From positions 879,001 to 943,000 of the forward strand of contig NZ_CP089985.1 of assembly GCF_021390155.1 (NCBI RefSeq): a stretch of DNA of 64,000 nt, given 5' to 3'. The notes below the pieces were generated by a model. It saw only the letters and a program-made list of their open reading frames with translations, did not search any database and was not told the origin of the DNA. Shown here piece by piece: positions 1 through 64,000 of the stretch. A program made the position numbers and the translations under genes. Source of the DNA: Pseudomonas sp. HN11. GTDB lineage: Bacteria > Pseudomonadota > Gammaproteobacteria > Pseudomonadales > Pseudomonadaceae. Each line of letters begins with the position of its first letter. Position 1 is the first letter of the stretch.

Positions 1-1588
1 TTACCCGCTGCGTGGCGAGTCCTCGGCCATTGAGCGCCAGCGCCTGCACAGCGCCCTGGCCGAAGTGCGCCGTGATATCCAGGGCCTGATCGAACGCAGC
101 CAATCCAAAGCGATCCGCGAGATTTTCATCACCCACCAGGAAATGCTCGACGACCCGGAACTCACCGACGAGGTCGACACCCGCCTCAAGCAGGGCGAGA
201 GCGCTGAAGCGGCGTGGATGAGCGTGATCGAAGGCGCCGCCAAGCAGCAGGAATCGCTGCAGGACGCATTGCTCGCCGAGCGTGCCGCCGACCTGCGTGA
301 CATTGGCCGCCGAGTGCTGGCACAACTCTGTGGCGTCGAAACCGTCCAGGAACCGATCGAACCCTACATTCTGGTGATGGACGAAGTCGGTCCGTCCGAT
401 GTGGCCCGACTGGACCCGACGCGCGTCGCCGGCATCCTCACCGCCCGTGGTGGCGCGACGGCCCACAGCGCCATTGTCGCCCGCGCCCTCGGGATTCCCG
501 CGCTGGTGGGCGCCGGGCCGGCGGTGTTGCTGTTGGCCGCCGGTACGCCGTTGTTGCTGGATGGCCAGCGCGGTCGCCTGCATGTGGACGCCGACGCTGC
601 TACCCTGCAGCGTGCGACTGTCGAGCGCGACACCCGCGAACAACGTCTGCAAGCCGCCTCGGCGCAGCGCCATGAACCGGCACTGACCCGCGACGGGCAT
701 GCCGTTGAAGTGTTCGCCAACATCGGCGAAAGCGCCGGCGTCGCCAGCGCAGTGGAGCAGGGCGCCGAAGGCATCGGTTTGCTGCGCACCGAACTGATCT
801 TTATGGCCCACCCGCAAGCACCGGATGAGGCCACCCAGGAAGCCGAATACCGTCGGGTTCTCGATGGCCTCGCCGGTCGCCCATTGGTGGTGCGCACCCT
901 CGATGTGGGCGGCGACAAACCACTGCCTTATTGGCCGATCGCCCAGGAAGAAAACCCTTTCCTTGGCGTGCGCGGCATTCGTCTGACCTTGCAACGTCCG
1001 CAGATCATGGAAGCGCAACTTCGGGCACTGCTGCGCTCGGCGGACAACCGCCCGCTGCGCATCATGTTCCCCATGGTCGGCAGCGTCGATGAATGGCGTG
1101 CGGCCCGCGACATGACCGAGCGCCTGCGCCTGGAAATCCCGGTGGCGGACCTGCAACTGGGCATCATGATCGAAGTGCCGTCGGCCGCTTTGCTCGCACC
1201 GGTATTGGCCAAGGAGGTTGACTTCTTCAGCGTCGGCACCAACGACCTGACCCAGTACACCCTGGCCATCGACCGTGGCCACCCGACGCTGTCCGCCCAG
1301 GCCGATGGCCTGCACCCGGCGGTGTTGCAATTGATCGACATCACCGTGCGCGCTGCCCATGCCCATGGCAAGTGGGTCGGCGTGTGCGGCGAGTTGGCGG
1401 CGGACCCGCTGGCGGTGCCGGTGCTGGTTGGCCTGGGTGTTGATGAGCTGAGTGTGTCGGCCCGCAGTATTCCCGAAGTGAAGGCGCGCGTGCGCGAATT
1501 CAGTCTGAGCGAGGCCCAGGGCCTGGCGCAACAAGCACTGGCGGTGGGCTCGCCCGCCGAAGTGCGAGCCCTAGTGGAGGCCGTGTAG
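1..1588 (+). CDS. fruB: Fructose PTS multiphosphoryl protein, enzyme I part (5' end outside window)
   Basis: The reading frame is open from base 2, so the gene starts upstream of the window and only the C-terminal ~528 residues are seen. They form a PTS enzyme I: the phosphohistidine motif GGATAHSAIVAR has its His codon at 464-466, followed by the PEP-binding barrel with LLRTELIF, MFPMV and DFFSVGTNDLTQY, and the catalytic Cys loop CGELAADP at 1385-1387. Enzyme I takes phosphate from phosphoenolpyruvate and passes it to HPr. In pseudomonads the fructose system fuses EIIA, HPr and EI in one protein of about 950 residues; the EIIA and HPr parts would lie before the window. The stop codon abuts the fruK start, so fruB-fruK-fruA is one operon. 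Calling it fruB rather than a stand-alone ptsI or ptsP rests on the following fruK and fruA. Confidence 0.93.
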   Translation, partial: YPLRGESSAIERQRLHSALAEVRRDIQGLIERSQSKAIREIFITHQEMLDDPELTDEVDTRLKQGESAEAAWMSVIEGAAKQQESLQDALLAERAADLRDIGRRVLAQLCGVETVQEPIEPYILVMDEVGPSDVARLDPTRVAGILTARGGATAHSAIVARALGIPALVGAGPAVLLLAAGTPLLLDGQRGRLHVDADAATLQRATVERDTREQRLQAASAQRHEPALTRDGHAVEVFANIGESAGVASAVEQGAEGIGLLRTELIFMAHPQAPDEATQEAEYRRVLDGLAGRPLVVRTLDVGGDKPLPYWPIAQEENPFLGVRGIRLTLQRPQIMEAQLRALLRSADNRPLRIMFPMVGSVDEWRAARDMTERLRLEIPVADLQLGIMIEVPSAALLAPVLAKEVDFFSVGTNDLTQYTLAIDRGHPTLSAQADGLHPAVLQLIDITVRAAHAHGKWVGVCGELAADPLAVPVLVGLGVDELSVSARSIPEVKARVREFSLSEAQGLAQQALAVGSPAEVRALVEAV

Positions 1589-2509
1589 ATGGCAAGGATT
1601 CTGACCCTGACGCTGAACCCGGCGTTGGACCTGACGGTACGCCTGGCGCGCCTGGAGCCGGGTGAAGTCAACCGCAGTGAAACCCTGCTGACCCATGCGG
1701 CCGGCAAGGGTGTGAATGTGGCGCAGGTATTGGCCGATCTGGGCCATTTTGTGAGCGTGGGTGGTTTTCTCGGTGCGGCAAACCCGCAGGCGTTCGACGT
1801 GCTGATCGCCAGCCGTGAGTTTGGCGACGCGTTTATTCGCGTGCCGGGCGAGACACGCAGCAACATCAAGATTGCCGAGCAGGATGGCCGGGTCACCGAC
1901 ATCAATGCGCCTGGGCCGCTGGTCAGTGAGGAGGCGCAAAAAGAGCTGCTCAAACTCATCGCCATCGTCGGTCCTGAATTCGATGCGGTGGTAGTGGCGG
2001 GCAGCTTGCCGCTGGGTGTCAGCCCTGAGTGGTTCCAGAGCATGCTGGAAAAAATCAAGGGCCTGGGTTTGAAAGTCGCCTTGGACACCAGCGGCGAAGC
2101 GCTGCGCGCCGGTCTGAAGGCAGGGCCGTGGATGGTCAAACCCAATTCCGAAGAGCTGGCCGATGCCCTGGGCCATTCTCCGGATGCAATCAGCCAGCTT
2201 CACCAGCAAGGCGTTGAACATGTGGTGGTTTCCGACGGCGCCGCGGGCGTGACCTGGTACAGCCCAGGCGCGTCGATGCACGCCACGCCGCCCAAGGTCG
2301 CGGTTGCCAGCACCGTGGGCGCGGGCGACTCGTTGCTGGCCGGGATGCTGCACGGTCTGCTCAGTGGCGATACACCGGAGCAGACTCTGCGCCGGGCTAC
2401 GGCGATTGCCGCGATGGCAGTGACGCAGATCGGCTTCGGTATCAGCGATCACGCGCAGTTGGCGCGTCTCGAAAGCGGCGTTCAAGTGCGCGCGCTGACA
2501 GAACAATAA
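1589..2509 (+). CDS. fruK: 1-phosphofructokinase
   Basis: A 306-residue PfkB-family sugar kinase that phosphorylates fructose 1-phosphate to fructose 1,6-bisphosphate, the step after PTS import of fructose. The N-terminus has the family pattern LTLNPALDLTV, the substrate motif GKGVNVAQVL lies near residue 40, and the PfkB signature with the catalytic Asp, TVGAGDSLLAGML, is near residue 243. Length is normal for FruK. The ATG follows the fruB stop directly (TAG then ATG), which suggests translational coupling. fruA starts 9 bases after the stop. The assignment is firm from both motifs and operon position. Confidence 0.96.
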   Translation: MARILTLTLNPALDLTVRLARLEPGEVNRSETLLTHAAGKGVNVAQVLADLGHFVSVGGFLGAANPQAFDVLIASREFGDAFIRVPGETRSNIKIAEQDGRVTDINAPGPLVSEEAQKELLKLIAIVGPEFDAVVVAGSLPLGVSPEWFQSMLEKIKGLGLKVALDTSGEALRAGLKAGPWMVKPNSEELADALGHSPDAISQLHQQGVEHVVVSDGAAGVTWYSPGASMHATPPKVAVASTVGAGDSLLAGMLHGLLSGDTPEQTLRRATAIAAMAVTQIGFGISDHAQLARLESGVQVRALTEQ

Positions 2510-2517
2510 GAGGGTTT

Positions 2518-4227
2518 GTGATGAAGTTAGCCATTGTTACCGCCTGCCCGAACGGTATGGTCACCAGTGTGCTGTGCGCCCGCTTGTTGGACGCCGCCGC
2601 GCAACGTCAAGGCTGGAGCACCAGCGTGGAAGTGGTGGATGTGCAGCGCCCGGAGCGCCAGTTGTCCCAGGCCACGATCGACGACGCCGAATGGGTGTTG
2701 TTGGTCAGCAGTACCCCGGTTGAAATGCAGCGGTTTGTCGGTAAGCGCGTGTTCCAGAGCACGCCGGCCCAGGCGCTGGCGGATGTCGACGCCGTATTGC
2801 GTCGCGGCGCCGAAGAGGCGCAGGTGTATGTTGCTACGCAGCAGGCTACCAAAAATGCGCCACGCATCGTTGCCATTACCGCATGCCCTACCGGCGTCGC
2901 CCACACGTTCATGGCTGCCGAAGCCTTGCAGCAGACGGCCAAGCGTTTGGGCTATGACTTGCAGGTCGAGACCCAAGGCTCGGTGGGTGCGCGTACACCG
3001 CTGAGCCCCCAAGCCATCGCCGATGCTGACGTGGTGTTGCTGGCTGCTGATATCGAGGTCGCCACCGAGCGCTTTGCCGGCAAGAAGATCTACCGTTGCG
3101 GCACCGGCATCGCCCTCAAGCAGTCCGAAGCCACGCTCAACAAGGCCCTGACCGAAGGTGCGGTAGAAAACGCGGCCAGCGGTGCAGTCGCCAAGAAAGA
3201 AAAAACCGGCATCTATAAGCATCTGCTGACCGGTGTGTCGTTCATGTTGCCGATGGTGGTGGCGGGCGGGTTGTTGATCGCTTTGTCGTTCGTGTTCGGC
3301 ATTCACGCGTTTGAACAGGAAGGCACACTGGCCGCCGCATTAAAAACCGTGGGTGACCGCGCCTTCATGTTGATGGTGCCGTTGCTGGCGGGTTACATCG
3401 CCTACTCGATTGCCGACCGCCCCGGCATTGCCCCCGGCATGATTGGCGGTTTGTTGGCGGGCACTTTGGGCGCGGGTTTCATCGGCGGCATCCTCGCCGG
3501 TTTTCTCGCCGGCTACTGTGTCAAATTCATCTCCCGTGCGGTGCAATTGCCGCAGAGCCTGGAAGCACTCAAGCCGATTTTGATCATCCCGTTGCTGGCG
3601 AGCCTGTTTACCGGCCTGGCGATGATCTACCTGGTTGGCCCGCCGGTGGCGCGTCTGCTCACGGGCCTCACTGACTTTCTCAGCACCATGGGCACCACCA
3701 ACGCGGTGCTGCTGGGCATTTTGTTGGGCGGCATGATGTGTGTCGATCTGGGTGGGCCGATCAATAAAGCGGCGTATGCGTTTTCCGTCGGATTGCTGGC
3801 GGCGTCCAGTGGTGCGCCCATGGCGGCGACCATGGCGGCGGGTATGGTGCCGCCGATTGGCATGGGCATCGCCACCTTCCTGGCCCGTCGCAAGTTCGCC
3901 CAGACCGAACGCGAGGCCGGCAAGGCAGCGATGATTCTCGGCCTGTGCTTTATCTCGGAGGGCGCGATTCCATTTGCTGCCAAGGACCCGTTGCGCGTAA
4001 TCCCGGCCAGCATTGCCGGCGGCGCGCTGACCGGAGCACTGTCGATGTACTTTGGCTGCAAACTGGCTGCGCCCCATGGCGGCCTGTTTGTATTGGTGAT
4101 TCCGAATGCGATGAACCACGCGCTGCTGTATTTGCTGGCAATCGTTGCCGGTAGCCTGTTGACGGGGATGGTGTACGCGTTGATCAAACGTCCGGAAGCT
4201 GTCGAACTGGCTGTCGCGCCAACCTGA
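2518..4227 (+). CDS. fruA: Fructose PTS permease, EIIBC component
   Basis: A 569-residue inner-membrane protein that imports fructose and phosphorylates it to fructose 1-phosphate. Two EIIB-like domains come first: the N-terminal copy (about 1-100) carries TACPNGMVTS near residue 10, and the second (about 117-215) carries the phosphorylation motif TACPTGVAHTFMAAEAL with Cys123. A charged linker (about 220-235) leads to the membrane EIIC domain (about 235-560), with many hydrophobic segments and the loop GGPINKAAYAF. The end of the domain has FISEGAIPFAAKDP, typical of fructose/mannitol EIIC. The start has RBS AGAGGG 9 bases upstream. It is the last gene of the operon; an 8-bp perfect hairpin follows at 4301-4320. 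Confidence 0.95.
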   Translation: MMKLAIVTACPNGMVTSVLCARLLDAAAQRQGWSTSVEVVDVQRPERQLSQATIDDAEWVLLVSSTPVEMQRFVGKRVFQSTPAQALADVDAVLRRGAEEAQVYVATQQATKNAPRIVAITACPTGVAHTFMAAEALQQTAKRLGYDLQVETQGSVGARTPLSPQAIADADVVLLAADIEVATERFAGKKIYRCGTGIALKQSEATLNKALTEGAVENAASGAVAKKEKTGIYKHLLTGVSFMLPMVVAGGLLIALSFVFGIHAFEQEGTLAAALKTVGDRAFMLMVPLLAGYIAYSIADRPGIAPGMIGGLLAGTLGAGFIGGILAGFLAGYCVKFISRAVQLPQSLEALKPILIIPLLASLFTGLAMIYLVGPPVARLLTGLTDFLSTMGTTNAVLLGILLGGMMCVDLGGPINKAAYAFSVGLLAASSGAPMAATMAAGMVPPIGMGIATFLARRKFAQTEREAGKAAMILGLCFISEGAIPFAAKDPLRVIPASIAGGALTGALSMYFGCKLAAPHGGLFVLVIPNAMNHALLYLLAIVAGSLLTGMVYALIKRPEAVELAVAPT

Positions 4228-4300
4228 TGGCACGCGCCGGCAATAGGGGCACTGCGCTGTAGCTACGCCCGGGTGGTCGCGGTTGCACATCGGCATGGAA

Positions 4301-4320
4301 CGGCGACCTCTGGGTCGCCG
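4301..4320. terminator. Hairpin between convergent fruA and LysR gene
   Basis: CGGCGACC and GGTCGCCG form a perfect 8-bp stem with a 4-base loop in the 108-base gap between two convergent genes. No U-run follows on either strand, so it may be a weak terminator or an RNA end-stabilising hairpin. Confidence 0.4.
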
Positions 4321-4335
4321 GGTGCCTCAAGGGTG

Positions 4336-5277
4336 TCACGTTCGTCTAAGCCCCCCTAATATGCCACCCACTGGTGTCAGGCTGGCGGTCAATGCGTCCA
4401 GCAAGGCACTGACCTTTGGCAGCGACTGACGGCTTTTGACCCAGGCAAGGTTGATCGGGATGCCCTCGGTGGCCAGATGGGGCAATACTTCCACCAATGT
4501 TCCTTCTTCCAACTGCTGATTAATCAGCCACGATGGCAATTGCGCGATACCACAGCCCGCCAGTACCGCCATCAACAAACCTTCGCCATTGCCGATCACC
4601 AACCGGGCGGGTACCGGCTGGCGTTTAATGGCGCCAGGATGGTCCCCTGCAAAACTCCACGGGGTGATATTGCCATCCACCCAGCCATAGGCGATGCACT
4701 GGTGATGCTCCAGGTCCTGCTCCGTGAGTGGCATGCCGTGCTTGGCCAAATAGCTTGGGGATGCACAGAAGGTATGCCACTCACTGGCCAGGTAACGGTG
4801 GCCCACTCTTTCGGGCCAGACATCGGCGCCGCCAATGCGCACGACCACGTCCACGCCCTCCTGGAACGGGTCGATCAACCCGTCGGAGAACGTGATATGC
4901 GGTATCAGCAGCGGATGATCCTGCATGAACCGCAGGAGCGTCGGTAGCACTTGTGCGCGGCCGAATGCGCCGGGAAGGTCGATTCGAATACGGCCACGTG
5001 GCTCGATATTGTCGACTTGCAGTGACAACTCTGCCTCTTCAAGGTCGGCGAGCACACCGATGCAGGTGCGATAGAACGCGATCCCCGCATCGGTCAGCGC
5101 CAGGCGTCGGGTAGTGCGTTGAAAAAGCCGAGTGCCCAATCGGGTCTCCAGCCGGGCGACACTTTTACTGATAGCGGAGCCTGTCAAATTCATTCTCTCG
5201 GCAGCGGCCTTGAAGCTGCCGGTTTCCGAGACGCAAACGAACACATCAATCCCTTTCAAGCGCTCCGAGGAAAACAT
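4336..5277 (-). CDS. LysR-family transcriptional regulator
   Basis: A 313-residue LysR regulator. The N-terminal helix-turn-helix (about 3-62) contains VSETGSFKAAAERMNLTGSAIS and the wing LETRLGTRLFQRTTRRLALTDAG. The effector-binding domain follows, with the FSDGLIDPFQEGVDVVVRIG stretch typical of the CrgA/DhcR-like subgroup that recognises small aromatic or quinone-like effectors in other species. ATG at 5277 is preferred over GTG at 5283 because AGGG lies 7 bases before it. It is divergent from the accessory cluster beginning at 5727 and convergent with fruA. LysR regulators often control a divergent neighbour, so the cluster is the likely target (inference). The effector is unknown. Confidence 0.85.
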   Translation of the reverse strand: MFSSERLKGIDVFVCVSETGSFKAAAERMNLTGSAISKSVARLETRLGTRLFQRTTRRLALTDAGIAFYRTCIGVLADLEEAELSLQVDNIEPRGRIRIDLPGAFGRAQVLPTLLRFMQDHPLLIPHITFSDGLIDPFQEGVDVVVRIGGADVWPERVGHRYLASEWHTFCASPSYLAKHGMPLTEQDLEHHQCIAYGWVDGNITPWSFAGDHPGAIKRQPVPARLVIGNGEGLLMAVLAGCGIAQLPSWLINQQLEEGTLVEVLPHLATEGIPINLAWVKSRQSLPKVSALLDALTASLTPVGGILGGLRRT

Positions 5278-5726
5278 ACGCACCCTGTATCCATGAATTC
5301 AGTTCCACCTATCTGGTAAAAATTATCATAAATCAGAACGTGGCACGGCGGTAAGCTAGACGCACGAATACCTGTCAGTGATTCGCTATTAGCAATGTCA
5401 TAAAAATGACCTATTGATCGACGAGGCGAGAATGCTGGTCACCTTTAAAAGAAACCTGACGACGTTAAGTGCTCTTTCTCGGCACTTCGCCTATCGACCC
5501 CTTTACGAGCAATTACCGGGTCTCCTGTTTATGGCGTGGTATTGCTTCACCTCCCCGAGCATTCTCATGCAGCAGGAATAGGGCAAAACTCCTTTCAAGT
5601 GACCGATGGCATCTCCCCTGTAGGGCGCTATTGCGTGGAAGAAATCGGTCGCAAACACCGAAACCAGGTGTGCTTTTTTATCGGTAAGCGGTTTGTGCGC
5701 AAACTATTGTCATCAAGGAGGAATAA
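5278..5726. other. Intergenic control region between LysR gene and accessory cluster
   Basis: A 449-base divergent region, visibly A+T-rich at 5310-5420. It holds short A/T tracts such as AAAATTATCATAAAT near 5317-5331 that could contain the LysR promoter and operator, but no clear -35/-10 pair was found. Two short overlapping open frames fall inside: ATG 5432-5584 and GTG 5536-5769. Just before the first cluster gene there is a strong RBS AAGGAGG at 5715-5721. Confidence 0.5.
5432..5584 (+). CDS. Possible 50-residue leader ORF upstream of the accessory cluster
   Basis: An ATG at 5432 with GAGG a few bases upstream opens a 50-codon frame ending at TAG 5582-5584. The product begins MLVTFKRNLTTLSALSRHF and has a moderately hydrophobic C-terminal half (LPGLLFMAWYCF). 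In the +1 frame a GTG-started frame (5536-5769) overlaps its end and runs into the next gene. No family is recognised. It could be a leader peptide, a remnant of a frameshifted gene, or chance. Low confidence. Confidence 0.22.
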
Positions 5727-6689
5727 ATGCTTTCCAAGGAAGTTTATACACTGGCATGTGCAGGGTTGAAAAAGTTGGCACTTAACCAGGAGTGTCGTGA
5801 CGCGTTCGATAAAAACTCTTTGTTTTTCAGGTTGTTCGAGCGCGCTGCGCATCGCTACATTATCGCGTCGGACGCACAGGAACTGAGCCGCAAGTTGCAG
5901 GTGCTCGCCTTAAAAGGCTATCAACTGGGTGTTGAATATGTGGGTGAAGAAAATCATGATCCCCAGGTTGTAAAAAGTTTCGTCAGCGAGTACCTGAATG
6001 CCATCCAAGGGTTTGCCCGCGCTGGTTTAAAACCGCAGTTGGGGTTTGATCTAAGTGCTGTGGGCATGCTCATTTCCCAGGAAACGGCTTATCACAATGC
6101 TGCCACTATTTTGTCGGCGGCGGCTGAACACGACATCCCCGTCATGATCAGCATGGAGCACTCTTCGGCCGTCGATAAGATTTTTGAAGTATATGCCGAA
6201 CTTGCCCCGGCTCATCATAATGTCGGTATTACCGTGCAGGCGCATTTGCATAGAACTGTCGAGGATTTGCCGCGCATCATCAGCTATGGACGTAAAGTCA
6301 GATTGGTCAAAGGCGTTTACAACGAGTCACCCGAAGTTGCGCTGCCCCGTGGTGAAGAACTGGATAAACGCTACCTGACGTTACTTGATGACTTACTGGC
6401 CGCCCATGTGTCGGTAAGTTGCGCGACGCAAGATCCAAACTTGATCAAGCGTCTTTTCGACGGTGCTTATCACTCGAAGATCGATGAACTGGAAATGCTC
6501 CACGGCGTGCAACCGGAGGTGTTGCGCCGCGCCAAGGACGAAGGCCTGACCTGCCGGATTGCCGCCGTGTATGGCGATAGCTGGTACCTGCATTTCCTGC
6601 ATCGCCTGGCGGAATCGCCAGACAACGTCCTTGAGGCACTCGCCGACTTCTACGACCCCTCTCGTATCACCTTTGGCGCTGGTTATTAA
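5727..6689 (+). CDS. Proline dehydrogenase family flavoenzyme (PRODH-like), cluster gene 1
   Basis: A 320-residue protein resembling single-domain bacterial proline dehydrogenases, which use an FAD-binding barrel to oxidise L-proline to pyrroline-5-carboxylate. Visible landmarks: GFDLSAVGMLIS (near 110), HLHRTVEDLPRII with the strand VRLVKGVYNE (near 190-205), SCATQDPNLIKRL (near 231-243) and the C-terminal block AAVYGDSWYLHFLHRLAESP (279-298). Family PRODHs usually have an Arg-Arg pair in that last block that binds the substrate carboxylate; here it reads His292-Arg293, so the substrate may not be proline. The RBS AAGGAGG at 5715 is strong. The next gene starts 10 bases after the stop. The catabolic bifunctional PutA is about four times longer, so this is not the housekeeping enzyme. 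Confidence 0.8.
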   Translation: MLSKEVYTLACAGLKKLALNQECRDAFDKNSLFFRLFERAAHRYIIASDAQELSRKLQVLALKGYQLGVEYVGEENHDPQVVKSFVSEYLNAIQGFARAGLKPQLGFDLSAVGMLISQETAYHNAATILSAAAEHDIPVMISMEHSSAVDKIFEVYAELAPAHHNVGITVQAHLHRTVEDLPRIISYGRKVRLVKGVYNESPEVALPRGEELDKRYLTLLDDLLAAHVSVSCATQDPNLIKRLFDGAYHSKIDELEMLHGVQPEVLRRAKDEGLTCRIAAVYGDSWYLHFLHRLAESPDNVLEALADFYDPSRITFGAGY

Positions 6690-6699
6690 CGGAGCAGTT

Positions 6700-7761
6700 A
6701 TGTTTATCGATCTCAGAAGCGATACGGTCACCAAGCCAACGGAAGGCATGCGCAAAGCTATTTACCAGGCGGAAGTCGGGGATGAATGTTTCGGCGAAGA
6801 CCCGAGTGTGCGTGCACTTGAAGAGTTCTGTGCCCATTACTTTCAGAAGGAAGCGGCGCTCTTCACCACGGGTGGCACACTGAGTAACCAGTTGGCAATC
6901 AAGTCCCTTACCCAGCCGGGTGATGAAATTTTTCTGGATGCCTCATACCACATCAACTATTACGAGGCCGCCGCTACCTCGGCGTTTTCCGGGGTCAACT
7001 TCTCATTGTCGTCCCACGACAACGGGTTGTTTGATGTCAGTGATCTGCAAAAGCTGTATGCCTCGCGCTGCCGTTGGAATCAGAATTACGCCTTGCCGCG
7101 CGTGGTGGTGATTGAAAACACCCTTGGATGCAAAGGCGGGGCGATTTTTCCTCTGGCGCAGATGAACGAAGTTTTCGGTTATGCCAAGACTATCGACGCC
7201 TATCGTTACCTGGATGGTGCCCGCATCCTGCATGCCTCTATCGCTTCGGGCATTGATGTGACGTCCTATACGGAAAACGCCGACCTCATGTCCATGTGTT
7301 TGTCCAAGGCCCTTGGCGCACCCGTCGGTTCGATCATGGTGGGTTCCAAAGAGCTGATACAACGCGCCAAGAAGTACCGTAAATGGTTTGGCGGCGATCT
7401 TCATCAGGCCGGCATGATGGCCGCTGCCGGGCTCTATGCGATGCACAATAATATTGAACGCCTGGCCGAAGATCATGAGCATGCGGCCCTGCTGCACCGT
7501 TTGCTCAGCGATATCGAAGAGACGCCTGCGTACTACAAGGGGACCAATATGGTGACCCTGGATATTTCTGCGCTGGGTATCACACCGATGCAATTCGGTA
7601 CGCACCTGAGCCAACAAGGTGTCGGCGGCCTGCCCTATAACGCGAGGGAAATGCGTTTTATGCCGCATATCAATATCAGCCGCGCCGACGTCCTCAAGGC
7701 GGCGGGGATAATCAAAGCCGCCGTGCGTGAATTGAGTTCAACACGGGAGGCCGTCAAATGA
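6700..7761 (+). CDS. Threonine aldolase / beta-eliminating lyase family PLP enzyme, cluster gene 2
   Basis: A 353-residue fold-type I PLP enzyme. The start FIDLRSDTVTKPTEGMRKA is the canonical N-terminus of low-specificity L-threonine aldolases, which cleave beta-hydroxy amino acids to glycine plus an aldehyde, or run in the reverse direction. Further landmarks are GDECFGEDPSVRALEE, the ENTLGCKGG loop, the PLP-phosphate region LDGARIL and the Schiff-base Lys203 in MCLSKALGAPVGS. The first ATG, at 6700, has GGAG 6 bases upstream (6691-6694). The gene lies 10 bases after gene 1 and its TGA overlaps the ATG of gene 3 (ATGA). In this setting it could build or trim a beta-hydroxy amino acid for the pathway (inference). 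Confidence 0.85.
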   Translation: MFIDLRSDTVTKPTEGMRKAIYQAEVGDECFGEDPSVRALEEFCAHYFQKEAALFTTGGTLSNQLAIKSLTQPGDEIFLDASYHINYYEAAATSAFSGVNFSLSSHDNGLFDVSDLQKLYASRCRWNQNYALPRVVVIENTLGCKGGAIFPLAQMNEVFGYAKTIDAYRYLDGARILHASIASGIDVTSYTENADLMSMCLSKALGAPVGSIMVGSKELIQRAKKYRKWFGGDLHQAGMMAAAGLYAMHNNIERLAEDHEHAALLHRLLSDIEETPAYYKGTNMVTLDISALGITPMQFGTHLSQQGVGGLPYNAREMRFMPHINISRADVLKAAGIIKAAVRELSSTREAVK

Positions 7762-9062
7762 TCTACAAGAAAAATATAGTATTGATTGTCGACGCCTATT
7801 CAATTGGCAGTTTGATCGCGCCTGCGTTCATGTCACGAGGGTATGAATGTGTGCATGTGCGTTCGACCGCCGACGTGAATGCGTTTTATGAAACCTGGTT
7901 CCGCACCGGGGATTTCATCAACGACCTGCTTTATCGCTCGGATGCAGCGTTGCAGGAGGCACTGTCCGAATATTGCGTGCAGTTCGTCTTGGCCGGTTGT
8001 GAGTTCGGCGTCGAGTTGGCTGCTCATCTGGCTGCGTTGTTCAACGTCCCGCGCCATAACAATCCTGCGCACGCAGTGCGCTGGCGCGACAAGTACCAGA
8101 TGCACGAGGCGTTGTCGCGTGCGGGTGTACGTTCGATCAAGCACTTCAAGTCAGCCGCGTTGCCGGGCATTCTGGACTGGGTCAAGGAAAACGACATGCT
8201 GCCGGTGGTATTGAAGCCGGTTAAAAGCGCGGGCTCCGACAACATCCACATTTGCACTGACGTCAGCCAGATTGAACATGCTTTCCAGGTCATAAAATCC
8301 AGCCGCAATATCTTTCTGGAAAGTAATGAAGAGATTTTGGTGCAGCAATATCTGGATAACTCGGATTTCAAATCCGAGTTATTGCTCAGCAAATCCAAGG
8401 ACGTAGACATCGAATACTGCGTGAATACCGTGAGTGTCGATGGCCTGCACTATGTCAGCGAAATTATCCGTGTTTTCCGCACCCGTATTGGTGCCTCGCC
8501 GGTGCATGACTACAATCAGTTGATGTGCCCGGTGGACAATGCCGACGTCTACAGTCGACTCTCGGGTTACATATTCGCCGTACTCGACGCGCTGGGCATC
8601 CGCAACGGCGTAGGGCATAGCGAATTGATGATCGTCGATGACGAACCCGTGCTGCTCGAGACGGCTGCGCGCATGCCGGGCGGTATCGATCTTTCGGCCT
8701 ATACCCGAGCCTTGGGGCATAACCAGTTGAGCCTGTGGATCGACTCGCTGATCAATCCTGAGGCCTTTCTCGACTACCGCCAACGGCCGCGAAAAAAACT
8801 CTACTTCCATTCCAGTTGCGTATTTTTGATCTCGCGCCATGCGGGGCCGATCACGCGTACGCCGGACATCACGGCGTGGAAGGCGATCCCTGGCGTGCAC
8901 AGCATAAAAATCCAGGATGAAGGCGTCCTCAAACCGACCATTTCCCTGGAAAACAGCCCAGGTCATGTATTTATCCTCGATAGCAATCGCGCGAACATCC
9001 AGCACAGCATCGAATTGCTGCGCGAGCATGAGCCAAGCGTCTACAGGGAAATGCTGACATGA
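7758..9062 (+). CDS. ATP-grasp ligase (L-amino acid ligase-like), cluster gene 3
   Basis: A 434-residue ATP-grasp enzyme that would join a carboxylate to an amine through an acyl phosphate. An N-terminal Rossmann-like pre-ATP-grasp region (about 1-105, starting NIVLIVDAYSIGSLIAPAF) is followed by the ATP-binding part: VVLKPVKSAGSDNIHIC (near 152-168), EILVQQYLD (near 191), DIEYCVNTVSVDGLHYVSEI (near 216-235), then GVGHSELMIVDDEPVLLETAARMPGG (near 290-315), which supplies the Mg-binding acidic and Asn/Arg positions. This layout and the EYxVNTVS strand resemble BacD/RizA-type dipeptide synthetases. The ATG overlaps the previous stop and the stop overlaps the next ATG, so expression is coupled to the neighbours. 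Substrates are unknown. Confidence 0.85.
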   Translation: MIYKKNIVLIVDAYSIGSLIAPAFMSRGYECVHVRSTADVNAFYETWFRTGDFINDLLYRSDAALQEALSEYCVQFVLAGCEFGVELAAHLAALFNVPRHNNPAHAVRWRDKYQMHEALSRAGVRSIKHFKSAALPGILDWVKENDMLPVVLKPVKSAGSDNIHICTDVSQIEHAFQVIKSSRNIFLESNEEILVQQYLDNSDFKSELLLSKSKDVDIEYCVNTVSVDGLHYVSEIIRVFRTRIGASPVHDYNQLMCPVDNADVYSRLSGYIFAVLDALGIRNGVGHSELMIVDDEPVLLETAARMPGGIDLSAYTRALGHNQLSLWIDSLINPEAFLDYRQRPRKKLYFHSSCVFLISRHAGPITRTPDITAWKAIPGVHSIKIQDEGVLKPTISLENSPGHVFILDSNRANIQHSIELLREHEPSVYREMLT

Positions 9063-10276
9063 AGCACGTCTCGGAGGGGCTGGTAGGCCAGAGTCAAGCC
9101 AAAGTCTATGACAGACCTGTGATCCTGCTGCTGTCGGCGACCTTTATCCTGACGGTTGCCAGGGCGTTGGCGTTGCCCTATCTGGTTATTTACTTCTCCG
9201 AGGCGTTTGGGCTGGGAGTCGCAGATATCGGTCTTGCGGTCGGCGGGGCGTTGATCGTCAGTTCAATCCTCGGGGTGTATGGCGGGTTTTTGGTGGACAA
9301 GTTCTCCAACTACCGGGTCATGCTCGCTGCTGCGACGGTGTTCTCGCTCGCGTTCGCGGTGGCTTTTCAAGTCACCAGCCTGGTGCCGTTCATCATCGCA
9401 ATTGTGGTGGTGAACCTGGCCTATGCGGTGGTGGATATCGCGGTCAAATCCGGCATAGGTTTTTTGGTGGCGCCAGACAAGCGCGGGGGCGTGTTTTCGC
9501 TGAAGTACACCTTGACCAACGTGGGCTATGCCGTTGGCCCTTTTCTGGGGGTGATCTTTGCCAAGGTCAGTCCAGGGCTGCCGTTTGCAGTGGCGGCGTT
9601 GATCGGGGTGCTTTTTGTCGTGCTGTATGCGCTGGTGGGCGGTCGGATTCCTCGGGCGTCCGGCAGTGCGAGTGACGGTAGCGGAACGAGTTTCGCCAAC
9701 GTATTGGTGCATCTGGTGAGGAACTACCGGCTGGTGTGTTTCACGATCGGCGGCATTCTCAGCGCCATTGTGTTCGGGCAGTTCACGGCCTACTTGTCGC
9801 AATACCTGATCGTGACCAGCGACCCGCAGAACGCGTACCGGATTATCAATTACCTGGTCACCACCAACGCCTGTGTGGTTATCGGTCTCCAATACCTGAT
9901 CGGCTCCCGGATCAACCAGCACAACCTGTTTCGCATGTTGATGTTGGGCATGCTGTTCTTTGTAGTCGGGCTGATGGGGTTTGCCTATGCGCAGCTACCG
10001 ATTATCTGGGTACTTGCGATGATTGTTTTTACCGTGGGCGAAATTATCATTATTCCGGCGGAATACTTGTTTATTGATTACATAGCACCGGAGGACATGC
10101 GCGGTGTTTACTACGGCGCGCAGAACTTGTCGAACTTGGGGGCTGCCCTGGGGCCGGTGTTATGCGGCGTTGCGTTATCGTTCTATGCGCCCCAGGCGAT
10201 GTTCTATGTCTTGTCCATGTGCATCGTGGTCGCGAGCGGTTTCTATTTTATGGGCTCCCGGCACAGGGCTGATTGA
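9059..10276 (+). CDS. MFS transporter, cluster gene 4 (probable product exporter)
   Basis: A 405-residue major facilitator protein with about 12 hydrophobic segments. The first begins VILLLSATFILTVARALALPYLVIYF, and the A-loop reads GGFLVDKFSNYRVMLAA near residues 75-90. Mid-protein there is a polar serine/glycine-rich stretch (about 197-212) between the two six-helix halves, and the second half contains DYIAPEDMRGVYYGAQNLSNLGAALGP. ATG overlaps the ATP-grasp stop (ATGA at 9059-9062). ATP-grasp ligase plus MFS pairs occur in dipeptide-antibiotic loci such as bacD-bacE, where the transporter exports the product and gives self-protection. Export here is inferred from that arrangement, not shown by the sequence. 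Confidence 0.85.
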   Translation: MKHVSEGLVGQSQAKVYDRPVILLLSATFILTVARALALPYLVIYFSEAFGLGVADIGLAVGGALIVSSILGVYGGFLVDKFSNYRVMLAAATVFSLAFAVAFQVTSLVPFIIAIVVVNLAYAVVDIAVKSGIGFLVAPDKRGGVFSLKYTLTNVGYAVGPFLGVIFAKVSPGLPFAVAALIGVLFVVLYALVGGRIPRASGSASDGSGTSFANVLVHLVRNYRLVCFTIGGILSAIVFGQFTAYLSQYLIVTSDPQNAYRIINYLVTTNACVVIGLQYLIGSRINQHNLFRMLMLGMLFFVVGLMGFAYAQLPIIWVLAMIVFTVGEIIIIPAEYLFIDYIAPEDMRGVYYGAQNLSNLGAALGPVLCGVALSFYAPQAMFYVLSMCIVVASGFYFMGSRHRAD

Positions 10277-11391
10277 TGATTCACTTTAATACTGCAGGGG
10301 CGGGCCGCGTCTCCGCTGAAACGTTGGGTTTGATGCAGGCTTACCTGCAAGAAGAACATGAAGTCGGCGCTTATGAAACCGAGCTGTCCCATGCCGAAAC
10401 GCTGGACGGTGAAGTCTATGAAAACATTGCTCGGTTACTCGGCGCCAATGCCCGCAATATTGCACTTTTCGATGGCGCTACAAAGGCTTGGGTAACGGCA
10501 TTGAACGCCTTGCCCTGGGCCAAGGGCGCGCGCGCCGTGGTCACCCCCTATGAGTACGCTGGCAACCTGATTGCACTCTCCGAGTTGCAACGCCGGTACG
10601 GTATCAAGGTTGACGTGATGCCGCTGCTGGCAAATGGCGATCTGGATCTGCAATGGCTGGCGCAACACATGAGTGCGCAAGTCATGTTGGTCTCGGTGGT
10701 GCATGTGCCGTCGTGCTGCGGCATCGTGAATGATGTCGAGGCGGTGGGTAATATCTTGCGTGATTACCCTTGCTTCTACTTTGTCGATGCCTGTCAATCG
10801 GCGGGCATGCTGCCCCTGGAGGTGCAGGCGATGGGCGCCGATGTGCTGACCGCGGCGGGCAGAAAGTTTCTCTGCGGGCCCAGGGGCACGGGCTTTGCCT
10901 ACCTGTCCGACGATTTTATGGCGGCTGCACAACCGCGCTTCACGGATTTGAGCAGGGCCAATGTTGATGTGCGCGGGGTGGTGAGCCTGGAGACCGACGA
11001 TGCCCGACGTTATGAATATGCCGAGCGCAACAATGCGGCGGTGGTTGGGTTGAACCAGGCGATCAAAGAACGTCTATCCGTTGCACATAACATTGAGCGC
11101 GGGACCTACCGGTTTCTTTATCAGCAACTGGTACAGGCGCCGCACATCAGTGTCATTGCTCCAGGCACACAACAAGCGGGAATTGTCGCCTTTACCCATG
11201 CTCGTTATTCGGCAACCGAACTGGTTGCTTATATGCGCAAGCAGGGTGTGAACGGCTGGCCGGGATATGCCGCGCACACGCCGTATTATATGTTGGGGCA
11301 GGGGTACGATCGCTTCGTGCGCCTTTCGATTAATAATAAAAACAGTCTTGAAGATGTGCAGGTGTTCATGGAGCTGTTGGCGAAACTGTAA
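10276..11391 (+). CDS. Class V aminotransferase / cysteine desulfurase-fold PLP enzyme, cluster gene 5
   Basis: A 371-residue fold-type I PLP enzyme of the class V (NifS/isopenicillin-epimerase-like) group. It starts MIHFNTAGAGRVSAETL, a typical beginning for that group. It has VSVVHVPSCCGIVNDVEAV near 140, the Asp/Gln PLP-contact strand CFYFVDACQSAGMLPL near 170, and the Schiff-base Lys197 in AAGRKFLCGPRGTGFAYLS. The C-terminal small domain contains GVNGWPGYAAHTPYYML. ATG at 10276 shares its A with the upstream TGA (TGATG); a TTG at 10273 is also possible but less likely. The family includes desulfurases, lyases, epimerases and transaminases, so the reaction cannot be named. It is the fourth gene of the overlapping chain. 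Confidence 0.83.
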   Translation: MIHFNTAGAGRVSAETLGLMQAYLQEEHEVGAYETELSHAETLDGEVYENIARLLGANARNIALFDGATKAWVTALNALPWAKGARAVVTPYEYAGNLIALSELQRRYGIKVDVMPLLANGDLDLQWLAQHMSAQVMLVSVVHVPSCCGIVNDVEAVGNILRDYPCFYFVDACQSAGMLPLEVQAMGADVLTAAGRKFLCGPRGTGFAYLSDDFMAAAQPRFTDLSRANVDVRGVVSLETDDARRYEYAERNNAAVVGLNQAIKERLSVAHNIERGTYRFLYQQLVQAPHISVIAPGTQQAGIVAFTHARYSATELVAYMRKQGVNGWPGYAAHTPYYMLGQGYDRFVRLSINNKNSLEDVQVFMELLAKL

Positions 11392-11542
11392 TAATGAAGT
11401 TATATAAAAGACGTGAAAGAGTGAGGGTAATGATCGTTGATGATCTGTTGCTGTTCGGTCGGTTATTGAGCAGTTATCCACTATAAAGTGGCTTCGCCGA
11501 TTCGAGGGGTGACAATAAAACTCGCGTCGCGTGGCGCGCTTT

Positions 11543-11548
11543 TATAAT
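11543..11548 (+). promoter_or_regulatory. Perfect -10-like box before the desaturase gene
   Basis: TATAAT sits 57 bases before the desaturase ATG in a gap of 213 bases that is more A+T-rich than its surroundings. No good -35 is visible at 16-18 bases upstream, so this is only a possible separate promoter. Nothing else was recognised in the gap. Confidence 0.3.
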
Positions 11549-11604
11549 CTTGCGTATCAGGATTAACGATACTGAACGCCTTGAACTGAGGAAAAGGAAT
11601 TCTG

Positions 11605-12591
11605 ATGAGTAACGTAACCAAGTTCAATCCTGCCAATGAAGTGAAACAGCGATTGCGTGCACTTTACAAAAAGGACAATTGGCATTGGATATTGGCGGTG
11701 CTTGCCGATTTGGCCGTTATCGCACTGGCGGTTTTTTTTGCGGATCGCTACAACTATTTGTACCCACTGGCGCTGCTGTTCATAGGCTCCCGACAACGGG
11801 CATTAGCTTCGCTTCTGCACGAAGCAGCACACATGACGCTGACCCAGAGCAAAAAGCTCAACAAAATCATCGGAGAGTATTTACTCGGCTACCCGATCTT
11901 TCAAAATTATGAGGCTTACCGTCGCTCCCATGTGCAGCTTCACCACCACAACCTCGGTGACCCCCATAAGGACCCGGACCATCGCTATTACATCGAGTCG
12001 GGCCTGTATAACGCGACCGACCGCTTCGACTTCCTGATCGGGCATTTACTCAAAAGCCTGACGCTGGCCAATACCTATCGTTACTTCCTCTACCTGGTGA
12101 AGAACCGTGCCGGGGATATCCTGGCCAACCCGTCGCAGGGGCTGAAATTGCTGGCTGTTCACACAGTGCTGCTGCTGGTGTTCAGCTACTTCATCGGCCC
12201 ATGGGCTTATGTGCTGTTTTGGCTGGTGCCCTATTTCACGGTGTTCCAGGTGATTGGCTGGTTGTCCGAAGTCTCTGAGCACTTCGGTATGTTTGGCCTC
12301 TACCACGAAGAGGTGCAACTGACCCGCAATCGCTTCCCCACGCTGATTGAGCGCTCGATCATCGGCATGCATGGCGATAACTACCACCTGACCCATCACC
12401 TGTTTGCCGGCATCCCGTTCTGGAACTTGAAGAAAGCGCACCAGGTGTTGATGGACGACGAGCGTTACGCCGCCGCCAACCAAGGTTGCGGTGGGATTTT
12501 CACGGCGAAGGGCGACGCGAAATCCAGCATCGATCAAATTTTCGAGGCCTATCGCAGCGGAAAGATCAGCGCAGTCGCCATCGCCCAGTAA
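11605..12591 (+). CDS. Membrane diiron fatty-acid-desaturase-family protein, cluster gene 6
   Basis: A 328-residue integral membrane oxygenase-type protein with the three histidine boxes of the desaturase/hydroxylase superfamily: HEAAH at 72-76, HVQLHHH at 109-115 and HLTHH at 261-265. Hydrophobic segments lie near 28-60 and 165-215. Such enzymes use O2 and a diiron centre to desaturate or hydroxylate C-H bonds. Most act on acyl chains, but RtxC of rhizobitoxine biosynthesis is a member that desaturates an amino acid, a useful precedent next to amino-acid enzymes. The RBS GGAAAAGGAA precedes ATG 11605. It is separated from gene 5 by 213 bases, so membership of the cluster is probable but not certain. 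A G+C-rich hairpin follows at 12601-12620. Confidence 0.85.
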   Translation: MSNVTKFNPANEVKQRLRALYKKDNWHWILAVLADLAVIALAVFFADRYNYLYPLALLFIGSRQRALASLLHEAAHMTLTQSKKLNKIIGEYLLGYPIFQNYEAYRRSHVQLHHHNLGDPHKDPDHRYYIESGLYNATDRFDFLIGHLLKSLTLANTYRYFLYLVKNRAGDILANPSQGLKLLAVHTVLLLVFSYFIGPWAYVLFWLVPYFTVFQVIGWLSEVSEHFGMFGLYHEEVQLTRNRFPTLIERSIIGMHGDNYHLTHHLFAGIPFWNLKKAHQVLMDDERYAAANQGCGGIFTAKGDAKSSIDQIFEAYRSGKISAVAIAQ

Positions 12592-12600
12592 CGTGTTGAT

Positions 12601-12620
12601 AGCGCAGCCTCGGCTGCGCT
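12601..12620 (+). terminator. Hairpin after desaturase gene
   Basis: AGCGCAGCC and GGCTGCGCT form a 9-bp inverted repeat with a 2-base centre, 10 bases after the desaturase stop. No U-run follows, so termination strength is doubtful. It marks the likely 3' end of the accessory cluster. Confidence 0.4.
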
Positions 12621-12681
12621 GTCATCGCCGTTTCATCCGGCCATGTTTAAGTTTTCCCTTTGATAGTCAGAGGGCACCTGC

Positions 12682-14223
12682 ATGAGCCATTTCGATCTCG
12701 GCCGCCGCCGCGTGATGCAAGCGGTCGGCGCTGGTCTGTTGTTGCCGGGCCTGGCCCCGGCAGTGATCGCTTCAGTGAAGGACCGGCCGCAACTCACCGA
12801 CGGTGTGCAGTCCGGTGATCTGCTTGGCGACCGCGCCATGATCTGGAGTCGCAGCGACCGCCCGGCACGCATGGTGGTGGAGTGGGACACACGCAGCGTA
12901 TTCAGCAACCCGCGTAAGTTCGTCTCGCCCCTGGCCGACAACCGCACCGACTTCACCGCCCGCGTCGAGCTCACCGGGTTGCCCGCTGACCAGGCGATTT
13001 TCTACCGCGTGCATTTTGAAGACGCCCAGACCGGCGTCGCCAGTGAGCCCTGGTTCGGCCACCTGCGCAGCGTGCCGCAACAGCGTCGCGACATCCGTTT
13101 TGTGTGGAGCGGCGACACCGTGGGCCAAGGCTTCGGCATCAATCCAGACATAGGCGGCATGCGCATTTACGAAGCCATGCGCCTGCGGCTGCCGGACTTC
13201 TTCATCCACAGTGGCGACACCATCTACGCCGACGGCCCGGTGCCGGCGCAACTGACCACCGAGAACGGGCGCATCTGGCGCAACATCACCACCGAAGCCA
13301 AGAGCAAAGTCGCCGAAACCCTGGATGAATATCGCGGCAACTACCGCTACAACCTGATGGATGAAAACGTCCGCCGCTTCAACGCCGAGGTGCCGCAAAT
13401 CTGGCAGTGGGACGATCATGAAGTGGTGAACAACTGGTCGCCGAGCAAACAATTGGATGAGCGTTATCAGGTCAAGGACATCAACAGCTTGGTTGGCCGT
13501 GCACGTCAGGCCTGGCTCGAATATTCACCGATGCGTCGGCAGAGCGCCGATGGCGGCGGGCGGATTTATCGCAAGCTCAGCTATGGCCCCTTACTGGATG
13601 TGTTCGTACTGGACATGCGCAGCTATCGCGGGCCGAACGATGACAATCTGGGCGGTGAAAAGCCCTTCCTCGGCCGTGAGCAACTTGACTGGCTCAAGCG
13701 TGAACTCAAGGGCTCGCCGGCGCAGTGGAAAGTCATTGCAGCGGATATGCCCATTGGTCTGGGTGTGCCTGATGGCGAAGTAAGCCCGGGCGTGCCGCGC
13801 TGGGAAGCGATTGCCAACAACGATCCAGGCGCTCCACAAGGTCGTGAGGTAGAAATTGCTGAACTGCTGGCCTTTTTGAGGGCGCAGAAGGTACGCAACC
13901 ACGTGTGGCTGACGGCGGATGTGCATTACTGCGCCGCGCACCACTATCACCCGGATCGTGCGGCGTTCCAGGATTTCGAACCCTTCTGGGAGTTTGTTGC
14001 CGGGCCGTTGAACGCGGGGAGTTTCGGGCCCAATCCATTGGATAAAACCTTTGGGCCTGAGGTGGTGTTCGAAAAGGCACCGCCCGCGCAAAACACCTCA
14101 CCGTTTGCCGGGTTTCAGTTTTTTGGCGAAGTGCAGATTGATGGGCAGACGGCGGAGTTGACGGTGATTCTGCGCGACCTGGACGGCGTCTCGGTATTTG
14201 AACAAAAACTGCAACCCGCCTGA
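12682..14223 (+). CDS. phoD: PhoD-family alkaline phosphatase / phosphodiesterase
   Basis: A 513-residue exported metallophosphoesterase. The N-terminus has a twin-arginine signal (GRRRVMQAVGAGLLLPGLAPA), so it should be folded in the cytoplasm and exported by Tat. An N-terminal PhoD domain (about 35-130) precedes the catalytic domain with FVWSGDTVGQG, FIHSGDTIYADGP, IWQWDDHEVVNNW and VWLTADVHYCAAHHY, which supply Asp, Asn and His ligands for the Fe/Ca centre. PhoD enzymes release phosphate from mono- and diesters, often under phosphate limitation. No Pho box was seen in the 90 bases upstream. The gene is transcribed alone; REP-like sequence follows. The symbol denotes the family. Confidence 0.88.
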   Translation: MSHFDLGRRRVMQAVGAGLLLPGLAPAVIASVKDRPQLTDGVQSGDLLGDRAMIWSRSDRPARMVVEWDTRSVFSNPRKFVSPLADNRTDFTARVELTGLPADQAIFYRVHFEDAQTGVASEPWFGHLRSVPQQRRDIRFVWSGDTVGQGFGINPDIGGMRIYEAMRLRLPDFFIHSGDTIYADGPVPAQLTTENGRIWRNITTEAKSKVAETLDEYRGNYRYNLMDENVRRFNAEVPQIWQWDDHEVVNNWSPSKQLDERYQVKDINSLVGRARQAWLEYSPMRRQSADGGGRIYRKLSYGPLLDVFVLDMRSYRGPNDDNLGGEKPFLGREQLDWLKRELKGSPAQWKVIAADMPIGLGVPDGEVSPGVPRWEAIANNDPGAPQGREVEIAELLAFLRAQKVRNHVWLTADVHYCAAHHYHPDRAAFQDFEPFWEFVAGPLNAGSFGPNPLDKTFGPEVVFEKAPPAQNTSPFAGFQFFGEVQIDGQTAELTVILRDLDGVSVFEQKLQPA

Positions 14224-14287
14224 CTTGGAACGCAATCAAACCTGTGGAGCGGCGGTGTGCCAGTCACACACTAGCTGACGAATCAAC

Positions 14288-14316
14288 CGTATTCGCGAGC
14301 AAGCCCGCTCCCACAT
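14288..14316. repeat. REP element (single clear half)
   Basis: TTCGCGAGCAAGCCCGCTCC followed by CACAT is the common Pseudomonas fluorescens REP half. A degenerate partner may lie at 14241-14256 (CTGTGGAGCGGCGGTG). It sits between the convergent PhoD and PepSY-reductase genes. Confidence 0.7.
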
Positions 14317-14340
14317 GGGTTCTTTAGCGTCTGTAAGATC

Positions 14341-16866
14341 TCAGTAAACGTCGCGCCGGTAGCGGCCTTGCTCGATCAACCGCTCCACAGCCTCACTGCC
14401 GACGACGTCCACCAACGCCTGATCCACCCCGGCCGCCATCCCTTGCAAGCTGCCGCACACATAAATCGCCGCGCCTTGGTTCAGCCACTTACGCAGCACC
14501 TCAGCCGATTCACGCAGGCGATCCTGCACGTAGATTTTTTCCTCCTGGTCGCGGGAAAACGCCAGGTCCAACAGCGCCAGATCCCCACTGGCCAGCCAGC
14601 CTTGCAGTTCGTTTTGACAGAGGAAGTCATGCTTGATATTGCGTTCACCGAACAGCAGCCAGTTACGTTGCTGGCCGTCGGCAATGCGCGCCTTGAGCAA
14701 GCTGCGCAGGCCGGCCAGGCCGGTGCCGTTGCCCACCAGGATCAGTGGCACGGGCACGTCCGGTAGATGGAAACCACTGTTACGGCGCAGGCGCAGGCTG
14801 ATGCTGGAACCGAGGGCGGCGTGCTCAGTGAGCCAGCCACTTGCCAGCCCCAGGCTGCCATCGACGTGGCGCTCCTGACGCACGATCAGCTCCAGCACGC
14901 CATCGCTGGCGATCGAGGCGATCGAGTACTCGCGCATGCCCAAGGGCACCAGCGCGTTTGCCAGCGCCTGGGCATGCAGGCCGACCAGATGAGCGCGGTT
15001 GTCCGGCAGTTGGCGGGTGGCCAGGGCCTGGCTGAGGGACTGCGCCAAACCCTCGATCAATACGCCTTCGCTGCCCGCCAGGCCCAGGCCTTCGAGGAAG
15101 TGCTCGATGGCCCAGGGGCAATTGCGTGGCAGCACTTCCACCAGGTCGCCGGCTTGCCAGCTTTGTGGCGACGGCGACGTGAGGCCCAGCAGATATACGT
15201 CCGAGCCGCTGCTGTCGTGATTCAACCGGGTGCGTTGGCTGAGCGTCCAGTTTTCATATTGGGCGGTTGGCCAAGCGGCCACCGGGGCGTGGCCAGTCAG
15301 TTGCCCAAGCTGTTGTTGCCAATTGAGCAGGGCAGTGGTGTCACCACTGTCGACTTCCACGGGAGCAAACAACGGGTTGCCCCCCTGGTTCGTCAACCAG
15401 AAATGCAGGCGTCGCGCAAAACCGCAGAAGTGTTCGTACTGGCGATCACCCAGGGCCAGCACCGAGTAGTTCAGGCCCTTGAGGGACACGTCCTGGCCGA
15501 GCACGCTGCGCTCGAAACCACGAGCACTGTCGGGTGCTTCGCCGTCGCCGAAGGTACTTACCACGAACAGCGCATTTTCTGACTGACGCAAGTCATCCTG
15601 GCTGACGCTACCCAACGACTGCACCTTCACCGGCAACCCGGCGGCCTGCAATTGGCCGGCCGTCTGCCAGGCCAGTTGTTCGGCAAATCCGCTCTGGCTG
15701 GCAAAGCCGATCAGCCAGGCCGGCGCGTCGCTGCGGTTGGCCGTAAGGCCTTTACGCGCATCACGCACTTGGCGTTTTTTGCGGCGTCGGTCGAGGTACA
15801 GCAACCAGCCGGTGATAAAGAACAGCGGCATCAGCACCGAGCTGACGGTGAGGACGATCCGCCCCGCCAGGCCGAAGTAGCTGCCGGTGTGCAGCGCGTA
15901 GACGCTGGTCAGCAGTCGCGAGCCGAAGGACTTGCTAGCATAGCGGTCATGGGATTTGACCTCGCCGGTGGCCGGATCCAGGTTGATCTGGTTCAGCGCC
16001 CGGTCATGGGGCGACTTTTCCAGCAGGTAGTAGACGATCGCCGGTTGCCCGGCAACGGCTGGCATACGGATGTTGTAGGCACTCAAGCCAGGGCCGGCGT
16101 TGCTGTAGATACTGCTCCAGATCGCATCGTAATTGGCCACCGGCGCCGGACCTTCAGGAGCCGGCCCCCGCTTGCGCACCCGTTCATTTTGCGGGGCGTC
16201 GGACAGCAGTTTGGTCAACCCCTGGCTGTACCAGTCGTAGGACCAATACAGCCCAGTCACTGCCGAGAGTAAGTACGCCAGTAGACACCAAGTGCCGAAT
16301 ACCGAGTGTAGGTCCCAATTGAACGCACGACCCTTTTTACGCCAGTCCAAGATCAGCCAGGCACGCCAGCTCGCCACCTGGCGCGGCCAGCGCAGGTACA
16401 GACCGGAGAGGCAAAAGAACACCAGGATCAATGTGCACGCGCCGGTGATGTTGCGTCCGGTATCGCCCATCGTCAGGAAACGGTGGAGTTGCAGCAGGAA
16501 GCCGAAGACATCCTGGCCGACCACGTCGCCCATGTAGTCACCGGTGTAGGGATCGAAATAGCGCAACTGGCCACGGCGCTCGCCGGGGGGCGGCGTGAAG
16601 AATACGCGAGCGGCGTTGCCGCTCTCGCTCTCCACGAACAGCATGGCCACGGTCTTGCCTTCGGTGGTTTCCAGTTTACGCACCAGTTCGGCGGGGGGTA
16701 GTACGCCGGCCTCACGCTTTTCCACGGTCAATACGCTGGGGTTGATTGCCCGCAGAATTTCATCCTGAAACGAGACCGCAGCCCCGGTGACCCCCATCAA
16801 GGCCAGCACCAGCCCGGCGGTAATGCCGAAGAACCAGTGCAACTGGAACAGGGTTTTCTTCAACAC
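14341..16866 (-). CDS. PepSY-domain membrane protein fused to flavodoxin and FAD/NADP reductase
   Basis: An 841-residue fusion. Residues 1 to about 370 are a PepSY-associated membrane domain: the first helix begins [24 protein letters not shown], with further helices near 150, 195 and 345 and periplasmic PepSY segments between. A flavodoxin domain (about 383-520) follows with [25 protein letters not shown] and [15 protein letters not shown]. An FNR-like reductase comes last, with the FAD motif REYSIAS near 645, the nucleotide motif [12 protein letters not shown] near 710 and [14 protein letters not shown] near 815. Electrons would pass NADPH-FAD-FMN across the membrane. Similar Pseudomonas proteins lie beside siderophore receptor genes and are thought to reduce ferric siderophores in the periplasm. 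No Fur box or receptor gene is visible here, so that role is inference. Confidence 0.85.
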
Positions 16867-17190
16867 GTCTAACCGCCTCGTCTATCCGGATATGTAGGAC
16901 ACGGCGCGCATTATGCCGTGGCTTGTCGAGAAACATTCTGTTTTACACGCAAAAGCTCCACGCATCCGATGCGTGAGTCGGCGGACAGTGGATTACCGTC
17001 CGAACCTTTACCGACCGGGCCACCGGCAGGCATCACCTGCAGATCGGGTTGGCAGTGGGGCTGATGGTGTAGCTGCTCGCGCGGGTTTCTTCGCCGATTG
17101 CGGCGAAGGGCGGGATCTGAAGTTCTTGCGCCTTTCTTAACGCGTAAAAAAAACCCATGACTTGTCATGGGTTTTTTATATGCAGCCGTT
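16867..17190. other. Non-coding gap upstream of the reductase gene and downstream of speC
   Basis: A 324-base gap. It holds the promoter region of the minus-strand reductase gene, with a -10-like CATAAT on that strand near 16910 but no convincing -35, and the speC terminator at 17148-17177. Short frames here overlap the terminator and look like noise. Nothing else was recognised. Confidence 0.5.
17148..17177. terminator. Rho-independent terminator downstream of speC
   Basis: AAAAAACCCATGAC and GTCATGGGTTTTTT form a 14-bp inverted repeat around a TT centre. A and T tracts on both sides make it usable in both directions. It lies 14 bases after the speC stop on the minus strand. Confidence 0.9.
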
Positions 17191-18354
17191 TTACACGTAG
17201 AAGGATTTCAGTGGCGGAAAGCCATTGAACTCAACCGCGCTGTAGCTGGTGGTGTAGGCGCCGGTCGACAGCCAGTACAAGCGGTCACCAATCGCCAGGT
17301 TCAGCGGCAGGCCGTACTTGTAGTTCTCGTACATAATGTCGGCGCTGTCGCAGGTCGGGCCGGCGATGACCACTTCTTCCATCTCGCCTTTTTTCTCGGT
17401 CCAGATCGGGAACTTGATGGCTTCGTCCATGGTTTCGATCAGGCCGGAGAACTTGCCCACATCCGTGTACACCCAACGCTCGACGGCGGTACGGGATTTA
17501 CGCGCCACCAGCACCACTTCACTGACCAGGATGCCGGCGTTGGCGATCAACGAACGGCCCGGCTCCAGGATGATTTCCGGCAGGTCGTCGCCGAAATCTT
17601 CCTTGAGGAAGCGGATGATTTCTTCGGCGTAGGTTTCCAGGCTGTTGGTACGGGTGATGTAGTTGGCCGGGAAGCCACCGCCCATGTTGATCAGCTTGAG
17701 GTGGATGCCGTCTTCTTCCTTCAGGCGTTCGAAGATCACTTTGACCTTGGCGATTGCCGCGTCCCACACGCTGATGTCGCGCTGCTGCGAGCCCACGTGG
17801 AACGAGATGCCGTAAGGCACCAGGCCCAGGTCGCGGGCGAGGATCAGCAGGTCCATCGCCATGTCGGTCTGGCAACCGAATTTGCGCGACAACGGCCAAT
17901 CAGCCGTGGTCGAGCCTTCGGTGAGGATACGCACATACACTTTAGAGCCCGGCGCGGCCTTGGCGATGTTGCGCAGGTCGGCTTCGGAGTCGGTAGAGAA
18001 CAGGCGCACGCCCTTCTCATAGAAGTAGCGGATGTCCTTGGATTTCTTGATGGTATTGCCGTAGCTGATACGGTCGGCGCTGACGCCACGGTCCATCACT
18101 TTGTCCAGCTCGTAGATCGAAGCGATGTCGAAGCTCGAGCCTTTGTCCTTGAGCAGGTCGATGATCTCGACAGCCGGGTTGGCCTTGACCGCGTAATAGA
18201 CCTTGGCGAATTCGAAACCGGCGCGCAGGTCATCGTAGGCCTGGCTGATCATCGCGGTATCGATCACCACGAATGGGGTTTCTTGCTTGTCGGCGAACGC
18301 CTTCATTTTGTCAAAAGTGGCGCGCGCGAAATAATCTTCGACGTTGATCGACAT
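17191..18354 (-). CDS. speC: Ornithine decarboxylase (PLP fold type III)
   Basis: A 387-residue decarboxylase that converts ornithine to putrescine, the entry to polyamine synthesis. It has the alanine-racemase-like barrel form: Schiff-base Lys57 in VYYAVKANP, the His-containing loop SFHVGSQQRD, the glycine-rich phosphate loop LINMGGGFPANY, EPGRSLIANAG, and the catalytic Cys335 in AGPTCDSADIMYE. ATG at 18354 has AGGAG just upstream and gives the usual 387 residues; the frame continues upstream to an ATG at 18447, which would add 31 residues with no family match. The related enzyme lysine/ornithine decarboxylase cannot be fully excluded. A terminator-like hairpin lies in the leader at 18463-18495. 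Confidence 0.93.
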   Translation of the reverse strand: MSINVEDYFARATFDKMKAFADKQETPFVVIDTAMISQAYDDLRAGFEFAKVYYAVKANPAVEIIDLLKDKGSSFDIASIYELDKVMDRGVSADRISYGNTIKKSKDIRYFYEKGVRLFSTDSEADLRNIAKAAPGSKVYVRILTEGSTTADWPLSRKFGCQTDMAMDLLILARDLGLVPYGISFHVGSQQRDISVWDAAIAKVKVIFERLKEEDGIHLKLINMGGGFPANYITRTNSLETYAEEIIRFLKEDFGDDLPEIILEPGRSLIANAGILVSEVVLVARKSRTAVERWVYTDVGKFSGLIETMDEAIKFPIWTEKKGEMEEVVIAGPTCDSADIMYENYKYGLPLNLAIGDRLYWLSTGAYTTSYSAVEFNGFPPLKSFYV

Positions 18355-18999
18355 GCTGGGAACTCCTAAGGGCAAACTGTAGTAATCAATGGGTGCAACT
18401 GAACGTCCTCCGTATCCCCACTTTGGTTCGCCTACTTCCCAAGGCATGTCGCCGAAAGCAAAAAGGCCATGGGAATAACCGCTTCCCTTGGCCTTGCTGT
18501 CTCGTCGTCAGTACTTGAGCCGGATGGATCGTTTCCAGCATGGACGTTCGGCGCGAACTTTAGGACGTGAGGGGCCATAGATCAACTAAAAATGTCGCGT
18601 TTTTGCACGCGTTCGTCGCGGTGCGTGGCTGAGGTACGTTTTAACCGACCCTTATGACAGGCAGATGTTCCCGTTTTCAGGTCTGGGTCTGCGAAATGAT
18701 CCTTGCGCGGCGTGCATTGTTGGTGCCGTAGGCATAGTCACTGACGCAATGGAGGATGCTTCGGATATCCAGAAAAGATATAAGTAATGACGATGACCTG
18801 TTAGGTATGACAGTAGCCAAATTTGCATGCCTTGTGAATACTGAGTTTGCAATGAGTTGACTGTAAAAAAAATAGCCGGTCCTAAAGCAGGTTTTTTATA
18901 AATCGTGGTTGTGTGCGTGGATGAATTTGTTCGCGCGCTAGTATTGTTTTGTATGTTTTAAGGCTGGTATCTCAACCTATAAGCGGCGAGGTATTAGCC
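18355..18999. other. A+T-rich intergenic region between speC and secreted-protein gene
   Basis: A 645-base divergent gap. The left part holds the speC leader and hairpin. From about 18590 to 18990 it becomes clearly A+T-rich compared with the flanks, with stretches such as GTAAAAAAAATAGCC near 18861-18875. No gene, repeat or recognisable promoter pair was identified. The short minus-strand frame 18652-18852 has no feature to support it. Confidence 0.5.
18461..18495 (-). terminator. Terminator-like hairpin in the speC leader
   Basis: On the minus strand AAGGCCAAGGGAA, a 7-base loop and TTCCCATGGCCTT form a 13-bp stem with one mismatch, followed directly by a T-run. It lies about 105 bases before the speC start and upstream of an in-frame ATG at 18447. 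It could stop transcripts entering from upstream or act as an attenuator; no minus-strand gene lies just upstream to need a terminator. Confidence 0.55.
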
Positions 19000-20463
19000 A
19001 TGAGCAATAAAGGAAAAAGAACCACTGGAACGTTGTTGCTGGTCTGTGTTTTGGCAATGAGTTCGACTTGTGTGAATGCGAGTCCGGGCACTGATGCGGC
19101 GACAATGATGAGGTATTTGTATAACTTTACCGCCCGCGATTGTGGTAACGGCAGATTGGCATCGGAATGTTCTGGCCTCATGTTGCGAGGAATCGCCAGC
19201 AAGCAAAGTTATCTTCCATGGGATCCAAGCCCTTACTCCCACAGTCTCGAGGTCGGCGGCTTTGGGCCGCCCAACCTCTCCAACAGGGGGGTATCGGTTT
19301 CCTATCTGAGGACGGATACCAGCTATGACGGCCTCGGCCTTAACAAATTCAACGGCTTTGCCTTAAAGCCGAATGATTTTGTCGACCCTAAGACTGAGTT
19401 CAAACTAAAAGTGTTATGTGCCTTTCCAATTGACTCGTGGACGGGCAATCGGACTGACGCGGGTTGTGGGGACTATCAGGAAAACCTTAATACGCTGGAG
19501 GCTGTCGAAGACTATTGCCAAAAATTGGGCGTTAGTAATGCCAGTGCATGGTTGGAGCATTTTCACCGGCAGCCCACTCAGCCGAGTCTTAAGTCGCATA
19601 AGTATCAGTGTGGCTTTGATACGGTGAATAACTATTTTGGTACTTATAATAAGGCGGATGCTTTTAATACATTTGTCGAGGCGAGAAAATTGTTGGCCAA
19701 TGATGCTGCTGACAAGGTTGATGCACAAGTGACTCAAACTGAATTGCGCCTGTTGACCTGGCCCGACAACAAGTATTGGAACCGCGATTGGGGGGCTACC
19801 CGACCTCAGTTCGATGCGCCTCTTGATCCATCGCTGGAGGTCAATAAAACCTATAAGCAGCTGCCGATCATTGCCTTTATCTACGTCAGTAGGGTGGGGG
19901 TCATTCATTCCGATGGTAGGGTGTTTGAGGCTCGGGAGCTTGCCCGGGATGATCAGCGCAGGTGGCTAGAGCAAGGGAATGCCTGGAAGCCGATCGTACA
20001 TCTGGAAATGCCTAAAAACAGTGGAGAGGACGCCAGGTTTACCTACATCAGCGCTGACCAGTCTCCAGTGGCCCCTGAGCCGGTCGACCCACGGTCATGT
20101 GATAAGTACATTGAAAGCGTCGAATGGACGGATAATTACGTCGAGCCCGTCATGGGCATCATTGCCTCACTTAAAGTCACCCCCACTGAGTGCGGCAGGA
20201 AAGCCGGTGTGGGTAAAACGGATGTGGTGTATGCGGAGTTGGCCAACCTGGCCGCCAATGACATGAGCAAGCCCTGGAACTTCGACCACTTGGGCAGCAG
20301 CATGCGCCGTCAACTGGGTTGCCATTTGGACTCGCCGTTCATCGCCGCTAACAAGGAGAGCTGGAGCCTGGAGCCGGCGCGTCCCTATGTGCCCCATGAT
20401 GTGATCATGAAGCTGGAAGGGAACAGCCTGTGCAACCCCAACAGTGTCAATACGAAGGCGTAG
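19000..20463 (+). CDS. Secreted cysteine-rich protein, possibly halovibrin/DUF2599-like
   Basis: A 487-residue protein with a Sec signal peptide (GKRTTGTLLLVCVLAMSSTCVNAS, cleavage near 27). The mature part has at least nine Cys, mostly paired along the chain (for example CGNGRLASEC), suggesting disulfides and a periplasmic or extracellular location. The C-terminal region (about 380-440), with CDKYIESVEWTDNYVEPVMG and LKVTPTECGR, resembles what I recall as DUF2599, and full-length relatives in pseudomonads are sometimes labelled halovibrin, a Vibrio fischeri secreted ADP-ribosyltransferase. I cannot confirm catalytic residues. ATG 19000 is chosen over 18949 because GGCGAGG precedes it and the signal peptide then starts correctly. 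Base composition is richer in A+T than its neighbours. Confidence 0.7.
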   Translation: MSNKGKRTTGTLLLVCVLAMSSTCVNASPGTDAATMMRYLYNFTARDCGNGRLASECSGLMLRGIASKQSYLPWDPSPYSHSLEVGGFGPPNLSNRGVSVSYLRTDTSYDGLGLNKFNGFALKPNDFVDPKTEFKLKVLCAFPIDSWTGNRTDAGCGDYQENLNTLEAVEDYCQKLGVSNASAWLEHFHRQPTQPSLKSHKYQCGFDTVNNYFGTYNKADAFNTFVEARKLLANDAADKVDAQVTQTELRLLTWPDNKYWNRDWGATRPQFDAPLDPSLEVNKTYKQLPIIAFIYVSRVGVIHSDGRVFEARELARDDQRRWLEQGNAWKPIVHLEMPKNSGEDARFTYISADQSPVAPEPVDPRSCDKYIESVEWTDNYVEPVMGIIASLKVTPTECGRKAGVGKTDVVYAELANLAANDMSKPWNFDHLGSSMRRQLGCHLDSPFIAANKESWSLEPARPYVPHDVIMKLEGNSLCNPNSVNTKA

Positions 20464-20472
20464 ACCCTGCGC

Positions 20473-20506
20473 CGGTCGTCGCCTGGGGCTAGGCGGCGAC
20501 CGTTTT
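20473..20506 (+). terminator. Terminator between secreted-protein gene and opuCA
   Basis: CGGTCGTCGCCT and AGGCGGCGACCG pair with one G-U, with a 6-base loop, followed by TTTT. It lies 10 bases after the plus-strand stop and just beyond the convergent opuCA end. Confidence 0.8.
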
Positions 20507-20508
20507 CG

Positions 20509-21666
20509 TCAGGCCAACGCAGTCTCAGCAGGCGAGACGATACTGGTCTTGCCCCCACGCGACTTACCAGAACTCAGATACTCGGCAATCGATTCCTGCG
20601 TCACCTCGCCCAGGAACACCCGCTCCGCATCCATCACCGGCAGCCACGAGCGGTTGAACTCATACATGCGCGACAGCAGGATGCGCAAATGCTCGTCATA
20701 TGCCGCCGTGGCATTGAACTCGCGCAGGTACTGGCCGCAGGTGCCGGTCTGACGGTGCAGGTCGCGGCGTCGTACATAGCCCAGCGCCTTGTTCTCGGCA
20801 CAGGTGACCACCACGTAGCGGCGGTCATGCTCGTCCATCAACTCCAATGCCTCGGCCACTGGCGTCTCAGGGCTCACCGACGGTGCGTTATCCGCCGCGT
20901 CTTCGGCCTTCACCAGCAACAGGCGCTTGAGGGTGCTGTCCTGGCCCACGAAGTTGCTGACGAACTCGTCGGCAGGGTGCGCCAGCAGCGTGTCCGGATG
21001 GTCGATCTGCAGGAGCTTGCCGGCACGGAAGATGGCGATCTTGTCACCCAGCTTGATAGCCTCGTCGATGTCGTGGCTGACCATGATCACGGTCTTGTTC
21101 AGTGCGCGCTGCATCTCGAAGAATTCGTTCTGGATCATCTCGCGGTTGATCGGGTCGACCGCGCCGAACGGTTCATCCATCAGCAACAACGGCGCATCGG
21201 CCGCCAACGCGCGGATCACGCCGATGCGCTGTTGCTGGCCGCCAGACAATTCACGCGGGTAGCGATGCAGGTACTGTTTGGGCTCCAGCTTGATCATGCT
21301 CATCAACTCGCGGGCGCGGTCGTGGCATTTCTGCTTGTCCCAGCCGAGCAGCTTGGGCACGACCACGATGTTTTCCTCGATGGTCATATTCGGGAACAGG
21401 CCGATCTGCTGGATCACATAGCCGATGTTGCGACGCAGGGTCACTTCATCGAGGTCGGTGGTGTCTTCGCCGTTGATCAGGATCTTGCCCGACGTAGGCT
21501 TGATCAGGCGGTTGATCATCTTCAGCGTGGTGCTCTTGCCGCAGCCCGAGGGACCGAGGAATACGCAAATTTCGCCTTCATTGACGGTCAGGCTTACATC
21601 GTTAACGGCCGTTACAGTCTTGCCGTTGCTTTGGAAGGTCTTGGACAGGTTTTGAAGTTCGATCAT
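20509..21666 (-). CDS. opuCA: Glycine betaine/choline ABC transporter, ATP-binding subunit
   Basis: A 385-residue ABC ATPase that powers uptake of quaternary ammonium compatible solutes. Walker A GPSGCGKSTTLKMINRL near 39, signature LSGGQQQRIGVIRALA near 137 and Walker B LLLMDEPFGAVDP near 156. After the ATPase (about 1-240) come two CBS repeats (about 265-370: PVAEALELMDEHDRRYVVV and a second copy), which in OpuA/OpuC transporters sense ionic strength. ATG at 21666 overlaps the stop of the permease gene upstream (ATGA), so it is chosen over upstream starts that lack homology. Last gene of a four-gene minus-strand operon. Confidence 0.92.
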   Translation of the reverse strand: MIELQNLSKTFQSNGKTVTAVNDVSLTVNEGEICVFLGPSGCGKSTTLKMINRLIKPTSGKILINGEDTTDLDEVTLRRNIGYVIQQIGLFPNMTIEENIVVVPKLLGWDKQKCHDRARELMSMIKLEPKQYLHRYPRELSGGQQQRIGVIRALAADAPLLLMDEPFGAVDPINREMIQNEFFEMQRALNKTVIMVSHDIDEAIKLGDKIAIFRAGKLLQIDHPDTLLAHPADEFVSNFVGQDSTLKRLLLVKAEDAADNAPSVSPETPVAEALELMDEHDRRYVVVTCAENKALGYVRRRDLHRQTGTCGQYLREFNATAAYDEHLRILLSRMYEFNRSWLPVMDAERVFLGEVTQESIAEYLSSGKSRGGKTSIVSPAETALA

Positions 21667-22316
21667 TTGAGCAATCCTTTTGGAGTCAGCGAGCGTTGCA
21701 GCCATTGCAAGAGCAGGTCGGCGAAGATGGCCAGGAGACTGACCAGTACGGCGCCGACGATCAGCATCGACATGTCGCTGCGGCTGATGGAAGCCAGAAT
21801 AAGTACACCCAGGCCACCGGCGCCGATGGTGGCGGCGATGGTCATCACACCGATATTCATCACCACGGCAGTGCGCACACCGGCGAGGATCACCGGCACG
21901 GCGATGGGCAGTTCGACCATGCGTAGACGCTGGCCAAAGGTCATGCCGATGCCGCGTGCGGCTTCGCGAATGCCTGGTTCCACGCCGGTCAGGGCGAGGT
22001 AGGTGTTACGCATGATCGGCAACAGGGAGTAGAGGAACACGGCGGTGATCGCCGGCATCGGCCCCAGGCCCTGGCCGAACTTGGAATAGAACGGCAGCAG
22101 CAGGCCGAACAGCGCGATGGACGGCACGGTGAGCAGCACCGTGGCGCTGGCTTGCAGCGGGCCCGCGAGCGTCGGGAAGCGCGTCATCAGGATGCCCAGG
22201 GGCACGCCGATCAGGATCGCGAGGATCACGGCGATGCCGACCAGGGTGATGTGTTGCCCGGTCAGTTGCAGGACTTGGGCCCAATCAAGATGGGAAAAGG
22301 CGTTCAGGAATTCCAT
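21663..22316 (-). CDS. opuCB: Compatible-solute ABC transporter, permease subunit
   Basis: A 217-residue inner-membrane permease with about five or six hydrophobic segments. The family EAA-type loop contacting the ATPase is GIREAARGIGMTFGQRLRMVELP near residues 110-135, and the end of the domain reads TIGAGGLGVLILASISRSD. It overlaps the ATPase gene start by 4 bases and lies 11 bases after the binding-protein gene. Sequence, size and operon order fit OpuCB-type osmoprotectant permeases. Two different permeases (this and 23245-23961) would form a heterodimeric channel. Confidence 0.92.
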   Translation of the reverse strand: MEFLNAFSHLDWAQVLQLTGQHITLVGIAVILAILIGVPLGILMTRFPTLAGPLQASATVLLTVPSIALFGLLLPFYSKFGQGLGPMPAITAVFLYSLLPIMRNTYLALTGVEPGIREAARGIGMTFGQRLRMVELPIAVPVILAGVRTAVVMNIGVMTIAATIGAGGLGVLILASISRSDMSMLIVGAVLVSLLAIFADLLLQWLQRSLTPKGLLK

Positions 22317-22327
22317 GTCTTCTCCTC

Positions 22328-23224
22328 TTATTGATTGATCGGGTGTTGGCGCAGGAAATCGGCGGCAACAGCGGAGGGGCTTTCATGGTCGACGTCGACC
22401 CGTGCGTTCAACTGGCGCATGGTTGCGTCATCGAACAGGGCGGCCAATGGCTTGAGGTCCGCGGCCAATTCCGGGTGTGCGTCGAGATACACCTGACGCA
22501 CCACGGGGGCGGCGGTGTAGTCCGGGAAGTAGTGCTTGTCGTCTTCGAGCAGCTTCAATTTGAAGGCGTTGAGGCGACCGTCGGTGGTGTAGACCAGACC
22601 GGCAAACACCTGGCCATTACGCAGCGCGGTGTAGACCAGGCCGGCGTCCATCTGCCGGGTGTTCTTGCGGGTCAGGTTCATATCGTACAGCTTGACCATG
22701 CCGGCCAGGCCGTCGGAACGGTTGGCGAACTCGGTGTCCAGGGCCACCAGGCGATTTTCCTTGGTGTTCTCCGCCATGGCCTTGGTCAGGTCGCTGATGC
22801 TGTTGATTTCGGGATGCCCAGCGGCAACCTTCTCCGGCAGTGCCAGGGCGTAGGTGTTGCTGAAGCGCGAAGGCGAGAGCCAGACCAAGCCTTTTTTTGC
22901 GTCGAGTTCCTTCACCCGAGCGTAGGACTGTTCGCTGTCGAGTTTCTCGTCAACGTGGTTGTAGGCCACCAGCGACACGCCGGTGTATTCCCAGATGAGA
23001 TCCAGTTGCCCGCTTTCCTGGGCACTGCGCGCCAGGTTGCTGCCCAGGCCGCCGGTCACACGGGCGTCATAGCCCTTGGTGCGCAGGTACTGGGAGGTGA
23101 TTTCGGCCAACAGGGTCTGTTCGGTGAACACCCGGGCGCCGATGCGGATTACCGGTTTTTCAGCGGCTTGCGCAATACCTGCCAACAGCAGGACGCAGCT
23201 CAATATCAAGGTCAGTTTTTTCAT
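22328..23224 (-). CDS. opuCC: Compatible-solute ABC transporter, substrate-binding protein
   Basis: A 298-residue periplasmic binding protein. The N-terminus is a signal peptide (KKLTLILSCVLLLAGIAQAAE). The mature start VIRIGARVFTEQTLLAEI and the stretch GGLGSNLARSAQESGQLDLIWEYTGVSL are typical of OpuC/ProX-like proteins that hold betaine-type ligands in an aromatic cage; LPEKVAAGHPEINSISDL follows. No lipobox Cys is present, so it should be soluble in the periplasm. It sits between the two permease genes, the usual order in Pseudomonas opuC operons. The precise substrate (betaine, choline, carnitine) cannot be read from sequence. Confidence 0.92.
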   Translation of the reverse strand: MKKLTLILSCVLLLAGIAQAAEKPVIRIGARVFTEQTLLAEITSQYLRTKGYDARVTGGLGSNLARSAQESGQLDLIWEYTGVSLVAYNHVDEKLDSEQSYARVKELDAKKGLVWLSPSRFSNTYALALPEKVAAGHPEINSISDLTKAMAENTKENRLVALDTEFANRSDGLAGMVKLYDMNLTRKNTRQMDAGLVYTALRNGQVFAGLVYTTDGRLNAFKLKLLEDDKHYFPDYTAAPVVRQVYLDAHPELAADLKPLAALFDDATMRQLNARVDVDHESPSAVAADFLRQHPINQ

Positions 23225-23244
23225 GTGAATTCCTTTGCCAAGCC

Positions 23245-23961
23245 TTAAGACGGACGCAACCCGCGTTCCAGCCAGAGGCGGCTGGCCATGGTCACCAGAC
23301 CGTCAAGCAGCAATGCCAGCAACGCGGTGCACGCGGCGCCGAGTAGCAATTGCGGCTGATTGTTCAGGGCGATGCCGGGGAAGATCAGGCTGCCAAGGCT
23401 GTTGGCGCCGATCAGGAACGCCAGCGGCGCGGTGCCGACGTTGATCGCCAGGGCCACGCGCACTCCGCCGATGATGATCGGCACGGCGTTGGGCAGTTCC
23501 ACGCGAAACAGCACCTGGCGCGGCGTCATACCGATGCCGGTGGCGGCTTCCTTCAGCGAACCTTGAACGTTTTTCAGGCCTTCGTAGGTGTTGCGCACGA
23601 TGGGCAGGAGGGAGGCAAGGAACAGCGCGAAGATGGCCGGGCCGCTGCCGATGCCGAGGACGCCGAGGGCGATGGCCAGTACGGCCAGGGGAGGAACGGT
23701 GTTGCCGATGTTGAAGATCTGCATGAAGCGTTCTGCGCGCCCGACCATGTTCGGTCGGCTGAGCAGGATACCGGCGGGGATGCCCACAATCAGGGCGGCC
23801 AGCATGGAGACTAGAACGAGGATCAAATGTGCTTGCAGGTAAAACAACAAATCGTCGCGGTACAGTTCGATCGTGTTGATGCCGATCCAGTGGACCAGCA
23901 GGGCCAAGAGGGCGACGACAACCGCTCCTCCTATCAGCCCTTTGCCATAGCGAATAGCCAC
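23245..23961 (-). CDS. opuCD: Compatible-solute ABC transporter, second permease subunit
   Basis: A 238-residue permease, first gene of the operon. GTG at 23961 is chosen because AGGAG lies 7 bases upstream and the hydrophobic start (AIRYGKGLIGGAVVVALLALLVHWIGI) follows directly; the open frame reaches back to 24060 but that part is polar and unlike the family. About six membrane segments are visible, with the ATPase-contact loop GSLKEAATGIGMTPRQVLFRVELP near 130-155 and the end SLGSLIFPGIALNNQ. It pairs with the 21663-22316 permease. The promoter should lie in the 330-base gap shared with prfC. Confidence 0.9.
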   Translation of the reverse strand: MAIRYGKGLIGGAVVVALLALLVHWIGINTIELYRDDLLFYLQAHLILVLVSMLAALIVGIPAGILLSRPNMVGRAERFMQIFNIGNTVPPLAVLAIALGVLGIGSGPAIFALFLASLLPIVRNTYEGLKNVQGSLKEAATGIGMTPRQVLFRVELPNAVPIIIGGVRVALAINVGTAPLAFLIGANSLGSLIFPGIALNNQPQLLLGAACTALLALLLDGLVTMASRLWLERGLRPS

Positions 23962-24291
23962 AGGCGGACTCCTTTTTTCTTTTGTCGGCGAACACATTCT
24001 CCGGCGGCAATGCCATTCCTGGCTGCCTCTGAATGAGTTCGCGAAAAGCAGCTCGTCCATACCGGCAACGCGGTATCAATCCGAGCCATGAGCGCAGCCT
24101 CGTCAGGCTAACTTGCTGATTTATCAGCCCCTGTTACGAGTGCGGTAGCAGGGGAGTGGACGTCTCGACCATTTAAAGGTTCCACACTTGGCAGCATTTA
24201 GCCACCCCCAATCGGGTGAACGGTGGTCCGGTCCCTGGGGTTTGCGCTATACTCGCCGCCCTTTTTTGACTCACCTGCCAGGCGATTTCCC
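23962..24291. other. Divergent promoter region opuC / prfC
   Basis: A 330-base gap between divergent genes. On the plus strand TGCGCTATACT at 24243-24253 is a plausible extended -10 for prfC, about 40 bases before its ATG; a matching -35 is not clear. No regulator site or RNA structure was recognised for opuC. Confidence 0.45.
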
Positions 24292-25875
24292 ATGACCCAC
24301 CAGGCCGCCGAAGTCGCGAAACGCCGCACTTTCGCCATTATTTCCCACCCCGATGCCGGTAAAACCACCATCACCGAGAAGCTCCTGCTGATGGGCAAGG
24401 CAATCGCGGTGGCCGGCACGGTGAAATCCCGCAAGTCCGACCGCCATGCCACCTCCGACTGGATGGAAATGGAAAAACAACGGGGTATTTCCATTACCAC
24501 GTCGGTCATGCAGTTTCCGTATCGCGACCACATGGTCAACCTGCTCGACACCCCGGGGCACGAAGACTTCTCTGAAGACACCTACCGCACCCTGACCGCG
24601 GTCGACTCGGCTTTGATGGTCCTCGACGGCGGTAAAGGCGTCGAGCCACGGACCATCGCGCTGATGGACGTATGCCGTTTGCGTGACACGCCGATCGTCA
24701 GTTTTATCAACAAACTCGACCGCGACATCCGCGACCCGATCGAGCTGCTGGATGAAATCGAAGCCGTCCTGAAGATCAAGGCGGCTCCGATCACTTGGCC
24801 GATCGGTTGCTACCGTGACTTCAAGGGCGTGTACCACCTGGCTGACGACTACATCATTGTCTACACCGCTGGTCACGGTCACGAGCGCACCGAAACCAAG
24901 ATCATCGAGAAACTCGACTCCGACGAAGCCCGCGCCCACCTGGGTGACGAGTACGACCGCTTTGTCGATCAGCTGGAGCTGGTGCAGGGTGCCTGCCATG
25001 AGTTCAACCAGCAGGAATTTCTCGACGGCCAGTTGACCCCGGTGTTCTTCGGTACCGCCCTGGGCAACTTCGGTGTCGACCACGTGCTCGACGCCGTGGT
25101 GGATTGGGCGCCAAAACCCCTGGCCCGCGTTGCCAACGAACGCACCGTCGAGCCTGTGGAAGAGAAATTCACCGGTTTCGTGTTCAAGATCCAGGCGAAC
25201 ATGGACCCAAAACACCGCGACCGTATCGCCTTCATGCGTATCTGTTCCGGCAAATACGAAAAAGGCATGAAGATGCGCCACGTGCGTACCGGCAAGGACG
25301 TACGCATCGGCGACGCCCTGACGTTCTTCTCCTCCGAGCGTGAACAGCTCGAAGAAGCCTACGCCGGCGACATCATCGGCCTGCACAACCACGGCACCAT
25401 CCAGATCGGCGACACCTTCACTGAAGGCGAAGCCCTGGGCTTCACCGGTATCCCGCACTTCGCCCCGGAACTGTTCCGCCGCGTACGCCTGCGCGATCCG
25501 CTCAAATCCAAGCAACTGCGCCAAGGCTTGCAGCAACTGGCGGAAGAGGGCGCCACCCAGGTGTTCTTCCCCGAGCGCAGCAATGACATCATCCTTGGCG
25601 CCGTGGGTGTGCTGCAGTTCGATGTGGTGGCCAGCCGCTTGAAAGAGGAATACAAGGTTGAATGCTCCTACGAGGCGATCACCGTGTATTCGGCGCGCTG
25701 GATCGAGTGCAGCGATAAGAAAAAACTGGAAGAGTTTTCCAACAAGGCCGTGGAAAACCTGGCGGTGGATGGCGGTGGTCACCTGACCTACCTGGCGCCG
25801 ACCCGGGTGAACCTGGCGCTGATGGAAGAGCGCTGGCCGGATGTGAAGTTCAGGGCGACGCGCGAGCACCATTAA
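24292..25875 (+). CDS. prfC: Peptide chain release factor 3
   Basis: A 527-residue translational GTPase that recycles RF1/RF2 from the ribosome after termination. GTPase motifs: G1 [15 protein letters not shown] near 18, G2 region [15 protein letters not shown]3 [14 protein letters not shown] near 88, and G4 [11 protein letters not shown] near 142. Domain II and the RF3-specific C-terminal part follow ([27 protein letters not shown]). ATG 24292 gives the usual length; the frame is open further up but without homology. Single gene with its own terminator at 25905-25939. Confidence 0.97.
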
Positions 25876-25904
25876 TTTAGCCTCTAATTTTGAACAACTA
25901 ACTG

Positions 25905-25939
25905 AAAACCCTAAAGATTTTATCTTTAGGGTTTTTTTT
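25905..25939 (+). terminator. Rho-independent terminator after prfC
   Basis: AAAACCCTAAAGAT and ATCTTTAGGGTTTT form a 14-bp perfect stem with a 3-base loop, then more T residues, 30 bases after the prfC stop. Confidence 0.93.
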
Positions 25940-26132
25940 GACTTTGTAAGCGGCTAAAAGTCAACTGTGAAGTTTGACAGTGGATTTTTATATTGATCAG
26001 CCGTTAGATAGGTAAGAAGGTCGTGAGGCCTACCGCCAATGCTTATAAGTAGACGTTCAATGGCATGTTCTTGGCTCGGGGGGGTTAAAGTACAGAGCTT
26101 TATATCAGGTTACCTAGCATGGAGATTGGATC

Positions 26133-26552
26133 ATGGTCAGTCATGAGGAAGAGCAGGTACAGAATGCTACCGGGTATTTTGAATATCGTTTTGAAGGCGG
26201 GGGGCTTGTAACCCCGCAGTATAAGTACGTATATCTTGAAGAGGGGCCGCCACCGATCCTACCGATATTTAAAGGTCGGGATACTCAAAACGGTATTCGT
26301 GAAACGGGCTTTACCTTTAGATTCGACTCGTATGACTTTTGGGGTGTCAATATTCCTGTCGGTCAGGGATTCCGTGTGGATCATTATTTAGTAGGGGGCC
26401 GTACTGAGGTTACGTCCGGTTCTATTACTGGAATGATAAATTCCTCAGAGAAAGCCGGATTTTTTAAGTTTGATCTCAATGTGGATGTTTCGGGCTCGAC
26501 GACACGCGTCGAAGGGTTCTTTATATTGAAGCAAAACGTTACTGCATTATAA
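26133..26552 (+). CDS. Hypothetical 139-residue protein
   Basis: A small soluble protein of unknown function, with no signal peptide or membrane segment. It is rich in Gly, aromatic and acidic residues and looks beta-rich (ATGYFEYRFEGGGLVTPQYKYV, then AGFFKFDLNVDVSGSTTRVEGFFIL near the end). GGAG lies 9 bases before the ATG. The region from about 25940 to 26640 is noticeably more A+T-rich than prfC, with TA-ending codons, suggesting acquisition by transfer. A terminator follows at 26640-26673. No family was recognised. Confidence 0.6.
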   Translation: MVSHEEEQVQNATGYFEYRFEGGGLVTPQYKYVYLEEGPPPILPIFKGRDTQNGIRETGFTFRFDSYDFWGVNIPVGQGFRVDHYLVGGRTEVTSGSITGMINSSEKAGFFKFDLNVDVSGSTTRVEGFFILKQNVTAL

Positions 26553-26639
26553 TCTCGAAAGGTTCTCTCGCCTGGCTCTGCATTGGGCAACCTGGTGATA
26601 ATGGAAGGTGAGCATCATTAAGATCTTTGCGGTTGAGAG

Positions 26640-26673
26640 AAGGGCGATGCTGTAATGGCTTCGCCCTTTTTTC
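26640..26673 (+). terminator. Rho-independent terminator after hypothetical gene
   Basis: AAGGGCGA and TCGCCCTT form an 8-bp stem with a 13-base loop, followed by a T-run of six or more. It lies about 88 bases after the 139-residue gene. Confidence 0.8.
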
Positions 26674-26692
26674 GGCATTTGAAATGCAATCA

Positions 26693-26720
26693 ACTGTGGG
26701 AGGGGCAAGCCCTCCCACGT
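26693..26720. repeat. REP-like palindrome
   Basis: TGTGGGAGGGGCAAGCCCTCCCAC is a 9-10 bp inverted repeat with a GCAA centre, matching the GTGGGAGGGG variant of Pseudomonas REP elements. Confidence 0.6.
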
Positions 26721-26801
26721 TCTCATCTCTCTAAGGCTGGGAGTTGGCGAAAACCCTGCATCGGGTCTAGCTTTCACACATTGACTGTGAAGGAGACCAC
26801 C

Positions 26802-27047
26802 GTGCGAAATGTTCGATACGTTATTTGTCTGATGCTATTGGCAGGGCCAGTGCTGACAACGCTCCCGGCACTGGCTGGCGATGGCACCCCCCAGTGGAAA
26901 GATACCGGCCCTGTCACCAAGAAAAAGGCCAACGAGGTCAATTCCGGTAGTTGGAAACCGCAGCCCCAACCCACAGATGTCAGGGATCCGGAAAACCCGA
27001 TCAACGAAGGAGAGGATAGTGAGACTTTTGATGACGGCGAAACCTGA
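26802..27047 (+). CDS. Small exported hypothetical protein (81 residues)
   Basis: GTG at 26802 with AAGGAG 6 bases upstream starts an 81-residue protein with a signal peptide (RNVRYVICLMLLAGPVLTTLPALA, cleavage after ALA near residue 24). The mature part is short, polar and acidic (DGTPQWKDTGPVTKKKANEV ... DPENPINEGEDSETFDDGE) with no Cys. The frame is open back to 26655, but the RBS and signal peptide favour this start. Similar tiny periplasmic proteins are common in pseudomonads without known function. Confidence 0.6.
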   Translation: MRNVRYVICLMLLAGPVLTTLPALAGDGTPQWKDTGPVTKKKANEVNSGSWKPQPQPTDVRDPENPINEGEDSETFDDGET

Positions 27048-27061
27048 GATGCAGCGCCAAC

Positions 27062-27112
27062 CCAAAAAGAAGCCCCTCCCGCAAGGTTGATGCGCAACCT
27101 GACGGGAAGGGC
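27062..27112 (-). terminator. Terminator downstream of dppF
   Basis: On the minus strand GCCCTTCCCG..AGGTTG and CAACCT..CGGGAGGGGC pair in an interrupted stem, followed by TTCTTTTTGGG. It lies about 58 bases beyond the dppF stop and would end the long dpp transcript. Confidence 0.7.
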
Positions 27113-27169
27113 TGTAGAACGCTGTATCACTGATCGTTCCCACGCAGCATGGGAGCGATCTCACAAGGC

Positions 27170-28141
27170 TCAGGCCACGAACTGCTCCGCATAATGGCAA
27201 GCCACCTGCCGGTTATCCAACGGCCGCAACTGCGGCTCCTCGGTGCTGCACCGCGCCGTCGCATACGGGCAACGCTTATGGAACGCGCAGCCTGGTGGCG
27301 GGTTCAACGGGTTAGGCAACTCGCCGACAATCTTGATCTTCGGCTTGTTCGGGTCTGGGTGGATGGTCGGGGTGGCCGACAGCAGTGCCTGGGTGTACGG
27401 GTGCAGCGGGCGTGCGTAGATGTCTTCCTTGGGACCGACTTCCACCGGGCGGCCGAGGTACATCACCATCACGTCATCGGCGACGTGCTGCACCACGGCC
27501 AGGTTGTGGGAAATGAACACGTAGGCCGTGTTGAATTCCTGCTGCAGGTCCATGAACAGATTGAGCACCTGAGCCTGGATCGATACGTCCAGTGCGGAGG
27601 TCGGTTCATCCGCCACCAGCACCTTAGGTTGCAGCATCATGGCGCGAGCCAATGCGATTCGCTGGCGCTGACCACCGGAGAACATATGCGGGTAGCGCTG
27701 ATAATGCTCGGGACGCAGGCCCACTTGCTTCATCATTGCCTGCACTTTTTCACGGCGTTCGGTGGCGGACAGGTGGGTGTTGATCAGCAGCGGCTCGCCG
27801 AGTTGATCACCGACTTTCTGGCGCGGATTCAGCGAGGCGTACGGGCTCTGGAACACCATCTGCACATCTTTGCGCAGTTGCCTGCGCTGGGCCTTGTCGG
27901 CACCGGCGACTTCCTGACCGGCGATTTTCAAGGAGCCCGAAGACGGCTCTTCAATCAGCGTGAGGGCACGGGCCAGGGTGGATTTGCCGCAACCCGACTC
28001 GCCTACGACGGCGAGGGTCTTGCCGGCTTCCAGCTCGAAGGACACGCCATTGAGGGCACGCACAGTGGCGTGGCCCTTGAACAGGCCACGTGACACTTCG
28101 TAATGACGGGTGAGGTCGCGGGCGGTAAGAACGACGGCCAT
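27170..28141 (-). CDS. dppF: Dipeptide ABC transporter ATP-binding subunit DppF
   Basis: A 323-residue ABC ATPase of the oligopeptide/dipeptide family. Walker A VGESGCGKSTLARAL near 53, signature FSGGQRQRIALARAM near 156, Walker B VLVADEPTSALDVS, and the C-terminal family segment with a Cys cluster (PPPGCAFHKRCPYATARC) that in Dpp/Opp ATPases binds an iron-sulfur cluster. Its ATG abuts the dppD stop. It works with DppD as the asymmetric ATPase pair driving DppBC. Last gene of the locus. Confidence 0.95.
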   Translation of the reverse strand: MAVVLTARDLTRHYEVSRGLFKGHATVRALNGVSFELEAGKTLAVVGESGCGKSTLARALTLIEEPSSGSLKIAGQEVAGADKAQRRQLRKDVQMVFQSPYASLNPRQKVGDQLGEPLLINTHLSATERREKVQAMMKQVGLRPEHYQRYPHMFSGGQRQRIALARAMMLQPKVLVADEPTSALDVSIQAQVLNLFMDLQQEFNTAYVFISHNLAVVQHVADDVMVMYLGRPVEVGPKEDIYARPLHPYTQALLSATPTIHPDPNKPKIKIVGELPNPLNPPPGCAFHKRCPYATARCSTEEPQLRPLDNRQVACHYAEQFVA

Positions 28142-29109
28142 TACGCCACCTCCTGGTTCAAGGGGTAGAAGCAGCGCGCGAGGCTGTTGGTTTTCGGATC
28201 AAGCCCTGGACGCTGCGCACGGCAGGATTCCTGCACATACGGGCAGCGCGGCGACAGCAGGCAGCCCTGCGGACGGTCGTAGCGACCTGGAACGATGCCC
28301 GGCAGCGTGGCCAGGCGCGTGGCGCCCAAGCTGTGCTCGGGGATTGCCTTGAGCAGTGCTTCGCTGTACGGGTGCGCCGGAATGTCGAACAACTGAGGCA
28401 CCTGGCCGACTTCCACGGCTTGGCCTGCGTACATCACGCACACGCGCTGGGCGGTTTCCGCCACGACCGCGAGGTCATGGGTGATCAGCACCAGGCCCAT
28501 GTTCTGTTCTTTCTGCAGGGCCAGCAGCAGCTCCATGATCTGCGCCTGGATGGTCACGTCCAACGCAGTGGTCGGCTCGTCCGCGATCAGCAGTTTCGGC
28601 TCGCCGGCAATCGCCATGGCGATGGCTACACGCTGGCTCATACCACCGGACAGTTGGTGCGGGTAGGCATCCATACGGCTGGCAGCGCCTGGGATTTCCA
28701 CTTTTTCCAACAGCTCGATGGCACGCTTGCGCGCTTGTTTTCCTGACATTTTCAGGTGCAGGCGCAGCACTTCTTCAATCTGGAAACCCACCGTGTAACT
28801 GGGGTTCAGCGCGGTCATCGGGTCCTGGAACACCATCGCCAGGTCTTTGCCGACGATCTGGCGGCGCTGACGGTTGCTCAACTTGAGCATGTCCTTGCCG
28901 TCGAAGTTCAGGGCGTCGGCGGTGACGATGCCGGGGTGCTCGATCAGGCCCATCAGCGCCATCATGGTCACGGATTTGCCCGAGCCCGACTCGCCAACGA
29001 TCGCCAGTACCTCGCCTTTGTCGACCTTGAGGTCGAGGCCATCGACCACCGGCACGGCGGTCTTGTCGCCGAAGCGCACGTTGAGATTCTTGATTTCTAA
29101 CAGTGACAT
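28141..29109 (-). CDS. dppD: Dipeptide ABC transporter ATP-binding subunit DppD
   Basis: A 322-residue ABC ATPase. Walker [19 protein letters not shown] near 42, signature [14 protein letters not shown] near 155, Walker [15 protein letters not shown], and the C-terminal Cys-rich family motif [15 protein letters not shown] near 285-300. ATG at 29109 has GGAG 7 bases upstream; the longer frame to 29169 adds unrelated residues inside the neighbouring dppC end. It partners with DppF. Confidence 0.95.
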
Positions 29110-29119
29110 GGGAATCTCC

Positions 29120-30037
29120 TCAGGCGGCGTTCTTGAGTTTCGGGTCCAGCGCGTCGCGCAAGCCGTCACCCATCAAGTTGATTGCCAGCACGCTGAGCAA
29201 AATGGTCAAACCAGGCAAGCTCACCACCCACCAGGCGCGTTCGATGTAGTCACGGGCCGAAGCCAGCATGGTGCCCCACTCCGGGGTTGGCGGTTGTACG
29301 CCAAGACCAAGGAAGCCGAGGGCCGCAGCATCGAGGATTGCCGACGAGAAGCTCAAGGTGGCCTGAACGATCAGCGGCGCCATGCAGTTGGGCAGCACGG
29401 TGATGAACATCAGGCGTGGCAGGCCGGCGCCGGCGAGGCGGGCGGCGGTCACGTAGTCACGGTTCAGTTCGCCCATCACCGCCGCGCGGGTCAGACGGAC
29501 GTAGGACGGCAGCGACACGATGGCGATGGCGATCACGGTGTTGATCAGGCCAGGGCCGAGGATCGCGACAATGGCAACAGCCAGCAGCAGCGAGGGCAGG
29601 GCCAGCATGATGTCCATCAGACGCATGATGGTCGGACCGAGCAAGCGCGGGAAAAAGCCGGCGAACAGGCCCAGCAGGATGCCCGGGATCAGCGACATCA
29701 CCACCGACGACAAGCCTATCAGCAACGACAGGCGCGAGCCCTGGATCAGGCGCGACAGCAGGTCACGGCCCAGCTCGTCGGTGCCGAGCAGGAACTGCAT
29801 CTGGCCACCTTCCAGCCAGGCTGGCGGGGTCAGCAGGAAATCGCGGTATTGCTCGCTCGGATTATGCGGCGCAACCCAGGGTGCGAAGATCGCGCAGAAC
29901 ACGATCAGCAACATGAACAGCAGGCCGGCAACGGCGCCTTTGTTCTTGGAGAAGGCTTGCCAGAATTCTTTGTACGGGGACGGGTACAGCAGGCTTTGAT
30001 CGACTGCTGACACTGGAGTAGGTGTGGTCATGGTCAT
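29120..30037 (-). CDS. dppC: Dipeptide ABC transporter permease DppC
   Basis: A 305-residue inner-membrane permease. The N-terminal cytoplasmic part ([19 protein letters not shown]) precedes the first helix ([21 protein letters not shown]). The DppC/OppC-type segment [21 protein letters not shown] is near 90-110, about five further helices follow, and the EAA loop is [23 protein letters not shown] near 195-215. The C-terminus reads [18 protein letters not shown], typical of the family. It lies 4 bases after dppB and 10 before dppD. Confidence 0.95.
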
Positions 30038-30041
30038 GATC

Positions 30042-31052
30042 TCAGCGCTGGTGACGGATGCGTGGGTTGGCGAAGCCGTAGAGGATATCCACCACGAAGT
30101 TCACCAGGATAACCAGGCAGGCGATCAGCAGGATGCCGTTCTGCACCACCGGGTAGTCCCGCGCGCCAATGGCTTCAATCAGCCATTTGCCGATGCCGGG
30201 CCAGGAGAAGATGGTTTCGGTCAAAACCGCACCGGCCAGCAGGGTGCCGACTTGCAGGCCGACCACGGTCAGTACCGGGATCAGCGCGTTACGCAGGCCG
30301 TGCACAAACACCACGCGCGCCGGCGACAGGCCTTTGGCCTTGGCGGTGCGGATGTAGTCTTCACGCAATACTTCGAGCATCGACGAACGGGTCATCCGCG
30401 CAATCACCGCCAGCGGGATGGTACCCAGCACGATGGCCGGCAGGATCAGGTGGTGCAGGGCGTCCCAGAACGCGTCCGGCTCGTCGGCCAGCAGGGTGTC
30501 GATCAGCATGAAGCCGGTGCGCGGCTCGATGTCGTAGAGCAGGTCGATACGCCCGGAAACCGGAGTCCAGCCCAGGCTGACCGAGAAGAACATGATCAGG
30601 ATCAGGCCCCACCAGAAGATCGGCATCGAGTATCCCGCCAGGGAGATGCCCATCACCCCATGGTCGAACAGGGATCCTCGCTTCAAGGCCGCGATCACCC
30701 CGGCCAACAGGCCCAGGATACCGGCGAACAGCAGGGCGGCCATGGACAGTTCCAGGGTCGCCGGGAAGAGTGCGGTGAATTCGGTCCACACGCTGGTGCG
30801 AGTACGCAGCGATTCGCCAAGGTCACCCTGGGCGAGTTTGCCGACGTAATCCAGGTATTGCGCATACAGCGGCTTGTTAAGGCCGAGGCGTTCCATTGCC
30901 TGTGCGTGCATCTCGGGGTCGACGCGCCGCTCGCCCATCATGACTTCGACGGGGTCGCCAGGGATCATGCGAATCAACGCAAACGTGAGCAACGTTATGC
31001 CGAAAAACGTGGGGATCAGTAACCCCAGTCGGCGGGCAATAAAACTAAACAT
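30042..31052 (-). CDS. dppB: Dipeptide ABC transporter permease DppB
   Basis: A 336-residue permease beginning MFSFIARRLGLLIPTFFGITLLTF, the canonical DppB N-terminus, with the periplasmic stretch RMIPGDPVEVMMGERRVDPE next. Six membrane segments are visible, and the EAA loop is YIRTAKAKGLSPARVVFVHGLRN near 245-270. ATG 31052 has GAGG about 12 bases upstream; the frame to 31097 adds residues without homology. A hairpin at 31089-31114 separates it from the binding-protein gene upstream. Confidence 0.95.
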   Translation of the reverse strand: MFSFIARRLGLLIPTFFGITLLTFALIRMIPGDPVEVMMGERRVDPEMHAQAMERLGLNKPLYAQYLDYVGKLAQGDLGESLRTRTSVWTEFTALFPATLELSMAALLFAGILGLLAGVIAALKRGSLFDHGVMGISLAGYSMPIFWWGLILIMFFSVSLGWTPVSGRIDLLYDIEPRTGFMLIDTLLADEPDAFWDALHHLILPAIVLGTIPLAVIARMTRSSMLEVLREDYIRTAKAKGLSPARVVFVHGLRNALIPVLTVVGLQVGTLLAGAVLTETIFSWPGIGKWLIEAIGARDYPVVQNGILLIACLVILVNFVVDILYGFANPRIRHQR

Positions 31053-31088
31053 CTTGTTGTTTACCTCAATCAGCCGGTTAGGCAGGTC

Positions 31089-31114
31089 CGGCACCACCCG
31101 GGTGGGCGGTGCCG
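31089..31114 (-). promoter_or_regulatory. Intercistronic hairpin between dppA copy and dppB
   Basis: CGGCACC and GGTGCCG form a 7-bp stem around a CCCGGGTGGG-containing loop in the 76-base gap. Such stems often stabilise the upstream binding-protein mRNA or partly stop transcription, so the binding protein is made in excess. No U-run is present. Confidence 0.45.
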
Positions 31115-31128
31115 AGCGTTTCTCTTAT

Positions 31129-32727
31129 TTACTTCACCTGGGTAGTGGCGAAGTTATTTGTCGTCAGTGGGCTTTGGGTATAACCCTCTACGTTCTTGCG
31201 CATGGCGGTGAACATTTTCGGGTAAGCCATGGGAATCCACGGTTGGTCCTTGTCGAAAACGTCCAATGCTTGTTCATAGAGTGCCGCGCGCTGGGTCGGT
31301 TCAGCATCAGCACGGGCCTTGTCGATCAAGTCTTGAAACTCTTTGTTACACCAGCGGGCGTAGTTTTCGCCGTTTTTCGCTGCATCGCAACTCAGGTTCG
31401 GCGTGAGGAAGTTATCCGGGTCGCCGTTATCCCCCGCCCAACCGGCGGAAACCATGTCGTGCTCACCGTTTTTAGCACGTTTGAGCATTTCGCCCCATTC
31501 CATGACTTTGATATTCACCTTCAGGCCGATCTGCGCCAGATCCGCCTGCATGCGCTGGGCGCCGAGCATCGGGTTAGGGTTGGTCGGGCCGCCGCCGTTA
31601 CGGGTGAACAGAGTGAACTCTGTGCCTTCCGGCACACCGGCTTCCTTGAGCAGGGCGCGGGCCTTGTCGAGGTCACGTGGCGGGTTTTTCAGCTTGTCGC
31701 TGAAGCCCAGCAGGGTGTTTGGATAAGGGGCGGTGGCATCCACTGCATTGCCTTTGCCGTACAGGGATTCGTTATAGCCTTTCTTGTCGAACGCGATGTT
31801 GATTGCGTGGCGTACCCGTGCGTCGCTCATGTACTTGTGGGTGGTGTTCAGCGCGGTGTAGGCGGTGGTCATCGCCGCCAGTTCCGCCACCTTCAGGTTC
31901 GGGTCGGCCTTCATGCTCGGCACGTCATCCGGTTTCGGATACAGCGCGATCTGGCACTCGTTGGCCTTGAGCTTTTGCAGACGCACGTTGTTGTCGGTGG
32001 TAATCGCCAGGATCAGCGGATCAGCCGGCGGCTTGCCACGGAAGTAATCCGGGTTGGCCTTGAAGCGCACCTGGGCGTCCTTGGCATAGCGGGTGAAGAT
32101 GAACGGCCCGGTGCCGATCGGCTTGGCATTCAGGTCATCGGTCTTGCCGGACTTGAGCAACTGGTCAGCATACTCGGCGGAGTGAATCGAGGAGAACGCC
32201 ATGGCCAGGTCGGCCAAAAACGGTGCTTCAGGGCGGGTCAGGGTAAAGACGACAGTGTGATCGTCGATCTTTTCTACGCTCTTGAGCAGTTCCTTGAAGC
32301 CCATGCTTTCGAAGTAGGGGTAGCCCACGTTGGACTTTTTATGCCACGGGTGATTCGGGTCCAGCTGGCGCTGGAAACTCCAAAGCACGTCGTCGGCGTT
32401 CATGTTGCGCGTGGGCTTGAAGTAGTCGGTGGTGTGGAACTTGATGTCGTCACGCAGGTGAAAGGTGTAGGTCAGGCCATCGGCGCTGATCTCGGGCAGG
32501 TCTTTGGCCAGCGCGGGGATCACTTCGGTGGTGCCGGGCTTGAAGTCTACCAGGCGGTTGAACATGGTTTCAGCCGCGGCGTCAGCGGTCACGGCGGTGG
32601 TGTATAGCACCGGGTCGAAACCTTCCGGACTGGCTTCGGTGCAGACCACCAGTGGTTTGGCCGAAACGCCGATCGCCACGCTCAACAGCGCGGCAGCCAT
32701 GGCGGCTTGTAGTGGGAGCAATTTCAT
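31129..32727 (-). CDS. dppA: Family-5 peptide-binding protein, copy next to dppB (dppA4 position)
   Basis: A 532-residue periplasmic solute-binding protein for peptides. Signal peptide at the start (KLLPLQAAMAAALLSVAIGVSA, cleavage near 23), then LVVCTEASPEGFDPVLYTT. Family motifs include LTYTFHLRDDIKFHTTDYFKPTRNMNADDV (near 95-122) and GAGWAGDNGDPDNFL-type residues (AGWAGDNGDPDNF near 427). ATG 32727 fits the signal peptide. It is the most divergent of the four binding proteins in the locus and sits directly before dppBCDF, so it is the likeliest standard partner of the permease. Confidence 0.92.
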   Translation of the reverse strand: MKLLPLQAAMAAALLSVAIGVSAKPLVVCTEASPEGFDPVLYTTAVTADAAAETMFNRLVDFKPGTTEVIPALAKDLPEISADGLTYTFHLRDDIKFHTTDYFKPTRNMNADDVLWSFQRQLDPNHPWHKKSNVGYPYFESMGFKELLKSVEKIDDHTVVFTLTRPEAPFLADLAMAFSSIHSAEYADQLLKSGKTDDLNAKPIGTGPFIFTRYAKDAQVRFKANPDYFRGKPPADPLILAITTDNNVRLQKLKANECQIALYPKPDDVPSMKADPNLKVAELAAMTTAYTALNTTHKYMSDARVRHAINIAFDKKGYNESLYGKGNAVDATAPYPNTLLGFSDKLKNPPRDLDKARALLKEAGVPEGTEFTLFTRNGGGPTNPNPMLGAQRMQADLAQIGLKVNIKVMEWGEMLKRAKNGEHDMVSAGWAGDNGDPDNFLTPNLSCDAAKNGENYARWCNKEFQDLIDKARADAEPTQRAALYEQALDVFDKDQPWIPMAYPKMFTAMRKNVEGYTQSPLTTNNFATTQVK

Positions 32728-32768
32728 TCGGAGCCCTCTGCAATCGATGGGACCAGACAAACGTAGAC

Positions 32769-32791
32769 GGCGGGCTCGTCCTGAGCCCGCC
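32769..32791 (-). terminator. Hairpin after the porin gene
   Basis: GGCGGGCTC and GAGCCCGCC form a perfect 9-bp stem with a 5-base loop, 17 bases beyond the porin stop. There is no U-run, so it may stabilise the porin mRNA rather than end transcription. Confidence 0.45.
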
Positions 32792-32807
32792 GCTTACTTG
32801 GCGCTGA

Positions 32808-34205
32808 TTAAAGAATGTTGAACGGGATGGTGGTGACCAGGCGGAACTCTTTGATGTTGCCGTCAGCTTGTTGCGCGCTGGCGCGGTGAGTCACGTAGGT
32901 GCCACGGATGGTCGTGGCCTTGAGCGGGCCGCTCTGAATTGCGTAGGAAGTACCAACGCCGTATTCCTGGTGTTTCTCACCGTCCATGAGGCGCAGGTCG
33001 CTGCGCGATACGCCGGCTTCGCCGTAGGCGGTGCCGTTGTAGTGAGTACCGTCGATGCCCCAACCGCGAGCCGAGTAGACGTTGAACTTCAGGCCTGGTA
33101 CGCCGTATTCGGCCATGTTGATGGCGTAGGCGATCTGGAAAGACTTCTCGTTCGGGCTGTTGAAGTCCGAAGTCAGGGAGTTGGCCAGGTAGATGCCGTT
33201 GGTCTCGTGCAGGTAGTCGAAGTACTCGTCACCGTTCACTTCCTGGTACGAGAAGGTCAGGCTGTGGGCCTGGTGGGTCAAGCCCAGGGACAACGAGTAG
33301 GTATCGTTGTCGATGTTGCCCATCTTCTTGCTGCCGGTGTCGGTGGTCTTGTAGTAGTTCAGGCCGGTGGTCAGTGCCAGCGTCTGAGCATCACCCAGTT
33401 CGTGGGTAGCGCCGAAGTAGTACTGGTTCCAGAAGTCTTCGACGTTGGCGGCGAACACGCTGGTTTTCAGGCTCTTGAACGGCTGGTAGTTGAAGCCCAG
33501 GGTTTTGACCTTGTCGGTTTCCTGGCCATTGCCGTATTCGGAACGGAATTTCGACAGGCTCTGCTCGGTACGCGGCGAAACGCGATCGAAGATACCGCCC
33601 TGGAACGATAGGTTGCTGAACTCTTCGCTGTTGAAGCTCACGCCTTCAAAGCTCGAAGGCAGGGCACGGTTGCCGATGGTGTCGACGATACCGGTGCTGA
33701 AGTTCTGGCGACCGGCGGTCAAGGTGGTGTTGGAGACACGGAACTTGACGTTGGCCAGGCCCAGCTTGCTCCACTGGCCTACAGCGTCGCCGCCGGAATC
33801 CGCCAGGGTACGGTTGGAGCCGCCGGCGATATCTTTGCGATCGCGGTCGAGGGCGATGAAGTTGTAGGCAGCGACTTCAGTGCTGACCCCGACAGTGCCT
33901 TGGGTGAAGCCCGAGGTGTAGTTGAGGATGGTGCCCTGGGCCCAGTTGATACGGCGGGAGATCGGCGTCTTCACACCGTCTTTGCGGTAGCTGAAGCGGT
34001 CGTTGCGAAACTTCATTTCGTTCGCATACCAGTTGCGAGTGGTACCGCCCAGGCTTTGACCGTCGATAAAGCCTTTGGCCTCGCTTTGCGCGCTGGTGCC
34101 GGCCAGGGTGGTCGGAACGAAGTCCTGGCTGGCGGGTTCCGCGTAGGCGGTGGCCGTGATGCTGCTGATGGCCAGGGCCAGAAGCGCTTTGCTGCTCAGT
34201 TTCAT
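32808..34205 (-). CDS. opdP: OprD-family outer-membrane porin (OpdP-like)
   Basis: A 465-residue 18-strand porin of the OprD family. Signal peptide KLSSKALLALAISSITATAYAE (cleavage near 22). Then comes FVPTTLAGTSAQSEAKGFIDGQSLGGTTRNWYANE, the usual OprD start, with ARG/aromatic strands such as DGVKTPISRRINWAQGTILNYTSGFTQG. The C-terminus ends with the outer-membrane signature EFRLVTTIPFNIL. ATG 34205 has AAGGAG 7 bases upstream. Its place inside a dpp locus matches opdP of P. aeruginosa as I recall it, where it admits glycine-glutamate dipeptides and arginine; the same role is inferred here. Confidence 0.88.
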   Translation of the reverse strand: MKLSSKALLALAISSITATAYAEPASQDFVPTTLAGTSAQSEAKGFIDGQSLGGTTRNWYANEMKFRNDRFSYRKDGVKTPISRRINWAQGTILNYTSGFTQGTVGVSTEVAAYNFIALDRDRKDIAGGSNRTLADSGGDAVGQWSKLGLANVKFRVSNTTLTAGRQNFSTGIVDTIGNRALPSSFEGVSFNSEEFSNLSFQGGIFDRVSPRTEQSLSKFRSEYGNGQETDKVKTLGFNYQPFKSLKTSVFAANVEDFWNQYYFGATHELGDAQTLALTTGLNYYKTTDTGSKKMGNIDNDTYSLSLGLTHQAHSLTFSYQEVNGDEYFDYLHETNGIYLANSLTSDFNSPNEKSFQIAYAINMAEYGVPGLKFNVYSARGWGIDGTHYNGTAYGEAGVSRSDLRLMDGEKHQEYGVGTSYAIQSGPLKATTIRGTYVTHRASAQQADGNIKEFRLVTTIPFNIL

Positions 34206-34375
34206 TGATGAAGCTCCTTTGGTTCTCTTTTTAATGCCGGTCTTTTTTGGTGATCCGGCTATTGGGTGTGTAACTCTTTTCAAGCCTTGCAAACGTTTGC
34301 CGTAGGAAAAATCCTAATAAATGGCTGCACGTTTGCTGGAGAGCCACATCGCTCTCCTGCAATCCGGTTATTTTC

Positions 34376-35980
34376 TTATGGGGTAATGCTGACGCCCGAG
34401 AACACGTTGCGGCCGAAGGGGCTGACTTTGAAACCTTCGACCTTGGCGCTTAACGGCTGGTTGACCGTCGAGTGGGCGACTGGCGTGATCGGCACCTGCT
34501 GCTTGAGCAGTTGCTGCGCCTGTTTGTACAGAACAGTCCTTTGTTCGCGGTCGGTGACGACCTTGGCTTGCTTGATCAGCTTGTCGTACGCCGGGTCACA
34601 CCACATGGAGTAGTTGTTCCCGCCGATGGCGTCGCAGCTGTAGAGGGTGCCCAGCCAGTTGTCCGGGTCACCGTTGTCGCCGGTCCAGCCGATCAGGCTC
34701 ACATCGTGCTCACCGTTCTTGGTGCGCTTGATGTATTCGCCCCACTCATAGCTGACGATCTTGACCTTGAGGCCGATCTTGGCCCAGTCGCTTTGCAGCA
34801 TCTCGGCCATCAGCTTGGCGTTGGGGTTGTACGGACGTTGTACCGGCATCGCCCACAGGGTGATCTCGGTGCCTTCTTTCACGCCGGCGGCCTTGAGCAG
34901 TTCCTTGGCTTTTTCCGGGTTGTAGGCGGCGTCCTTGATGCTGTCGTCGTAGGACCACTGCGTTGGCGGCATGGCGTTGACCGCCAATTGCCCCGCGCCC
35001 TGGTAGACGGCGTTCAGGATGCTCTGCTTGTTCACCGCCATGTCCAGCGCCTGGCGCACTTCGAGCTGGTCAAACGGCTTGTGGCGCACGTTGTAAGAGA
35101 TGTAGCCCAGGTTGAAACCCGGCTTGGTCAGCAGTTGCAGGTTCGGATCGGCCTTGAGGGCATCGACGTCAGCCGGGCGCGGATGCAGGGTGACCTGGCA
35201 TTCGCCGGCCTTGAGCTTTTGCACCCGCACCGAAGCGTCGGTGTTGATGGCGAAAATCAGCTGGTCCAGCTTGACCCGACTCGGGTCCCAGTACTGTTTG
35301 TTGCCCACGTAACGGATTTGCGAATCTTTCTGGTAGCGCTGGAACACGAACGGGCCAGTGCCGATCGGCTTTTGGTTGATATCACTCGGCTTGCCATCCT
35401 TGAGCAACTGCTCGGCGTATTCGGCCGAGAGTATCGCGGCGAAGCTCATGGCGATGTTCTGGATAAACGCGGCGTCGACCGTGTTCAGGGTCATCACCAC
35501 GGTGTGCGAGTCGGTTTTGGCGACTTTGGCAATGTTCTTGTTCAGGCTCATCCCGTTGAAATACGGAAACTCGGTAGGGTAGGCCTTGCGAAATGGATGG
35601 TCGGGGTCAAGCATGCGGTTGAAGGTGAACACCACGTCGTCGGCGTTGAAGTCTCGCGTCGGCTTGAATTCCTTATTGCTGTGGAATTTCACCCCTTCAC
35701 GCAGGTGAAAGGTATAGGTCAGGCCGTCTTCGGAAATATCCCAGCTGGTTGCCAAGCCAGGCACCACATTGGTCGCACCTTTTTCAAACTCGACCAAACG
35801 GTTGTACAGCGGCTCGGCCGCGTCGTTATCGGTGGCAGTGGTGTATTGCGCGGTATCAAAACCGGCGGGGCTGCCTTCCGAGCAGAACACCAGGCTCTTC
35901 TTGTCGGCGGCTTGGCCCATCGTGGCCACAGCCAGCAGGCTGGTGCCAAAAATTGCGGATAGAACGGTGGTATGGCGCAT
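34376..35980 (-). CDS. dppA: Family-5 peptide-binding protein (dppA3 position)
   Basis: A 534-residue periplasmic binding protein. Signal peptide RHTTVLSAIFGTSLLAVATMGQAA (cleavage near 25), then LVFCSEGSPAGFDTAQYTTATDNDAAEPLYNRL. Family segments include LTYTFHLREGVKFHSNKEF and GWTGDNGDPDNWLGTLYSCDAIGG, with a likely disulfide. It is strongly similar by eye to the copies at 36284 and 38171, so the three look like tandem duplicates, probably with different peptide preferences. Upstream is a 303-base gap, so it may begin its own transcript with the porin gene. Confidence 0.92.
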   Translation of the reverse strand: MRHTTVLSAIFGTSLLAVATMGQAADKKSLVFCSEGSPAGFDTAQYTTATDNDAAEPLYNRLVEFEKGATNVVPGLATSWDISEDGLTYTFHLREGVKFHSNKEFKPTRDFNADDVVFTFNRMLDPDHPFRKAYPTEFPYFNGMSLNKNIAKVAKTDSHTVVMTLNTVDAAFIQNIAMSFAAILSAEYAEQLLKDGKPSDINQKPIGTGPFVFQRYQKDSQIRYVGNKQYWDPSRVKLDQLIFAINTDASVRVQKLKAGECQVTLHPRPADVDALKADPNLQLLTKPGFNLGYISYNVRHKPFDQLEVRQALDMAVNKQSILNAVYQGAGQLAVNAMPPTQWSYDDSIKDAAYNPEKAKELLKAAGVKEGTEITLWAMPVQRPYNPNAKLMAEMLQSDWAKIGLKVKIVSYEWGEYIKRTKNGEHDVSLIGWTGDNGDPDNWLGTLYSCDAIGGNNYSMWCDPAYDKLIKQAKVVTDREQRTVLYKQAQQLLKQQVPITPVAHSTVNQPLSAKVEGFKVSPFGRNVFSGVSITP

Positions 35981-36283
35981 GACGATCCCGATCCTTGTTT
36001 GTAGTTGTCATCAGCGAGCAATCATCCGGGCGTTCGGCCAGGGTGACATCACTGATCCCACACGCAGCAAGTGCCTTTCCGAGTTGGGAACCTCTGCTGT
36101 CCTACGACGTTATGGGTCGTGGACCTGGCAGTAAATGCGCCAAATCGGATTGACCTTGTAGGTAACGGCGTCACGCATCGCGGTTCATTGCTGTAGGACG
36201 CAATGATCGTGAGCGTGGTCTATTCCTACGGTCCAGGCGGATGCAATAACGGCGACGCTAGGAAGCGTCGCCGTCAGTGATCC
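35981..36283. other. Intergenic gap between two binding-protein genes
   Basis: A 303-base gap with no plausible gene. It includes a 9-bp perfect hairpin at 36251-36272 just after the upstream gene. In P. aeruginosa, as I recall, mdpA and psdR lie at this place; neither is here. No operator was recognised. Confidence 0.55.
36251..36272 (-). terminator. Hairpin downstream of second binding-protein gene
   Basis: GGCGACGCT and AGCGTCGCC make a 9-bp perfect stem with a 4-base loop, 11 bases after the stop on the minus strand. It is followed by GTTATTGC, a poor U-run, so termination is uncertain. Confidence 0.5.
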
Positions 36284-37912
36284 TTACTTGCCGCTGACGC
36301 CCACGCCGTAGAAGGAGTTCAAGCCAAACGGGCTGATCTTGAAGTCCTGCACGGTGTTGCGCATGGGTTGATACACCGTCGAGTGCGCGATAGGTGTCAT
36401 CGGGACTGCATCTTTGAGGATATGTTGCGCCTGCTTGTACAGCTCGGTGCGTTTGGCGACATCCGATGTAGCCTTGGCTTCTTTCACGACGCCGTCGAAT
36501 TTCTTGTCACACCATTTGGAGAAGTTGTTGCCAGACAGCGAGTCGCAGCCGAACAGCACGTTCAGCCAGTTGTCCGGGTCACCATTGTCACCGCTCCAAC
36601 CAATGATCATGGCCTGGTTCTCGCCACCTTTGGAGCGCTTGATGTACTCGCCCCACTCGTAGCTGGTGATCCTCACGTTCAGACCGATCTTCTTCCAGTC
36701 GTTCTGCAGCATTTCAGCCATGAGCTTGGCGTTCGGGTTGTACGGACGCTGAACCGGCATGGCCCACAGAACGATTTCGGTACCTTCCTTGACGCCCGCT
36801 TCCTTGAGCAGCGACTTGGCTTTCTCAGGGTCGTACCGGGTGTCCTTGATGGTGGTGTCATACGACCATTGGGTCGGAGGCATGGCGTTGACGGCCAGTT
36901 GGCCGGCGCCCTGGTAGACGGAGTCGATGATCTGCTGCTTGTTCACCGACATGTCCAGCGCCTGGCGAACGCGCAGGTCAGCCAGCGGGTTTGGCTGGTC
37001 GCTGCCCTTGACCTTGTCCATGACGTTGTAAGCGATGTAGCCCAGGTTGAAACCAGCCTGGTTCGGCATTTTCAGGTCCTTGTCTTCGCTCAGGGCCTTC
37101 AGGTCGGCCGGACGTGGGAACAAGGTGATCTGGCATTCGTTTTTCTTGAGCTTCTGGATACGCACCGATGGGTCGGTGGTGATGGCGAAGATCAGGTTGT
37201 CGATCTTGACGTCTTCTGGTTTCCAGTAGTCTTTGTTACCGGTGTAACGGATGTTCGAGTCTTTCTGGTAGCTCTTGAACACGAACGGGCCGGTGCCGAT
37301 CGGCTTCTGGTTGATATCCGTGGCCTTGCCTTCTTTCAACAGCTGGGCGGCGTATTCCGCCGACTGGATCGACGCGAAGCTCATGGCCATGTTCTGGATG
37401 AAGGCAGCGTCCACGGTGCCAAGGGTGAACTTGACAGTGTGATCATCGATTTTTTCGATGTTCTTGATGTTGGTGTCCATCCCCATGTCCGTGAAGTACG
37501 GGAACTCGGTGGGGGCGGCTTTACGGAACGGATCGTCCTTGTTGATCATGCGGTTGAACGTGAACAGCACGTCATCGGCATTGAAGGTACGGGTCGGCTT
37601 GAAGTACGAGGTGGTGTGGAACTTGACGCCATCACGCAGGTGAAAGGTGTAGGTCAAGCCATCCGGGGAGACATCCCAGCTGGTGGCCAACCCAGGAACC
37701 ACAGCGGTGCCGCCGCGTTCGAACTGGGCCAGGCGGTTGAACATGGTTTCGGCCGAGGCATCGAAGTCTGTTCCGGTGGTGTACTGGGCTGGGTCAAAAC
37801 CGGCCGGGCTCCCTTCGGAGCAGAACACCAGGTTAGTCGCCGCGTGGGCGAAAGGGGCTGCGGCCATAAGGCCAGCGCTAACAATTAACGGAATGACTGC
37901 GTGTTTAAGCAT
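36284..37912 (-). CDS. dppA: Family-5 peptide-binding protein (dppA2 position)
   Basis: A 542-residue periplasmic binding protein. ATG 37912 (GAGG 5 bases upstream) gives the signal peptide LKHAVIPLIVSAGLMAAAPFAHAA, cleaved near 24; an ATG 24 bases earlier would put a polar tail before it. The mature start is LVFCSEGSPAGFDPAQYTTGTDFDASAE. Segments LTYTFHLRDGVKFHTTSYFKPTRTFNADDV and GWSGDNGDPDNWLNVLFGC are shared with the neighbouring copies. It differs from them by a short insert near residue 320 (DKVKGSDQPNPLADLR). Substrate presumed di- or tripeptides. Confidence 0.92.
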   Translation of the reverse strand: MLKHAVIPLIVSAGLMAAAPFAHAATNLVFCSEGSPAGFDPAQYTTGTDFDASAETMFNRLAQFERGGTAVVPGLATSWDVSPDGLTYTFHLRDGVKFHTTSYFKPTRTFNADDVLFTFNRMINKDDPFRKAAPTEFPYFTDMGMDTNIKNIEKIDDHTVKFTLGTVDAAFIQNMAMSFASIQSAEYAAQLLKEGKATDINQKPIGTGPFVFKSYQKDSNIRYTGNKDYWKPEDVKIDNLIFAITTDPSVRIQKLKKNECQITLFPRPADLKALSEDKDLKMPNQAGFNLGYIAYNVMDKVKGSDQPNPLADLRVRQALDMSVNKQQIIDSVYQGAGQLAVNAMPPTQWSYDTTIKDTRYDPEKAKSLLKEAGVKEGTEIVLWAMPVQRPYNPNAKLMAEMLQNDWKKIGLNVRITSYEWGEYIKRSKGGENQAMIIGWSGDNGDPDNWLNVLFGCDSLSGNNFSKWCDKKFDGVVKEAKATSDVAKRTELYKQAQHILKDAVPMTPIAHSTVYQPMRNTVQDFKISPFGLNSFYGVGVSGK

Positions 37913-38121
37913 GTTGGCCTCATGATTTGTTGTCATTTTTGGTGGTGAGGGCGACCTCGTGAGTCGGCCTGCGGATACTTATGCAGGCGCCATACCCATT
38001 GCAAGATGCTGAACCGTCACGGGGGTGAAACAGTGGTACGAACGTACAGGAATGTCGCAATTATGAAAGTTTGTACATATTTGCGCATATTTTGAGGTTT
38101 TTTTCGGTGCAGGACGCGCAC

Positions 38122-38160
38122 CAAAAAAGACCAACCGAGGCGTCTGGCGCACTCGGTTGG
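38122..38160 (-). terminator. Rho-independent terminator after first binding-protein gene
   Basis: On the minus strand CCAACCGAG, a 12-base loop and CTCGGTTGG form a 9-bp stem followed by TCTTTTTTGG. It lies about 10 bases after the stop of the 38171-39772 gene, so that gene is transcribed separately, at least in part. Confidence 0.88.
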
Positions 38161-38170
38161 GGCGTTGCTG

Positions 38171-39772
38171 TTACTTATCCAGACTCACGCCGTAGAAGGG
38201 CGTCAGCCCGAAGGGACTGATCTTGAAGCCCTTGACTTCCTTGCGCAGCGGCTGGAAAACCGTCGAGTTCGCAATGGGTGTTATAGGCACTTGTTCCTTA
38301 AGGATTTTTTGCGCCTTTTGATACCACTTGATGCGCTGCTCACGGTCGTTGCTGACCTTGGCTTGTTGCACAAGCTTGTCATAGTCCGGGTTACACCATT
38401 TAGCGTAGTTGCTGCCCTTGACGGCGGCACAACTGTAGAGCACACCCAGCCAGTTATCGGGGTCACCGTTGTCGCCGGTCCAGCCGTAAATCATTGCGTC
38501 ATGCTCGCCGTTTTTGGCGCGTTTGATGTACTCGCCCCACTCATAGCTGACGATATTGGCTTTGATCCCGATTTTTTCCCAATCCTGTTGGATCATTTGT
38601 GCCGACATCCGCGCGTTCGGGTTGGACGCGCGTTGCACGGTCATTGCCCATAGATTGATGGTGCTGCCTGGTGCAACCCCTGCTTCCTTTAGTAGCGCCT
38701 TGGCCTTGGTTGGGTCGTAGGGCGCGTCCTTGATGGTCGGGTCATAAGACCACTGCGCCGGAGGCAGCGCGTTCTGCGCCAATTGTCCGGCACTCTGGTA
38801 AACGGCCTTGATAATCGCTGGCTTATCGATGGCCATATCCAGGGCCTGGCGTACCTTGAGCTGATCCAGCGGTGGGTGCGTCACGTTGTAGGCCAGAAAG
38901 CCCAGGTTGAAACCGGCTTGCTGCAGCACCCGCAAATTCGGGTCCTGCTTCATCACCTCAATGTCCGAAGGGCGCGGGTAACCGCTGACCTGGCATTCGC
39001 CGGCCTTGAGCTTTTGCAGGCGCGACGCGGCATCCGGGGTGATGGCGAACACCAGGTTGTCGAGCTTCACATCCTCAGGTTTCCAATACTGTTTATTGGC
39101 CACGTAGCGAATCTGGGAGTCCTTCTGATAGCGCTTGAACACGAACGGGCCGGTGCCCACCGGTTTCTGGTTGATGTCTTCGGCCTTGCCTTGCTTGAGC
39201 AGTTGCGCGGCATATTCGGCGGATTGCACCGAGGCGAAACTCATGGCCAGGTTCTGCACGAACGACGCATCGACGTTATTCAGATTGAAGCGCACCGTGT
39301 GGTCGTCGAGTTTGTCGACGCGCTTGATCGTGGTGTTCAAGCCCATGTCGGTGAAGTACGGCGACTCGGAGGGATAAGCCTTGCGAAATGGACTGTCGGC
39401 ATCCAGCAGGCGGTTGAAGGTAAACAGCACATCATCCGCGTTGAAATCGCGGGCAGGGGTGAAGAAATCGGTGGTGTGGAATTTGACGCCATCGCGCAGG
39501 TGGAAGGTATACGTCAGGCCGTCTTTGGAAACATCCCAGCTCGTCGCCAGGCCAGGTTCGACTTCGGTGCCGCCGCGCTTGAACTGGGTCAGGCGGTTGA
39601 ACACGGTTTCGGCGGACGCATCAAAATCGGTGCCGCTGGTGTACTGGCTGGGGTCGAAACCGGCGGGGCTGGCTTCGGAGCAGTAGACGAGGGTGCTCGC
39701 GGCTTGGGCCAGCGGCGTAAACGCCAGCAGGCCTGCGGTGAGGAGGAGCGGTTTTAAGGCGATTCTTTCCAT
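38171..39772 (-). CDS. dppA: Family-5 peptide-binding protein (dppA1 position)
   Basis: A 533-residue periplasmic binding protein. ATG 39772 starts the signal peptide ERIALKPLLLTAGLLAFTPLAQAA (cleavage near 25); the frame is open to 39829 but the extra residues are not signal-like. The mature part begins LVYCSEASPAGFDPSQYTSGTDFDASAETVFNRL. The LTYTFHLRDGVKFHTTDFF and GWTGDNGDPDNWLGVLYSC segments match the two downstream copies. It has its own terminator, which suggests independent regulation from the rest of the dpp locus. Confidence 0.92.
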   Translation of the reverse strand: MERIALKPLLLTAGLLAFTPLAQAASTLVYCSEASPAGFDPSQYTSGTDFDASAETVFNRLTQFKRGGTEVEPGLATSWDVSKDGLTYTFHLRDGVKFHTTDFFTPARDFNADDVLFTFNRLLDADSPFRKAYPSESPYFTDMGLNTTIKRVDKLDDHTVRFNLNNVDASFVQNLAMSFASVQSAEYAAQLLKQGKAEDINQKPVGTGPFVFKRYQKDSQIRYVANKQYWKPEDVKLDNLVFAITPDAASRLQKLKAGECQVSGYPRPSDIEVMKQDPNLRVLQQAGFNLGFLAYNVTHPPLDQLKVRQALDMAIDKPAIIKAVYQSAGQLAQNALPPAQWSYDPTIKDAPYDPTKAKALLKEAGVAPGSTINLWAMTVQRASNPNARMSAQMIQQDWEKIGIKANIVSYEWGEYIKRAKNGEHDAMIYGWTGDNGDPDNWLGVLYSCAAVKGSNYAKWCNPDYDKLVQQAKVSNDREQRIKWYQKAQKILKEQVPITPIANSTVFQPLRKEVKGFKISPFGLTPFYGVSLDK

Positions 39773-39814
39773 GGAGACCCCTGAAGTGGCAGGCATACAA
39801 ACGTTGCCCAAACA

Positions 39815-39846
39815 AAAAACGGCGGTCACCGAGGTTACCGCCGTTT
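39815..39846 (-). terminator. Terminator of the large toxin-like gene
   Basis: AAAACGGCGGT and ACCGCCGTTTT form an 11-bp stem with a 10-base loop and A/T flanks on both sides. It lies about 33 bases after the stop of the 1040-residue gene and upstream of the dpp locus. Confidence 0.85.
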
Positions 39847-39878
39847 TGGCGCATCAGGTAAGGGGCGATTCGCCGGTT

Positions 39879-42800
39879 TTATGAATCGACTGTGGCGCCA
39901 ACCTCGACCGTGGAGGGCGCGTTCTTGTCGATCTCATATAGACTGTCCAACTCGTTACCTTCCCTTATCGTGAATGTCCTTTTGATTGTTACCTGCACAC
40001 CTGGAATAGGGGCCTCGCCTTTTTCCGGGTAAGTGAGGACGCCTGTTGAAATGACGTGGACCTTGGCCGAATTATCAGACGGATTGTAATCAATTTTAAA
40101 CTCGGTATTCTCAGCACCGTAGAAGTAGCCATCTTTCACTTTGCCTCCGTTAAGCAAATCTGCGTAAGCGTCGACGGTTGCGCCTTGGTGGGCCACCTCG
40201 GAAATACGGGCTCTCATGTCGGCATCGGGAATTGCCGCCTCGAACATTTCCAGTCCTAGTCGCTTTCCTTCCTCCCCTGGCAGTTTTCTGAGATCTATCA
40301 CCTTGGTCACTGAAACACCGTTTTCTGTCGTGGTGACGCTGTAAGGGTTGCGATGGATATCTTTGACAAAGCTGGATGAGTACTGGCTCGAGCTGTATTC
40401 CGTAGGTTCTGCTTTCTCGCCTGGTGTGGGGGCAAACTCCGTTTCGTCGACGGTCCAGGACACGTTAAGTTGTTTTTTAATGCTCCCGTCTGGTTGCGCG
40501 ATGTTCCTCGTGAAGAATTCGTAGTGGGTTCCCTCTTTGACATTCAAGACTTCGTCCAGCTTTTCGGCACCGGCCATTGGTTTGCCGTCAAGTTCTCGGA
40601 ACTCAGCGGCAAAGGTGGCAGGGGCCTTCAGATCATCACTGGGGGTCGGTGAAGCCGGGCGTTGCCATGGCCACTTGACTCCACCCTCTGCGCTGACAGC
40701 GTTCCACTTCCCATCACCCGCACCCTCAACCGTCAGCACAGGCTTTCGCGTGGTGGGGTTAATGATCTGAACGTAATTGTTACTGAGTTTAAAATCGCTT
40801 CTGATCTCGTACACTTTGCTGGAGCCGGTATTGTCGGTATACCGGATCAACCACCGGTCTTGGCCTGTGGTCCCATCCTTTATCTGGTAAATCCCCTGCG
40901 CGTTGGGCGTGGTATTTCCAATAAGCTGATCGCCGTTCGGTATTGCATGTTCACTGATATTGCCGGCCTGACTTGGACGTAGTCGGTTGACCGGAGGAAG
41001 TGCGGAGGGGCTTTCAATTGCGGGTTTTTCACCTGTGGCGGGGACAGTTGGATCGGCACCCCGTCGAGTCCATATCCCGGCGTCATCAGGGCGGGCAATA
41101 ATTCCGCTATTGACTAATTGAGTGGGATCATTGGGGTGCGGCACGCGTAACACGTAATGTACCCCGTCTTTAGCATCAGGGGTCTCTGCCACGAAGTATG
41201 TCTTTCCGTTGAGCTCTATTTCTCGCATTCCCGGAAAGGTCGTAGCCTTTGACGTGGATGTCCCTTGCAGTGGCTGTTTGGGTGCGATTGAAGGCACATC
41301 AGCGTTGCTTGTCGACGTTGGAGCTCGCGCGAACTCCAATTCGCTGGACTGCGCGTTGTATCGCCAATTGTAGTTTCCGGTATTGGAGGCGTTGAAATTC
41401 AAGGCCGGCTCACCCAGACCTGCCTCTACCCCAGCCGGAATGACTTCGTGCGCCAGCAGCAGGCCTGATATCACGGCGCCCGCCACCCCTCCCACGCGAT
41501 CGTTGGCCGTCATGCCATGCTCGGCGTCATGCTGGCCAAAAACAATATTGCCCGCGTTGCCAAGGAGGGGGACGTAGCCAAAGGTATTGCCCCATAGTTC
41601 TTTTCCGGCCTTCCAATCTCTCTCCACGCTGCCAAAAACCTGGGTTTGATCGGCCCATACTGCATTCTTGGCATTCACGTCCTGATAGTGTTTAGCAATA
41701 CCTTTGTTCAGATCGCCAAACTTCAGTTGATAATCATCGCCTCGCGATTCGGTATAATTAAACAATTCACGAACGGGTACGGACTTATCGGATAGCAGTG
41801 TATTGCGCCCGGGGAAGTGGGAACGGTTATCTTGGATTAGACTGTCGAGTACATACGCGGCCGATGGCCAATGTGCATCCTTGCCGCCTTGCAGATCGCG
41901 GGCGTTGAATCGAGTTATCAGCTCGTTGCGATTGTTTTTGGCCCACTTCGCGAAGTCGTCATCGTTCTTTATCTCGCGGGCAGTTCCGCTCTTCAAATCA
42001 ATCATGATTCCCTGGTTGGGCCTGTTTTTGGCATCGCCGTCATAGGGCGTATAGGGAATGAATGCGTACCCACTCAGGGGGTAACCGTAGATATTGGGAA
42101 TAATCACTTGCCCATTCTTATCCAACGTTCGGCTAACCGCTTCTTGTCCCGCTGGGCTTAATTTTTCAAAAGCTTCCTTATCGTTACGAAGGCTCTGCAT
42201 AGCGCCCTTTGCTACATAGGCGTCTGCTTTTCCCGAGCGCTCAGGTATTTTTGTCGATATTTTCGCTTCGGGGATGAATAGATCTACGAATCCGGCAAAC
42301 TTGGTAATATCATGAACGCTATTGAGCGCAGCGCTACCACGCATTGGCGTGGCTATATCGTGCTCCCAATGTTTTTGAAGTTGCTTGCCCAGCGATTGCA
42401 GATCTTTAATCTTACTGCTATCTTTTGGTTTAATTACCATGCTATGGAAGTTGAGAACACCGCCTCGTGCTGGTTTGTCATGGTCAAGCATGCCCGCTGC
42501 GATTTCCCAGGCGGAGTAGGTACGGGTCTCGCTACTGGACTTGTTTTCTGCGACCCCCTTGCCGACGTAAGAGTTGAACGTAACGGTGAATTTTTCATGC
42601 GGGTTGGTCCCTGCCGCTAATAAACCCGCGCTGAAGTAACCGGCGGGCTCCATGAAAAGGCGCACGTTCTGAAACTTAACATTTCGCTCGCCTTCAGTGC
42701 CGTTTTCGATATTTCCGATCTGCGTTCTTAGACGAGAGGCATAGTTATCAATGCTAGTTTTGCGTTCATTAAGCGTTTCGCTGCCTCCGAACGGTTTAAC

Positions 42801-43001
42801 AGTATTTGATCCATAGATGGTTGTCTTGAAAGTATCGGACTGTTTGTCAGTAGCAGAGGCAGTGTTGTCCGTTTTATAGGCTTCGTAGTTAGTCAGTTGT
42901 GTGGGGGACTTTCGTTCTTGTGCCTGCGTTTGTTCTTCTTTAGTCGTTCCAGGGGCTGGTGGCGTATAGCGAACAATATTGAAATTATTTATATTTGTCA
43001 C
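39879..43001 (-). CDS. Large non-exported protein of 1040 residues, toxin/effector-like
   Basis: No signal peptide is visible; the start is polar (TNINNFNIVRYTPPAPG, then Gln/Thr/Ser-rich to about 80). A short hydrophobic stretch, VGGVAGAVISGLLLAHEVIP, lies near 505-525 after FGYVPLLGNAGNIVFGQHD. It is the only membrane-like segment. The C-terminal half has modules I associate with very large Pseudomonas toxin-like proteins: ELNGKTYFVAETPDAKDGVHYVLRV with GIIARPDDAGIWTRRG (near 595-645), and YEIRSDFKLSNNYVQIINP with GGVKWPWQR (near 735-780). No catalytic motif was recognised. A polar Ser/Thr-rich start without a signal would suit a type III or VI effector, but no secretion gene is near. Codons are more A+T-rich than the neighbours. 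It has its own terminator. Function unknown. Confidence 0.7.
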   Translation of the reverse strand: MTNINNFNIVRYTPPAPGTTKEEQTQAQERKSPTQLTNYEAYKTDNTASATDKQSDTFKTTIYGSNTVKPFGGSETLNERKTSIDNYASRLRTQIGNIENGTEGERNVKFQNVRLFMEPAGYFSAGLLAAGTNPHEKFTVTFNSYVGKGVAENKSSSETRTYSAWEIAAGMLDHDKPARGGVLNFHSMVIKPKDSSKIKDLQSLGKQLQKHWEHDIATPMRGSAALNSVHDITKFAGFVDLFIPEAKISTKIPERSGKADAYVAKGAMQSLRNDKEAFEKLSPAGQEAVSRTLDKNGQVIIPNIYGYPLSGYAFIPYTPYDGDAKNRPNQGIMIDLKSGTAREIKNDDDFAKWAKNNRNELITRFNARDLQGGKDAHWPSAAYVLDSLIQDNRSHFPGRNTLLSDKSVPVRELFNYTESRGDDYQLKFGDLNKGIAKHYQDVNAKNAVWADQTQVFGSVERDWKAGKELWGNTFGYVPLLGNAGNIVFGQHDAEHGMTANDRVGGVAGAVISGLLLAHEVIPAGVEAGLGEPALNFNASNTGNYNWRYNAQSSELEFARAPTSTSNADVPSIAPKQPLQGTSTSKATTFPGMREIELNGKTYFVAETPDAKDGVHYVLRVPHPNDPTQLVNSGIIARPDDAGIWTRRGADPTVPATGEKPAIESPSALPPVNRLRPSQAGNISEHAIPNGDQLIGNTTPNAQGIYQIKDGTTGQDRWLIRYTDNTGSSKVYEIRSDFKLSNNYVQIINPTTRKPVLTVEGAGDGKWNAVSAEGGVKWPWQRPASPTPSDDLKAPATFAAEFRELDGKPMAGAEKLDEVLNVKEGTHYEFFTRNIAQPDGSIKKQLNVSWTVDETEFAPTPGEKAEPTEYSSSQYSSSFVKDIHRNPYSVTTTENGVSVTKVIDLRKLPGEEGKRLGLEMFEAAIPDADMRARISEVAHQGATVDAYADLLNGGKVKDGYFYGAENTEFKIDYNPSDNSAKVHVISTGVLTYPEKGEAPIPGVQVTIKRTFTIREGNELDSLYEIDKNAPSTVEVGATVDS

Positions 43002-43223
43002 TTTCGGTTTTCCCAGTGAGAGTGGTCTTGATGGGGTTTGAAAGTGTGTGGTTGTTTGCGTAGGAAACGTTCCGAGTTAAAGTAGGAATGGTGTGGCTTA
43101 TATGGTTTCTATTTATTTCGGTTGTGGAGAGGGCGTTGCGCAAACGACAGAAGTTGGGGCGCGAAACAACGTTCAAGCAATGGCGCAGTTGGTTAATGCT
43201 GCACCATTGAGTTCTATTAATGG

Positions 43224-43934
43224 TTAATGCTGGACTTCAATTAAGCCATCGGCGCTCATGTTGACCTGGCTGGTGCCGGCCTCAACGTCTGGCGTCGGTG
43301 CCGAGTCCATTGCTGCGGCTTTCATCATCATCCCGCCGCGCGCATAGGGTTGTGGGTAACCGTTGGTATTGAAGTTCAGGTTGACGATCTTGTAGCCCTT
43401 GCCACCCAGGGCATCTGTGGCCAGTTGGGCGCGTGCCTTGAAGGCCGCGACGGCGTCCTTGAGCAACGCATCTTCGCTGGCCTTGCGCGTGGTGTCGGCG
43501 ATGGCGAAGTCCATGCTGTCCATCTTCAAGGTGTTAAGCAATTCTCCGGTGAGCTTGGACAGTGCGGGGAAGTCCGCGCTTTCCAGGCGCAGTTCGGCGC
43601 GTTCACGCCAGCCGGTGATCTTCTGGTTCTTGTTGTCGTAGATCGGGTAGCTGTTGCGGCTGCCTTGGCGCAGGGTCACGCCGTTGACTTCTCGGGCCTG
43701 GCCCAGGGCCTTGTTCATGGTGGTGGTGATTTCAGCGGCGAGCTTGGCCGGGTCGCTGTTCTGGGACTCGGTGTACAGGGTCACGATCATCTTGTCGCGA
43801 GCCACCTCCTGGCTGACCTCGGCACGCAGTGAAATCTGGTTGTAATGCAGCTCATCGGCGGCCAGGGTTGGAAGGCTGACCAGGGTTCCGACGCTGAGGG
43901 TGATGACGGCGGCACTGCGAGTGAAACGAGACAT
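43224..43934 (-). CDS. SIMPL-domain (DUF541) periplasmic protein
   Basis: A 236-residue protein with a signal peptide (SRFTRSAAVITLSVGTLVSLPTLAA, cleavage near 26). The rest is one SIMPL/DUF541 domain of the YggE kind: LRAEVSQEVARDKMIVTLYTESQNSDPAKLAAEI near 33-65, then REVNGVTLRQGSRNSYPIYDNKNQKITGWRERAEL, and a C-terminal RAQLATDALGGKGYKIVNLNF. Family members are periplasmic or outer-membrane-associated and YggE affects oxidative stress in E. coli; the molecular role is not known. In P. aeruginosa a gene of this kind lies directly between roxS and dppA1 as I recall. It has GGAG about 6 bases before the ATG. Confidence 0.82.
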   Translation of the reverse strand: MSRFTRSAAVITLSVGTLVSLPTLAADELHYNQISLRAEVSQEVARDKMIVTLYTESQNSDPAKLAAEITTTMNKALGQAREVNGVTLRQGSRNSYPIYDNKNQKITGWRERAELRLESADFPALSKLTGELLNTLKMDSMDFAIADTTRKASEDALLKDAVAAFKARAQLATDALGGKGYKIVNLNFNTNGYPQPYARGGMMMKAAAMDSAPTPDVEAGTSQVNMSADGLIEVQH

Positions 43935-44015
43935 GGAAACTCCTTGGGATAGTCGTGTTCGGTATGACTGTAGACGGTGGCGTCGGGTTCTTCGGGTTTA
44001 GGAATTAGAAAAAAA

Positions 44016-44095
44016 AGTTTCAAGCTGCAAGCTGCAAGCGAAAGCGGGGCGATCTTGCAGCTTTCAACTTGCGGCTTGCAGCTGCGGCGCCCGGT
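44016..44095. repeat. AAGCTGCAAG-type inverted repeat element
   Basis: CAAGCTGCAAGCTGCAAGCG and, after about 15 bases, CTTGCAGCTTTCAACTTGCG plus GCTTGCAGCTGCGG form overlapping direct and inverted copies of the AAGCTGCAAG unit. This intergenic motif recurs in P. fluorescens-group genomes as I recall. It lies between the divergent SIMPL and roxS genes. Confidence 0.6.
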
Positions 44096-44181
44096 GCGTC
44101 AAAGAGCCACATACCAATGCCCAAGGCGCTGCTTCGTTTATACTCCTGCCGATCCGCCTGCAGCGCTCACCGGGAGAGCAC

Positions 44182-45444
44182 ATGCTCGCCGCCGTAAAAC
44201 TGACTTCCGCCACTCGCCAGAACCTCTGGCGCCTGACGTTCATCCGTACCCTGGTATTGGCCGCACAGGCCGGCTCCGTCGGGCTCGCCTATTGGTTCGA
44301 CCTGCTGCCGCTGCCCTGGCTGCAACTGGGCGTGACCCTCGGTTTCTCCACCGTACTCTGTGCGTTTACGGCGGTCCGCTTGCGCACCACTTGGCCGGTG
44401 ACCGAGTTGGAATACGCCCTGCAGTTGGCCTGCGACCTGTTTATCCACAGTGTGTTGCTTTATTTCTCCGGCGGTTCCACCAATCCGTTTGTGTCGTATT
44501 ACCTGGTGCCATTGACCATCGCCGCCGTGACCTTGCCGTGGCGCTACTCGGTAGTGCTGTCGGGCATCGCCTTGACCCTTTACACCCTGCTTCTGGCGCA
44601 GTTCTACCCGCTGCAAACCTTCCCGATCGCACGAGAGAATCTGCAGATCTACGGAATGTGGCTGAGTTTTGCACTGTCCGCAGCGGTGATCACTTTCTTC
44701 GCCGCCCGCATGGCTGAAGAACTGCGCCGCCAGGAAGAACTGCGCGCCATTCGCCGGGAAGAAGGCCTGCGCGACCAGCAGTTGCTGGCGGTTGCTACTC
44801 AGGCCGCTGGCGCCGCCCATGAACTGGGCACACCCTTGGCCACCATGAGCGTGCTGCTCAACGAAATGACCCAGGACCATCACGATCCGGCGCTGCAAGA
44901 AGATCTCGGCGTGCTGCGTGAACAGGTCAAGCAGTGCAAGCAGACCTTGCAGCAACTGGTGCGCGCCGCCGAAGCCAATCGCCGCCTCGCAGTGGAAATG
45001 CAGGACGTGACCCAGTGGCTCGACGACGCGCTGAACCGCTGGCATCTGATGCGCCCTGAAGCCAGTTACCGGTTCCACCTGCTGGGACAGGGCAGCGTGC
45101 CGCGCATGGCGCCGCCGCCGGACCTGACCCAGGCGCTGCTCAACCTGCTGAACAACGCCGCCGACGCCTGCCCCGAAGGCCTGGGCGTACAGCTGGACTG
45201 GGATGCGGAAGACGTGACCATCAGCATTCGTGACCACGGCGCGGGCGTGCCCCTGGCCATTGCCGAACAGATCGGCAAACCCTTCTTTACCACCAAGGGC
45301 AAAGGCTTCGGCTTGGGCCTGTTTTTGAGCAAGGCCAGCGTGACCCGCGCGGGCGGCTCAGTGAAGCTCTATAGTCATGAGGAAGGTGGCACGCTCACCG
45401 AGCTGCGCCTGCCCCGTGTCGCACGAGGAGATATCGATGAGTGA
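44182..45444 (+). CDS. roxS: RegB/RoxS-type redox sensor histidine kinase
   Basis: A 420-residue inner-membrane sensor kinase. Six hydrophobic segments fill residues 15-185, the RegB/PrrB-type sensor, with FFSGGSTNPFVSYYLVPLTIAA near 95-115, the quinone-associated GGxxNPF motif of that family. The H box is AAGAAHELGTPLATMSVL near 210-228. ATP-binding boxes follow: LLNLLNNAADA, IRDHGAGVP and GKGFGLGLFLS. No redox Cys box like that of RegB is obvious. It senses respiratory or quinone state and phosphorylates the next gene product, which in P. aeruginosa controls the cyanide-insensitive oxidase and related genes. Its stop overlaps the roxR start by 8 bases. Confidence 0.9.
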   Translation: MLAAVKLTSATRQNLWRLTFIRTLVLAAQAGSVGLAYWFDLLPLPWLQLGVTLGFSTVLCAFTAVRLRTTWPVTELEYALQLACDLFIHSVLLYFSGGSTNPFVSYYLVPLTIAAVTLPWRYSVVLSGIALTLYTLLLAQFYPLQTFPIARENLQIYGMWLSFALSAAVITFFAARMAEELRRQEELRAIRREEGLRDQQLLAVATQAAGAAHELGTPLATMSVLLNEMTQDHHDPALQEDLGVLREQVKQCKQTLQQLVRAAEANRRLAVEMQDVTQWLDDALNRWHLMRPEASYRFHLLGQGSVPRMAPPPDLTQALLNLLNNAADACPEGLGVQLDWDAEDVTISIRDHGAGVPLAIAEQIGKPFFTTKGKGFGLGLFLSKASVTRAGGSVKLYSHEEGGTLTELRLPRVARGDIDE

Positions 45445-45997
45445 CGAGATCCAAGTCGAAGGCGAAGAACTGCCGCACCTGTTGCTGGTAGATGATGACG
45501 CCACCTTTACCCGCGTGATGGCGCGCGCCATGAGCCGCCGCGGTTTCCGTGTCAGCACCGCAGGATCGGCCGAAGAAGGCCTGACCATCGCCCACGCCGA
45601 CCTGCCGGACTACGCCGCGCTCGACCTGAAGATGGACGGTGACTCAGGCCTGGTGCTGTTGCCCAAGCTGCTGGAACTCGACCCTGAAATGCGCGTGGTG
45701 ATCCTCACCGGTTATTCCAGCATCGCCACGGCCGTCGAGGCGATCAAGCGCGGCGCCTGCAACTACCTGTGCAAGCCGGCGGACGCCGATGACGTACTGG
45801 CCGCCTTGCTCTCCGAACATGCCGACCTCGACACCCTGGTGCCGGAAAACCCGATGTCGGTGGACCGCCTGCAGTGGGAGCACATCCAGCGTGTGCTGAC
45901 CGAGCACGAAGGCAACATCTCCGCCACCGCCCGCGCCCTGGGCATGCACCGTCGTACCTTGCAGCGCAAGTTGCAGAAGCGTCCGGTGCGTCGCTGA
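45437..45997 (+). CDS. roxR: RegA/RoxR-type response regulator
   Basis: A 186-residue response regulator. The receiver domain (about 15-130) has the acidic pocket LLVDDDAT near 18, the phospho-acceptor Asp in YAALDLKMDGDSG near 63 and Lys in CNYLCKPADADD near 113. A short linker leads to a Fis-type helix-turn-helix (GNISATARALGMHRRTLQRKLQKR, near 157-182) that is nearly invariant in RegA/PrrA/ActR proteins. ATG 45437 lies inside the roxS end; GAGGAG is just upstream. An upstream ATG at 45377 would add 20 residues with no homology. Confidence 0.93.
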   Translation: MSDEIQVEGEELPHLLLVDDDATFTRVMARAMSRRGFRVSTAGSAEEGLTIAHADLPDYAALDLKMDGDSGLVLLPKLLELDPEMRVVILTGYSSIATAVEAIKRGACNYLCKPADADDVLAALLSEHADLDTLVPENPMSVDRLQWEHIQRVLTEHEGNISATARALGMHRRTLQRKLQKRPVRR

Positions 45998-46108
45998 GCC
46001 TGATCTGAACAACAGCTGAACAATCTGCTTCAGGCCGCACGGAGCCCCGAACCGATCAACTATGATCGGTTCGAACGCCTGTCACCTTTTCCCTACCGAG
46101 CCTGAACG

Positions 46109-47833
46109 ATGAATCAGAACGCTGAGTATTCCGCGGTCAACGATGCGGTGCGTGGGCAATTCTTTCGCCGCACCTGGGCGATGATCACACCCTATTGGCG
46201 CAGTGAAGAGAAGAGCAGGGCCTGGTTGTTGCTGGCAGTGGTAATCGGCTTGACGCTGTTCAGCGTGGCGATTTCCGTGTGGCTCAACCATTGGTACAAG
46301 GACTTTTACAACGCTCTGGAGAACAAGGACACCGCCGCCTTCTGGCAACAGATCGGCTATTTCTGCGGCATCGCCATCGTGGCGATTCTCGGCGCGGTGT
46401 ACCGTCTCTATTTGACCCAGATGCTGACGATTCGCTGGCGGGCGTGGCTGACCGAAAAGTATTTCGCACGGTGGCTTGGCCACAAGAATTACTACCAACT
46501 GGAGCAGGGCGGCTACACCGATAACCCGGACCAGCGGATTTCCGAAGACCTCAACAGCTTTACCTCGAATACCTTGAGCCTTGGCCTTGGCCTGCTGCGC
46601 AATGTGGTGAGCCTGGTGTCGTTCTCGATCATCCTGTGGGGCGTGTCGGGCAGCATCGAAGTATTCGGTATCACTGTCCCGGGCTACATGTTCTGGTGCG
46701 CCCTGGTTTACGCGGCCGTCGGCAGCTGGTTGACCCATCTGATCGGTCGCCGTCTGATCGGCTTGAGCAACCAACAACAACGTTTCGAAGCGGACCTGCG
46801 TTTCTCTATGGTGCGGGTACGGGAGAATGCCGAGAGTATCGCCCTGTACAACGGCGAGCCCAATGAGAATCAGCGGTTAAGCGCGCGGTTCGGGAAGGTC
46901 TGGCACAACTACTGGGAGATCATGAAGGTGTCCAAACGCCTGACGTTCTTCACCGCCGGCTACGAACAGATTGCCACCGTGTTTGCGTTTATCGTGGCCG
47001 CGCCGCGCTATTTCTCCGGCAAGATCGAGCTGGGTGAACTGATGCAAATCAACTCGGCGTTCGGCAACGTGCAGGGTAACTTCAGCTGGTTTATCAGCGC
47101 GTACTCGGACCTGGCGGGCTGGCGCGCGACCAGTGATCGTCTACTGAGCTTTCAGCAGGCGATGCGTGACAACGAGCAACGCCCAGCGGCTATCGATGTA
47201 AGTGTCGAGGGCGGACGCCTGGTGGTGCAAGGGTTGGGCATGGACCTGGCTGAGGGGCGCCACCTGCTGGCCGACGCCGATATGGTCGTTGAGCCGGGCC
47301 AACGTGTCATGCTCAGCGGCCGTTCCGGCAGCGGCAAAAGTACCTTGCTGCGTGCGATGGGGCAGCTCTGGCCTGCTGGGCACGGTAGTATCCGCCTGCC
47401 GGCCGAACGTTATCTATTCCTGCCGCAAAAACCTTACCTGCCGATTGGCACGCTGAAGGCGGTGTTGAGTTATCCACAGGGCGACAGCACCTACCCGGCA
47501 GAACGTTATGCACAGGTCCTGGAAACCTGCCGCCTGCCGCATCTGGTTGGCCGGCTGGAAGAAGCCAACCACTGGCAACGCATGCTCTCGCCGGGCGAGC
47601 AGCAACGCCTGGCCTTTGCTCGCGCGTTGCTGTTTGCGCCGCAATGGCTGTACATGGACGAAGCCACGTCCGCCATGGATGAAGAGGACGAGGCGACGCT
47701 GTATCAGGCGTTGATCGATGAGCTGCCGGGGTTGAGCATTGTCAGCGTCGGCCATCGCAGTAGCCTCAAGCGCTTCCATGGGCGGCATGTGCGGATCGAG
47801 GGTGGGCTGTTGCAGGAACAACAACTGGCTTAA
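46109..47833 (+). CDS. SbmA/BacA-like ABC transporter (fused membrane and ATP-binding domains)
   Basis: A 574-residue half-transporter. The membrane part (about 1-330) begins FFRRTWAMITPYWRSEEKSRAWLLLAVVIGL and contains the family segments VWLNHWYKDFYNALENKD and LTIRWRAWLTEKYFARWLGHKNYYQL, with DNPDQRISEDLNSFTSN next, matching SbmA/BacA and YddA. The ATPase part has Walker A SGRSGSGKSTLLRAMGQLW near 410, signature LSPGEQQRLAFARALLFAP near 495 and Walker B WLYMDEATSAMDEED. Relatives import or export peptide-like compounds or vitamin B12; substrate unknown. It is convergent with zapG across a strong bidirectional terminator. Confidence 0.9.
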   Translation: MNQNAEYSAVNDAVRGQFFRRTWAMITPYWRSEEKSRAWLLLAVVIGLTLFSVAISVWLNHWYKDFYNALENKDTAAFWQQIGYFCGIAIVAILGAVYRLYLTQMLTIRWRAWLTEKYFARWLGHKNYYQLEQGGYTDNPDQRISEDLNSFTSNTLSLGLGLLRNVVSLVSFSIILWGVSGSIEVFGITVPGYMFWCALVYAAVGSWLTHLIGRRLIGLSNQQQRFEADLRFSMVRVRENAESIALYNGEPNENQRLSARFGKVWHNYWEIMKVSKRLTFFTAGYEQIATVFAFIVAAPRYFSGKIELGELMQINSAFGNVQGNFSWFISAYSDLAGWRATSDRLLSFQQAMRDNEQRPAAIDVSVEGGRLVVQGLGMDLAEGRHLLADADMVVEPGQRVMLSGRSGSGKSTLLRAMGQLWPAGHGSIRLPAERYLFLPQKPYLPIGTLKAVLSYPQGDSTYPAERYAQVLETCRLPHLVGRLEEANHWQRMLSPGEQQRLAFARALLFAPQWLYMDEATSAMDEEDEATLYQALIDELPGLSIVSVGHRSSLKRFHGRHVRIEGGLLQEQQLA

Positions 47834-47885
47834 GGTCGCACCTCCCACAGTGGATCTAGAGTGTTCTGAAGAATGAGCACTCAAC

Positions 47886-47922
47886 AAAAAGCCCGGCTGA
47901 TCATCGATCAGCCGGGCTTTTT
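47886..47922. terminator. Bidirectional terminator between ABC gene and zapG
   Basis: AAAAAGCCCGGCTGATC and GATCAGCCGGGCTTTTT form a 17-bp nearly perfect palindrome with a short centre, placed between two convergent genes. Confidence 0.95.
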
Positions 47923-47939
47923 AGTGTTTGAAGATTAAG

Positions 47940-48377
47940 TTACTTCTTCAAACCGTAATGCTCATCCAGCATGCCTGGGGCGTTCGGCGTCTTTGGCGCG
48001 TAGTCCCGTGGTGGCTCCTGGTTTTCCCGTGGCGGGGTCAGGCGTTCCCGTGGGGGTTGCGGTGCATCGGAATGCAACGCGGCCAGCAGGCGCTGGCGGG
48101 TGATGTCGTCGAGGGCCAGGCGGTTGGCGCCATCGGCGAGGTGATCCTGTACTTCCTGGTAGCTCTGGGTGAGCTTCTTGACCAGGGTCGCGGTGCTGTT
48201 GAAGTGGGTAACAACCTCGTTCTGATAACTGTCAAAACGTTCCTGAATGTCATCCAGCTGACGCTGCGTGCGGTTAGGCGCGGCATTCGGCAGCAAGCGA
48301 GCAACCAGGAAACCAATGGCGACACCGGCAACCAGGGCAAGAGTCGGCAACAACCAAACTAAGAGCGAGTGTTCCAC
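47940..48377 (-). CDS. zapG: YhcB/ZapG-family cell-division-associated membrane protein (DUF1043)
   Basis: A 145-residue protein with one N-terminal transmembrane helix (LLVWLLPTLALVAGVAIGFLVARLLP, about 5-30) and a cytoplasmic coiled-coil-prone region (RTQRQLDDIQERFDSYQNEVVTHFNSTATLVKKLTQSYQEVQDHLADGANRL, about 36-88). A Pro-rich tail (about 110-140) follows. This is the DUF1043 pattern; E. coli YhcB (ZapG) links envelope growth and division. The place beside the hydrolase-trpS-zapE group matches Pseudomonas gene order. Confidence 0.88.
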   Translation of the reverse strand: MEHSLLVWLLPTLALVAGVAIGFLVARLLPNAAPNRTQRQLDDIQERFDSYQNEVVTHFNSTATLVKKLTQSYQEVQDHLADGANRLALDDITRQRLLAALHSDAPQPPRERLTPPRENQEPPRDYAPKTPNAPGMLDEHYGLKK

Positions 48378-48518
48378 GAGTCCTTCCTCTATAAACGGCT
48401 TTGCTTTACGTTAACGGCTCAAACCTGCGCTGTATACCGCGATTAAGCTCGCAATGATGCCATGCACAGACTTTTAGCTAGACGAGTCGACCCTTTGTGA
48501 GGTCACGGAGTTCATCTC

Positions 48519-49154
48519 TTGCTCATGCGTGAAACCCCCGTTTTGATCGATGGCCCGGTAGGCCAATTGGAAGCCCTGTACCTGGATCACCCCGAGCCAC
48601 GTGGCCTGGCGCTGATCTGCCACCCCAACCCGGTGCAGGGCGGGACCATGCTCAATAAAGTGGTATCGACCCTGCAACGCACCGCCCGCGATGCTGGTTT
48701 GATTACTTTACGTTTCAATTATCGTGGTGTCGGCGCGAGTGCCGGCACGCACGATATGAGCACCGGTGAAGTGGATGACGCCGAAGCGGCCGCCACCTGG
48801 CTGCGGGACAAACACCCGGACCTGCCGATCACCTTGCTCGGTTTTTCCTTCGGTGGCTATGTCGCTGCCAGCCTCGGCGGCCGTCTGGAAGCCAAGGGCG
48901 AAGAACTGTCTCATCTGTTCATGGTTGCCGCTGCGGTGATGCGCCTGAGCGATAACGACCTGTTGCCCCAAGACTGCCCACTGACTGTGATCCAGCCTGA
49001 AACCGACGAAGTGGTCGACCCGCAACTCGTCTACGACTGGTCCGCCGCCTTGAATCGCCCCCATGAGCTGCTGAAAGTGGCAGAATGCGGACACTTTTTT
49101 CACGGCAAGCTCACCGATCTGAAGGATCTGGTGCTGCCGCGTCTCTCGAATTGA
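48519..49154 (+). CDS. Alpha/beta-hydrolase family protein
   Basis: A 211-residue serine hydrolase of the small YsgA/CPA-like group (PssA-type alpha/beta fold). Landmarks: RGLALICHPNPVQGGTMLNKVV near 30-50, LRFNYRGVGASAGTHD near 70, nucleophile elbow LLGFSFGGYVAASLGG near 107, Asp in QPETDEVVDPQLV near 165 and His in AECGHFFHGKL near 190. The start is a choice: TTG at 48519 has GGAG at an ideal 8 bases, while ATG at 48525 is 14 bases away. No substrate can be named. trpS follows 24 bases later, so they may be cotranscribed. Confidence 0.8.
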   Translation: MLMRETPVLIDGPVGQLEALYLDHPEPRGLALICHPNPVQGGTMLNKVVSTLQRTARDAGLITLRFNYRGVGASAGTHDMSTGEVDDAEAAATWLRDKHPDLPITLLGFSFGGYVAASLGGRLEAKGEELSHLFMVAAAVMRLSDNDLLPQDCPLTVIQPETDEVVDPQLVYDWSAALNRPHELLKVAECGHFFHGKLTDLKDLVLPRLSN

Positions 49155-49178
49155 TAGCAGTCTGATAAGCGATTACCC

Positions 49179-50534
49179 ATGACGACTCGTACCCGTATCC
49201 TCACCGGCATCACCACCACCGGCACGCCGCACCTGGGCAACTACGCCGGTGCGATCCGCCCGGCGATCCTCGCCAGCCAGGATGCCAATGCCGACTCCTT
49301 CTACTTCCTGGCCGACTACCACGCCCTGATCAAGTGCGATGACCCGCAGCGCATCCAGCGCTCGCGCATGGAAATCGCCGCAACCTGGCTGGCCGGTGGC
49401 CTGGATGTGAACCGGGTGACCTTCTACCGCCAGTCCGACATCCCGGAAATCCCCGAGCTGACCTGGCTGCTGACCTGCGTTGCCGCCAAGGGCCTGCTCA
49501 ACCGCGCCCACGCCTACAAGGCGTCGGTGGACAAAAACGTGGAAGCCGGCGAAGACCCGGATGCGGGCATCAGCATGGGCCTGTACAGCTACCCGGTGCT
49601 GATGGCGGCGGACATCCTGATGTTCAACGCGCACAAGGTGCCGGTCGGTCGCGACCAGATCCAACACGTGGAAATGGCTCGTGATATCGGCCAGCGCTTC
49701 AACCACCTGTTCGGCAACGGTAAAGAATTCTTCACCATGCCCGAGGCATTGATTGAAGAAAGCGTCGCCACCTTGCCGGGCCTGGATGGCCGCAAGATGT
49801 CCAAAAGCTACGACAACACCATCCCGTTGTTCACCAGCGCCAAGGACATGAAGGACGCAATCTCGCGGATCGTCACCGACTCCCGCGCCCCTGGCGAAGC
49901 CAAGGACCCGGACAATTCGCACCTGTTCACCCTGTATCAGGCGTTTGCCAGCAAGGCCCAGGAAGAAGAGTTCCGCGCCGAACTGCTGCAAGGTCTGGGC
50001 TGGGGCGAGGCTAAGAATCGTCTGTTCCAACTGCTGGACGGCCAGCTGGGCGAAGCCCGCGAGCGTTACCATCAACTGATGTCGCGCCCGTCGGACATGG
50101 AAGACCTGCTGCTGGTCGGCGCCAACAAAGCCCGTGCCGTGGCGGCACCCTTCCTGGCCGAGCTGCGTGAGGCGGTGGGCCTGCGTTCGTTCGTCAATCA
50201 GGCTGCAGCGCCAGTTGCGACCAAGAAGAAAGCTGCTAAAGCCGCGCGCTTCGTGAGCTTTCGCGAAGACGACGGTAGCTTCCGCTTCCGCCTGCTGGCG
50301 GCCGATGGTGAACAACTGCTGTTGTCGCGCAACTTTGCCGATGGCAAAGCAGCGGGCGCAGTGACCAAGCAACTGCAAAGCGGCGACGCGCTGGACCTGC
50401 GCACCGAGGCCCTGGGCTTCAGCGTATGGCTGGACGGTGCCGCAGTGGCCGACAGCGCCGAGTTCGCTGACGCCGCTTCCCGCGATGCCGCCATCGAAGC
50501 CTTGCGCGTTGCGTTGACCCCCCTCGAGGATTAA
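49179..50534 (+). CDS. trpS: Tryptophanyl-tRNA synthetase with C-terminal extension
   Basis: A 451-residue class I aminoacyl-tRNA synthetase. HIGH-like motif ITTTGTPHLGNYAGAI near 9, KMSKS motif LDGRKMSKSYDNTIPLF near 205. Most bacterial TrpS proteins have about 330 residues; this one has an extra 100 at the end: a Lys/Ala linker (TKKKAAKAARFVSF, near 348) and a domain FRFRLLAADGEQLLLSRNF resembling YegP/DUF1508 repeats. The same extended form is known in pseudomonads, so it is not a fusion error. A strong terminator follows at 50564-50593. Confidence 0.95.
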   Translation: MTTRTRILTGITTTGTPHLGNYAGAIRPAILASQDANADSFYFLADYHALIKCDDPQRIQRSRMEIAATWLAGGLDVNRVTFYRQSDIPEIPELTWLLTCVAAKGLLNRAHAYKASVDKNVEAGEDPDAGISMGLYSYPVLMAADILMFNAHKVPVGRDQIQHVEMARDIGQRFNHLFGNGKEFFTMPEALIEESVATLPGLDGRKMSKSYDNTIPLFTSAKDMKDAISRIVTDSRAPGEAKDPDNSHLFTLYQAFASKAQEEEFRAELLQGLGWGEAKNRLFQLLDGQLGEARERYHQLMSRPSDMEDLLLVGANKARAVAAPFLAELREAVGLRSFVNQAAAPVATKKKAAKAARFVSFREDDGSFRFRLLAADGEQLLLSRNFADGKAAGAVTKQLQSGDALDLRTEALGFSVWLDGAAVADSAEFADAASRDAAIEALRVALTPLED

Positions 50535-50563
50535 CCCGACCAAGGGTTGATTGCCATTATCCA

Positions 50564-50593
50564 GGGCCGTCGTTACAGTGACGGCCCGTTTTT
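50564..50593 (+). terminator. Rho-independent terminator after trpS
   Basis: GGGCCGTC, an 8-base loop and GACGGCCC form a perfect 8-bp stem followed by GTTTTTG, 30 bases after the trpS stop and 21 before zapE. Confidence 0.88.
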
Positions 50594-50613
50594 GTTGCCT
50601 TGCTAACGAAATT

Positions 50614-51708
50614 ATGACGCCCCTAGAACGATATCAAGCTGATCTGAAACGCCCTGAATTCTTCCATGACGCGGCCCAGGAAAATGCGGTGCGTCATTTG
50701 CAGCGCCTGTACGACGACCTCGTCGCGGCGTCGCAGAACAAGCCCGGGATGTTCAGCAAGCTGTTTGGCAAGAAAGACCACACGCCGGTCAAGGGCCTGT
50801 ACTTCTGGGGCGGCGTCGGCCGAGGCAAGACTTACCTGGTCGACACTTTCTTCGAGGCGCTGCCGTTCAAGGAAAAGGTCCGGACGCACTTCCACCGCTT
50901 CATGAAGCGCGTGCACGAAGAGATGAAGACGCTGCCGGGCGAGAAAAACCCGCTGACCATCATCGCCAAGCGGTTCTCCGAAGAAGCCCGGGTGATCTGC
51001 TTCGATGAGTTCTTCGTCTCCGACATCACCGACGCCATGATCCTCGGCACCCTGATGGAAGAGCTGTTCAAGAACGGCGTGACCCTGGTCGCTACCTCGA
51101 ACATCGTGCCCGACGGTTTGTACAAGGACGGCCTGCAGCGTGCGCGCTTCCTGCCGGCCATCGCGCTGATCAAACAGAACACCGAAATCGTCAACGTCGA
51201 CAGCGGCGTCGACTATCGCCTGCGTCACCTGGAGCAAGCGGAGCTGTTCCACTTCCCGCTGAACGAAGCGGCCCACGAAAGCCTGAAAAAGAGTTTCCGC
51301 GCCCTCACGCCGGAATGCACCCAGGCGGTGGAAAACGACAAGTTGATGATCGAGAACCGCGAAATCATCGCGCTGCGCACCTGTGATGACGTGGCCTGGT
51401 TCGAATTCCGCCAGCTGTGCGATGGCCCGCGTAGCCAGAACGACTACATCGAGCTGGGCAAGATCTTTCACGCGGTGATCTTGAGTGGGGTTGAGCAGAT
51501 GAGCGTCACCACCGACGACATCGCGCGCCGTTTCATCAACATGGTCGACGAGTTTTACGACCGGAACGTGAAGCTGATCATCTCGGCGGAAGTTGAGTTG
51601 AAGGATCTGTATACCGGCGGTCGCCTGAACTTCGAATTCCAGCGCACGCTGAGCCGCTTGCTGGAAATGCAGTCCCACGAATTCCTGTCGCGTGGGCACA
51701 AGCCGTAA
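50614..51708 (+). CDS. zapE: AFG1/ZapE-family ATPase
   Basis: A 364-residue AAA-type ATPase. Walker A GLYFWGGVGRGKTYLVDTFF near 57, Walker B EARVICFDEFFVSDITDAM near 128, and the sensor TLVATSNIVPDGLYKDGLQR near 165-185, all typical of ZapE (YhcM), which acts at the Z-ring during division in E. coli. ATG 50614 follows the terminator; the frame reaches further up only through the terminator region. The C-terminal half has LSGVEQMSVTTDDIARRFINMVDEFYDRNVKL. Confidence 0.93.
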   Translation: MTPLERYQADLKRPEFFHDAAQENAVRHLQRLYDDLVAASQNKPGMFSKLFGKKDHTPVKGLYFWGGVGRGKTYLVDTFFEALPFKEKVRTHFHRFMKRVHEEMKTLPGEKNPLTIIAKRFSEEARVICFDEFFVSDITDAMILGTLMEELFKNGVTLVATSNIVPDGLYKDGLQRARFLPAIALIKQNTEIVNVDSGVDYRLRHLEQAELFHFPLNEAAHESLKKSFRALTPECTQAVENDKLMIENREIIALRTCDDVAWFEFRQLCDGPRSQNDYIELGKIFHAVILSGVEQMSVTTDDIARRFINMVDEFYDRNVKLIISAEVELKDLYTGGRLNFEFQRTLSRLLEMQSHEFLSRGHKP

Positions 51709-51731
51709 GCAAATCTCCAGAACAATGGAGA

Positions 51732-51831
51732 TCAACTGTGGGAGCGGGCTTGCTGGCGAATGCGGAATGTCAGTCACTGAATGTATTGACTGATCCACCG
51801 CTTTCGCGAGCAGGCCCGCTCCCACATTTTT
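51732..51831. repeat. REPIN (inverted REP pair)
   Basis: CAACTGTGGGAGCGGGCTTG (from 51733) and, about 35 bases on, CGCGAGCAGGCCCGCTCC then CACA are inverted REP halves around a short spacer, between the convergent zapE and GlxA-regulator genes. Confidence 0.85.
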
Positions 51832-51848
51832 ACTGCGTTCAACCGGGG

Positions 51849-52844
51849 TTATGCAGCCTGCTGGAACTGTTGCCGATACTGATTCGGCGATAATTCCGTG
51901 TGCTGCCTGAACAACCGCGCAAAGAAACTCGCATCGTCATACCCCACCTCATAGCTGATGGTCTTGATGCTCTTGCGGCTGCCCGACAGCAGTCCCTTGG
52001 CCGTCTCGATACGCAGCCGTTGTAGATAATGCAGTGGCTTGTCACCAGTGGCTGTCTGGAAGCGGCGCATGAAATTGCGGATGCTCATCCCGTGTTCCCG
52101 GGCCACATCTTCGAAGCGGAACTTGTCGGCGAAGTGCTCCTCCAGCCAGTGCTGGATCTGCAGGATGATCACGTCCTGGTGCAGCTTCTGCCCGCCAAAC
52201 CCAATGCGTCCCGGTGAATAGCTGCGCTGCACTTCGTAGAGAATGTCGCGAGCCACAGCCTGGGCAATATTGGCGCCGCAGAAGCGTTCGATCAGGTAGA
52301 TATAGAGGTCGCACGCCGAGGTGGTGCCGCCGGCGCAGTACAGATTGTCGGCGTCGGTGAGGTGCTTGTCCTGGTTGAGTTGTACCTTGGGGAAGCGTTC
52401 GCTGAAGGCATTGAAGAAGCGCCAATAGGTGGTCGCTTCCTTCCCATCGAGCAGGCCAGCTTCGGCCAGCCAGAACACCCCAGTGGCTTCGCCGCACAAT
52501 ACCGCGCCGCGTGCGTGTTGTTCACGCAACCATGGCAGCACTTGAGGGTAGCGTGTGCACAGGGCGTCGAAGTCATCCCAGAAGGCCGGTAGCACGATGA
52601 TGTCGGCGTCTTCCAGTCCTCCGTCCACCGGCATGATCACATCACTGAAACTGCGCACCGATTGCCCGTCAGGGCTGACCAGGCGCGTTTCAAACGCCGG
52701 GGTCAGGCCCTGGCCGAGTTGCTTGCCGTAACGCAGGCTGGCGAGGTGGAAGAAATCCTTGGCTTGCATGAGGGTTGAAGCGAATACCCGATCAATGGCC
52801 AAAATGCTGACGCGCCGCAAAGGCGTGGAGATTTGGTTAGGCAT
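51849..52844 (-). CDS. GlxA-family transcriptional regulator (DJ-1/PfpI + AraC)
   Basis: A 331-residue regulator. The N-terminal DJ-1/PfpI-like domain (about 8-190) contains VSILAIDRVFASTLMQAKDFFHLASLRYG and the elbow VLCGEATGVFWLAEAGLLDG. The C-terminal AraC/XylS DNA-binding domain (about 225-325) has FRFEDVAREHGMSIRNFMRRF and KTISYEVGYDDASFFARLFRQHTELSPNQYRQQF. Such regulators control amino-acid-derivative catabolism (for example arginine or carnitine in pseudomonads). It is divergent from the acyl-CoA dehydrogenase gene and may regulate it (inference). Confidence 0.9.
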   Translation of the reverse strand: MPNQISTPLRRVSILAIDRVFASTLMQAKDFFHLASLRYGKQLGQGLTPAFETRLVSPDGQSVRSFSDVIMPVDGGLEDADIIVLPAFWDDFDALCTRYPQVLPWLREQHARGAVLCGEATGVFWLAEAGLLDGKEATTYWRFFNAFSERFPKVQLNQDKHLTDADNLYCAGGTTSACDLYIYLIERFCGANIAQAVARDILYEVQRSYSPGRIGFGGQKLHQDVIILQIQHWLEEHFADKFRFEDVAREHGMSIRNFMRRFQTATGDKPLHYLQRLRIETAKGLLSGSRKSIKTISYEVGYDDASFFARLFRQHTELSPNQYRQQFQQAA

Positions 52845-52989
52845 AATTTCATTTATTCTTATAGGGGAAAGTGGTCACCAGACGGCTGGATCGTCTTATT
52901 TTTTGTCGCATGTGTCCAGTGTCCCGTATGGCCTTCACGGCATAGTCTCTGTGGCTTGGTCTTTGTCCGACAATCCACGCAGGTGCCCC

Positions 52990-54126
52990 ATGATTCCCAG
53001 AACCTTGTTCAGCCCGGAACACGAACTCTTCCGCGAGAGCGTGCGCACCTTCCTCGAAAAAGACGCCGCGCCGTTCCATGGGCAATGGGAGAAACAGGGT
53101 TACATCGACCGCAGCTTATGGAGCAAGGCGGGGGAGGCGGGGATGCTGTGTTCGCACTTGCCGGAGGAATATGGCGGGCTGGGCGCCGACTTCCTTTACA
53201 GCGCGGTGGTGATCGAAGAGATCAGCCGGCTGGGCCTGACCGGCATCGGTTTTTCCCTGCACTCGGACATTGTTGCACCGTACATCCTGCATTACGGCAG
53301 TGAGGCGCTGAAGCACAAATATCTGCCCAAATTGATCTCCGGCGAGATGGTCACGGCCATTGCGATGACCGAGCCGGGCGCCGGTTCCGACCTGCAAGGG
53401 GTGAAAACCACGGCCGTGCTGGACGGCGATGACTACGTGATCAATGGCTCCAAGACCTTTATCACCAACGGCTACCTCGCCGAGTTGGTGATTGTAGTGG
53501 CCAAGACCGATCCCAAGGCCGGCGCCAAGGGTACCAGCCTGTTCCTGGTGGAAGCCGATACGCCAGGCTTCGACAAGGGCAAGCGCCTGGAGAAGGTCGG
53601 CATGAAGGCCCAGGACACGTCGGAGCTGTTCTTCCAGGATGTGCGGGTGCCCAAGGAAAACCTGCTGGGCCAGGCCGGCATGGGCTTCGCGTACTTGATG
53701 CAGGAGCTGCCTCAGGAGCGACTGACGGTTGCGATTGGCGCGCTGTCATCCGCCGAGGCGGCGCTGGCGTGGACCCTGGAATACACCCGCGAGCGCAAGG
53801 CCTTTGGCAAGGCGATCGCCGACTTCCAGAATACCCGGTTCAAGCTGGCGGAGATGGCCACCGAGATTCAGATCGGCCGCGTATTCGTCGACAAATGCAT
53901 GGCGCTGCACCTGGAAGGCAAGCTGGACGTGCCCACGGCAGCGATGGCCAAGTACTGGGCCACGGACCTGCAATGCAAGGTGCTCGATGAGTGCGTGCAG
54001 TTGCACGGCGGCTATGGCTTCATGTGGGAGTACCCGATTGCGCGGGCCTGGGCGGATGCGCGGGTGCAGCGGATTTATGCGGGGACCAACGAGATCATGA
54101 AAGAGATTATTGCTAGGGCGCTGTAA
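52990..54126 (+). CDS. Acyl-CoA dehydrogenase
   Basis: A 378-residue flavoprotein that introduces an alpha,beta double bond into acyl-CoA and passes electrons to ETF. Signature 1 is AIAMTEPGAGSDLQGVKTTA near 122-141, and FITNGYLAELVIVVAKT follows. The C-terminal signature is VLDECVQLHGGYGFMWEYPIARAWADARVQRIYAGTNEIMKEII, with the catalytic Glu in IYAGTNEIM as in short/branched and long-chain types. ATG 52990 is the family start (IPRTLFSPEHELFRESVR). Chain-length preference cannot be read. Confidence 0.93.
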   Translation: MIPRTLFSPEHELFRESVRTFLEKDAAPFHGQWEKQGYIDRSLWSKAGEAGMLCSHLPEEYGGLGADFLYSAVVIEEISRLGLTGIGFSLHSDIVAPYILHYGSEALKHKYLPKLISGEMVTAIAMTEPGAGSDLQGVKTTAVLDGDDYVINGSKTFITNGYLAELVIVVAKTDPKAGAKGTSLFLVEADTPGFDKGKRLEKVGMKAQDTSELFFQDVRVPKENLLGQAGMGFAYLMQELPQERLTVAIGALSSAEAALAWTLEYTRERKAFGKAIADFQNTRFKLAEMATEIQIGRVFVDKCMALHLEGKLDVPTAAMAKYWATDLQCKVLDECVQLHGGYGFMWEYPIARAWADARVQRIYAGTNEIMKEIIARAL

Positions 54127-54145
54127 TCTGCGGTGCTGCTGATGG

Positions 54146-54237
54146 CCGCTTTCGCGAGCAAGCCCGCTCCCACATTCGACCGCATTCTCATGCTGGAACT
54201 CGGTCAACTGTGGGAGCGGGCTTGCTTGCGAAAGCGG
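54146..54237. repeat. REPIN (inverted REP pair)
   Basis: CCGCTTTCGCGAGCAAGCCC (from 54146) and its inverse, GCGGGCTTGCTTGCGAAAGC (to about 54236), flank a 27-base spacer between convergent genes. The two halves are almost perfect complements. Confidence 0.88.
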
Positions 54238-54249
54238 CTTGAAGATCAA

Positions 54250-55290
54250 TCAAGGCGCTGGGTTCGGATGATCCTTCTGAATCGCCTCAATCCCGTCCAA
54301 CACCTCTTTCGACAATTTCAGCTCGGCACTGGCAATGTTGCTGTCCAGCTGCTCCAGGCTCGTCGCTCCAATAATATTGCTGGTCACAAACGGCTGTTGC
54401 GTCACAAACGCCAACGCCATCTGCGCCGGGTCCAGGCCGTGGTCCCGCGCCAGCGCCACATAACGGCTGCATGCCGCTTGCGATTGTGGGTTGAAGTAAC
54501 GGCTGAAGCGGCTGTACTCGGTCAATCGCGCCTTGGCCGGACGCGCCCCGTTTTCATATTTGCCGCTGAGCATGCCGAACGCCAGTGGCGAATACGCCAG
54601 CAAACCGCATTGCTCACGGATGGCGACTTCCGCCAGGCCCACTTCAAAGCTGCGGTTGAGCAGGTTGTAGGGATTCTGGATCGACACCGCACGGGACCAG
54701 CCGCGGGCTTCGGCCAGGGCCAGGAATTTCATGGTGCCCCACGGCGTTTCGTTGGACAGGCCGATGTGACGGATCTTGCCGGCCTTCACTTGCTCATCCA
54801 AGGCTTCGAGGGTTTCTTCCAATGGGGTGAGGTCGTCTTCGTCCTTGTGCTTGTAGCTCAGTTGGCCGAAGAAGTTGGTGCTGCGTTCCGGCCAGTGCAA
54901 CTGGTAGAGGTCGATCCAGTCGGTCTGCAGGCGTTTGAGGCTGGCATCCAGGGCTTCGACGATGTGCTTGCGGTTGTGGCGCAGGTGACAATCACGGATG
55001 TAGTCGATGGTGTTGCCCGGGCCGGCGATCTTGCTGGCCAGGATCCAGTCGGCACGGTCGCCACGGCTTTTGAAGTAATTGCCGATGTAGCGCTCGGTGG
55101 CGGCATAGGTGTCGGCCTTGGGCGGCACCGGGTACATTTCGGCTGTATCAAGAAAGTTGATGCCCTCGGCCTTGGCCCGCTCGATCTGCGCGAAGGCCTC
55201 TGCCTCGCTGTTCTGTTCGCCCCAGGTCATGGTGCCCAAGGCTATCGCGCTCACGTTCAGATCCGTACGGCCCAGCTGTCGATAATCCAT
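54250..55290 (-). CDS. Aldo/keto reductase (Tas-like)
   Basis: A 346-residue NADP(H)-dependent reductase. The start DYRQLGRTDLNVSAIALGTMTWGEQNSE matches E. coli Tas. The catalytic tetrad is visible as INFLDTAEMYP (Asp, Tyr near 47-52), ASKIAGPG (Lys near 84) and LYQLHWPERSTNFFG (His near 125). NADP-binding residues lie near GATSLEQLDSNIASAEL at the end. ATG 55290 has AAGGAG 6 bases upstream. It is a single gene; substrate unknown. Confidence 0.9.
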   Translation of the reverse strand: MDYRQLGRTDLNVSAIALGTMTWGEQNSEAEAFAQIERAKAEGINFLDTAEMYPVPPKADTYAATERYIGNYFKSRGDRADWILASKIAGPGNTIDYIRDCHLRHNRKHIVEALDASLKRLQTDWIDLYQLHWPERSTNFFGQLSYKHKDEDDLTPLEETLEALDEQVKAGKIRHIGLSNETPWGTMKFLALAEARGWSRAVSIQNPYNLLNRSFEVGLAEVAIREQCGLLAYSPLAFGMLSGKYENGARPAKARLTEYSRFSRYFNPQSQAACSRYVALARDHGLDPAQMALAFVTQQPFVTSNIIGATSLEQLDSNIASAELKLSKEVLDGIEAIQKDHPNPAP

Positions 55291-55462
55291 CGGGTACTCC
55301 TTCAGGGAAAACAATCATAAAAGCAGGTTGAATTTTTTTTCGCAATCTGCATAATTGCCCACCTCTTTCTGCAGTGGAAGTGATGCGCCGCCTGCCGAAG
55401 AATCTTGCCGTTGAACGGACGCGCCGACCCGAGCCCCCGATAGCGTCTGTATCCGGCTGCCT

Positions 55463-55496
55463 TTGACTTGTCAAAGTACGCACTATTCAGTAAGAT
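55463..55496 (+). promoter_or_regulatory. Possible promoter of rplM-rpsI
   Basis: TTGACT at 55463-55468 is followed by TATTCA at 55484-55489 (15-base gap) and TAAGAT at 55491-55496, about 45 bases before rplM. Spacing is not ideal. A conserved leader for L13 autoregulation may lie in the remaining leader, but I saw no clear structure. Confidence 0.4.
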
Positions 55497-55538
55497 CCGC
55501 CGTCTAATTTACAGGGCGGCCCCTGAGGCTATTAAAGA

Positions 55539-55967
55539 ATGACAACTTTTACTGCAAAACCGGAAACAGTTCAGCGCGACTGGTTTGTCGTCGACGCCGC
55601 TGGTCAGACCCTGGGTCGTCTGGCCACTGAAGTCGCCAGCCGTCTGCGTGGCAAGCACAAGCCTGAGTACACCCCTCACGTTGACACCGGTGACTACATT
55701 GTCATCATCAACGCCGAGCAGGTTCGTGTAACCGGCAACAAAGCAAGCGACAAAATGTACTACCGTCACTCCGGTTTCCCAGGCGGTATCAAGTCTTCCA
55801 ACTTCGAAGGCCTGATTGCCAAGAAGCCTGAAGCCCCGATCGAAATCGCGGTCAAAGGCATGCTGCCTAAGGGCCCACTGGGTCGCGATATGTTTCGCAA
55901 GCTGAAAGTCTATGCGGGCGCTGTACACCCTCATGCTGCTCAGCAGCCCCAAGAACTGAAGTTTTAA
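55539..55967 (+). CDS. rplM: 50S ribosomal protein L13
   Basis: A 142-residue ribosomal protein with [56 protein letters not shown], the standard L13 N-terminal half, and ending [19 protein letters not shown]. It binds 23S rRNA early in 50S assembly. Normal length. rpsI follows 14 bases later. Confidence 0.99.
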
Positions 55968-55981
55968 CGGAATAGTTCATT

Positions 55982-56374
55982 ATGTCGGCGACTCAAAATT
56001 ACGGCACTGGCCGTCGCAAAACCGCAACCGCACGCGTTTTCCTGCGTCCGGGCACTGGTAACATCTCGATCAACAACCGCTCCCTGGACAACTTCTTCGG
56101 CCGCGAAACTGCCCGCATGGTAGTTCGTCAGCCGCTGGAACTGACCGAGACCGTTGAAAAGTTCGACATCTACGTCACCGTTATCGGTGGCGGTGTAAGT
56201 GGTCAAGCTGGCGCAATCCGCCACGGTATCACTCGCGCTCTGATGCAGTACGACGAAACCCTGCGTGGCGCTCTGCGCAAAGCTGGCTTCGTGACTCGCG
56301 ATGCCCGTGAAGTTGAACGTAAGAAAGTCGGTCTGCGTAAAGCGCGTAAGCGTCCGCAGTACTCGAAGCGTTAA
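55982..56374 (+). CDS. rpsI: 30S ribosomal protein S9
   Basis: A 130-residue protein: [18 protein letters not shown] at the start, [23 protein letters not shown] mid-protein, and the basic tail [19 protein letters not shown] that reaches the ribosomal P site. Cotranscribed with rplM; ended by the terminator at 56392-56429. Confidence 0.99.
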
Positions 56375-56391
56375 TTCGCTTTACGTTCCAC

Positions 56392-56429
56392 AAAAACGCC
56401 CAGCCTCCTCACGGAGCTGGGCGTTTTTT
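56392..56429 (+). terminator. Rho-independent terminator after rpsI
   Basis: AAAAACGCCCAGC, an 11-base loop and GCTGGGCGTTTTTT form an 8-bp G+C-rich stem with A/T arms, about 18 bases after rpsI. Confidence 0.95.
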
Positions 56430-56466
56430 ATTGCCTGTGATTTATGCATAAATTTGTGCGTGACAA

Positions 56467-56494
56467 CTTGCCACATCCGTAGACCCCCTATACT
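56467..56494 (+). promoter_or_regulatory. Possible promoter of petABC
   Basis: CTTGCC at 56467-56472 and TATACT at 56489-56494 are 16 bases apart, about 147 bases before petA. This is a reasonable sigma-70 pair in the only gap between the rpsI terminator and petA. Confidence 0.5.
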
Positions 56495-56640
56495 ACAAGG
56501 CCTGGGGGCGGAGGCCCGGGCAATTCCCTTGTCATACGTGGGGCTTTTCATTACCATCCGTCAAAATTTTTATAAGTAAAGTTTCAACACTTAGTAGACG
56601 CCTGATTTAACAGGCCAAAAAGCTGATGGGAGAGGACTGA

Positions 56641-57234
56641 ATGAGCAATGACGGCGTGAATGCAGGCCGGCGTCGCTTCTTGGTAGCAGCCACATCCGTG
56701 GTGGGTGCTGCAGGAGCGGTGGGGGCTGCGGTCCCGTTCGTGGGGTCATGGTTTCCCAGTGCCAAGGCGAAAGCCGCAGGTGCACCGGTGAAGGTGAATA
56801 TCAGCAAGATCGAACCAGGGCAGCAGATGATTGCTGAATGGCGCGGCCAGCCGGTCTTCATTGTTCGTCGTACCGAGGAAATCCTGGGGAATCTCAAAAA
56901 GATCGAAGGCCAGTTGTCTGACCCCAAATCCGAGAATTCCGATCAACCCGCCTACGCCAAGAATGAAGTGCGTTCGATCAAGCCAGAGATCCTGCTGCTG
57001 GTCGGTCTCTGTACCCATTTGGGTTGCTCGCCTACCTTCCGCCCGGAAGTGGCCCCTGTCGATCTGGGCAAGGACTGGGTTGGCGGCTATTTCTGCCCCT
57101 GCCACGGCTCCCACTACGACCTCGCCGGCCGCGTCTACAAGTCCCAGCCTGCTCCCTTGAACCTGCCGGTTCCTCCGCACACTTACGAAACTGACGACCT
57201 CATTGTCATTGGCCTCGATAAGGAGAACGCGTGA
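56641..57234 (+). CDS. petA: Ubiquinol-cytochrome c reductase Rieske iron-sulfur subunit
   Basis: A 197-residue subunit of the cytochrome bc1 complex. The N-terminus has a twin-arginine motif and membrane anchor (GRRRFLVAATSVVGAAGAVGAA, about 9-30). The Rieske [2Fe-2S] cluster ligands are in CTHLGCSP near 121 and CPCHGSHYDLAGR near 151; a linker disulfide is typical. It takes electrons from quinol at the Qo site and passes them to cytochrome c1. The stop overlaps the petB start as TGATG. Confidence 0.97.
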   Translation: MSNDGVNAGRRRFLVAATSVVGAAGAVGAAVPFVGSWFPSAKAKAAGAPVKVNISKIEPGQQMIAEWRGQPVFIVRRTEEILGNLKKIEGQLSDPKSENSDQPAYAKNEVRSIKPEILLLVGLCTHLGCSPTFRPEVAPVDLGKDWVGGYFCPCHGSHYDLAGRVYKSQPAPLNLPVPPHTYETDDLIVIGLDKENA

Positions 57235-58445
57235 TGAGCAAGTTCATGGATTGGGTGGATGCGCGCTTCCCCGCCACTAAAATGTGGGAAGACCATCTCA
57301 GCAAATATTACGCGCCAAAAAACTTCAACTTCTTCTACTTCTTCGGCTCCCTGGCACTGCTGGTGCTGGTCAACCAGATCGTTACGGGCGTGTGGCTGAC
57401 CATGAGCTACACCCCGTCGGCGGAAGAGGCGTTCGCCTCCGTCGAGTACATCATGCGTGACGTCGAGTACGGCTCGATCCTGCGCCTGCTGCACTCCACC
57501 GGCGCGTCTGCATTCTTTATCGTCGTCTACCTGCACATGTTCCGTGGCCTGCTCTATGGGTCGTACCAGAAGCCTCGCGAGCTGGTGTGGGTGTTCGGTA
57601 TGCTGATCTACCTGGCGCTGATGGCCGAAGCGTTCATGGGCTACCTGCTGCCGTGGGGCCAGATGTCGTACTGGGGCGCCCAGGTGATCATCTCGCTGTT
57701 CGGTGCGATTCCCGTGATCGGCAACGACCTGACCCAATGGATCCGTGGTGACTACCTGATCTCCGGTATCACCCTGAACCGCTTCTTCGCCTTGCACGTG
57801 GTGGCCTTGCCGATCGTGATCCTGGGCCTGGTGGTACTGCACATCCTGGCGCTGCACGAAGTGGGTTCCAATAACCCGGATGGCGTGGACATCAAGAAGC
57901 ACAAGGACGAAAACGGCATCCCGCTGGATGGTATTCCATTCCACCCTTACTACACCGTAAAAGACATCGTCGGCGTGGTGGTCTTCCTGTTCGTGTTCTG
58001 CTCGATCGTGTTCTTTTTCCCGGAGATGGGCGGTTATTTCCTGGAGAAGCCTAACTTCGAACAGGCCAATGCCTTCAAGACACCTGAGCACATTGCCCCG
58101 GTCTGGTATTTCACGCCGTTCTACGCGATCTTGCGAGCGATTCCCGACAAGCTCATGGGCGTGATCGCCATGGGCGCGGCCATTGCGGTGCTGTTTGTGT
58201 TGCCTTGGCTCGACCGAAGCCCGGTCAAGTCCATGCGCTACAAGGGCTGGTTGAGCAAGATCTGGCTGTGGGTGTTCTGCATTGCCTTTGTGATCCTGGG
58301 TGTACTGGGCGTGTTGGCGCCAACCCCTGAGCGCACGCTGCTGTCGCAGGTCTGCACCTTCCTGTACTTCGCCTACTTCATTCTGATGCCGTTCTACACC
58401 CGGCTCGAGAAGACCAAACCGGTTCCGGAAAGGGTGACTGGCTGA
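57234..58445 (+). CDS. petB: Cytochrome b subunit of bc1 complex
   Basis: A 403-residue integral membrane protein with about eight to nine helices carrying two b hemes. Heme-ligand His pairs are visible in LLHSTGASAFFIVVYLHMFRG near 85-105 and in the fourth helix LHVVALPIVILGLVVLHILALHEVG near 184-208. The Qo-site motif appears as TAPVW-like HIAPVWYFTPFYAILRAIPDKL near 284-305 (PVWY in place of PEWY). ATG 57234 shares an A with the petA stop. GTG 57231 lies in frame just before and is less likely. Confidence 0.96.
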   Translation: MSKFMDWVDARFPATKMWEDHLSKYYAPKNFNFFYFFGSLALLVLVNQIVTGVWLTMSYTPSAEEAFASVEYIMRDVEYGSILRLLHSTGASAFFIVVYLHMFRGLLYGSYQKPRELVWVFGMLIYLALMAEAFMGYLLPWGQMSYWGAQVIISLFGAIPVIGNDLTQWIRGDYLISGITLNRFFALHVVALPIVILGLVVLHILALHEVGSNNPDGVDIKKHKDENGIPLDGIPFHPYYTVKDIVGVVVFLFVFCSIVFFFPEMGGYFLEKPNFEQANAFKTPEHIAPVWYFTPFYAILRAIPDKLMGVIAMGAAIAVLFVLPWLDRSPVKSMRYKGWLSKIWLWVFCIAFVILGVLGVLAPTPERTLLSQVCTFLYFAYFILMPFYTRLEKTKPVPERVTG

Positions 58446-59224
58446 TGAAAAAATTATTCGCTGCTTTGATGCTTGCGGCCCTGCCGCTACTGTCCTTCGC
58501 TGCCGAACACGGCGGCCCGGAATTGGAAAAAGTCGATATCGACGTGTCTGACAAGGCCGCCATGCAAGACGGCGCACGCACGTTCGCCAACTACTGCATG
58601 GGCTGCCACAGCGCCAAGTTCCAGCGTTACGAGCGGGTGGCCGATGACCTTGGTATCCCGCATGAAACGATGCTGGAGAAGCTGGTGTTCACCGGCGCCA
58701 AGATCGGCGACCACATGACCATCGGTATGAAGCCTGCGGACGCCAAGACCTGGTTCGGCGCAGCCCCGCCTGACTTGACCCTGGTCGCTCGTGTACGCGG
58801 CACCGACTGGCTCTACGGTTACCTGAAATCCTTCTACGAAGACCCGGCACGTCCGTATGGCGTGAACAACCGTGTGTTCCCGAACGTCGGCATGCCTAAC
58901 GTTCTGGTCGGCCTGCAAGGCAAGCAAGTGGTAGGATGCAAGCAGATCCAGGTCGTCGAAGACGGCAAGAAGCAATACGATCCGTTGACGGGCACACCTT
59001 TGACTCATGAAGCGTGCGATCAACTGAAGATAGAAACCCCAGGTGCGCAGACCGAGGAGCAGTTCGACCAGACGGTCAAGAACCTCGTGACCTTCCTGGC
59101 CTACTCGGCCAACCCGGTCAAACTGCAGCATCAGCGCATCGGTACCTATGTGTTGCTGTACCTGGCCTTCTTCTTCGTATTCGCCTATCTGCTCAAACGC
59201 GAATACTGGAAGGATGTGCATTGA
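58445..59224 (+). CDS. petC: Cytochrome c1 subunit of bc1 complex
   Basis: A 259-residue subunit. Signal peptide KKLFAALMLAALPLLSFAAE (cleavage near 20), c-type heme site CMGCHSAKFQRYERVADDLG near 53-60, axial-ligand region NVGMPNVLVGLQ near 150 and a C-terminal membrane anchor YVLLYLAFFFVFAYLLKREYWKDVH. It receives electrons from the Rieske centre. ATG overlaps the petB stop (TGATG), so petABC is one translationally coupled operon. Confidence 0.96.
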   Translation: MKKLFAALMLAALPLLSFAAEHGGPELEKVDIDVSDKAAMQDGARTFANYCMGCHSAKFQRYERVADDLGIPHETMLEKLVFTGAKIGDHMTIGMKPADAKTWFGAAPPDLTLVARVRGTDWLYGYLKSFYEDPARPYGVNNRVFPNVGMPNVLVGLQGKQVVGCKQIQVVEDGKKQYDPLTGTPLTHEACDQLKIETPGAQTEEQFDQTVKNLVTFLAYSANPVKLQHQRIGTYVLLYLAFFFVFAYLLKREYWKDVH

Positions 59225-59373
59225 TCCAACCGTAAGCAATTGCTGTTAATCTTGCGCGCCCAGCGGCATCTCTGAACACGTAGCGGTCTGGTTGTACCAG
59301 GCGTTACAGAGATGCTTTCTGGGCGCGCTCGTTTTTGAGCTTTCGATAATTTCAACAAGCGAGGAGGACCGCC

Positions 59374-59991
59374 ATGGGCGTGACCAACCGGTTGGCCTGT
59401 TACTCCGACCCCGCCGACCACTATTCCCACCGAGTGCGCATCGTGCTCGCAGAGAAGGGTGTCAGCGCCGAGATCATCAGTGTGGAGGCGGGTCGTCAGC
59501 CGCCGAAGCTGATCGAAGTGAACCCTTACGGCAGCTTGCCCACCCTGGTCGATCGTGACCTGGCGTTGTGGGAGTCGACCGTGGTGATGGAATACCTGGA
59601 TGAGCGTTACCCGCATCCACCTTTGCTGCCGGTGTACCCGGTGGCGCGTGCCAACAGCCGCCTGCTGATCCATCGGATCCAGCGTGACTGGTGCGGGCTG
59701 GTGGATGTGATACTGGATACACGCAGCAAAGAGGCGGCACGAGTGCAGGCGCGTAAGGAGTTGCGCGAAAGCCTGACCGGCGTTTCGCCATTGTTCGCCG
59801 ATAAACCTTTTTTCCTCAGTGAGGAACAAAGCTTGGTGGATTGCTGCCTATTACCGATACTCTGGCGTTTGCCGATTCTCGGTATTGAACTGCCGCGGCC
59901 TGCCAAGCCGCTGCTTGATTACATGGAGCGCCAGTTTGCGCGTGAGGCTTTCCAGGCGAGTCTGTCTGGTGTCGAACGCGATATGCGCTAA
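59374..59991 (+). CDS. sspA: Stringent starvation protein A
   Basis: A 205-residue protein of the glutathione-S-transferase fold that binds RNA polymerase and alters promoter choice in starvation. The thioredoxin-like half reads [24 protein letters not shown], then the [43 protein letters not shown] stretch characteristic of SspA. Catalytic GST residues are absent, as usual. GAGGAGG precedes the ATG. sspB follows 17 bases later, so the pair is cotranscribed. Confidence 0.96.
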
Positions 59992-60008
59992 GGCTTAAGG
60001 AGCCGCTG

Positions 60009-60428
60009 ATGAACTCCAGTCGACCCTACCTGGTCCGCGCGCTCTATGAGTGGATTGTGGACAACGATTGCACCCCGCACATGCTGGTCAATTCTGAATT
60101 TGCTGCGGTTCAGGTGCCGCAGGGTTTTGCCAGTGACGGACAGATTGTGCTGAATGTATCGCCCAGTGCCGTGCGCCACCTGCACATGGACAATGAAGCC
60201 GTCAGCTTCGAAGGGCGTTTCGGTGGTGTGCCGCATACGCTGTACGTGCCGATTGGCGCCATCCTCGGCATCTATGCCCGGGAGAATGGCCAGGGCATGG
60301 TGTTTGATCTGGAGTCGCCTTTCGAGGATGACGAAACGATCGGAAGCGAAGACGGCGATGACCTGCCGCCACCCGATTCAGAGCCACCGCGTCCTAGCGG
60401 CCGGCCGAGTCTGAAAGTGGTGAAATAA
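60009..60428 (+). CDS. sspB: ClpXP protease specificity-enhancing factor
   Basis: A 139-residue adaptor that brings ssrA-tagged proteins to ClpXP. The folded domain (about 1-108) has SSRPYLVRALYEWIVDNDCTPHMLVNSEF and GFASDGQIVLNVSPSAVRHLHMDNEAVSFEGRFGG, and the flexible tail ends RPSGRPSLKVVK, the ClpX-binding module. Normal length. A terminator follows at 60455-60488. Confidence 0.96.
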   Translation: MNSSRPYLVRALYEWIVDNDCTPHMLVNSEFAAVQVPQGFASDGQIVLNVSPSAVRHLHMDNEAVSFEGRFGGVPHTLYVPIGAILGIYARENGQGMVFDLESPFEDDETIGSEDGDDLPPPDSEPPRPSGRPSLKVVK

Positions 60429-60454
60429 CCGGCTTTTACCTTAGGGTGAGCCTC

Positions 60455-60488
60455 AAAAATGCCTCGACCTGTGTCGGGGTATTTTTTT
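60455..60488 (+). terminator. Rho-independent terminator after sspB
   Basis: AAAATGCCTCGAC and GTCGGGGTATTTT pair with G-U and one mismatch around a 4-base loop and run into a T tract, about 27 bases after sspB. Confidence 0.85.
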
Positions 60489-60586
60489 GCGCGCAGGATA
60501 TGGATGAAAGTCGCGGCCAGACGGTGATCGTACAACCACCATGGGCTATGATGCGTGCTCAAGTTCGCCGAGAAAAATGGATCATC

Positions 60587-61336
60587 ATGGATAACGCCGC
60601 CACCGCCCCTCGTCTTCCCCGCAAGCGCCGCAGCCTTGCCCAGGAATTGGTCACGGTGTTGTCCGAGCAGATCCGCGACGGCCAACTCAAGCGGGGCGAC
60701 AAGTTGCCCACCGAGTCGGCGATCATGGAGGCCCATGGCGTCAGCCGCACGGTGGTGCGTGAGGCGATCTCGCGCTTGCAGGCGGCGGGGCAGGTGGAAA
60801 CCCGGCATGGTATCGGCACCTTTGTGCTGGATACGCCAAGCCCGAGTGGCTTTCGTATCGACCCGGCCACCGTGGTGACGTTGCGTGATGTGCTGGCGAT
60901 TCTGGAGTTGCGGATCAGCCTGGAAGTGGAATCCGCTGGCCTGGCCGCATTGCGCCGCAGCGACGAACAACTGGCGGCCATGCGCGCGGCGCTTGATGCC
61001 TTGAATGAAAGCGCGGCTCACGCTGGCGATGCGGTGGCATCCGATTTTGCATTTCACCTGGAAATTGCGTTGTCCACCGGCAACCGCTATTTCACCGACA
61101 TCATGACTCACCTGGGCACCAGCATCATTCCACGCACCCGCCTGAATTCGGCACGCCTGGCCCATGATGACCAGCAGCACTACATGGGGCGCCTGAGTCG
61201 TGAGCACGAAGAGATCTACGAGGCGATTGCCCGCCAGGATTCGGATGCGGCGCGGGCGGCGATGCGCTTGCACCTGACCAACAGCCGTGAGCGGCTGCGC
61301 CATGCCCATGAAGAGGCAGAAGCGCAACGCGGCTAG
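60587..61336 (+). CDS. FadR-subfamily GntR transcriptional regulator (probable sugar-acid regulator)
   Basis: A 249-residue regulator. The winged helix (about 12-80) has LAQELVTVLSEQIRDGQLKRGDKLPTESAIMEAHGVSRTVVREAISRLQAAG. The FCD ligand domain (about 95-240) has the metal-binding Asp/His positions in DFAFHLEIALSTGNRYF and SREHEEIYEAIARQD. It resembles regulators set before glucarate/galactarate genes in pseudomonads. The 5-dehydro-4-deoxyglucarate dehydratase gene at 63368 is a probable target, but two minus-strand genes now lie between. ATG 60587 gives the family start; RBS is weak. Confidence 0.88.
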   Translation: MDNAATAPRLPRKRRSLAQELVTVLSEQIRDGQLKRGDKLPTESAIMEAHGVSRTVVREAISRLQAAGQVETRHGIGTFVLDTPSPSGFRIDPATVVTLRDVLAILELRISLEVESAGLAALRRSDEQLAAMRAALDALNESAAHAGDAVASDFAFHLEIALSTGNRYFTDIMTHLGTSIIPRTRLNSARLAHDDQQHYMGRLSREHEEIYEAIARQDSDAARAAMRLHLTNSRERLRHAHEEAEAQRG

Positions 61337-61355
61337 ATACTTACACCTGAACGCT

Positions 61356-61727
61356 TCACTTGATGAATATCCTATGCGTTCCGGATTTGAGTTCGCCCCC
61401 TGATTCAGTGTCCATCCTGTAGCTGATCTCTGCCGACTTGCCTTTGAGTGTTGCGAGTTGCTCTTTAGGTATGACCCCTCCCAGGTCTGGTTTGATGAAC
61501 TCCTCTCCGGTGTTGAAATTGAAGTCGCCTGTCTGGGTACCACTGCTTTGCCAGAGAGGTTGCATTTCGCCGGCTTTGGTCAGGAGTACGTACAGGGTGT
61601 ATGTGGGTGCGATTGGCTGACCGCTTGGAACTGAAACTTTCAGGTCTTTGGCAGCATCGACGATTGTTTCGCCCGCCGCGGTTTTTGCCTGGGATTCAAG
61701 GACGGGAGGGTTATATTCTGTTGCCAT
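61356..61727 (-). CDS. Hypothetical 123-residue protein
   Basis: A soluble protein without signal peptide: ATEYNPPVLESQAKTAAGETIVDAAKDL, then a beta-type body (TYTLYVLLTKAGEMQPLWQSSGTQTGDFNF) ending SGGELKSGTHRIFIK. ATG 61727 has GAGGAG 7 bases upstream and is preferred over the upstream in-frame start at 61742. It lies 249 bases downstream of the phospholipase-like gene on the same strand, with a REP pair between. No family recognised; its end comes within 20 bases of the convergent regulator stop. Confidence 0.6.
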   Translation of the reverse strand: MATEYNPPVLESQAKTAAGETIVDAAKDLKVSVPSGQPIAPTYTLYVLLTKAGEMQPLWQSSGTQTGDFNFNTGEEFIKPDLGGVIPKEQLATLKGKSAEISYRMDTESGGELKSGTHRIFIK

Positions 61728-61898
61728 GGTAAGTCTCCTCAATTAACGAGAGACGCCACTGCACACTTCGGCGCAAGCCTGAACGGGCTCTAGAGTCTAG
61801 TTAGCGCCTGCAGCAACTGTGATGGATACTGTTAGAAATAACAGTCCCGATGAGCGGTCCCATGCCCAAAAATGCAGGTAAAGGGCAAACCGCGCTAA

Positions 61899-61966
61899 TG
61901 CAGGCGCCGGCTTGCCGGCGATAGCGTTCGTGAAATCGCCATGGCCGGCAAGCCGGCTCCTACAGT
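61899..61966. repeat. Inverted REP-like pair, GCCGGCTTGCCGGC type
   Basis: GGCGCCGGCTTGCCGGCGAT (from about 61903) and GCCATGGCCGGCAAGCCGGC followed by TCCTACAG are inverted copies of a second Pseudomonas REP family, around a short spacer. Confidence 0.8.
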
Positions 61967-61975
61967 TCAACGCTA

Positions 61976-63133
61976 TTAGCTCGCGGGTTGGTTTGGCTTG
62001 TAGTCCTTGAGCAGCAGGTACGTGCTCCACCCCCACCAATCGTTGGTCCAGTGCTTGTCGTTGAGGTCATTCACATCCATGCGGCGCAATACCTTATCCC
62101 CCTCCATCTTGAACAGCGGCGAAAAGTTATTCGCCGGGTTCTGGGCTGCATTCAGGTCCGGCACGTACAGCGGCGCCTTGAAGTTGGCCGGGGAGGGCGC
62201 GACACCGCTGATGAAGGTTTCGAAAATTTCATCTGCTGAAGCCTGTACCGCACGTTTGACCTGCACCCGATTGTCCGCGTCGATGTCGTCGAAGTAGCGT
62301 TTATCCCCGTACGCGTGCCATTGATCGCCCATGGCATTGCGCACCTTGAGCCCGAACTTGCTATCTTCGTCGTGCATGAAACGGCTGATCAGCGAGCCCA
62401 GCTCTCCCGGCGTCACCACCGCCGCCAACTGCTTGCGCGGGACTCGCAGATGGCCGGCGGAAAACAGGTCGGTCAAAAAGTGATCAGCAAAACTGTTCAT
62501 GGCATACGCCAGTTCCAGCGCCTGGTCGGTGCCGGTCTGGTGCGCCACGACAGCTTGTTGCAGCGCCGCTGTATGCCCCGCCAGATAGGCAGACAGCGCC
62601 CATTCACCGAAGTGGTCGGCGTTGTCCGCTGCCAGCTTCAGATAACGCCCCAACGGGATGAAAGCTGAAACCGCGCTGCCGCCACCGGTGATGCGGTTCC
62701 ATTCCTCGGACAACGTATCACCCAGTGCGTCGTAGGCTTCATGGGCTTGGTTGCCGTCCTTGATCGCCTGCTTGACCGCATTGATTTCCTTTTGCATCAC
62801 CGCGAGGATCTTGTGTGCTTCTTCCCGCGAGGCGGGCAGTACCGCAAGGCTGTTGAAGGCGGCGGTAAAGCGCTGAACGCGCTCGGCGGGGGAGGCGCCA
62901 TCGCTGATCGCTTGACCGGGGATGCCATAGAAGTCGCCGCCCAGGGCAATCACTTGGCCATAGGTCAGCGCCAGCCCATTGGGCAGGTGCAGCTCCACTT
63001 GGCGTGCGGGAATCGCCTGGGCATCTTTGACGAAACGCAACAGCGTGTCATCGCCGATAGCCGTGTGCTCACCCCCTTCGAAGCGCAGGGTAGGCGAGTT
63101 CTTTTCCGGTGCTACGAGTTCTAGACCTGACAT
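61976..63133 (-). CDS. Phospholipase C-like protein (zinc-dependent PLC family by motif)
   Basis: A 385-residue protein without an obvious signal peptide (SGLELVAPEKNSPTLRFEGGEHTAIGDDTLL). The centre has the histidine-rich pattern of zinc-dependent phospholipase C/S1-P1 nuclease-like folds: DHFGEWALSAYLAGHTAALQQAV near 172-194 and ELAYAMNSFADHFLTDLFSAGHLRVPR near 208-234, whose His/Asp/Glu could bind zinc. Related P. fluorescens proteins are annotated as phospholipases; activity is not proven here. AAGGAG lies 5 bases before ATG. With no signal, release would need another route. It interrupts the regulator-dehydratase pair. Confidence 0.65.
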   Translation of the reverse strand: MSGLELVAPEKNSPTLRFEGGEHTAIGDDTLLRFVKDAQAIPARQVELHLPNGLALTYGQVIALGGDFYGIPGQAISDGASPAERVQRFTAAFNSLAVLPASREEAHKILAVMQKEINAVKQAIKDGNQAHEAYDALGDTLSEEWNRITGGGSAVSAFIPLGRYLKLAADNADHFGEWALSAYLAGHTAALQQAVVAHQTGTDQALELAYAMNSFADHFLTDLFSAGHLRVPRKQLAAVVTPGELGSLISRFMHDEDSKFGLKVRNAMGDQWHAYGDKRYFDDIDADNRVQVKRAVQASADEIFETFISGVAPSPANFKAPLYVPDLNAAQNPANNFSPLFKMEGDKVLRRMDVNDLNDKHWTNDWWGWSTYLLLKDYKPNQPAS

Positions 63134-63271
63134 GTTAGCTCCTTGCTATGTCGTAGGAATCTTCCGTGATAACTGTATGTATATACAGCTAATGCGAGCA
63201 TAGAGGAAAAACTTCCTACGTCAAGAACGCCCATCTAAACGCGACTCAGGATGAAGTCTGATGAATTGCTG

Positions 63272-63310
63272 TTGACGAATCTTTTTATAGTTGTACGATG
63301 ACGTACGACA
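63272..63310 (+). promoter_or_regulatory. Promoter and GntR-type operator before the dehydratase gene
   Basis: TTGACG at 63272-63277 and TACGAT at 63294-63299 are 16 bases apart, a good sigma-70 pair. TTGTACGATGACGTACGACA at 63291-63310 overlaps the -10 and has a tandem GTACGA unit; TTGTACGA fits the TNGTNNNACNA pattern of FadR-type regulators only loosely. Probable binding site for the regulator at 60587-61336 (inference). Confidence 0.5.
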
Positions 63311-63367
63311 TCATCAAAACCAACAACAACCTTTCGATAGAAAGTCTTCGCCCAGGGTGTTCGAATA

Positions 63368-64000
63368 ATGAATCCACAAGAACTGAAGTCCATCCTTTCC
63401 CACGGTCTGCTGTCTTTCCCGGTGACCGATTTCAATGCCCAGGGTGACTTCCACCAGGCGGGCTACATCAAGCGCCTGGAATGGCTGGCCCCGTACGGCG
63501 CCACCGCCTTGTTCGCGGCCGGTGGCACCGGTGAGTTTTTCTCCCTCGCTGCCAGCGAATATTCCCAGGTGGTGAAAACCGCCGTTGATACCTGCGCCAC
63601 CAGCGTGCCGATCCTGGCCGGTGTCGGTGGTTCGACCCGTCAAGCCATCGAATACGCCCAGGAAGCCGAACGCCTCGGCGCCAAAGGCCTGTTGCTGTTG
63701 CCGCATTACCTCACCGAAGCCAGCCAGGACGGGGTTGCCGCCCACGTGGAAGCGGTGTGCAAGTCAGTCAAGATTGGCGTGGTGGTGTACAACCGCAACG
63801 TCTGCCGCCTGACCGCGCCGCTGCTGGAACGCCTGGCCGAGCGCTGCCCGAACCTGATCGGCTACAAGGATGGCCTGGGTGACATCGAGTTGATGGTGTC
63901 GATCCGCCATCGCCTCGGTGATCGTTTCAGCTACCTCGGTGGCCTGCCGACTGCAGAGGTCTACGCCGCTGCCTACAAGGCCCTGGGTGTGCCGGTGTAC
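63368..64000 (+). CDS. kdgD: 5-dehydro-4-deoxyglucarate dehydratase (3' end outside window)
   Basis: The first 211 codons of a dihydrodipicolinate-synthase-family enzyme; the gene continues beyond the window (family length about 303). KdgD dehydrates and decarboxylates 5-keto-4-deoxyglucarate to 2-oxoglutarate semialdehyde in glucarate/galactarate use. [15 protein letters not shown] near the start, [21 protein letters not shown] near 48-68 and the Schiff-base Lys in [15 protein letters not shown] near 180 match this subfamily. ATG 63368 follows a weak RBS. Regulation by the FadR-type gene upstream is probable. Confidence 0.9.

What the first reader, a model, noticed from the sequence alone, without database searches (positions are those of the whole stretch)
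5727..12591. Undescribed-looking biosynthetic cluster: PRODH-like, threonine aldolase-like, ATP-grasp, MFS, class V PLP enzyme, diiron desaturase
Seen: six plus-strand genes behind a divergent LysR regulator. Genes 2-3, 3-4 and 4-5 overlap by 1-4 bases and genes 1-2 are 10 bases apart, so at least five are translationally linked. Known: ATP-grasp ligase plus MFS exporter is the core of dipeptide-antibiotic loci such as bacilysin. PRODH, threonine aldolase and class V PLP enzymes modify amino acids; a membrane desaturase (RtxC) modifies an amino acid in rhizobitoxine synthesis. Inference: the cluster makes and exports a small dipeptide or unusual amino acid, perhaps an antimetabolite. I do not recall a characterised pathway with this set.
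Basis: partly seen in the sequence, partly recalled or inferred. Interest (0 to 1): 0.88.

Follow-up and report, generated by a model that had tools for sequence, protein, structure and literature searches.

The report
Arginine-modifying peptide-antibiotic gene island
A Pseudomonas chromosome carries a self-contained island of seven genes that probably turns arginine into an unusual amino acid, joins it into a small peptide and pumps it out; the core enzyme set recurs in very different bacteria, and I found no description of it.

Summary
In detail: six intact genes (A PRODH-like, B aldolase, C ATP-grasp, D MFS, E class V PLP, F desaturase-like). With the divergent LysR gene they form one ~8.4 kb insertion between fruA and phoD; in 9 of 9 relatives with phoD the neighbours are adjacent without it. 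The co-occurrence test passes: in 398 Pseudomonas genomes A and E occur in the same 15, all among the 22 with F. Two versions exist: A-B-C-D-E-F (window) and F-A-C-MFS-E, the latter also in Streptomyces. The bare trio F-A-E sits on a marine plasmid beside amino-acid exporter genes, so I read it as the core. Window F groups with GntB-type arginine hydroxylases, not rtx-type proteins. A is a PRODH fold with a rebuilt pocket (K, D, R became D, S, H in at least 149 of 151 aligned, a redundant set; the host's PutA keeps K, D, R). E lacks the desulfurase cysteine. Best reading: an arginine-derived amino acid is ligated into a short peptide and exported. Product, substrates and role are inferred; 2-aminohistidine is my boldest proposal. 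Nothing is biochemically shown.

The parts
4336..5283 (-). LysR-family regulator, divergent from the operon; inside the inserted island
   Evidence: Pfam PF00126/PF03466; a 75% homologue stands divergent before gene A in Pseudomonas sp. Ant30-3, where the outer flanks differ (L054); not found between fruA and phoD in 9 of 9 empty sites. In the corrugata, mediterranea, mosselii and 6D_7.1_Bac1 loci no close homologue stands there, only distant LysR matches (30-35%) elsewhere or none.
5727..6689 (+). Gene A: PRODH-fold (FAD) dehydrogenase with a rebuilt substrate pocket (320 aa)
6700..7761 (+). Gene B: PLP-dependent aldolase of the GntG / threonine-aldolase kind (353 aa)
   Evidence: NF041359 GntG family 284 bits over cut-off 230; PDB 1jg8 L-allo-threonine aldolase E 8e-77. 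Seen in the 14 window-type clusters and in none of the second-version loci. The genome has another relative at 36% identity.
7758..9062 (+). Gene C: ATP-grasp L-amino acid ligase (434 aa)
   Evidence: Pfam PF13535 28.9 bits over cut-off 27; nearest PDB 30vh 'L-amino acid ligase' E 1e-46, then BacD; below the cut-offs for DdaF, BacD and PRK07206.
9059..10276 (+). Gene D: MFS transporter, probably exporter (405 aa)
   Evidence: Pfam PF07690; best NCBIfam model YdeE 238 bits, below its cut-off 582.
10276..11391 (+). Gene E: class V (SufS/EgtE-fold) PLP enzyme without the desulfurase cysteine (371 aa)
11523..11538 (+). Terminator-like hairpin between E and F
   Evidence: Pattern scan only, 1 found, 0.2 expected.
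11605..12591 (+). Gene F: membrane diiron hydroxylase of the GntB kind (328 aa)
   Evidence: NF041365 GntB 432 bits over cut-off 380; histidine boxes HEAAH 72, HVQLHHH 109, HLTHH 261; tree.
4200..12619 (.). Extent of the island relative to the empty site in a close relative
   Evidence: Homology to G017 ends at about 4199 and resumes at about 12620; fruA and phoD adjacent in 9 of 9 relatives with phoD; GC 50-57% inside, 59-62% outside.

Best explanation
An inserted, probably horizontally acquired, biosynthesis-and-export island. Core (F, A, E): the membrane diiron enzyme F hydroxylates arginine (or a close relative) at C4; the PLP enzyme E acts on the hydroxylated alpha-amino acid, most likely by losing the 4-hydroxyl and closing a ring; the PRODH-fold flavoenzyme A removes two electrons from a C-N bond of the product. 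The resulting non-proteinogenic amino acid is activated and joined to a second amino acid by the ATP-grasp ligase C, and the small peptide is exported by D under control of the LysR regulator. B supplies or trims one building block by an aldol or retro-aldol step in this version only. Shown by computation: gene content, co-occurrence, island boundaries, folds, altered pocket residues. Inferred: all substrates, the reaction order, the peptide product, regulation and the biological role (probably an antimetabolite against competitors). The stated confidence is for the outline; the exact ring chemistry is far less sure (see novel case).
For: A and E in exactly the same 15 of 398 Pseudomonas genomes, all within the 22 with F. 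All 15 loci read: 10 window-type (E split in one), 5 with F-A-C-MFS-E. Same five-gene set in three Streptomyces; F-A-E with two ATP-grasp proteins, an AMP-binding protein and a P450 in Streptomyces NBC_01006. F-A-E alone beside AzlC/AzlD-type exporter genes on a Pseudosulfitobacter plasmid, so the trio seems to make an exportable amino acid without a ligase. F over the GntB cut-off. A: K to D 150 of 151, D to S 150 of 151, R to H 149 of 151, second R kept 151 of 151 (redundant set), while the host's own PutA keeps K, D, R, R. E keeps the carboxylate arginine and PLP lysine and lacks the Cys. C nearest to L-amino acid ligases.
Against: No product, substrate or activity is known. F of the second version scores 287-327 bits, below the GntB cut-off and like rtx-type proteins (316-322), so arginine as substrate is not assured there. 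Proteins over the GntB cut-off also sit in other settings (L043 beside a DMT transporter), so the family name is weak evidence of substrate. A relatives of 32-41% identity occur without F or E nearby in 6 of 9 plasmid loci opened; at least one of these (L071) has the full D/S/H signature, so that signature is not confined to the trio. C and D pass no equivalog cut-off. The adenylation-domain reading in NBC_01006 gave no guanidino-type code. LysR is not linked in all lineages.
Confidence: 0.6

Rival explanations
1. F and A alone build the unusual amino acid: F makes 4-hydroxyarginine, A oxidises the C4 alcohol to 4-oxoarginine, which closes by itself to a 2-aminoimidazole; E then modifies the amino-acid end or a different intermediate.
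For: Same gene data; A's pocket is rebuilt, so a non-proline substrate is likely.
Against: Known PRODH chemistry is C-N, not alcohol, oxidation (recalled); E is as tightly bound to A as F is.
Confidence: 0.15
2. F is a desaturase, as in rhizobitoxine synthesis (RtxC), and the product is an unsaturated amino acid (vinylglycine-like).
For: F of the second version is sister to the rtx-type clade (98/94) and not over the GntB cut-off; same desaturase/hydroxylase superfamily.
Against: Window F lies in the other clade, 36-39% identical to the rtx-type rows and 432 bits to GntB; no PhnW-like or sulfhydrylase-like partner as in L050 and L080.
Confidence: 0.12
3. A true guanitoxin-like pathway.
For: F and B pass the GntB and GntG models.
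Against: No GntC over cut-off in the whole genome (28 weaker matches, best 298 against 415); no other gnt model over its cut-off among the six proteins (B has a 19-bit match to GntC); extra ATP-grasp, PRODH and class V enzymes.
Confidence: 0.02
4. A catabolic or nitrogen-salvage operon that degrades arginine or hydroxyproline-like compounds, with D as importer.
For: PRODH and aldolase families are mostly catabolic (recalled); the host has a separate PutA, so A could degrade another substrate.
Against: An ATP-consuming ligase in the operon, MFS nearest to an efflux family, patchy distribution 15 of 398 and island insertion, a presumably O2-dependent hydroxylase.
Confidence: 0.08

Closest known systems
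Mangotoxin (mbo) cluster of Pseudomonas syringae (PMC13185094; abstract, part 1 of 3 of the Results, the Discussion and passages read)
   Same: Pseudomonas; arginine residue oxidised; ATP-grasp ligases build a short peptide; antibacterial.
   Different: Oxidase is a heme-oxygenase-like diiron enzyme acting on the tripeptide; two ligases, a deiminase and a reductase; no PRODH, class V PLP or GntB-type enzyme mentioned in the parts read.
Guanitoxin (gnt) pathway (PMC10367076; passages read)
   Same: GntB-type arginine gamma-hydroxylase and GntG-type aldolase by sequence model.
   Different: No GntC over cut-off in the genome; class V PLP enzyme and PRODH-fold enzyme instead; peptide ligase and MFS transporter.
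Bacilysin / dapdiamide ATP-grasp dipeptide loci
   Same: L-amino acid ligase plus MFS exporter (loci recalled); C matches the DdaF and BacD models weakly.
   Different: C is below the DdaF and BacD cut-offs; the amino-acid-making genes are unrelated to anticapsin or dapdiamide genes (recalled).
Rhizobitoxine-type loci (L050, L080; L051 by gene cluster and tree)
   Same: A membrane diiron enzyme of the same superfamily.
   Different: Partners are PhnW-like and sulfhydrylase-like PLP enzymes; that these mark rtx loci is recalled. F of the window is in another clade.
Proline dehydrogenase (PutA, Thermus and Deinococcus PRODH)
   Same: Fold and overall sequence.
   Different: Proline carboxylate-site residues K, D, R are D, S, H.

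Membership tests
Guanitoxin pathway | GntB arginine gamma-hydroxylase | tested here: met
   NF041365 432 bits, cut-off 380; sequence model only, activity not tested
Guanitoxin pathway | GntG-family aldolase | tested here: met
   NF041359 284 bits, cut-off 230; subfamily-level model
Guanitoxin pathway | GntC cyclodehydratase | tested here: not met
   none over cut-off in the cluster (B 19 bits); 0 of 28 matches in own genome over cut-off 415, best 298
Proline dehydrogenase | PRODH fold | tested here: met
Proline dehydrogenase | Lys/Asp/Arg-Arg proline carboxylate site | tested here: not met
   D/S/H-R in window A; D 150, S 150, H 149, R 151 of 151 aligned (window's own copy twice, five genomes twice); own PutA K/D/R-R. 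Roles of these residues are recalled
Cysteine desulfurase (SufS) | class V PLP fold | tested here: met
Cysteine desulfurase (SufS) | catalytic loop cysteine | tested here: not met
   0 of 31 sequences have Cys at the column that one search aligns with it
ATP-grasp L-amino acid ligase | sequence relation to characterised ligases | tested here: met
   PDB 30vh over residues 4-423, E 1e-46; BacD E 2e-6
ATP-grasp L-amino acid ligase | amide bond formation | not testable with these tools
   needs assay
Dapdiamide synthase DdaF | NCBIfam equivalog cut-off | tested here: not met
   218 bits, cut-off 840
Rhizobitoxine locus | PhnW-like plus sulfhydrylase-like PLP partner genes | tested here: not met
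   neither model over its cut-off among the six proteins: E has 47 bits to a PhnW model with cut-off 361; partners present in L050 and L080. That these mark rtx loci is recalled
Mangotoxin locus | heme-oxygenase-like diiron oxidase and two ATP-grasp ligases | tested here: not met
   one ATP-grasp and no such oxidase domain among the six proteins in Pfam

The most novel reading that the evidence does not exclude
F, E and A are a three-enzyme route from arginine to 2-amino-L-histidine, a histidine/arginine hybrid: F makes 4-hydroxyarginine, E closes it to the cyclic guanidine L-enduracididine (a second, unrelated solution to the GntC reaction), and A, a proline dehydrogenase turned to a five-membered cyclic guanidine, oxidises the ring C-N bond to a 2-aminoimidazole. 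In A the K-to-D change would hold the alpha-amino group and the kept arginine the carboxylate of a longer amino-acid tail. The window cluster then hides this toxic amino acid in an exported peptide. A trio-linked exporter of the AzlCD kind, a family reported to export histidine among other amino acids in Bacillus (PMC10882977, passages read), would fit, though the exporter is broad and the AzlC match is below its cut-off. Expected [M+H]+ of the free amino acid 171.088 (own arithmetic).
Probability: 0.15. Interest if true: 0.85.

Novelty: new variant of a known kind. Interest (0 to 1): 0.63.

Why it matters
A three-gene amino-acid-making cassette that recurs in Pseudomonas, Streptomyces and marine Rhodobacterales, with indirect signs of it in Burkholderia and other actinomycetes, and that plugs into different ligation and export modules is a ready genome-mining hook for new small-peptide antibiotics. 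It also contains what looks like a biosynthetic branch of the proline dehydrogenase fold with a re-engineered substrate pocket, which is directly testable with three proteins. The present database names (guanitoxin hydroxylase, proline dehydrogenase) may point readers to the wrong pathways.

Tried and rejected
Guanitoxin pathway: rejected for lack of GntC. Rhizobitoxine: rejected for the window type on the F tree and partner genes. Literature: ten searches; seven looked for the cluster, its chemistry or its genes, for 2-aminohistidine names (0 papers), 67 and 86 for transporters. Nothing listed describes this gene set, but I judged by titles and abstract openings, searches listed only 20 of 169 and 20 of 100 papers, the library lacks most subscription papers, and the guanitoxin discovery paper is not held. 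PMC3429515 (passages read) says YdeE is involved in dipeptide transport, but D is far below the YdeE cut-off, so this is only a hint. PMC8473136, PMC11888242 and PMC8976061 (passages read) describe other clusters. Adenylation-domain codes in NBC_01006 and L042 gave no guanidino-type reading (template fragment and code interpretation recalled). Only short, imperfect repeats were found in the island, none framing its ends; no tRNA gene in the window. Promoter patterns: none found. The Foldseek search of E was not run; the VIA lists cannot exclude other families.

The shared-contig count compares equal contig lengths in three protein tables cut at 120 rows each (of 197, 178 and 2003), so it is indirect and a lower bound. 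In the F tree I left out ten near-duplicate loci and used 25 of the 120 listed proteins; L086 and L087 came later and the split F of L067 was too short. The alignments for structure prediction are 31 and 30 sequences picked by hand. In the genus scans at most five first-look candidates per genome were scored.
Full report
What is there. The six genes are as described. Every one aligns over 97-100% of its length with its homologue in the closest loci (L033, L058). With the divergent LysR gene they fill the space between fruA (ends 4227) and phoD (starts 12682). Of 29 relatives searched with phoD, 10 matched, one being the own genome; in the other 9 of 9 fruA lies next to phoD with no LysR and no cluster between. 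Against the relative G017 homology stops at about 4199 and resumes at about 12620. GC is 50-57% inside against 59-62% outside. So this is one inserted island of about 8.4 kb; loss in all nine relatives is possible but less simple. In Pseudomonas sp. Ant30-3 a LysR homologue (75%) again stands divergent before gene A although the outer flanks differ; in the corrugata, mediterranea, mosselii and 6D_7.1_Bac1 loci it does not. Two overlapping terminator-like hairpins lie upstream of A at 5645-5671 (0.5 expected) and one between E and F; these are pattern matches only.

Conservation. The same 398 Pseudomonas genomes were scanned three times: F at E<=1e-40 in 22, A at E<=1e-30 in 15, E at E<=1e-55 in 15. 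A and E occur in the identical 15 genomes, all of them among the 22. The thresholds were mine, and at most five candidates per genome were scored. Ten of the 15 have the window order A-B-C-D-E-F (E split by an insertion in one, Ant30-3); five have F-A-C-MFS-E without B. The other seven F genomes have other settings: one beside an NRPS (L042), three of DMT-transporter type (L043 and L045 shown by family search, L044 by match only), three in the rtx-type clade (L050 with partner genes shown, L051 by gene cluster, L048 by tree position only, its partner genes not seen). Four more named Pseudomonas loci bring the window type to 14 genomes (P. cedrina, P. mediterranea, SJZ074, 6D_7.1_Bac1). A 398-genome sample of the phylum gave A (E<=1e-50) only in the own genome, so it is rare overall.

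Beyond Pseudomonas. Three Streptomyces have F-A-C-MFS-E. Streptomyces NBC_01006 has F-A-E with two ATP-grasp proteins (one fused to an epimerase-like domain), a peptidase, an AMP-binding protein, a P450 and an MFS that does not match the second-version MFS. A Pseudosulfitobacter plasmid has F-A-E after AzlC, AzlD and Lrp genes (AzlC scores 58 bits against a cut-off of 332); a Roseovarius plasmid with the same neighbouring proteins has F split by an IS3 element. Of 18 plasmid records with A relatives I opened 9: 3 carry the trio, 6 (32-41% identical to A) have no F or E in the stretch read; in one of the six, Peribacillus, a GntB-type gene lies elsewhere on the same plasmid beside a DMT transporter. 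In the protein tables, equal contig lengths of 5 kb or more link A with E in 21 cases and A with F in 9, against 0.3 and 0.2 expected after jittering; these include Burkholderia savannae and Paraburkholderia bannensis for A with F. This is indirect.

Modular history. Pairwise identities show A and E about equally far between lineages (A 40-53%; E 36-51%, but 55-56% among Streptomyces), whereas F and C both fall into two versions that switch together (window F to second-version F 34-41%, within the second version 48-91%; window C to second-version C 30-33%, within it 46-94%). D also differs, 23-27% to the second-version MFS. The F tree puts trio-linked F proteins in two well-supported clades: one with GntB-type proteins of Burkholderia and P. 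syringae, one sister to rtx-type proteins (56 rows; 2 changes forced, 0 of 500 shuffles as low; long branches meet in the second clade, so its exact place is unsure). I read A+E as the constant core, with the oxygenase, ligase and transporter exchanged. This is inference from distances, not a reconciliation analysis.

Mechanism. The trio alone beside amino-acid exporter genes suggests that F, A and E suffice to make one free amino acid; the ligase clusters then build it into a peptide. With a hydroxylase of GntB type first, E would act on a hydroxylated alpha-amino acid (its carboxylate arginine is kept), and A on a C-N bond of something other than proline. The simplest chain that uses known chemistry of each family is hydroxylation, PLP-driven loss of the hydroxyl with ring closure as in GntC, and ring C-N oxidation, giving 2-aminohistidine. 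Only the families and pocket changes are shown; substrates, order and product are inferred. B, present in 14 of 14 window-type loci and in none of the second-version loci, must add a step specific to the window product; I cannot say which. The role as an antimetabolite is an inference from the ligase-exporter pattern.

Comparison with the known. Ten searches of the library listed no description of the set; that library lacks most subscription journals, and two of the listings were cut. The nearest Pseudomonas analogue in working is mangotoxin; the nearest in enzymes is guanitoxin; membership of either fails on tested features. I rate it a new variant of a known kind (ATP-grasp small-peptide loci), with a core cassette that appears undescribed in what I could search.

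Noticed in passing
window 32808-39829 (-): OprD-family porin beside three family-5 solute-binding proteins: probably a dipeptide/oligopeptide uptake locus.
   Followed up: no
window 46109-47833 (+): SbmA/BacA-like ABC transporter (a family linked to peptide-antibiotic uptake, recalled).
   Followed up: no
window 39879-43001 (-): ORF of 1040 aa with no Pfam match at 1e-8, no NCBIfam match at 1e-4 and no PDB match at 0.01.
   Followed up: partly
window 18949-20463 (+): 504-aa protein with a C-terminal DUF2599 domain.
   Followed up: no
window 5645-5671: Overlapping terminator-like hairpins on both strands just upstream of gene A (2 found, 0.5 expected); could be chance or attenuation.
   Followed up: no
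L054 15365-17973: Class V gene of the cluster is split by an insertion of about 2.6 kb in Pseudomonas sp. Ant30-3.
   Followed up: partly
L067 5639-7841 and L076 5852-6928: The trio on two related mobilisable marine plasmids: desaturase split by IS3 in Roseovarius THAF9, whole in Pseudosulfitobacter.
   Followed up: partly
L072, L073, L079, L043, L045: A recurring pair of GntB-type gene and DMT transporter on plasmids and chromosomes of Priestia, Peribacillus, Salmonella and Pseudomonas: perhaps an export-only hydroxy-amino-acid unit.
   Followed up: no
L071, L074, L075: Lone PRODH-like genes on Bacillota plasmids, without F or E in the stretches read; L071 has the full D/S/H signature, the other two at least the Asp.
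   Followed up: partly
L066 3555-5825: ATP-grasp protein fused to an Ala/Glu-epimerase-like domain near the trio in Streptomyces NBC_01006, hinting at an epimerised dipeptide product.
   Followed up: no
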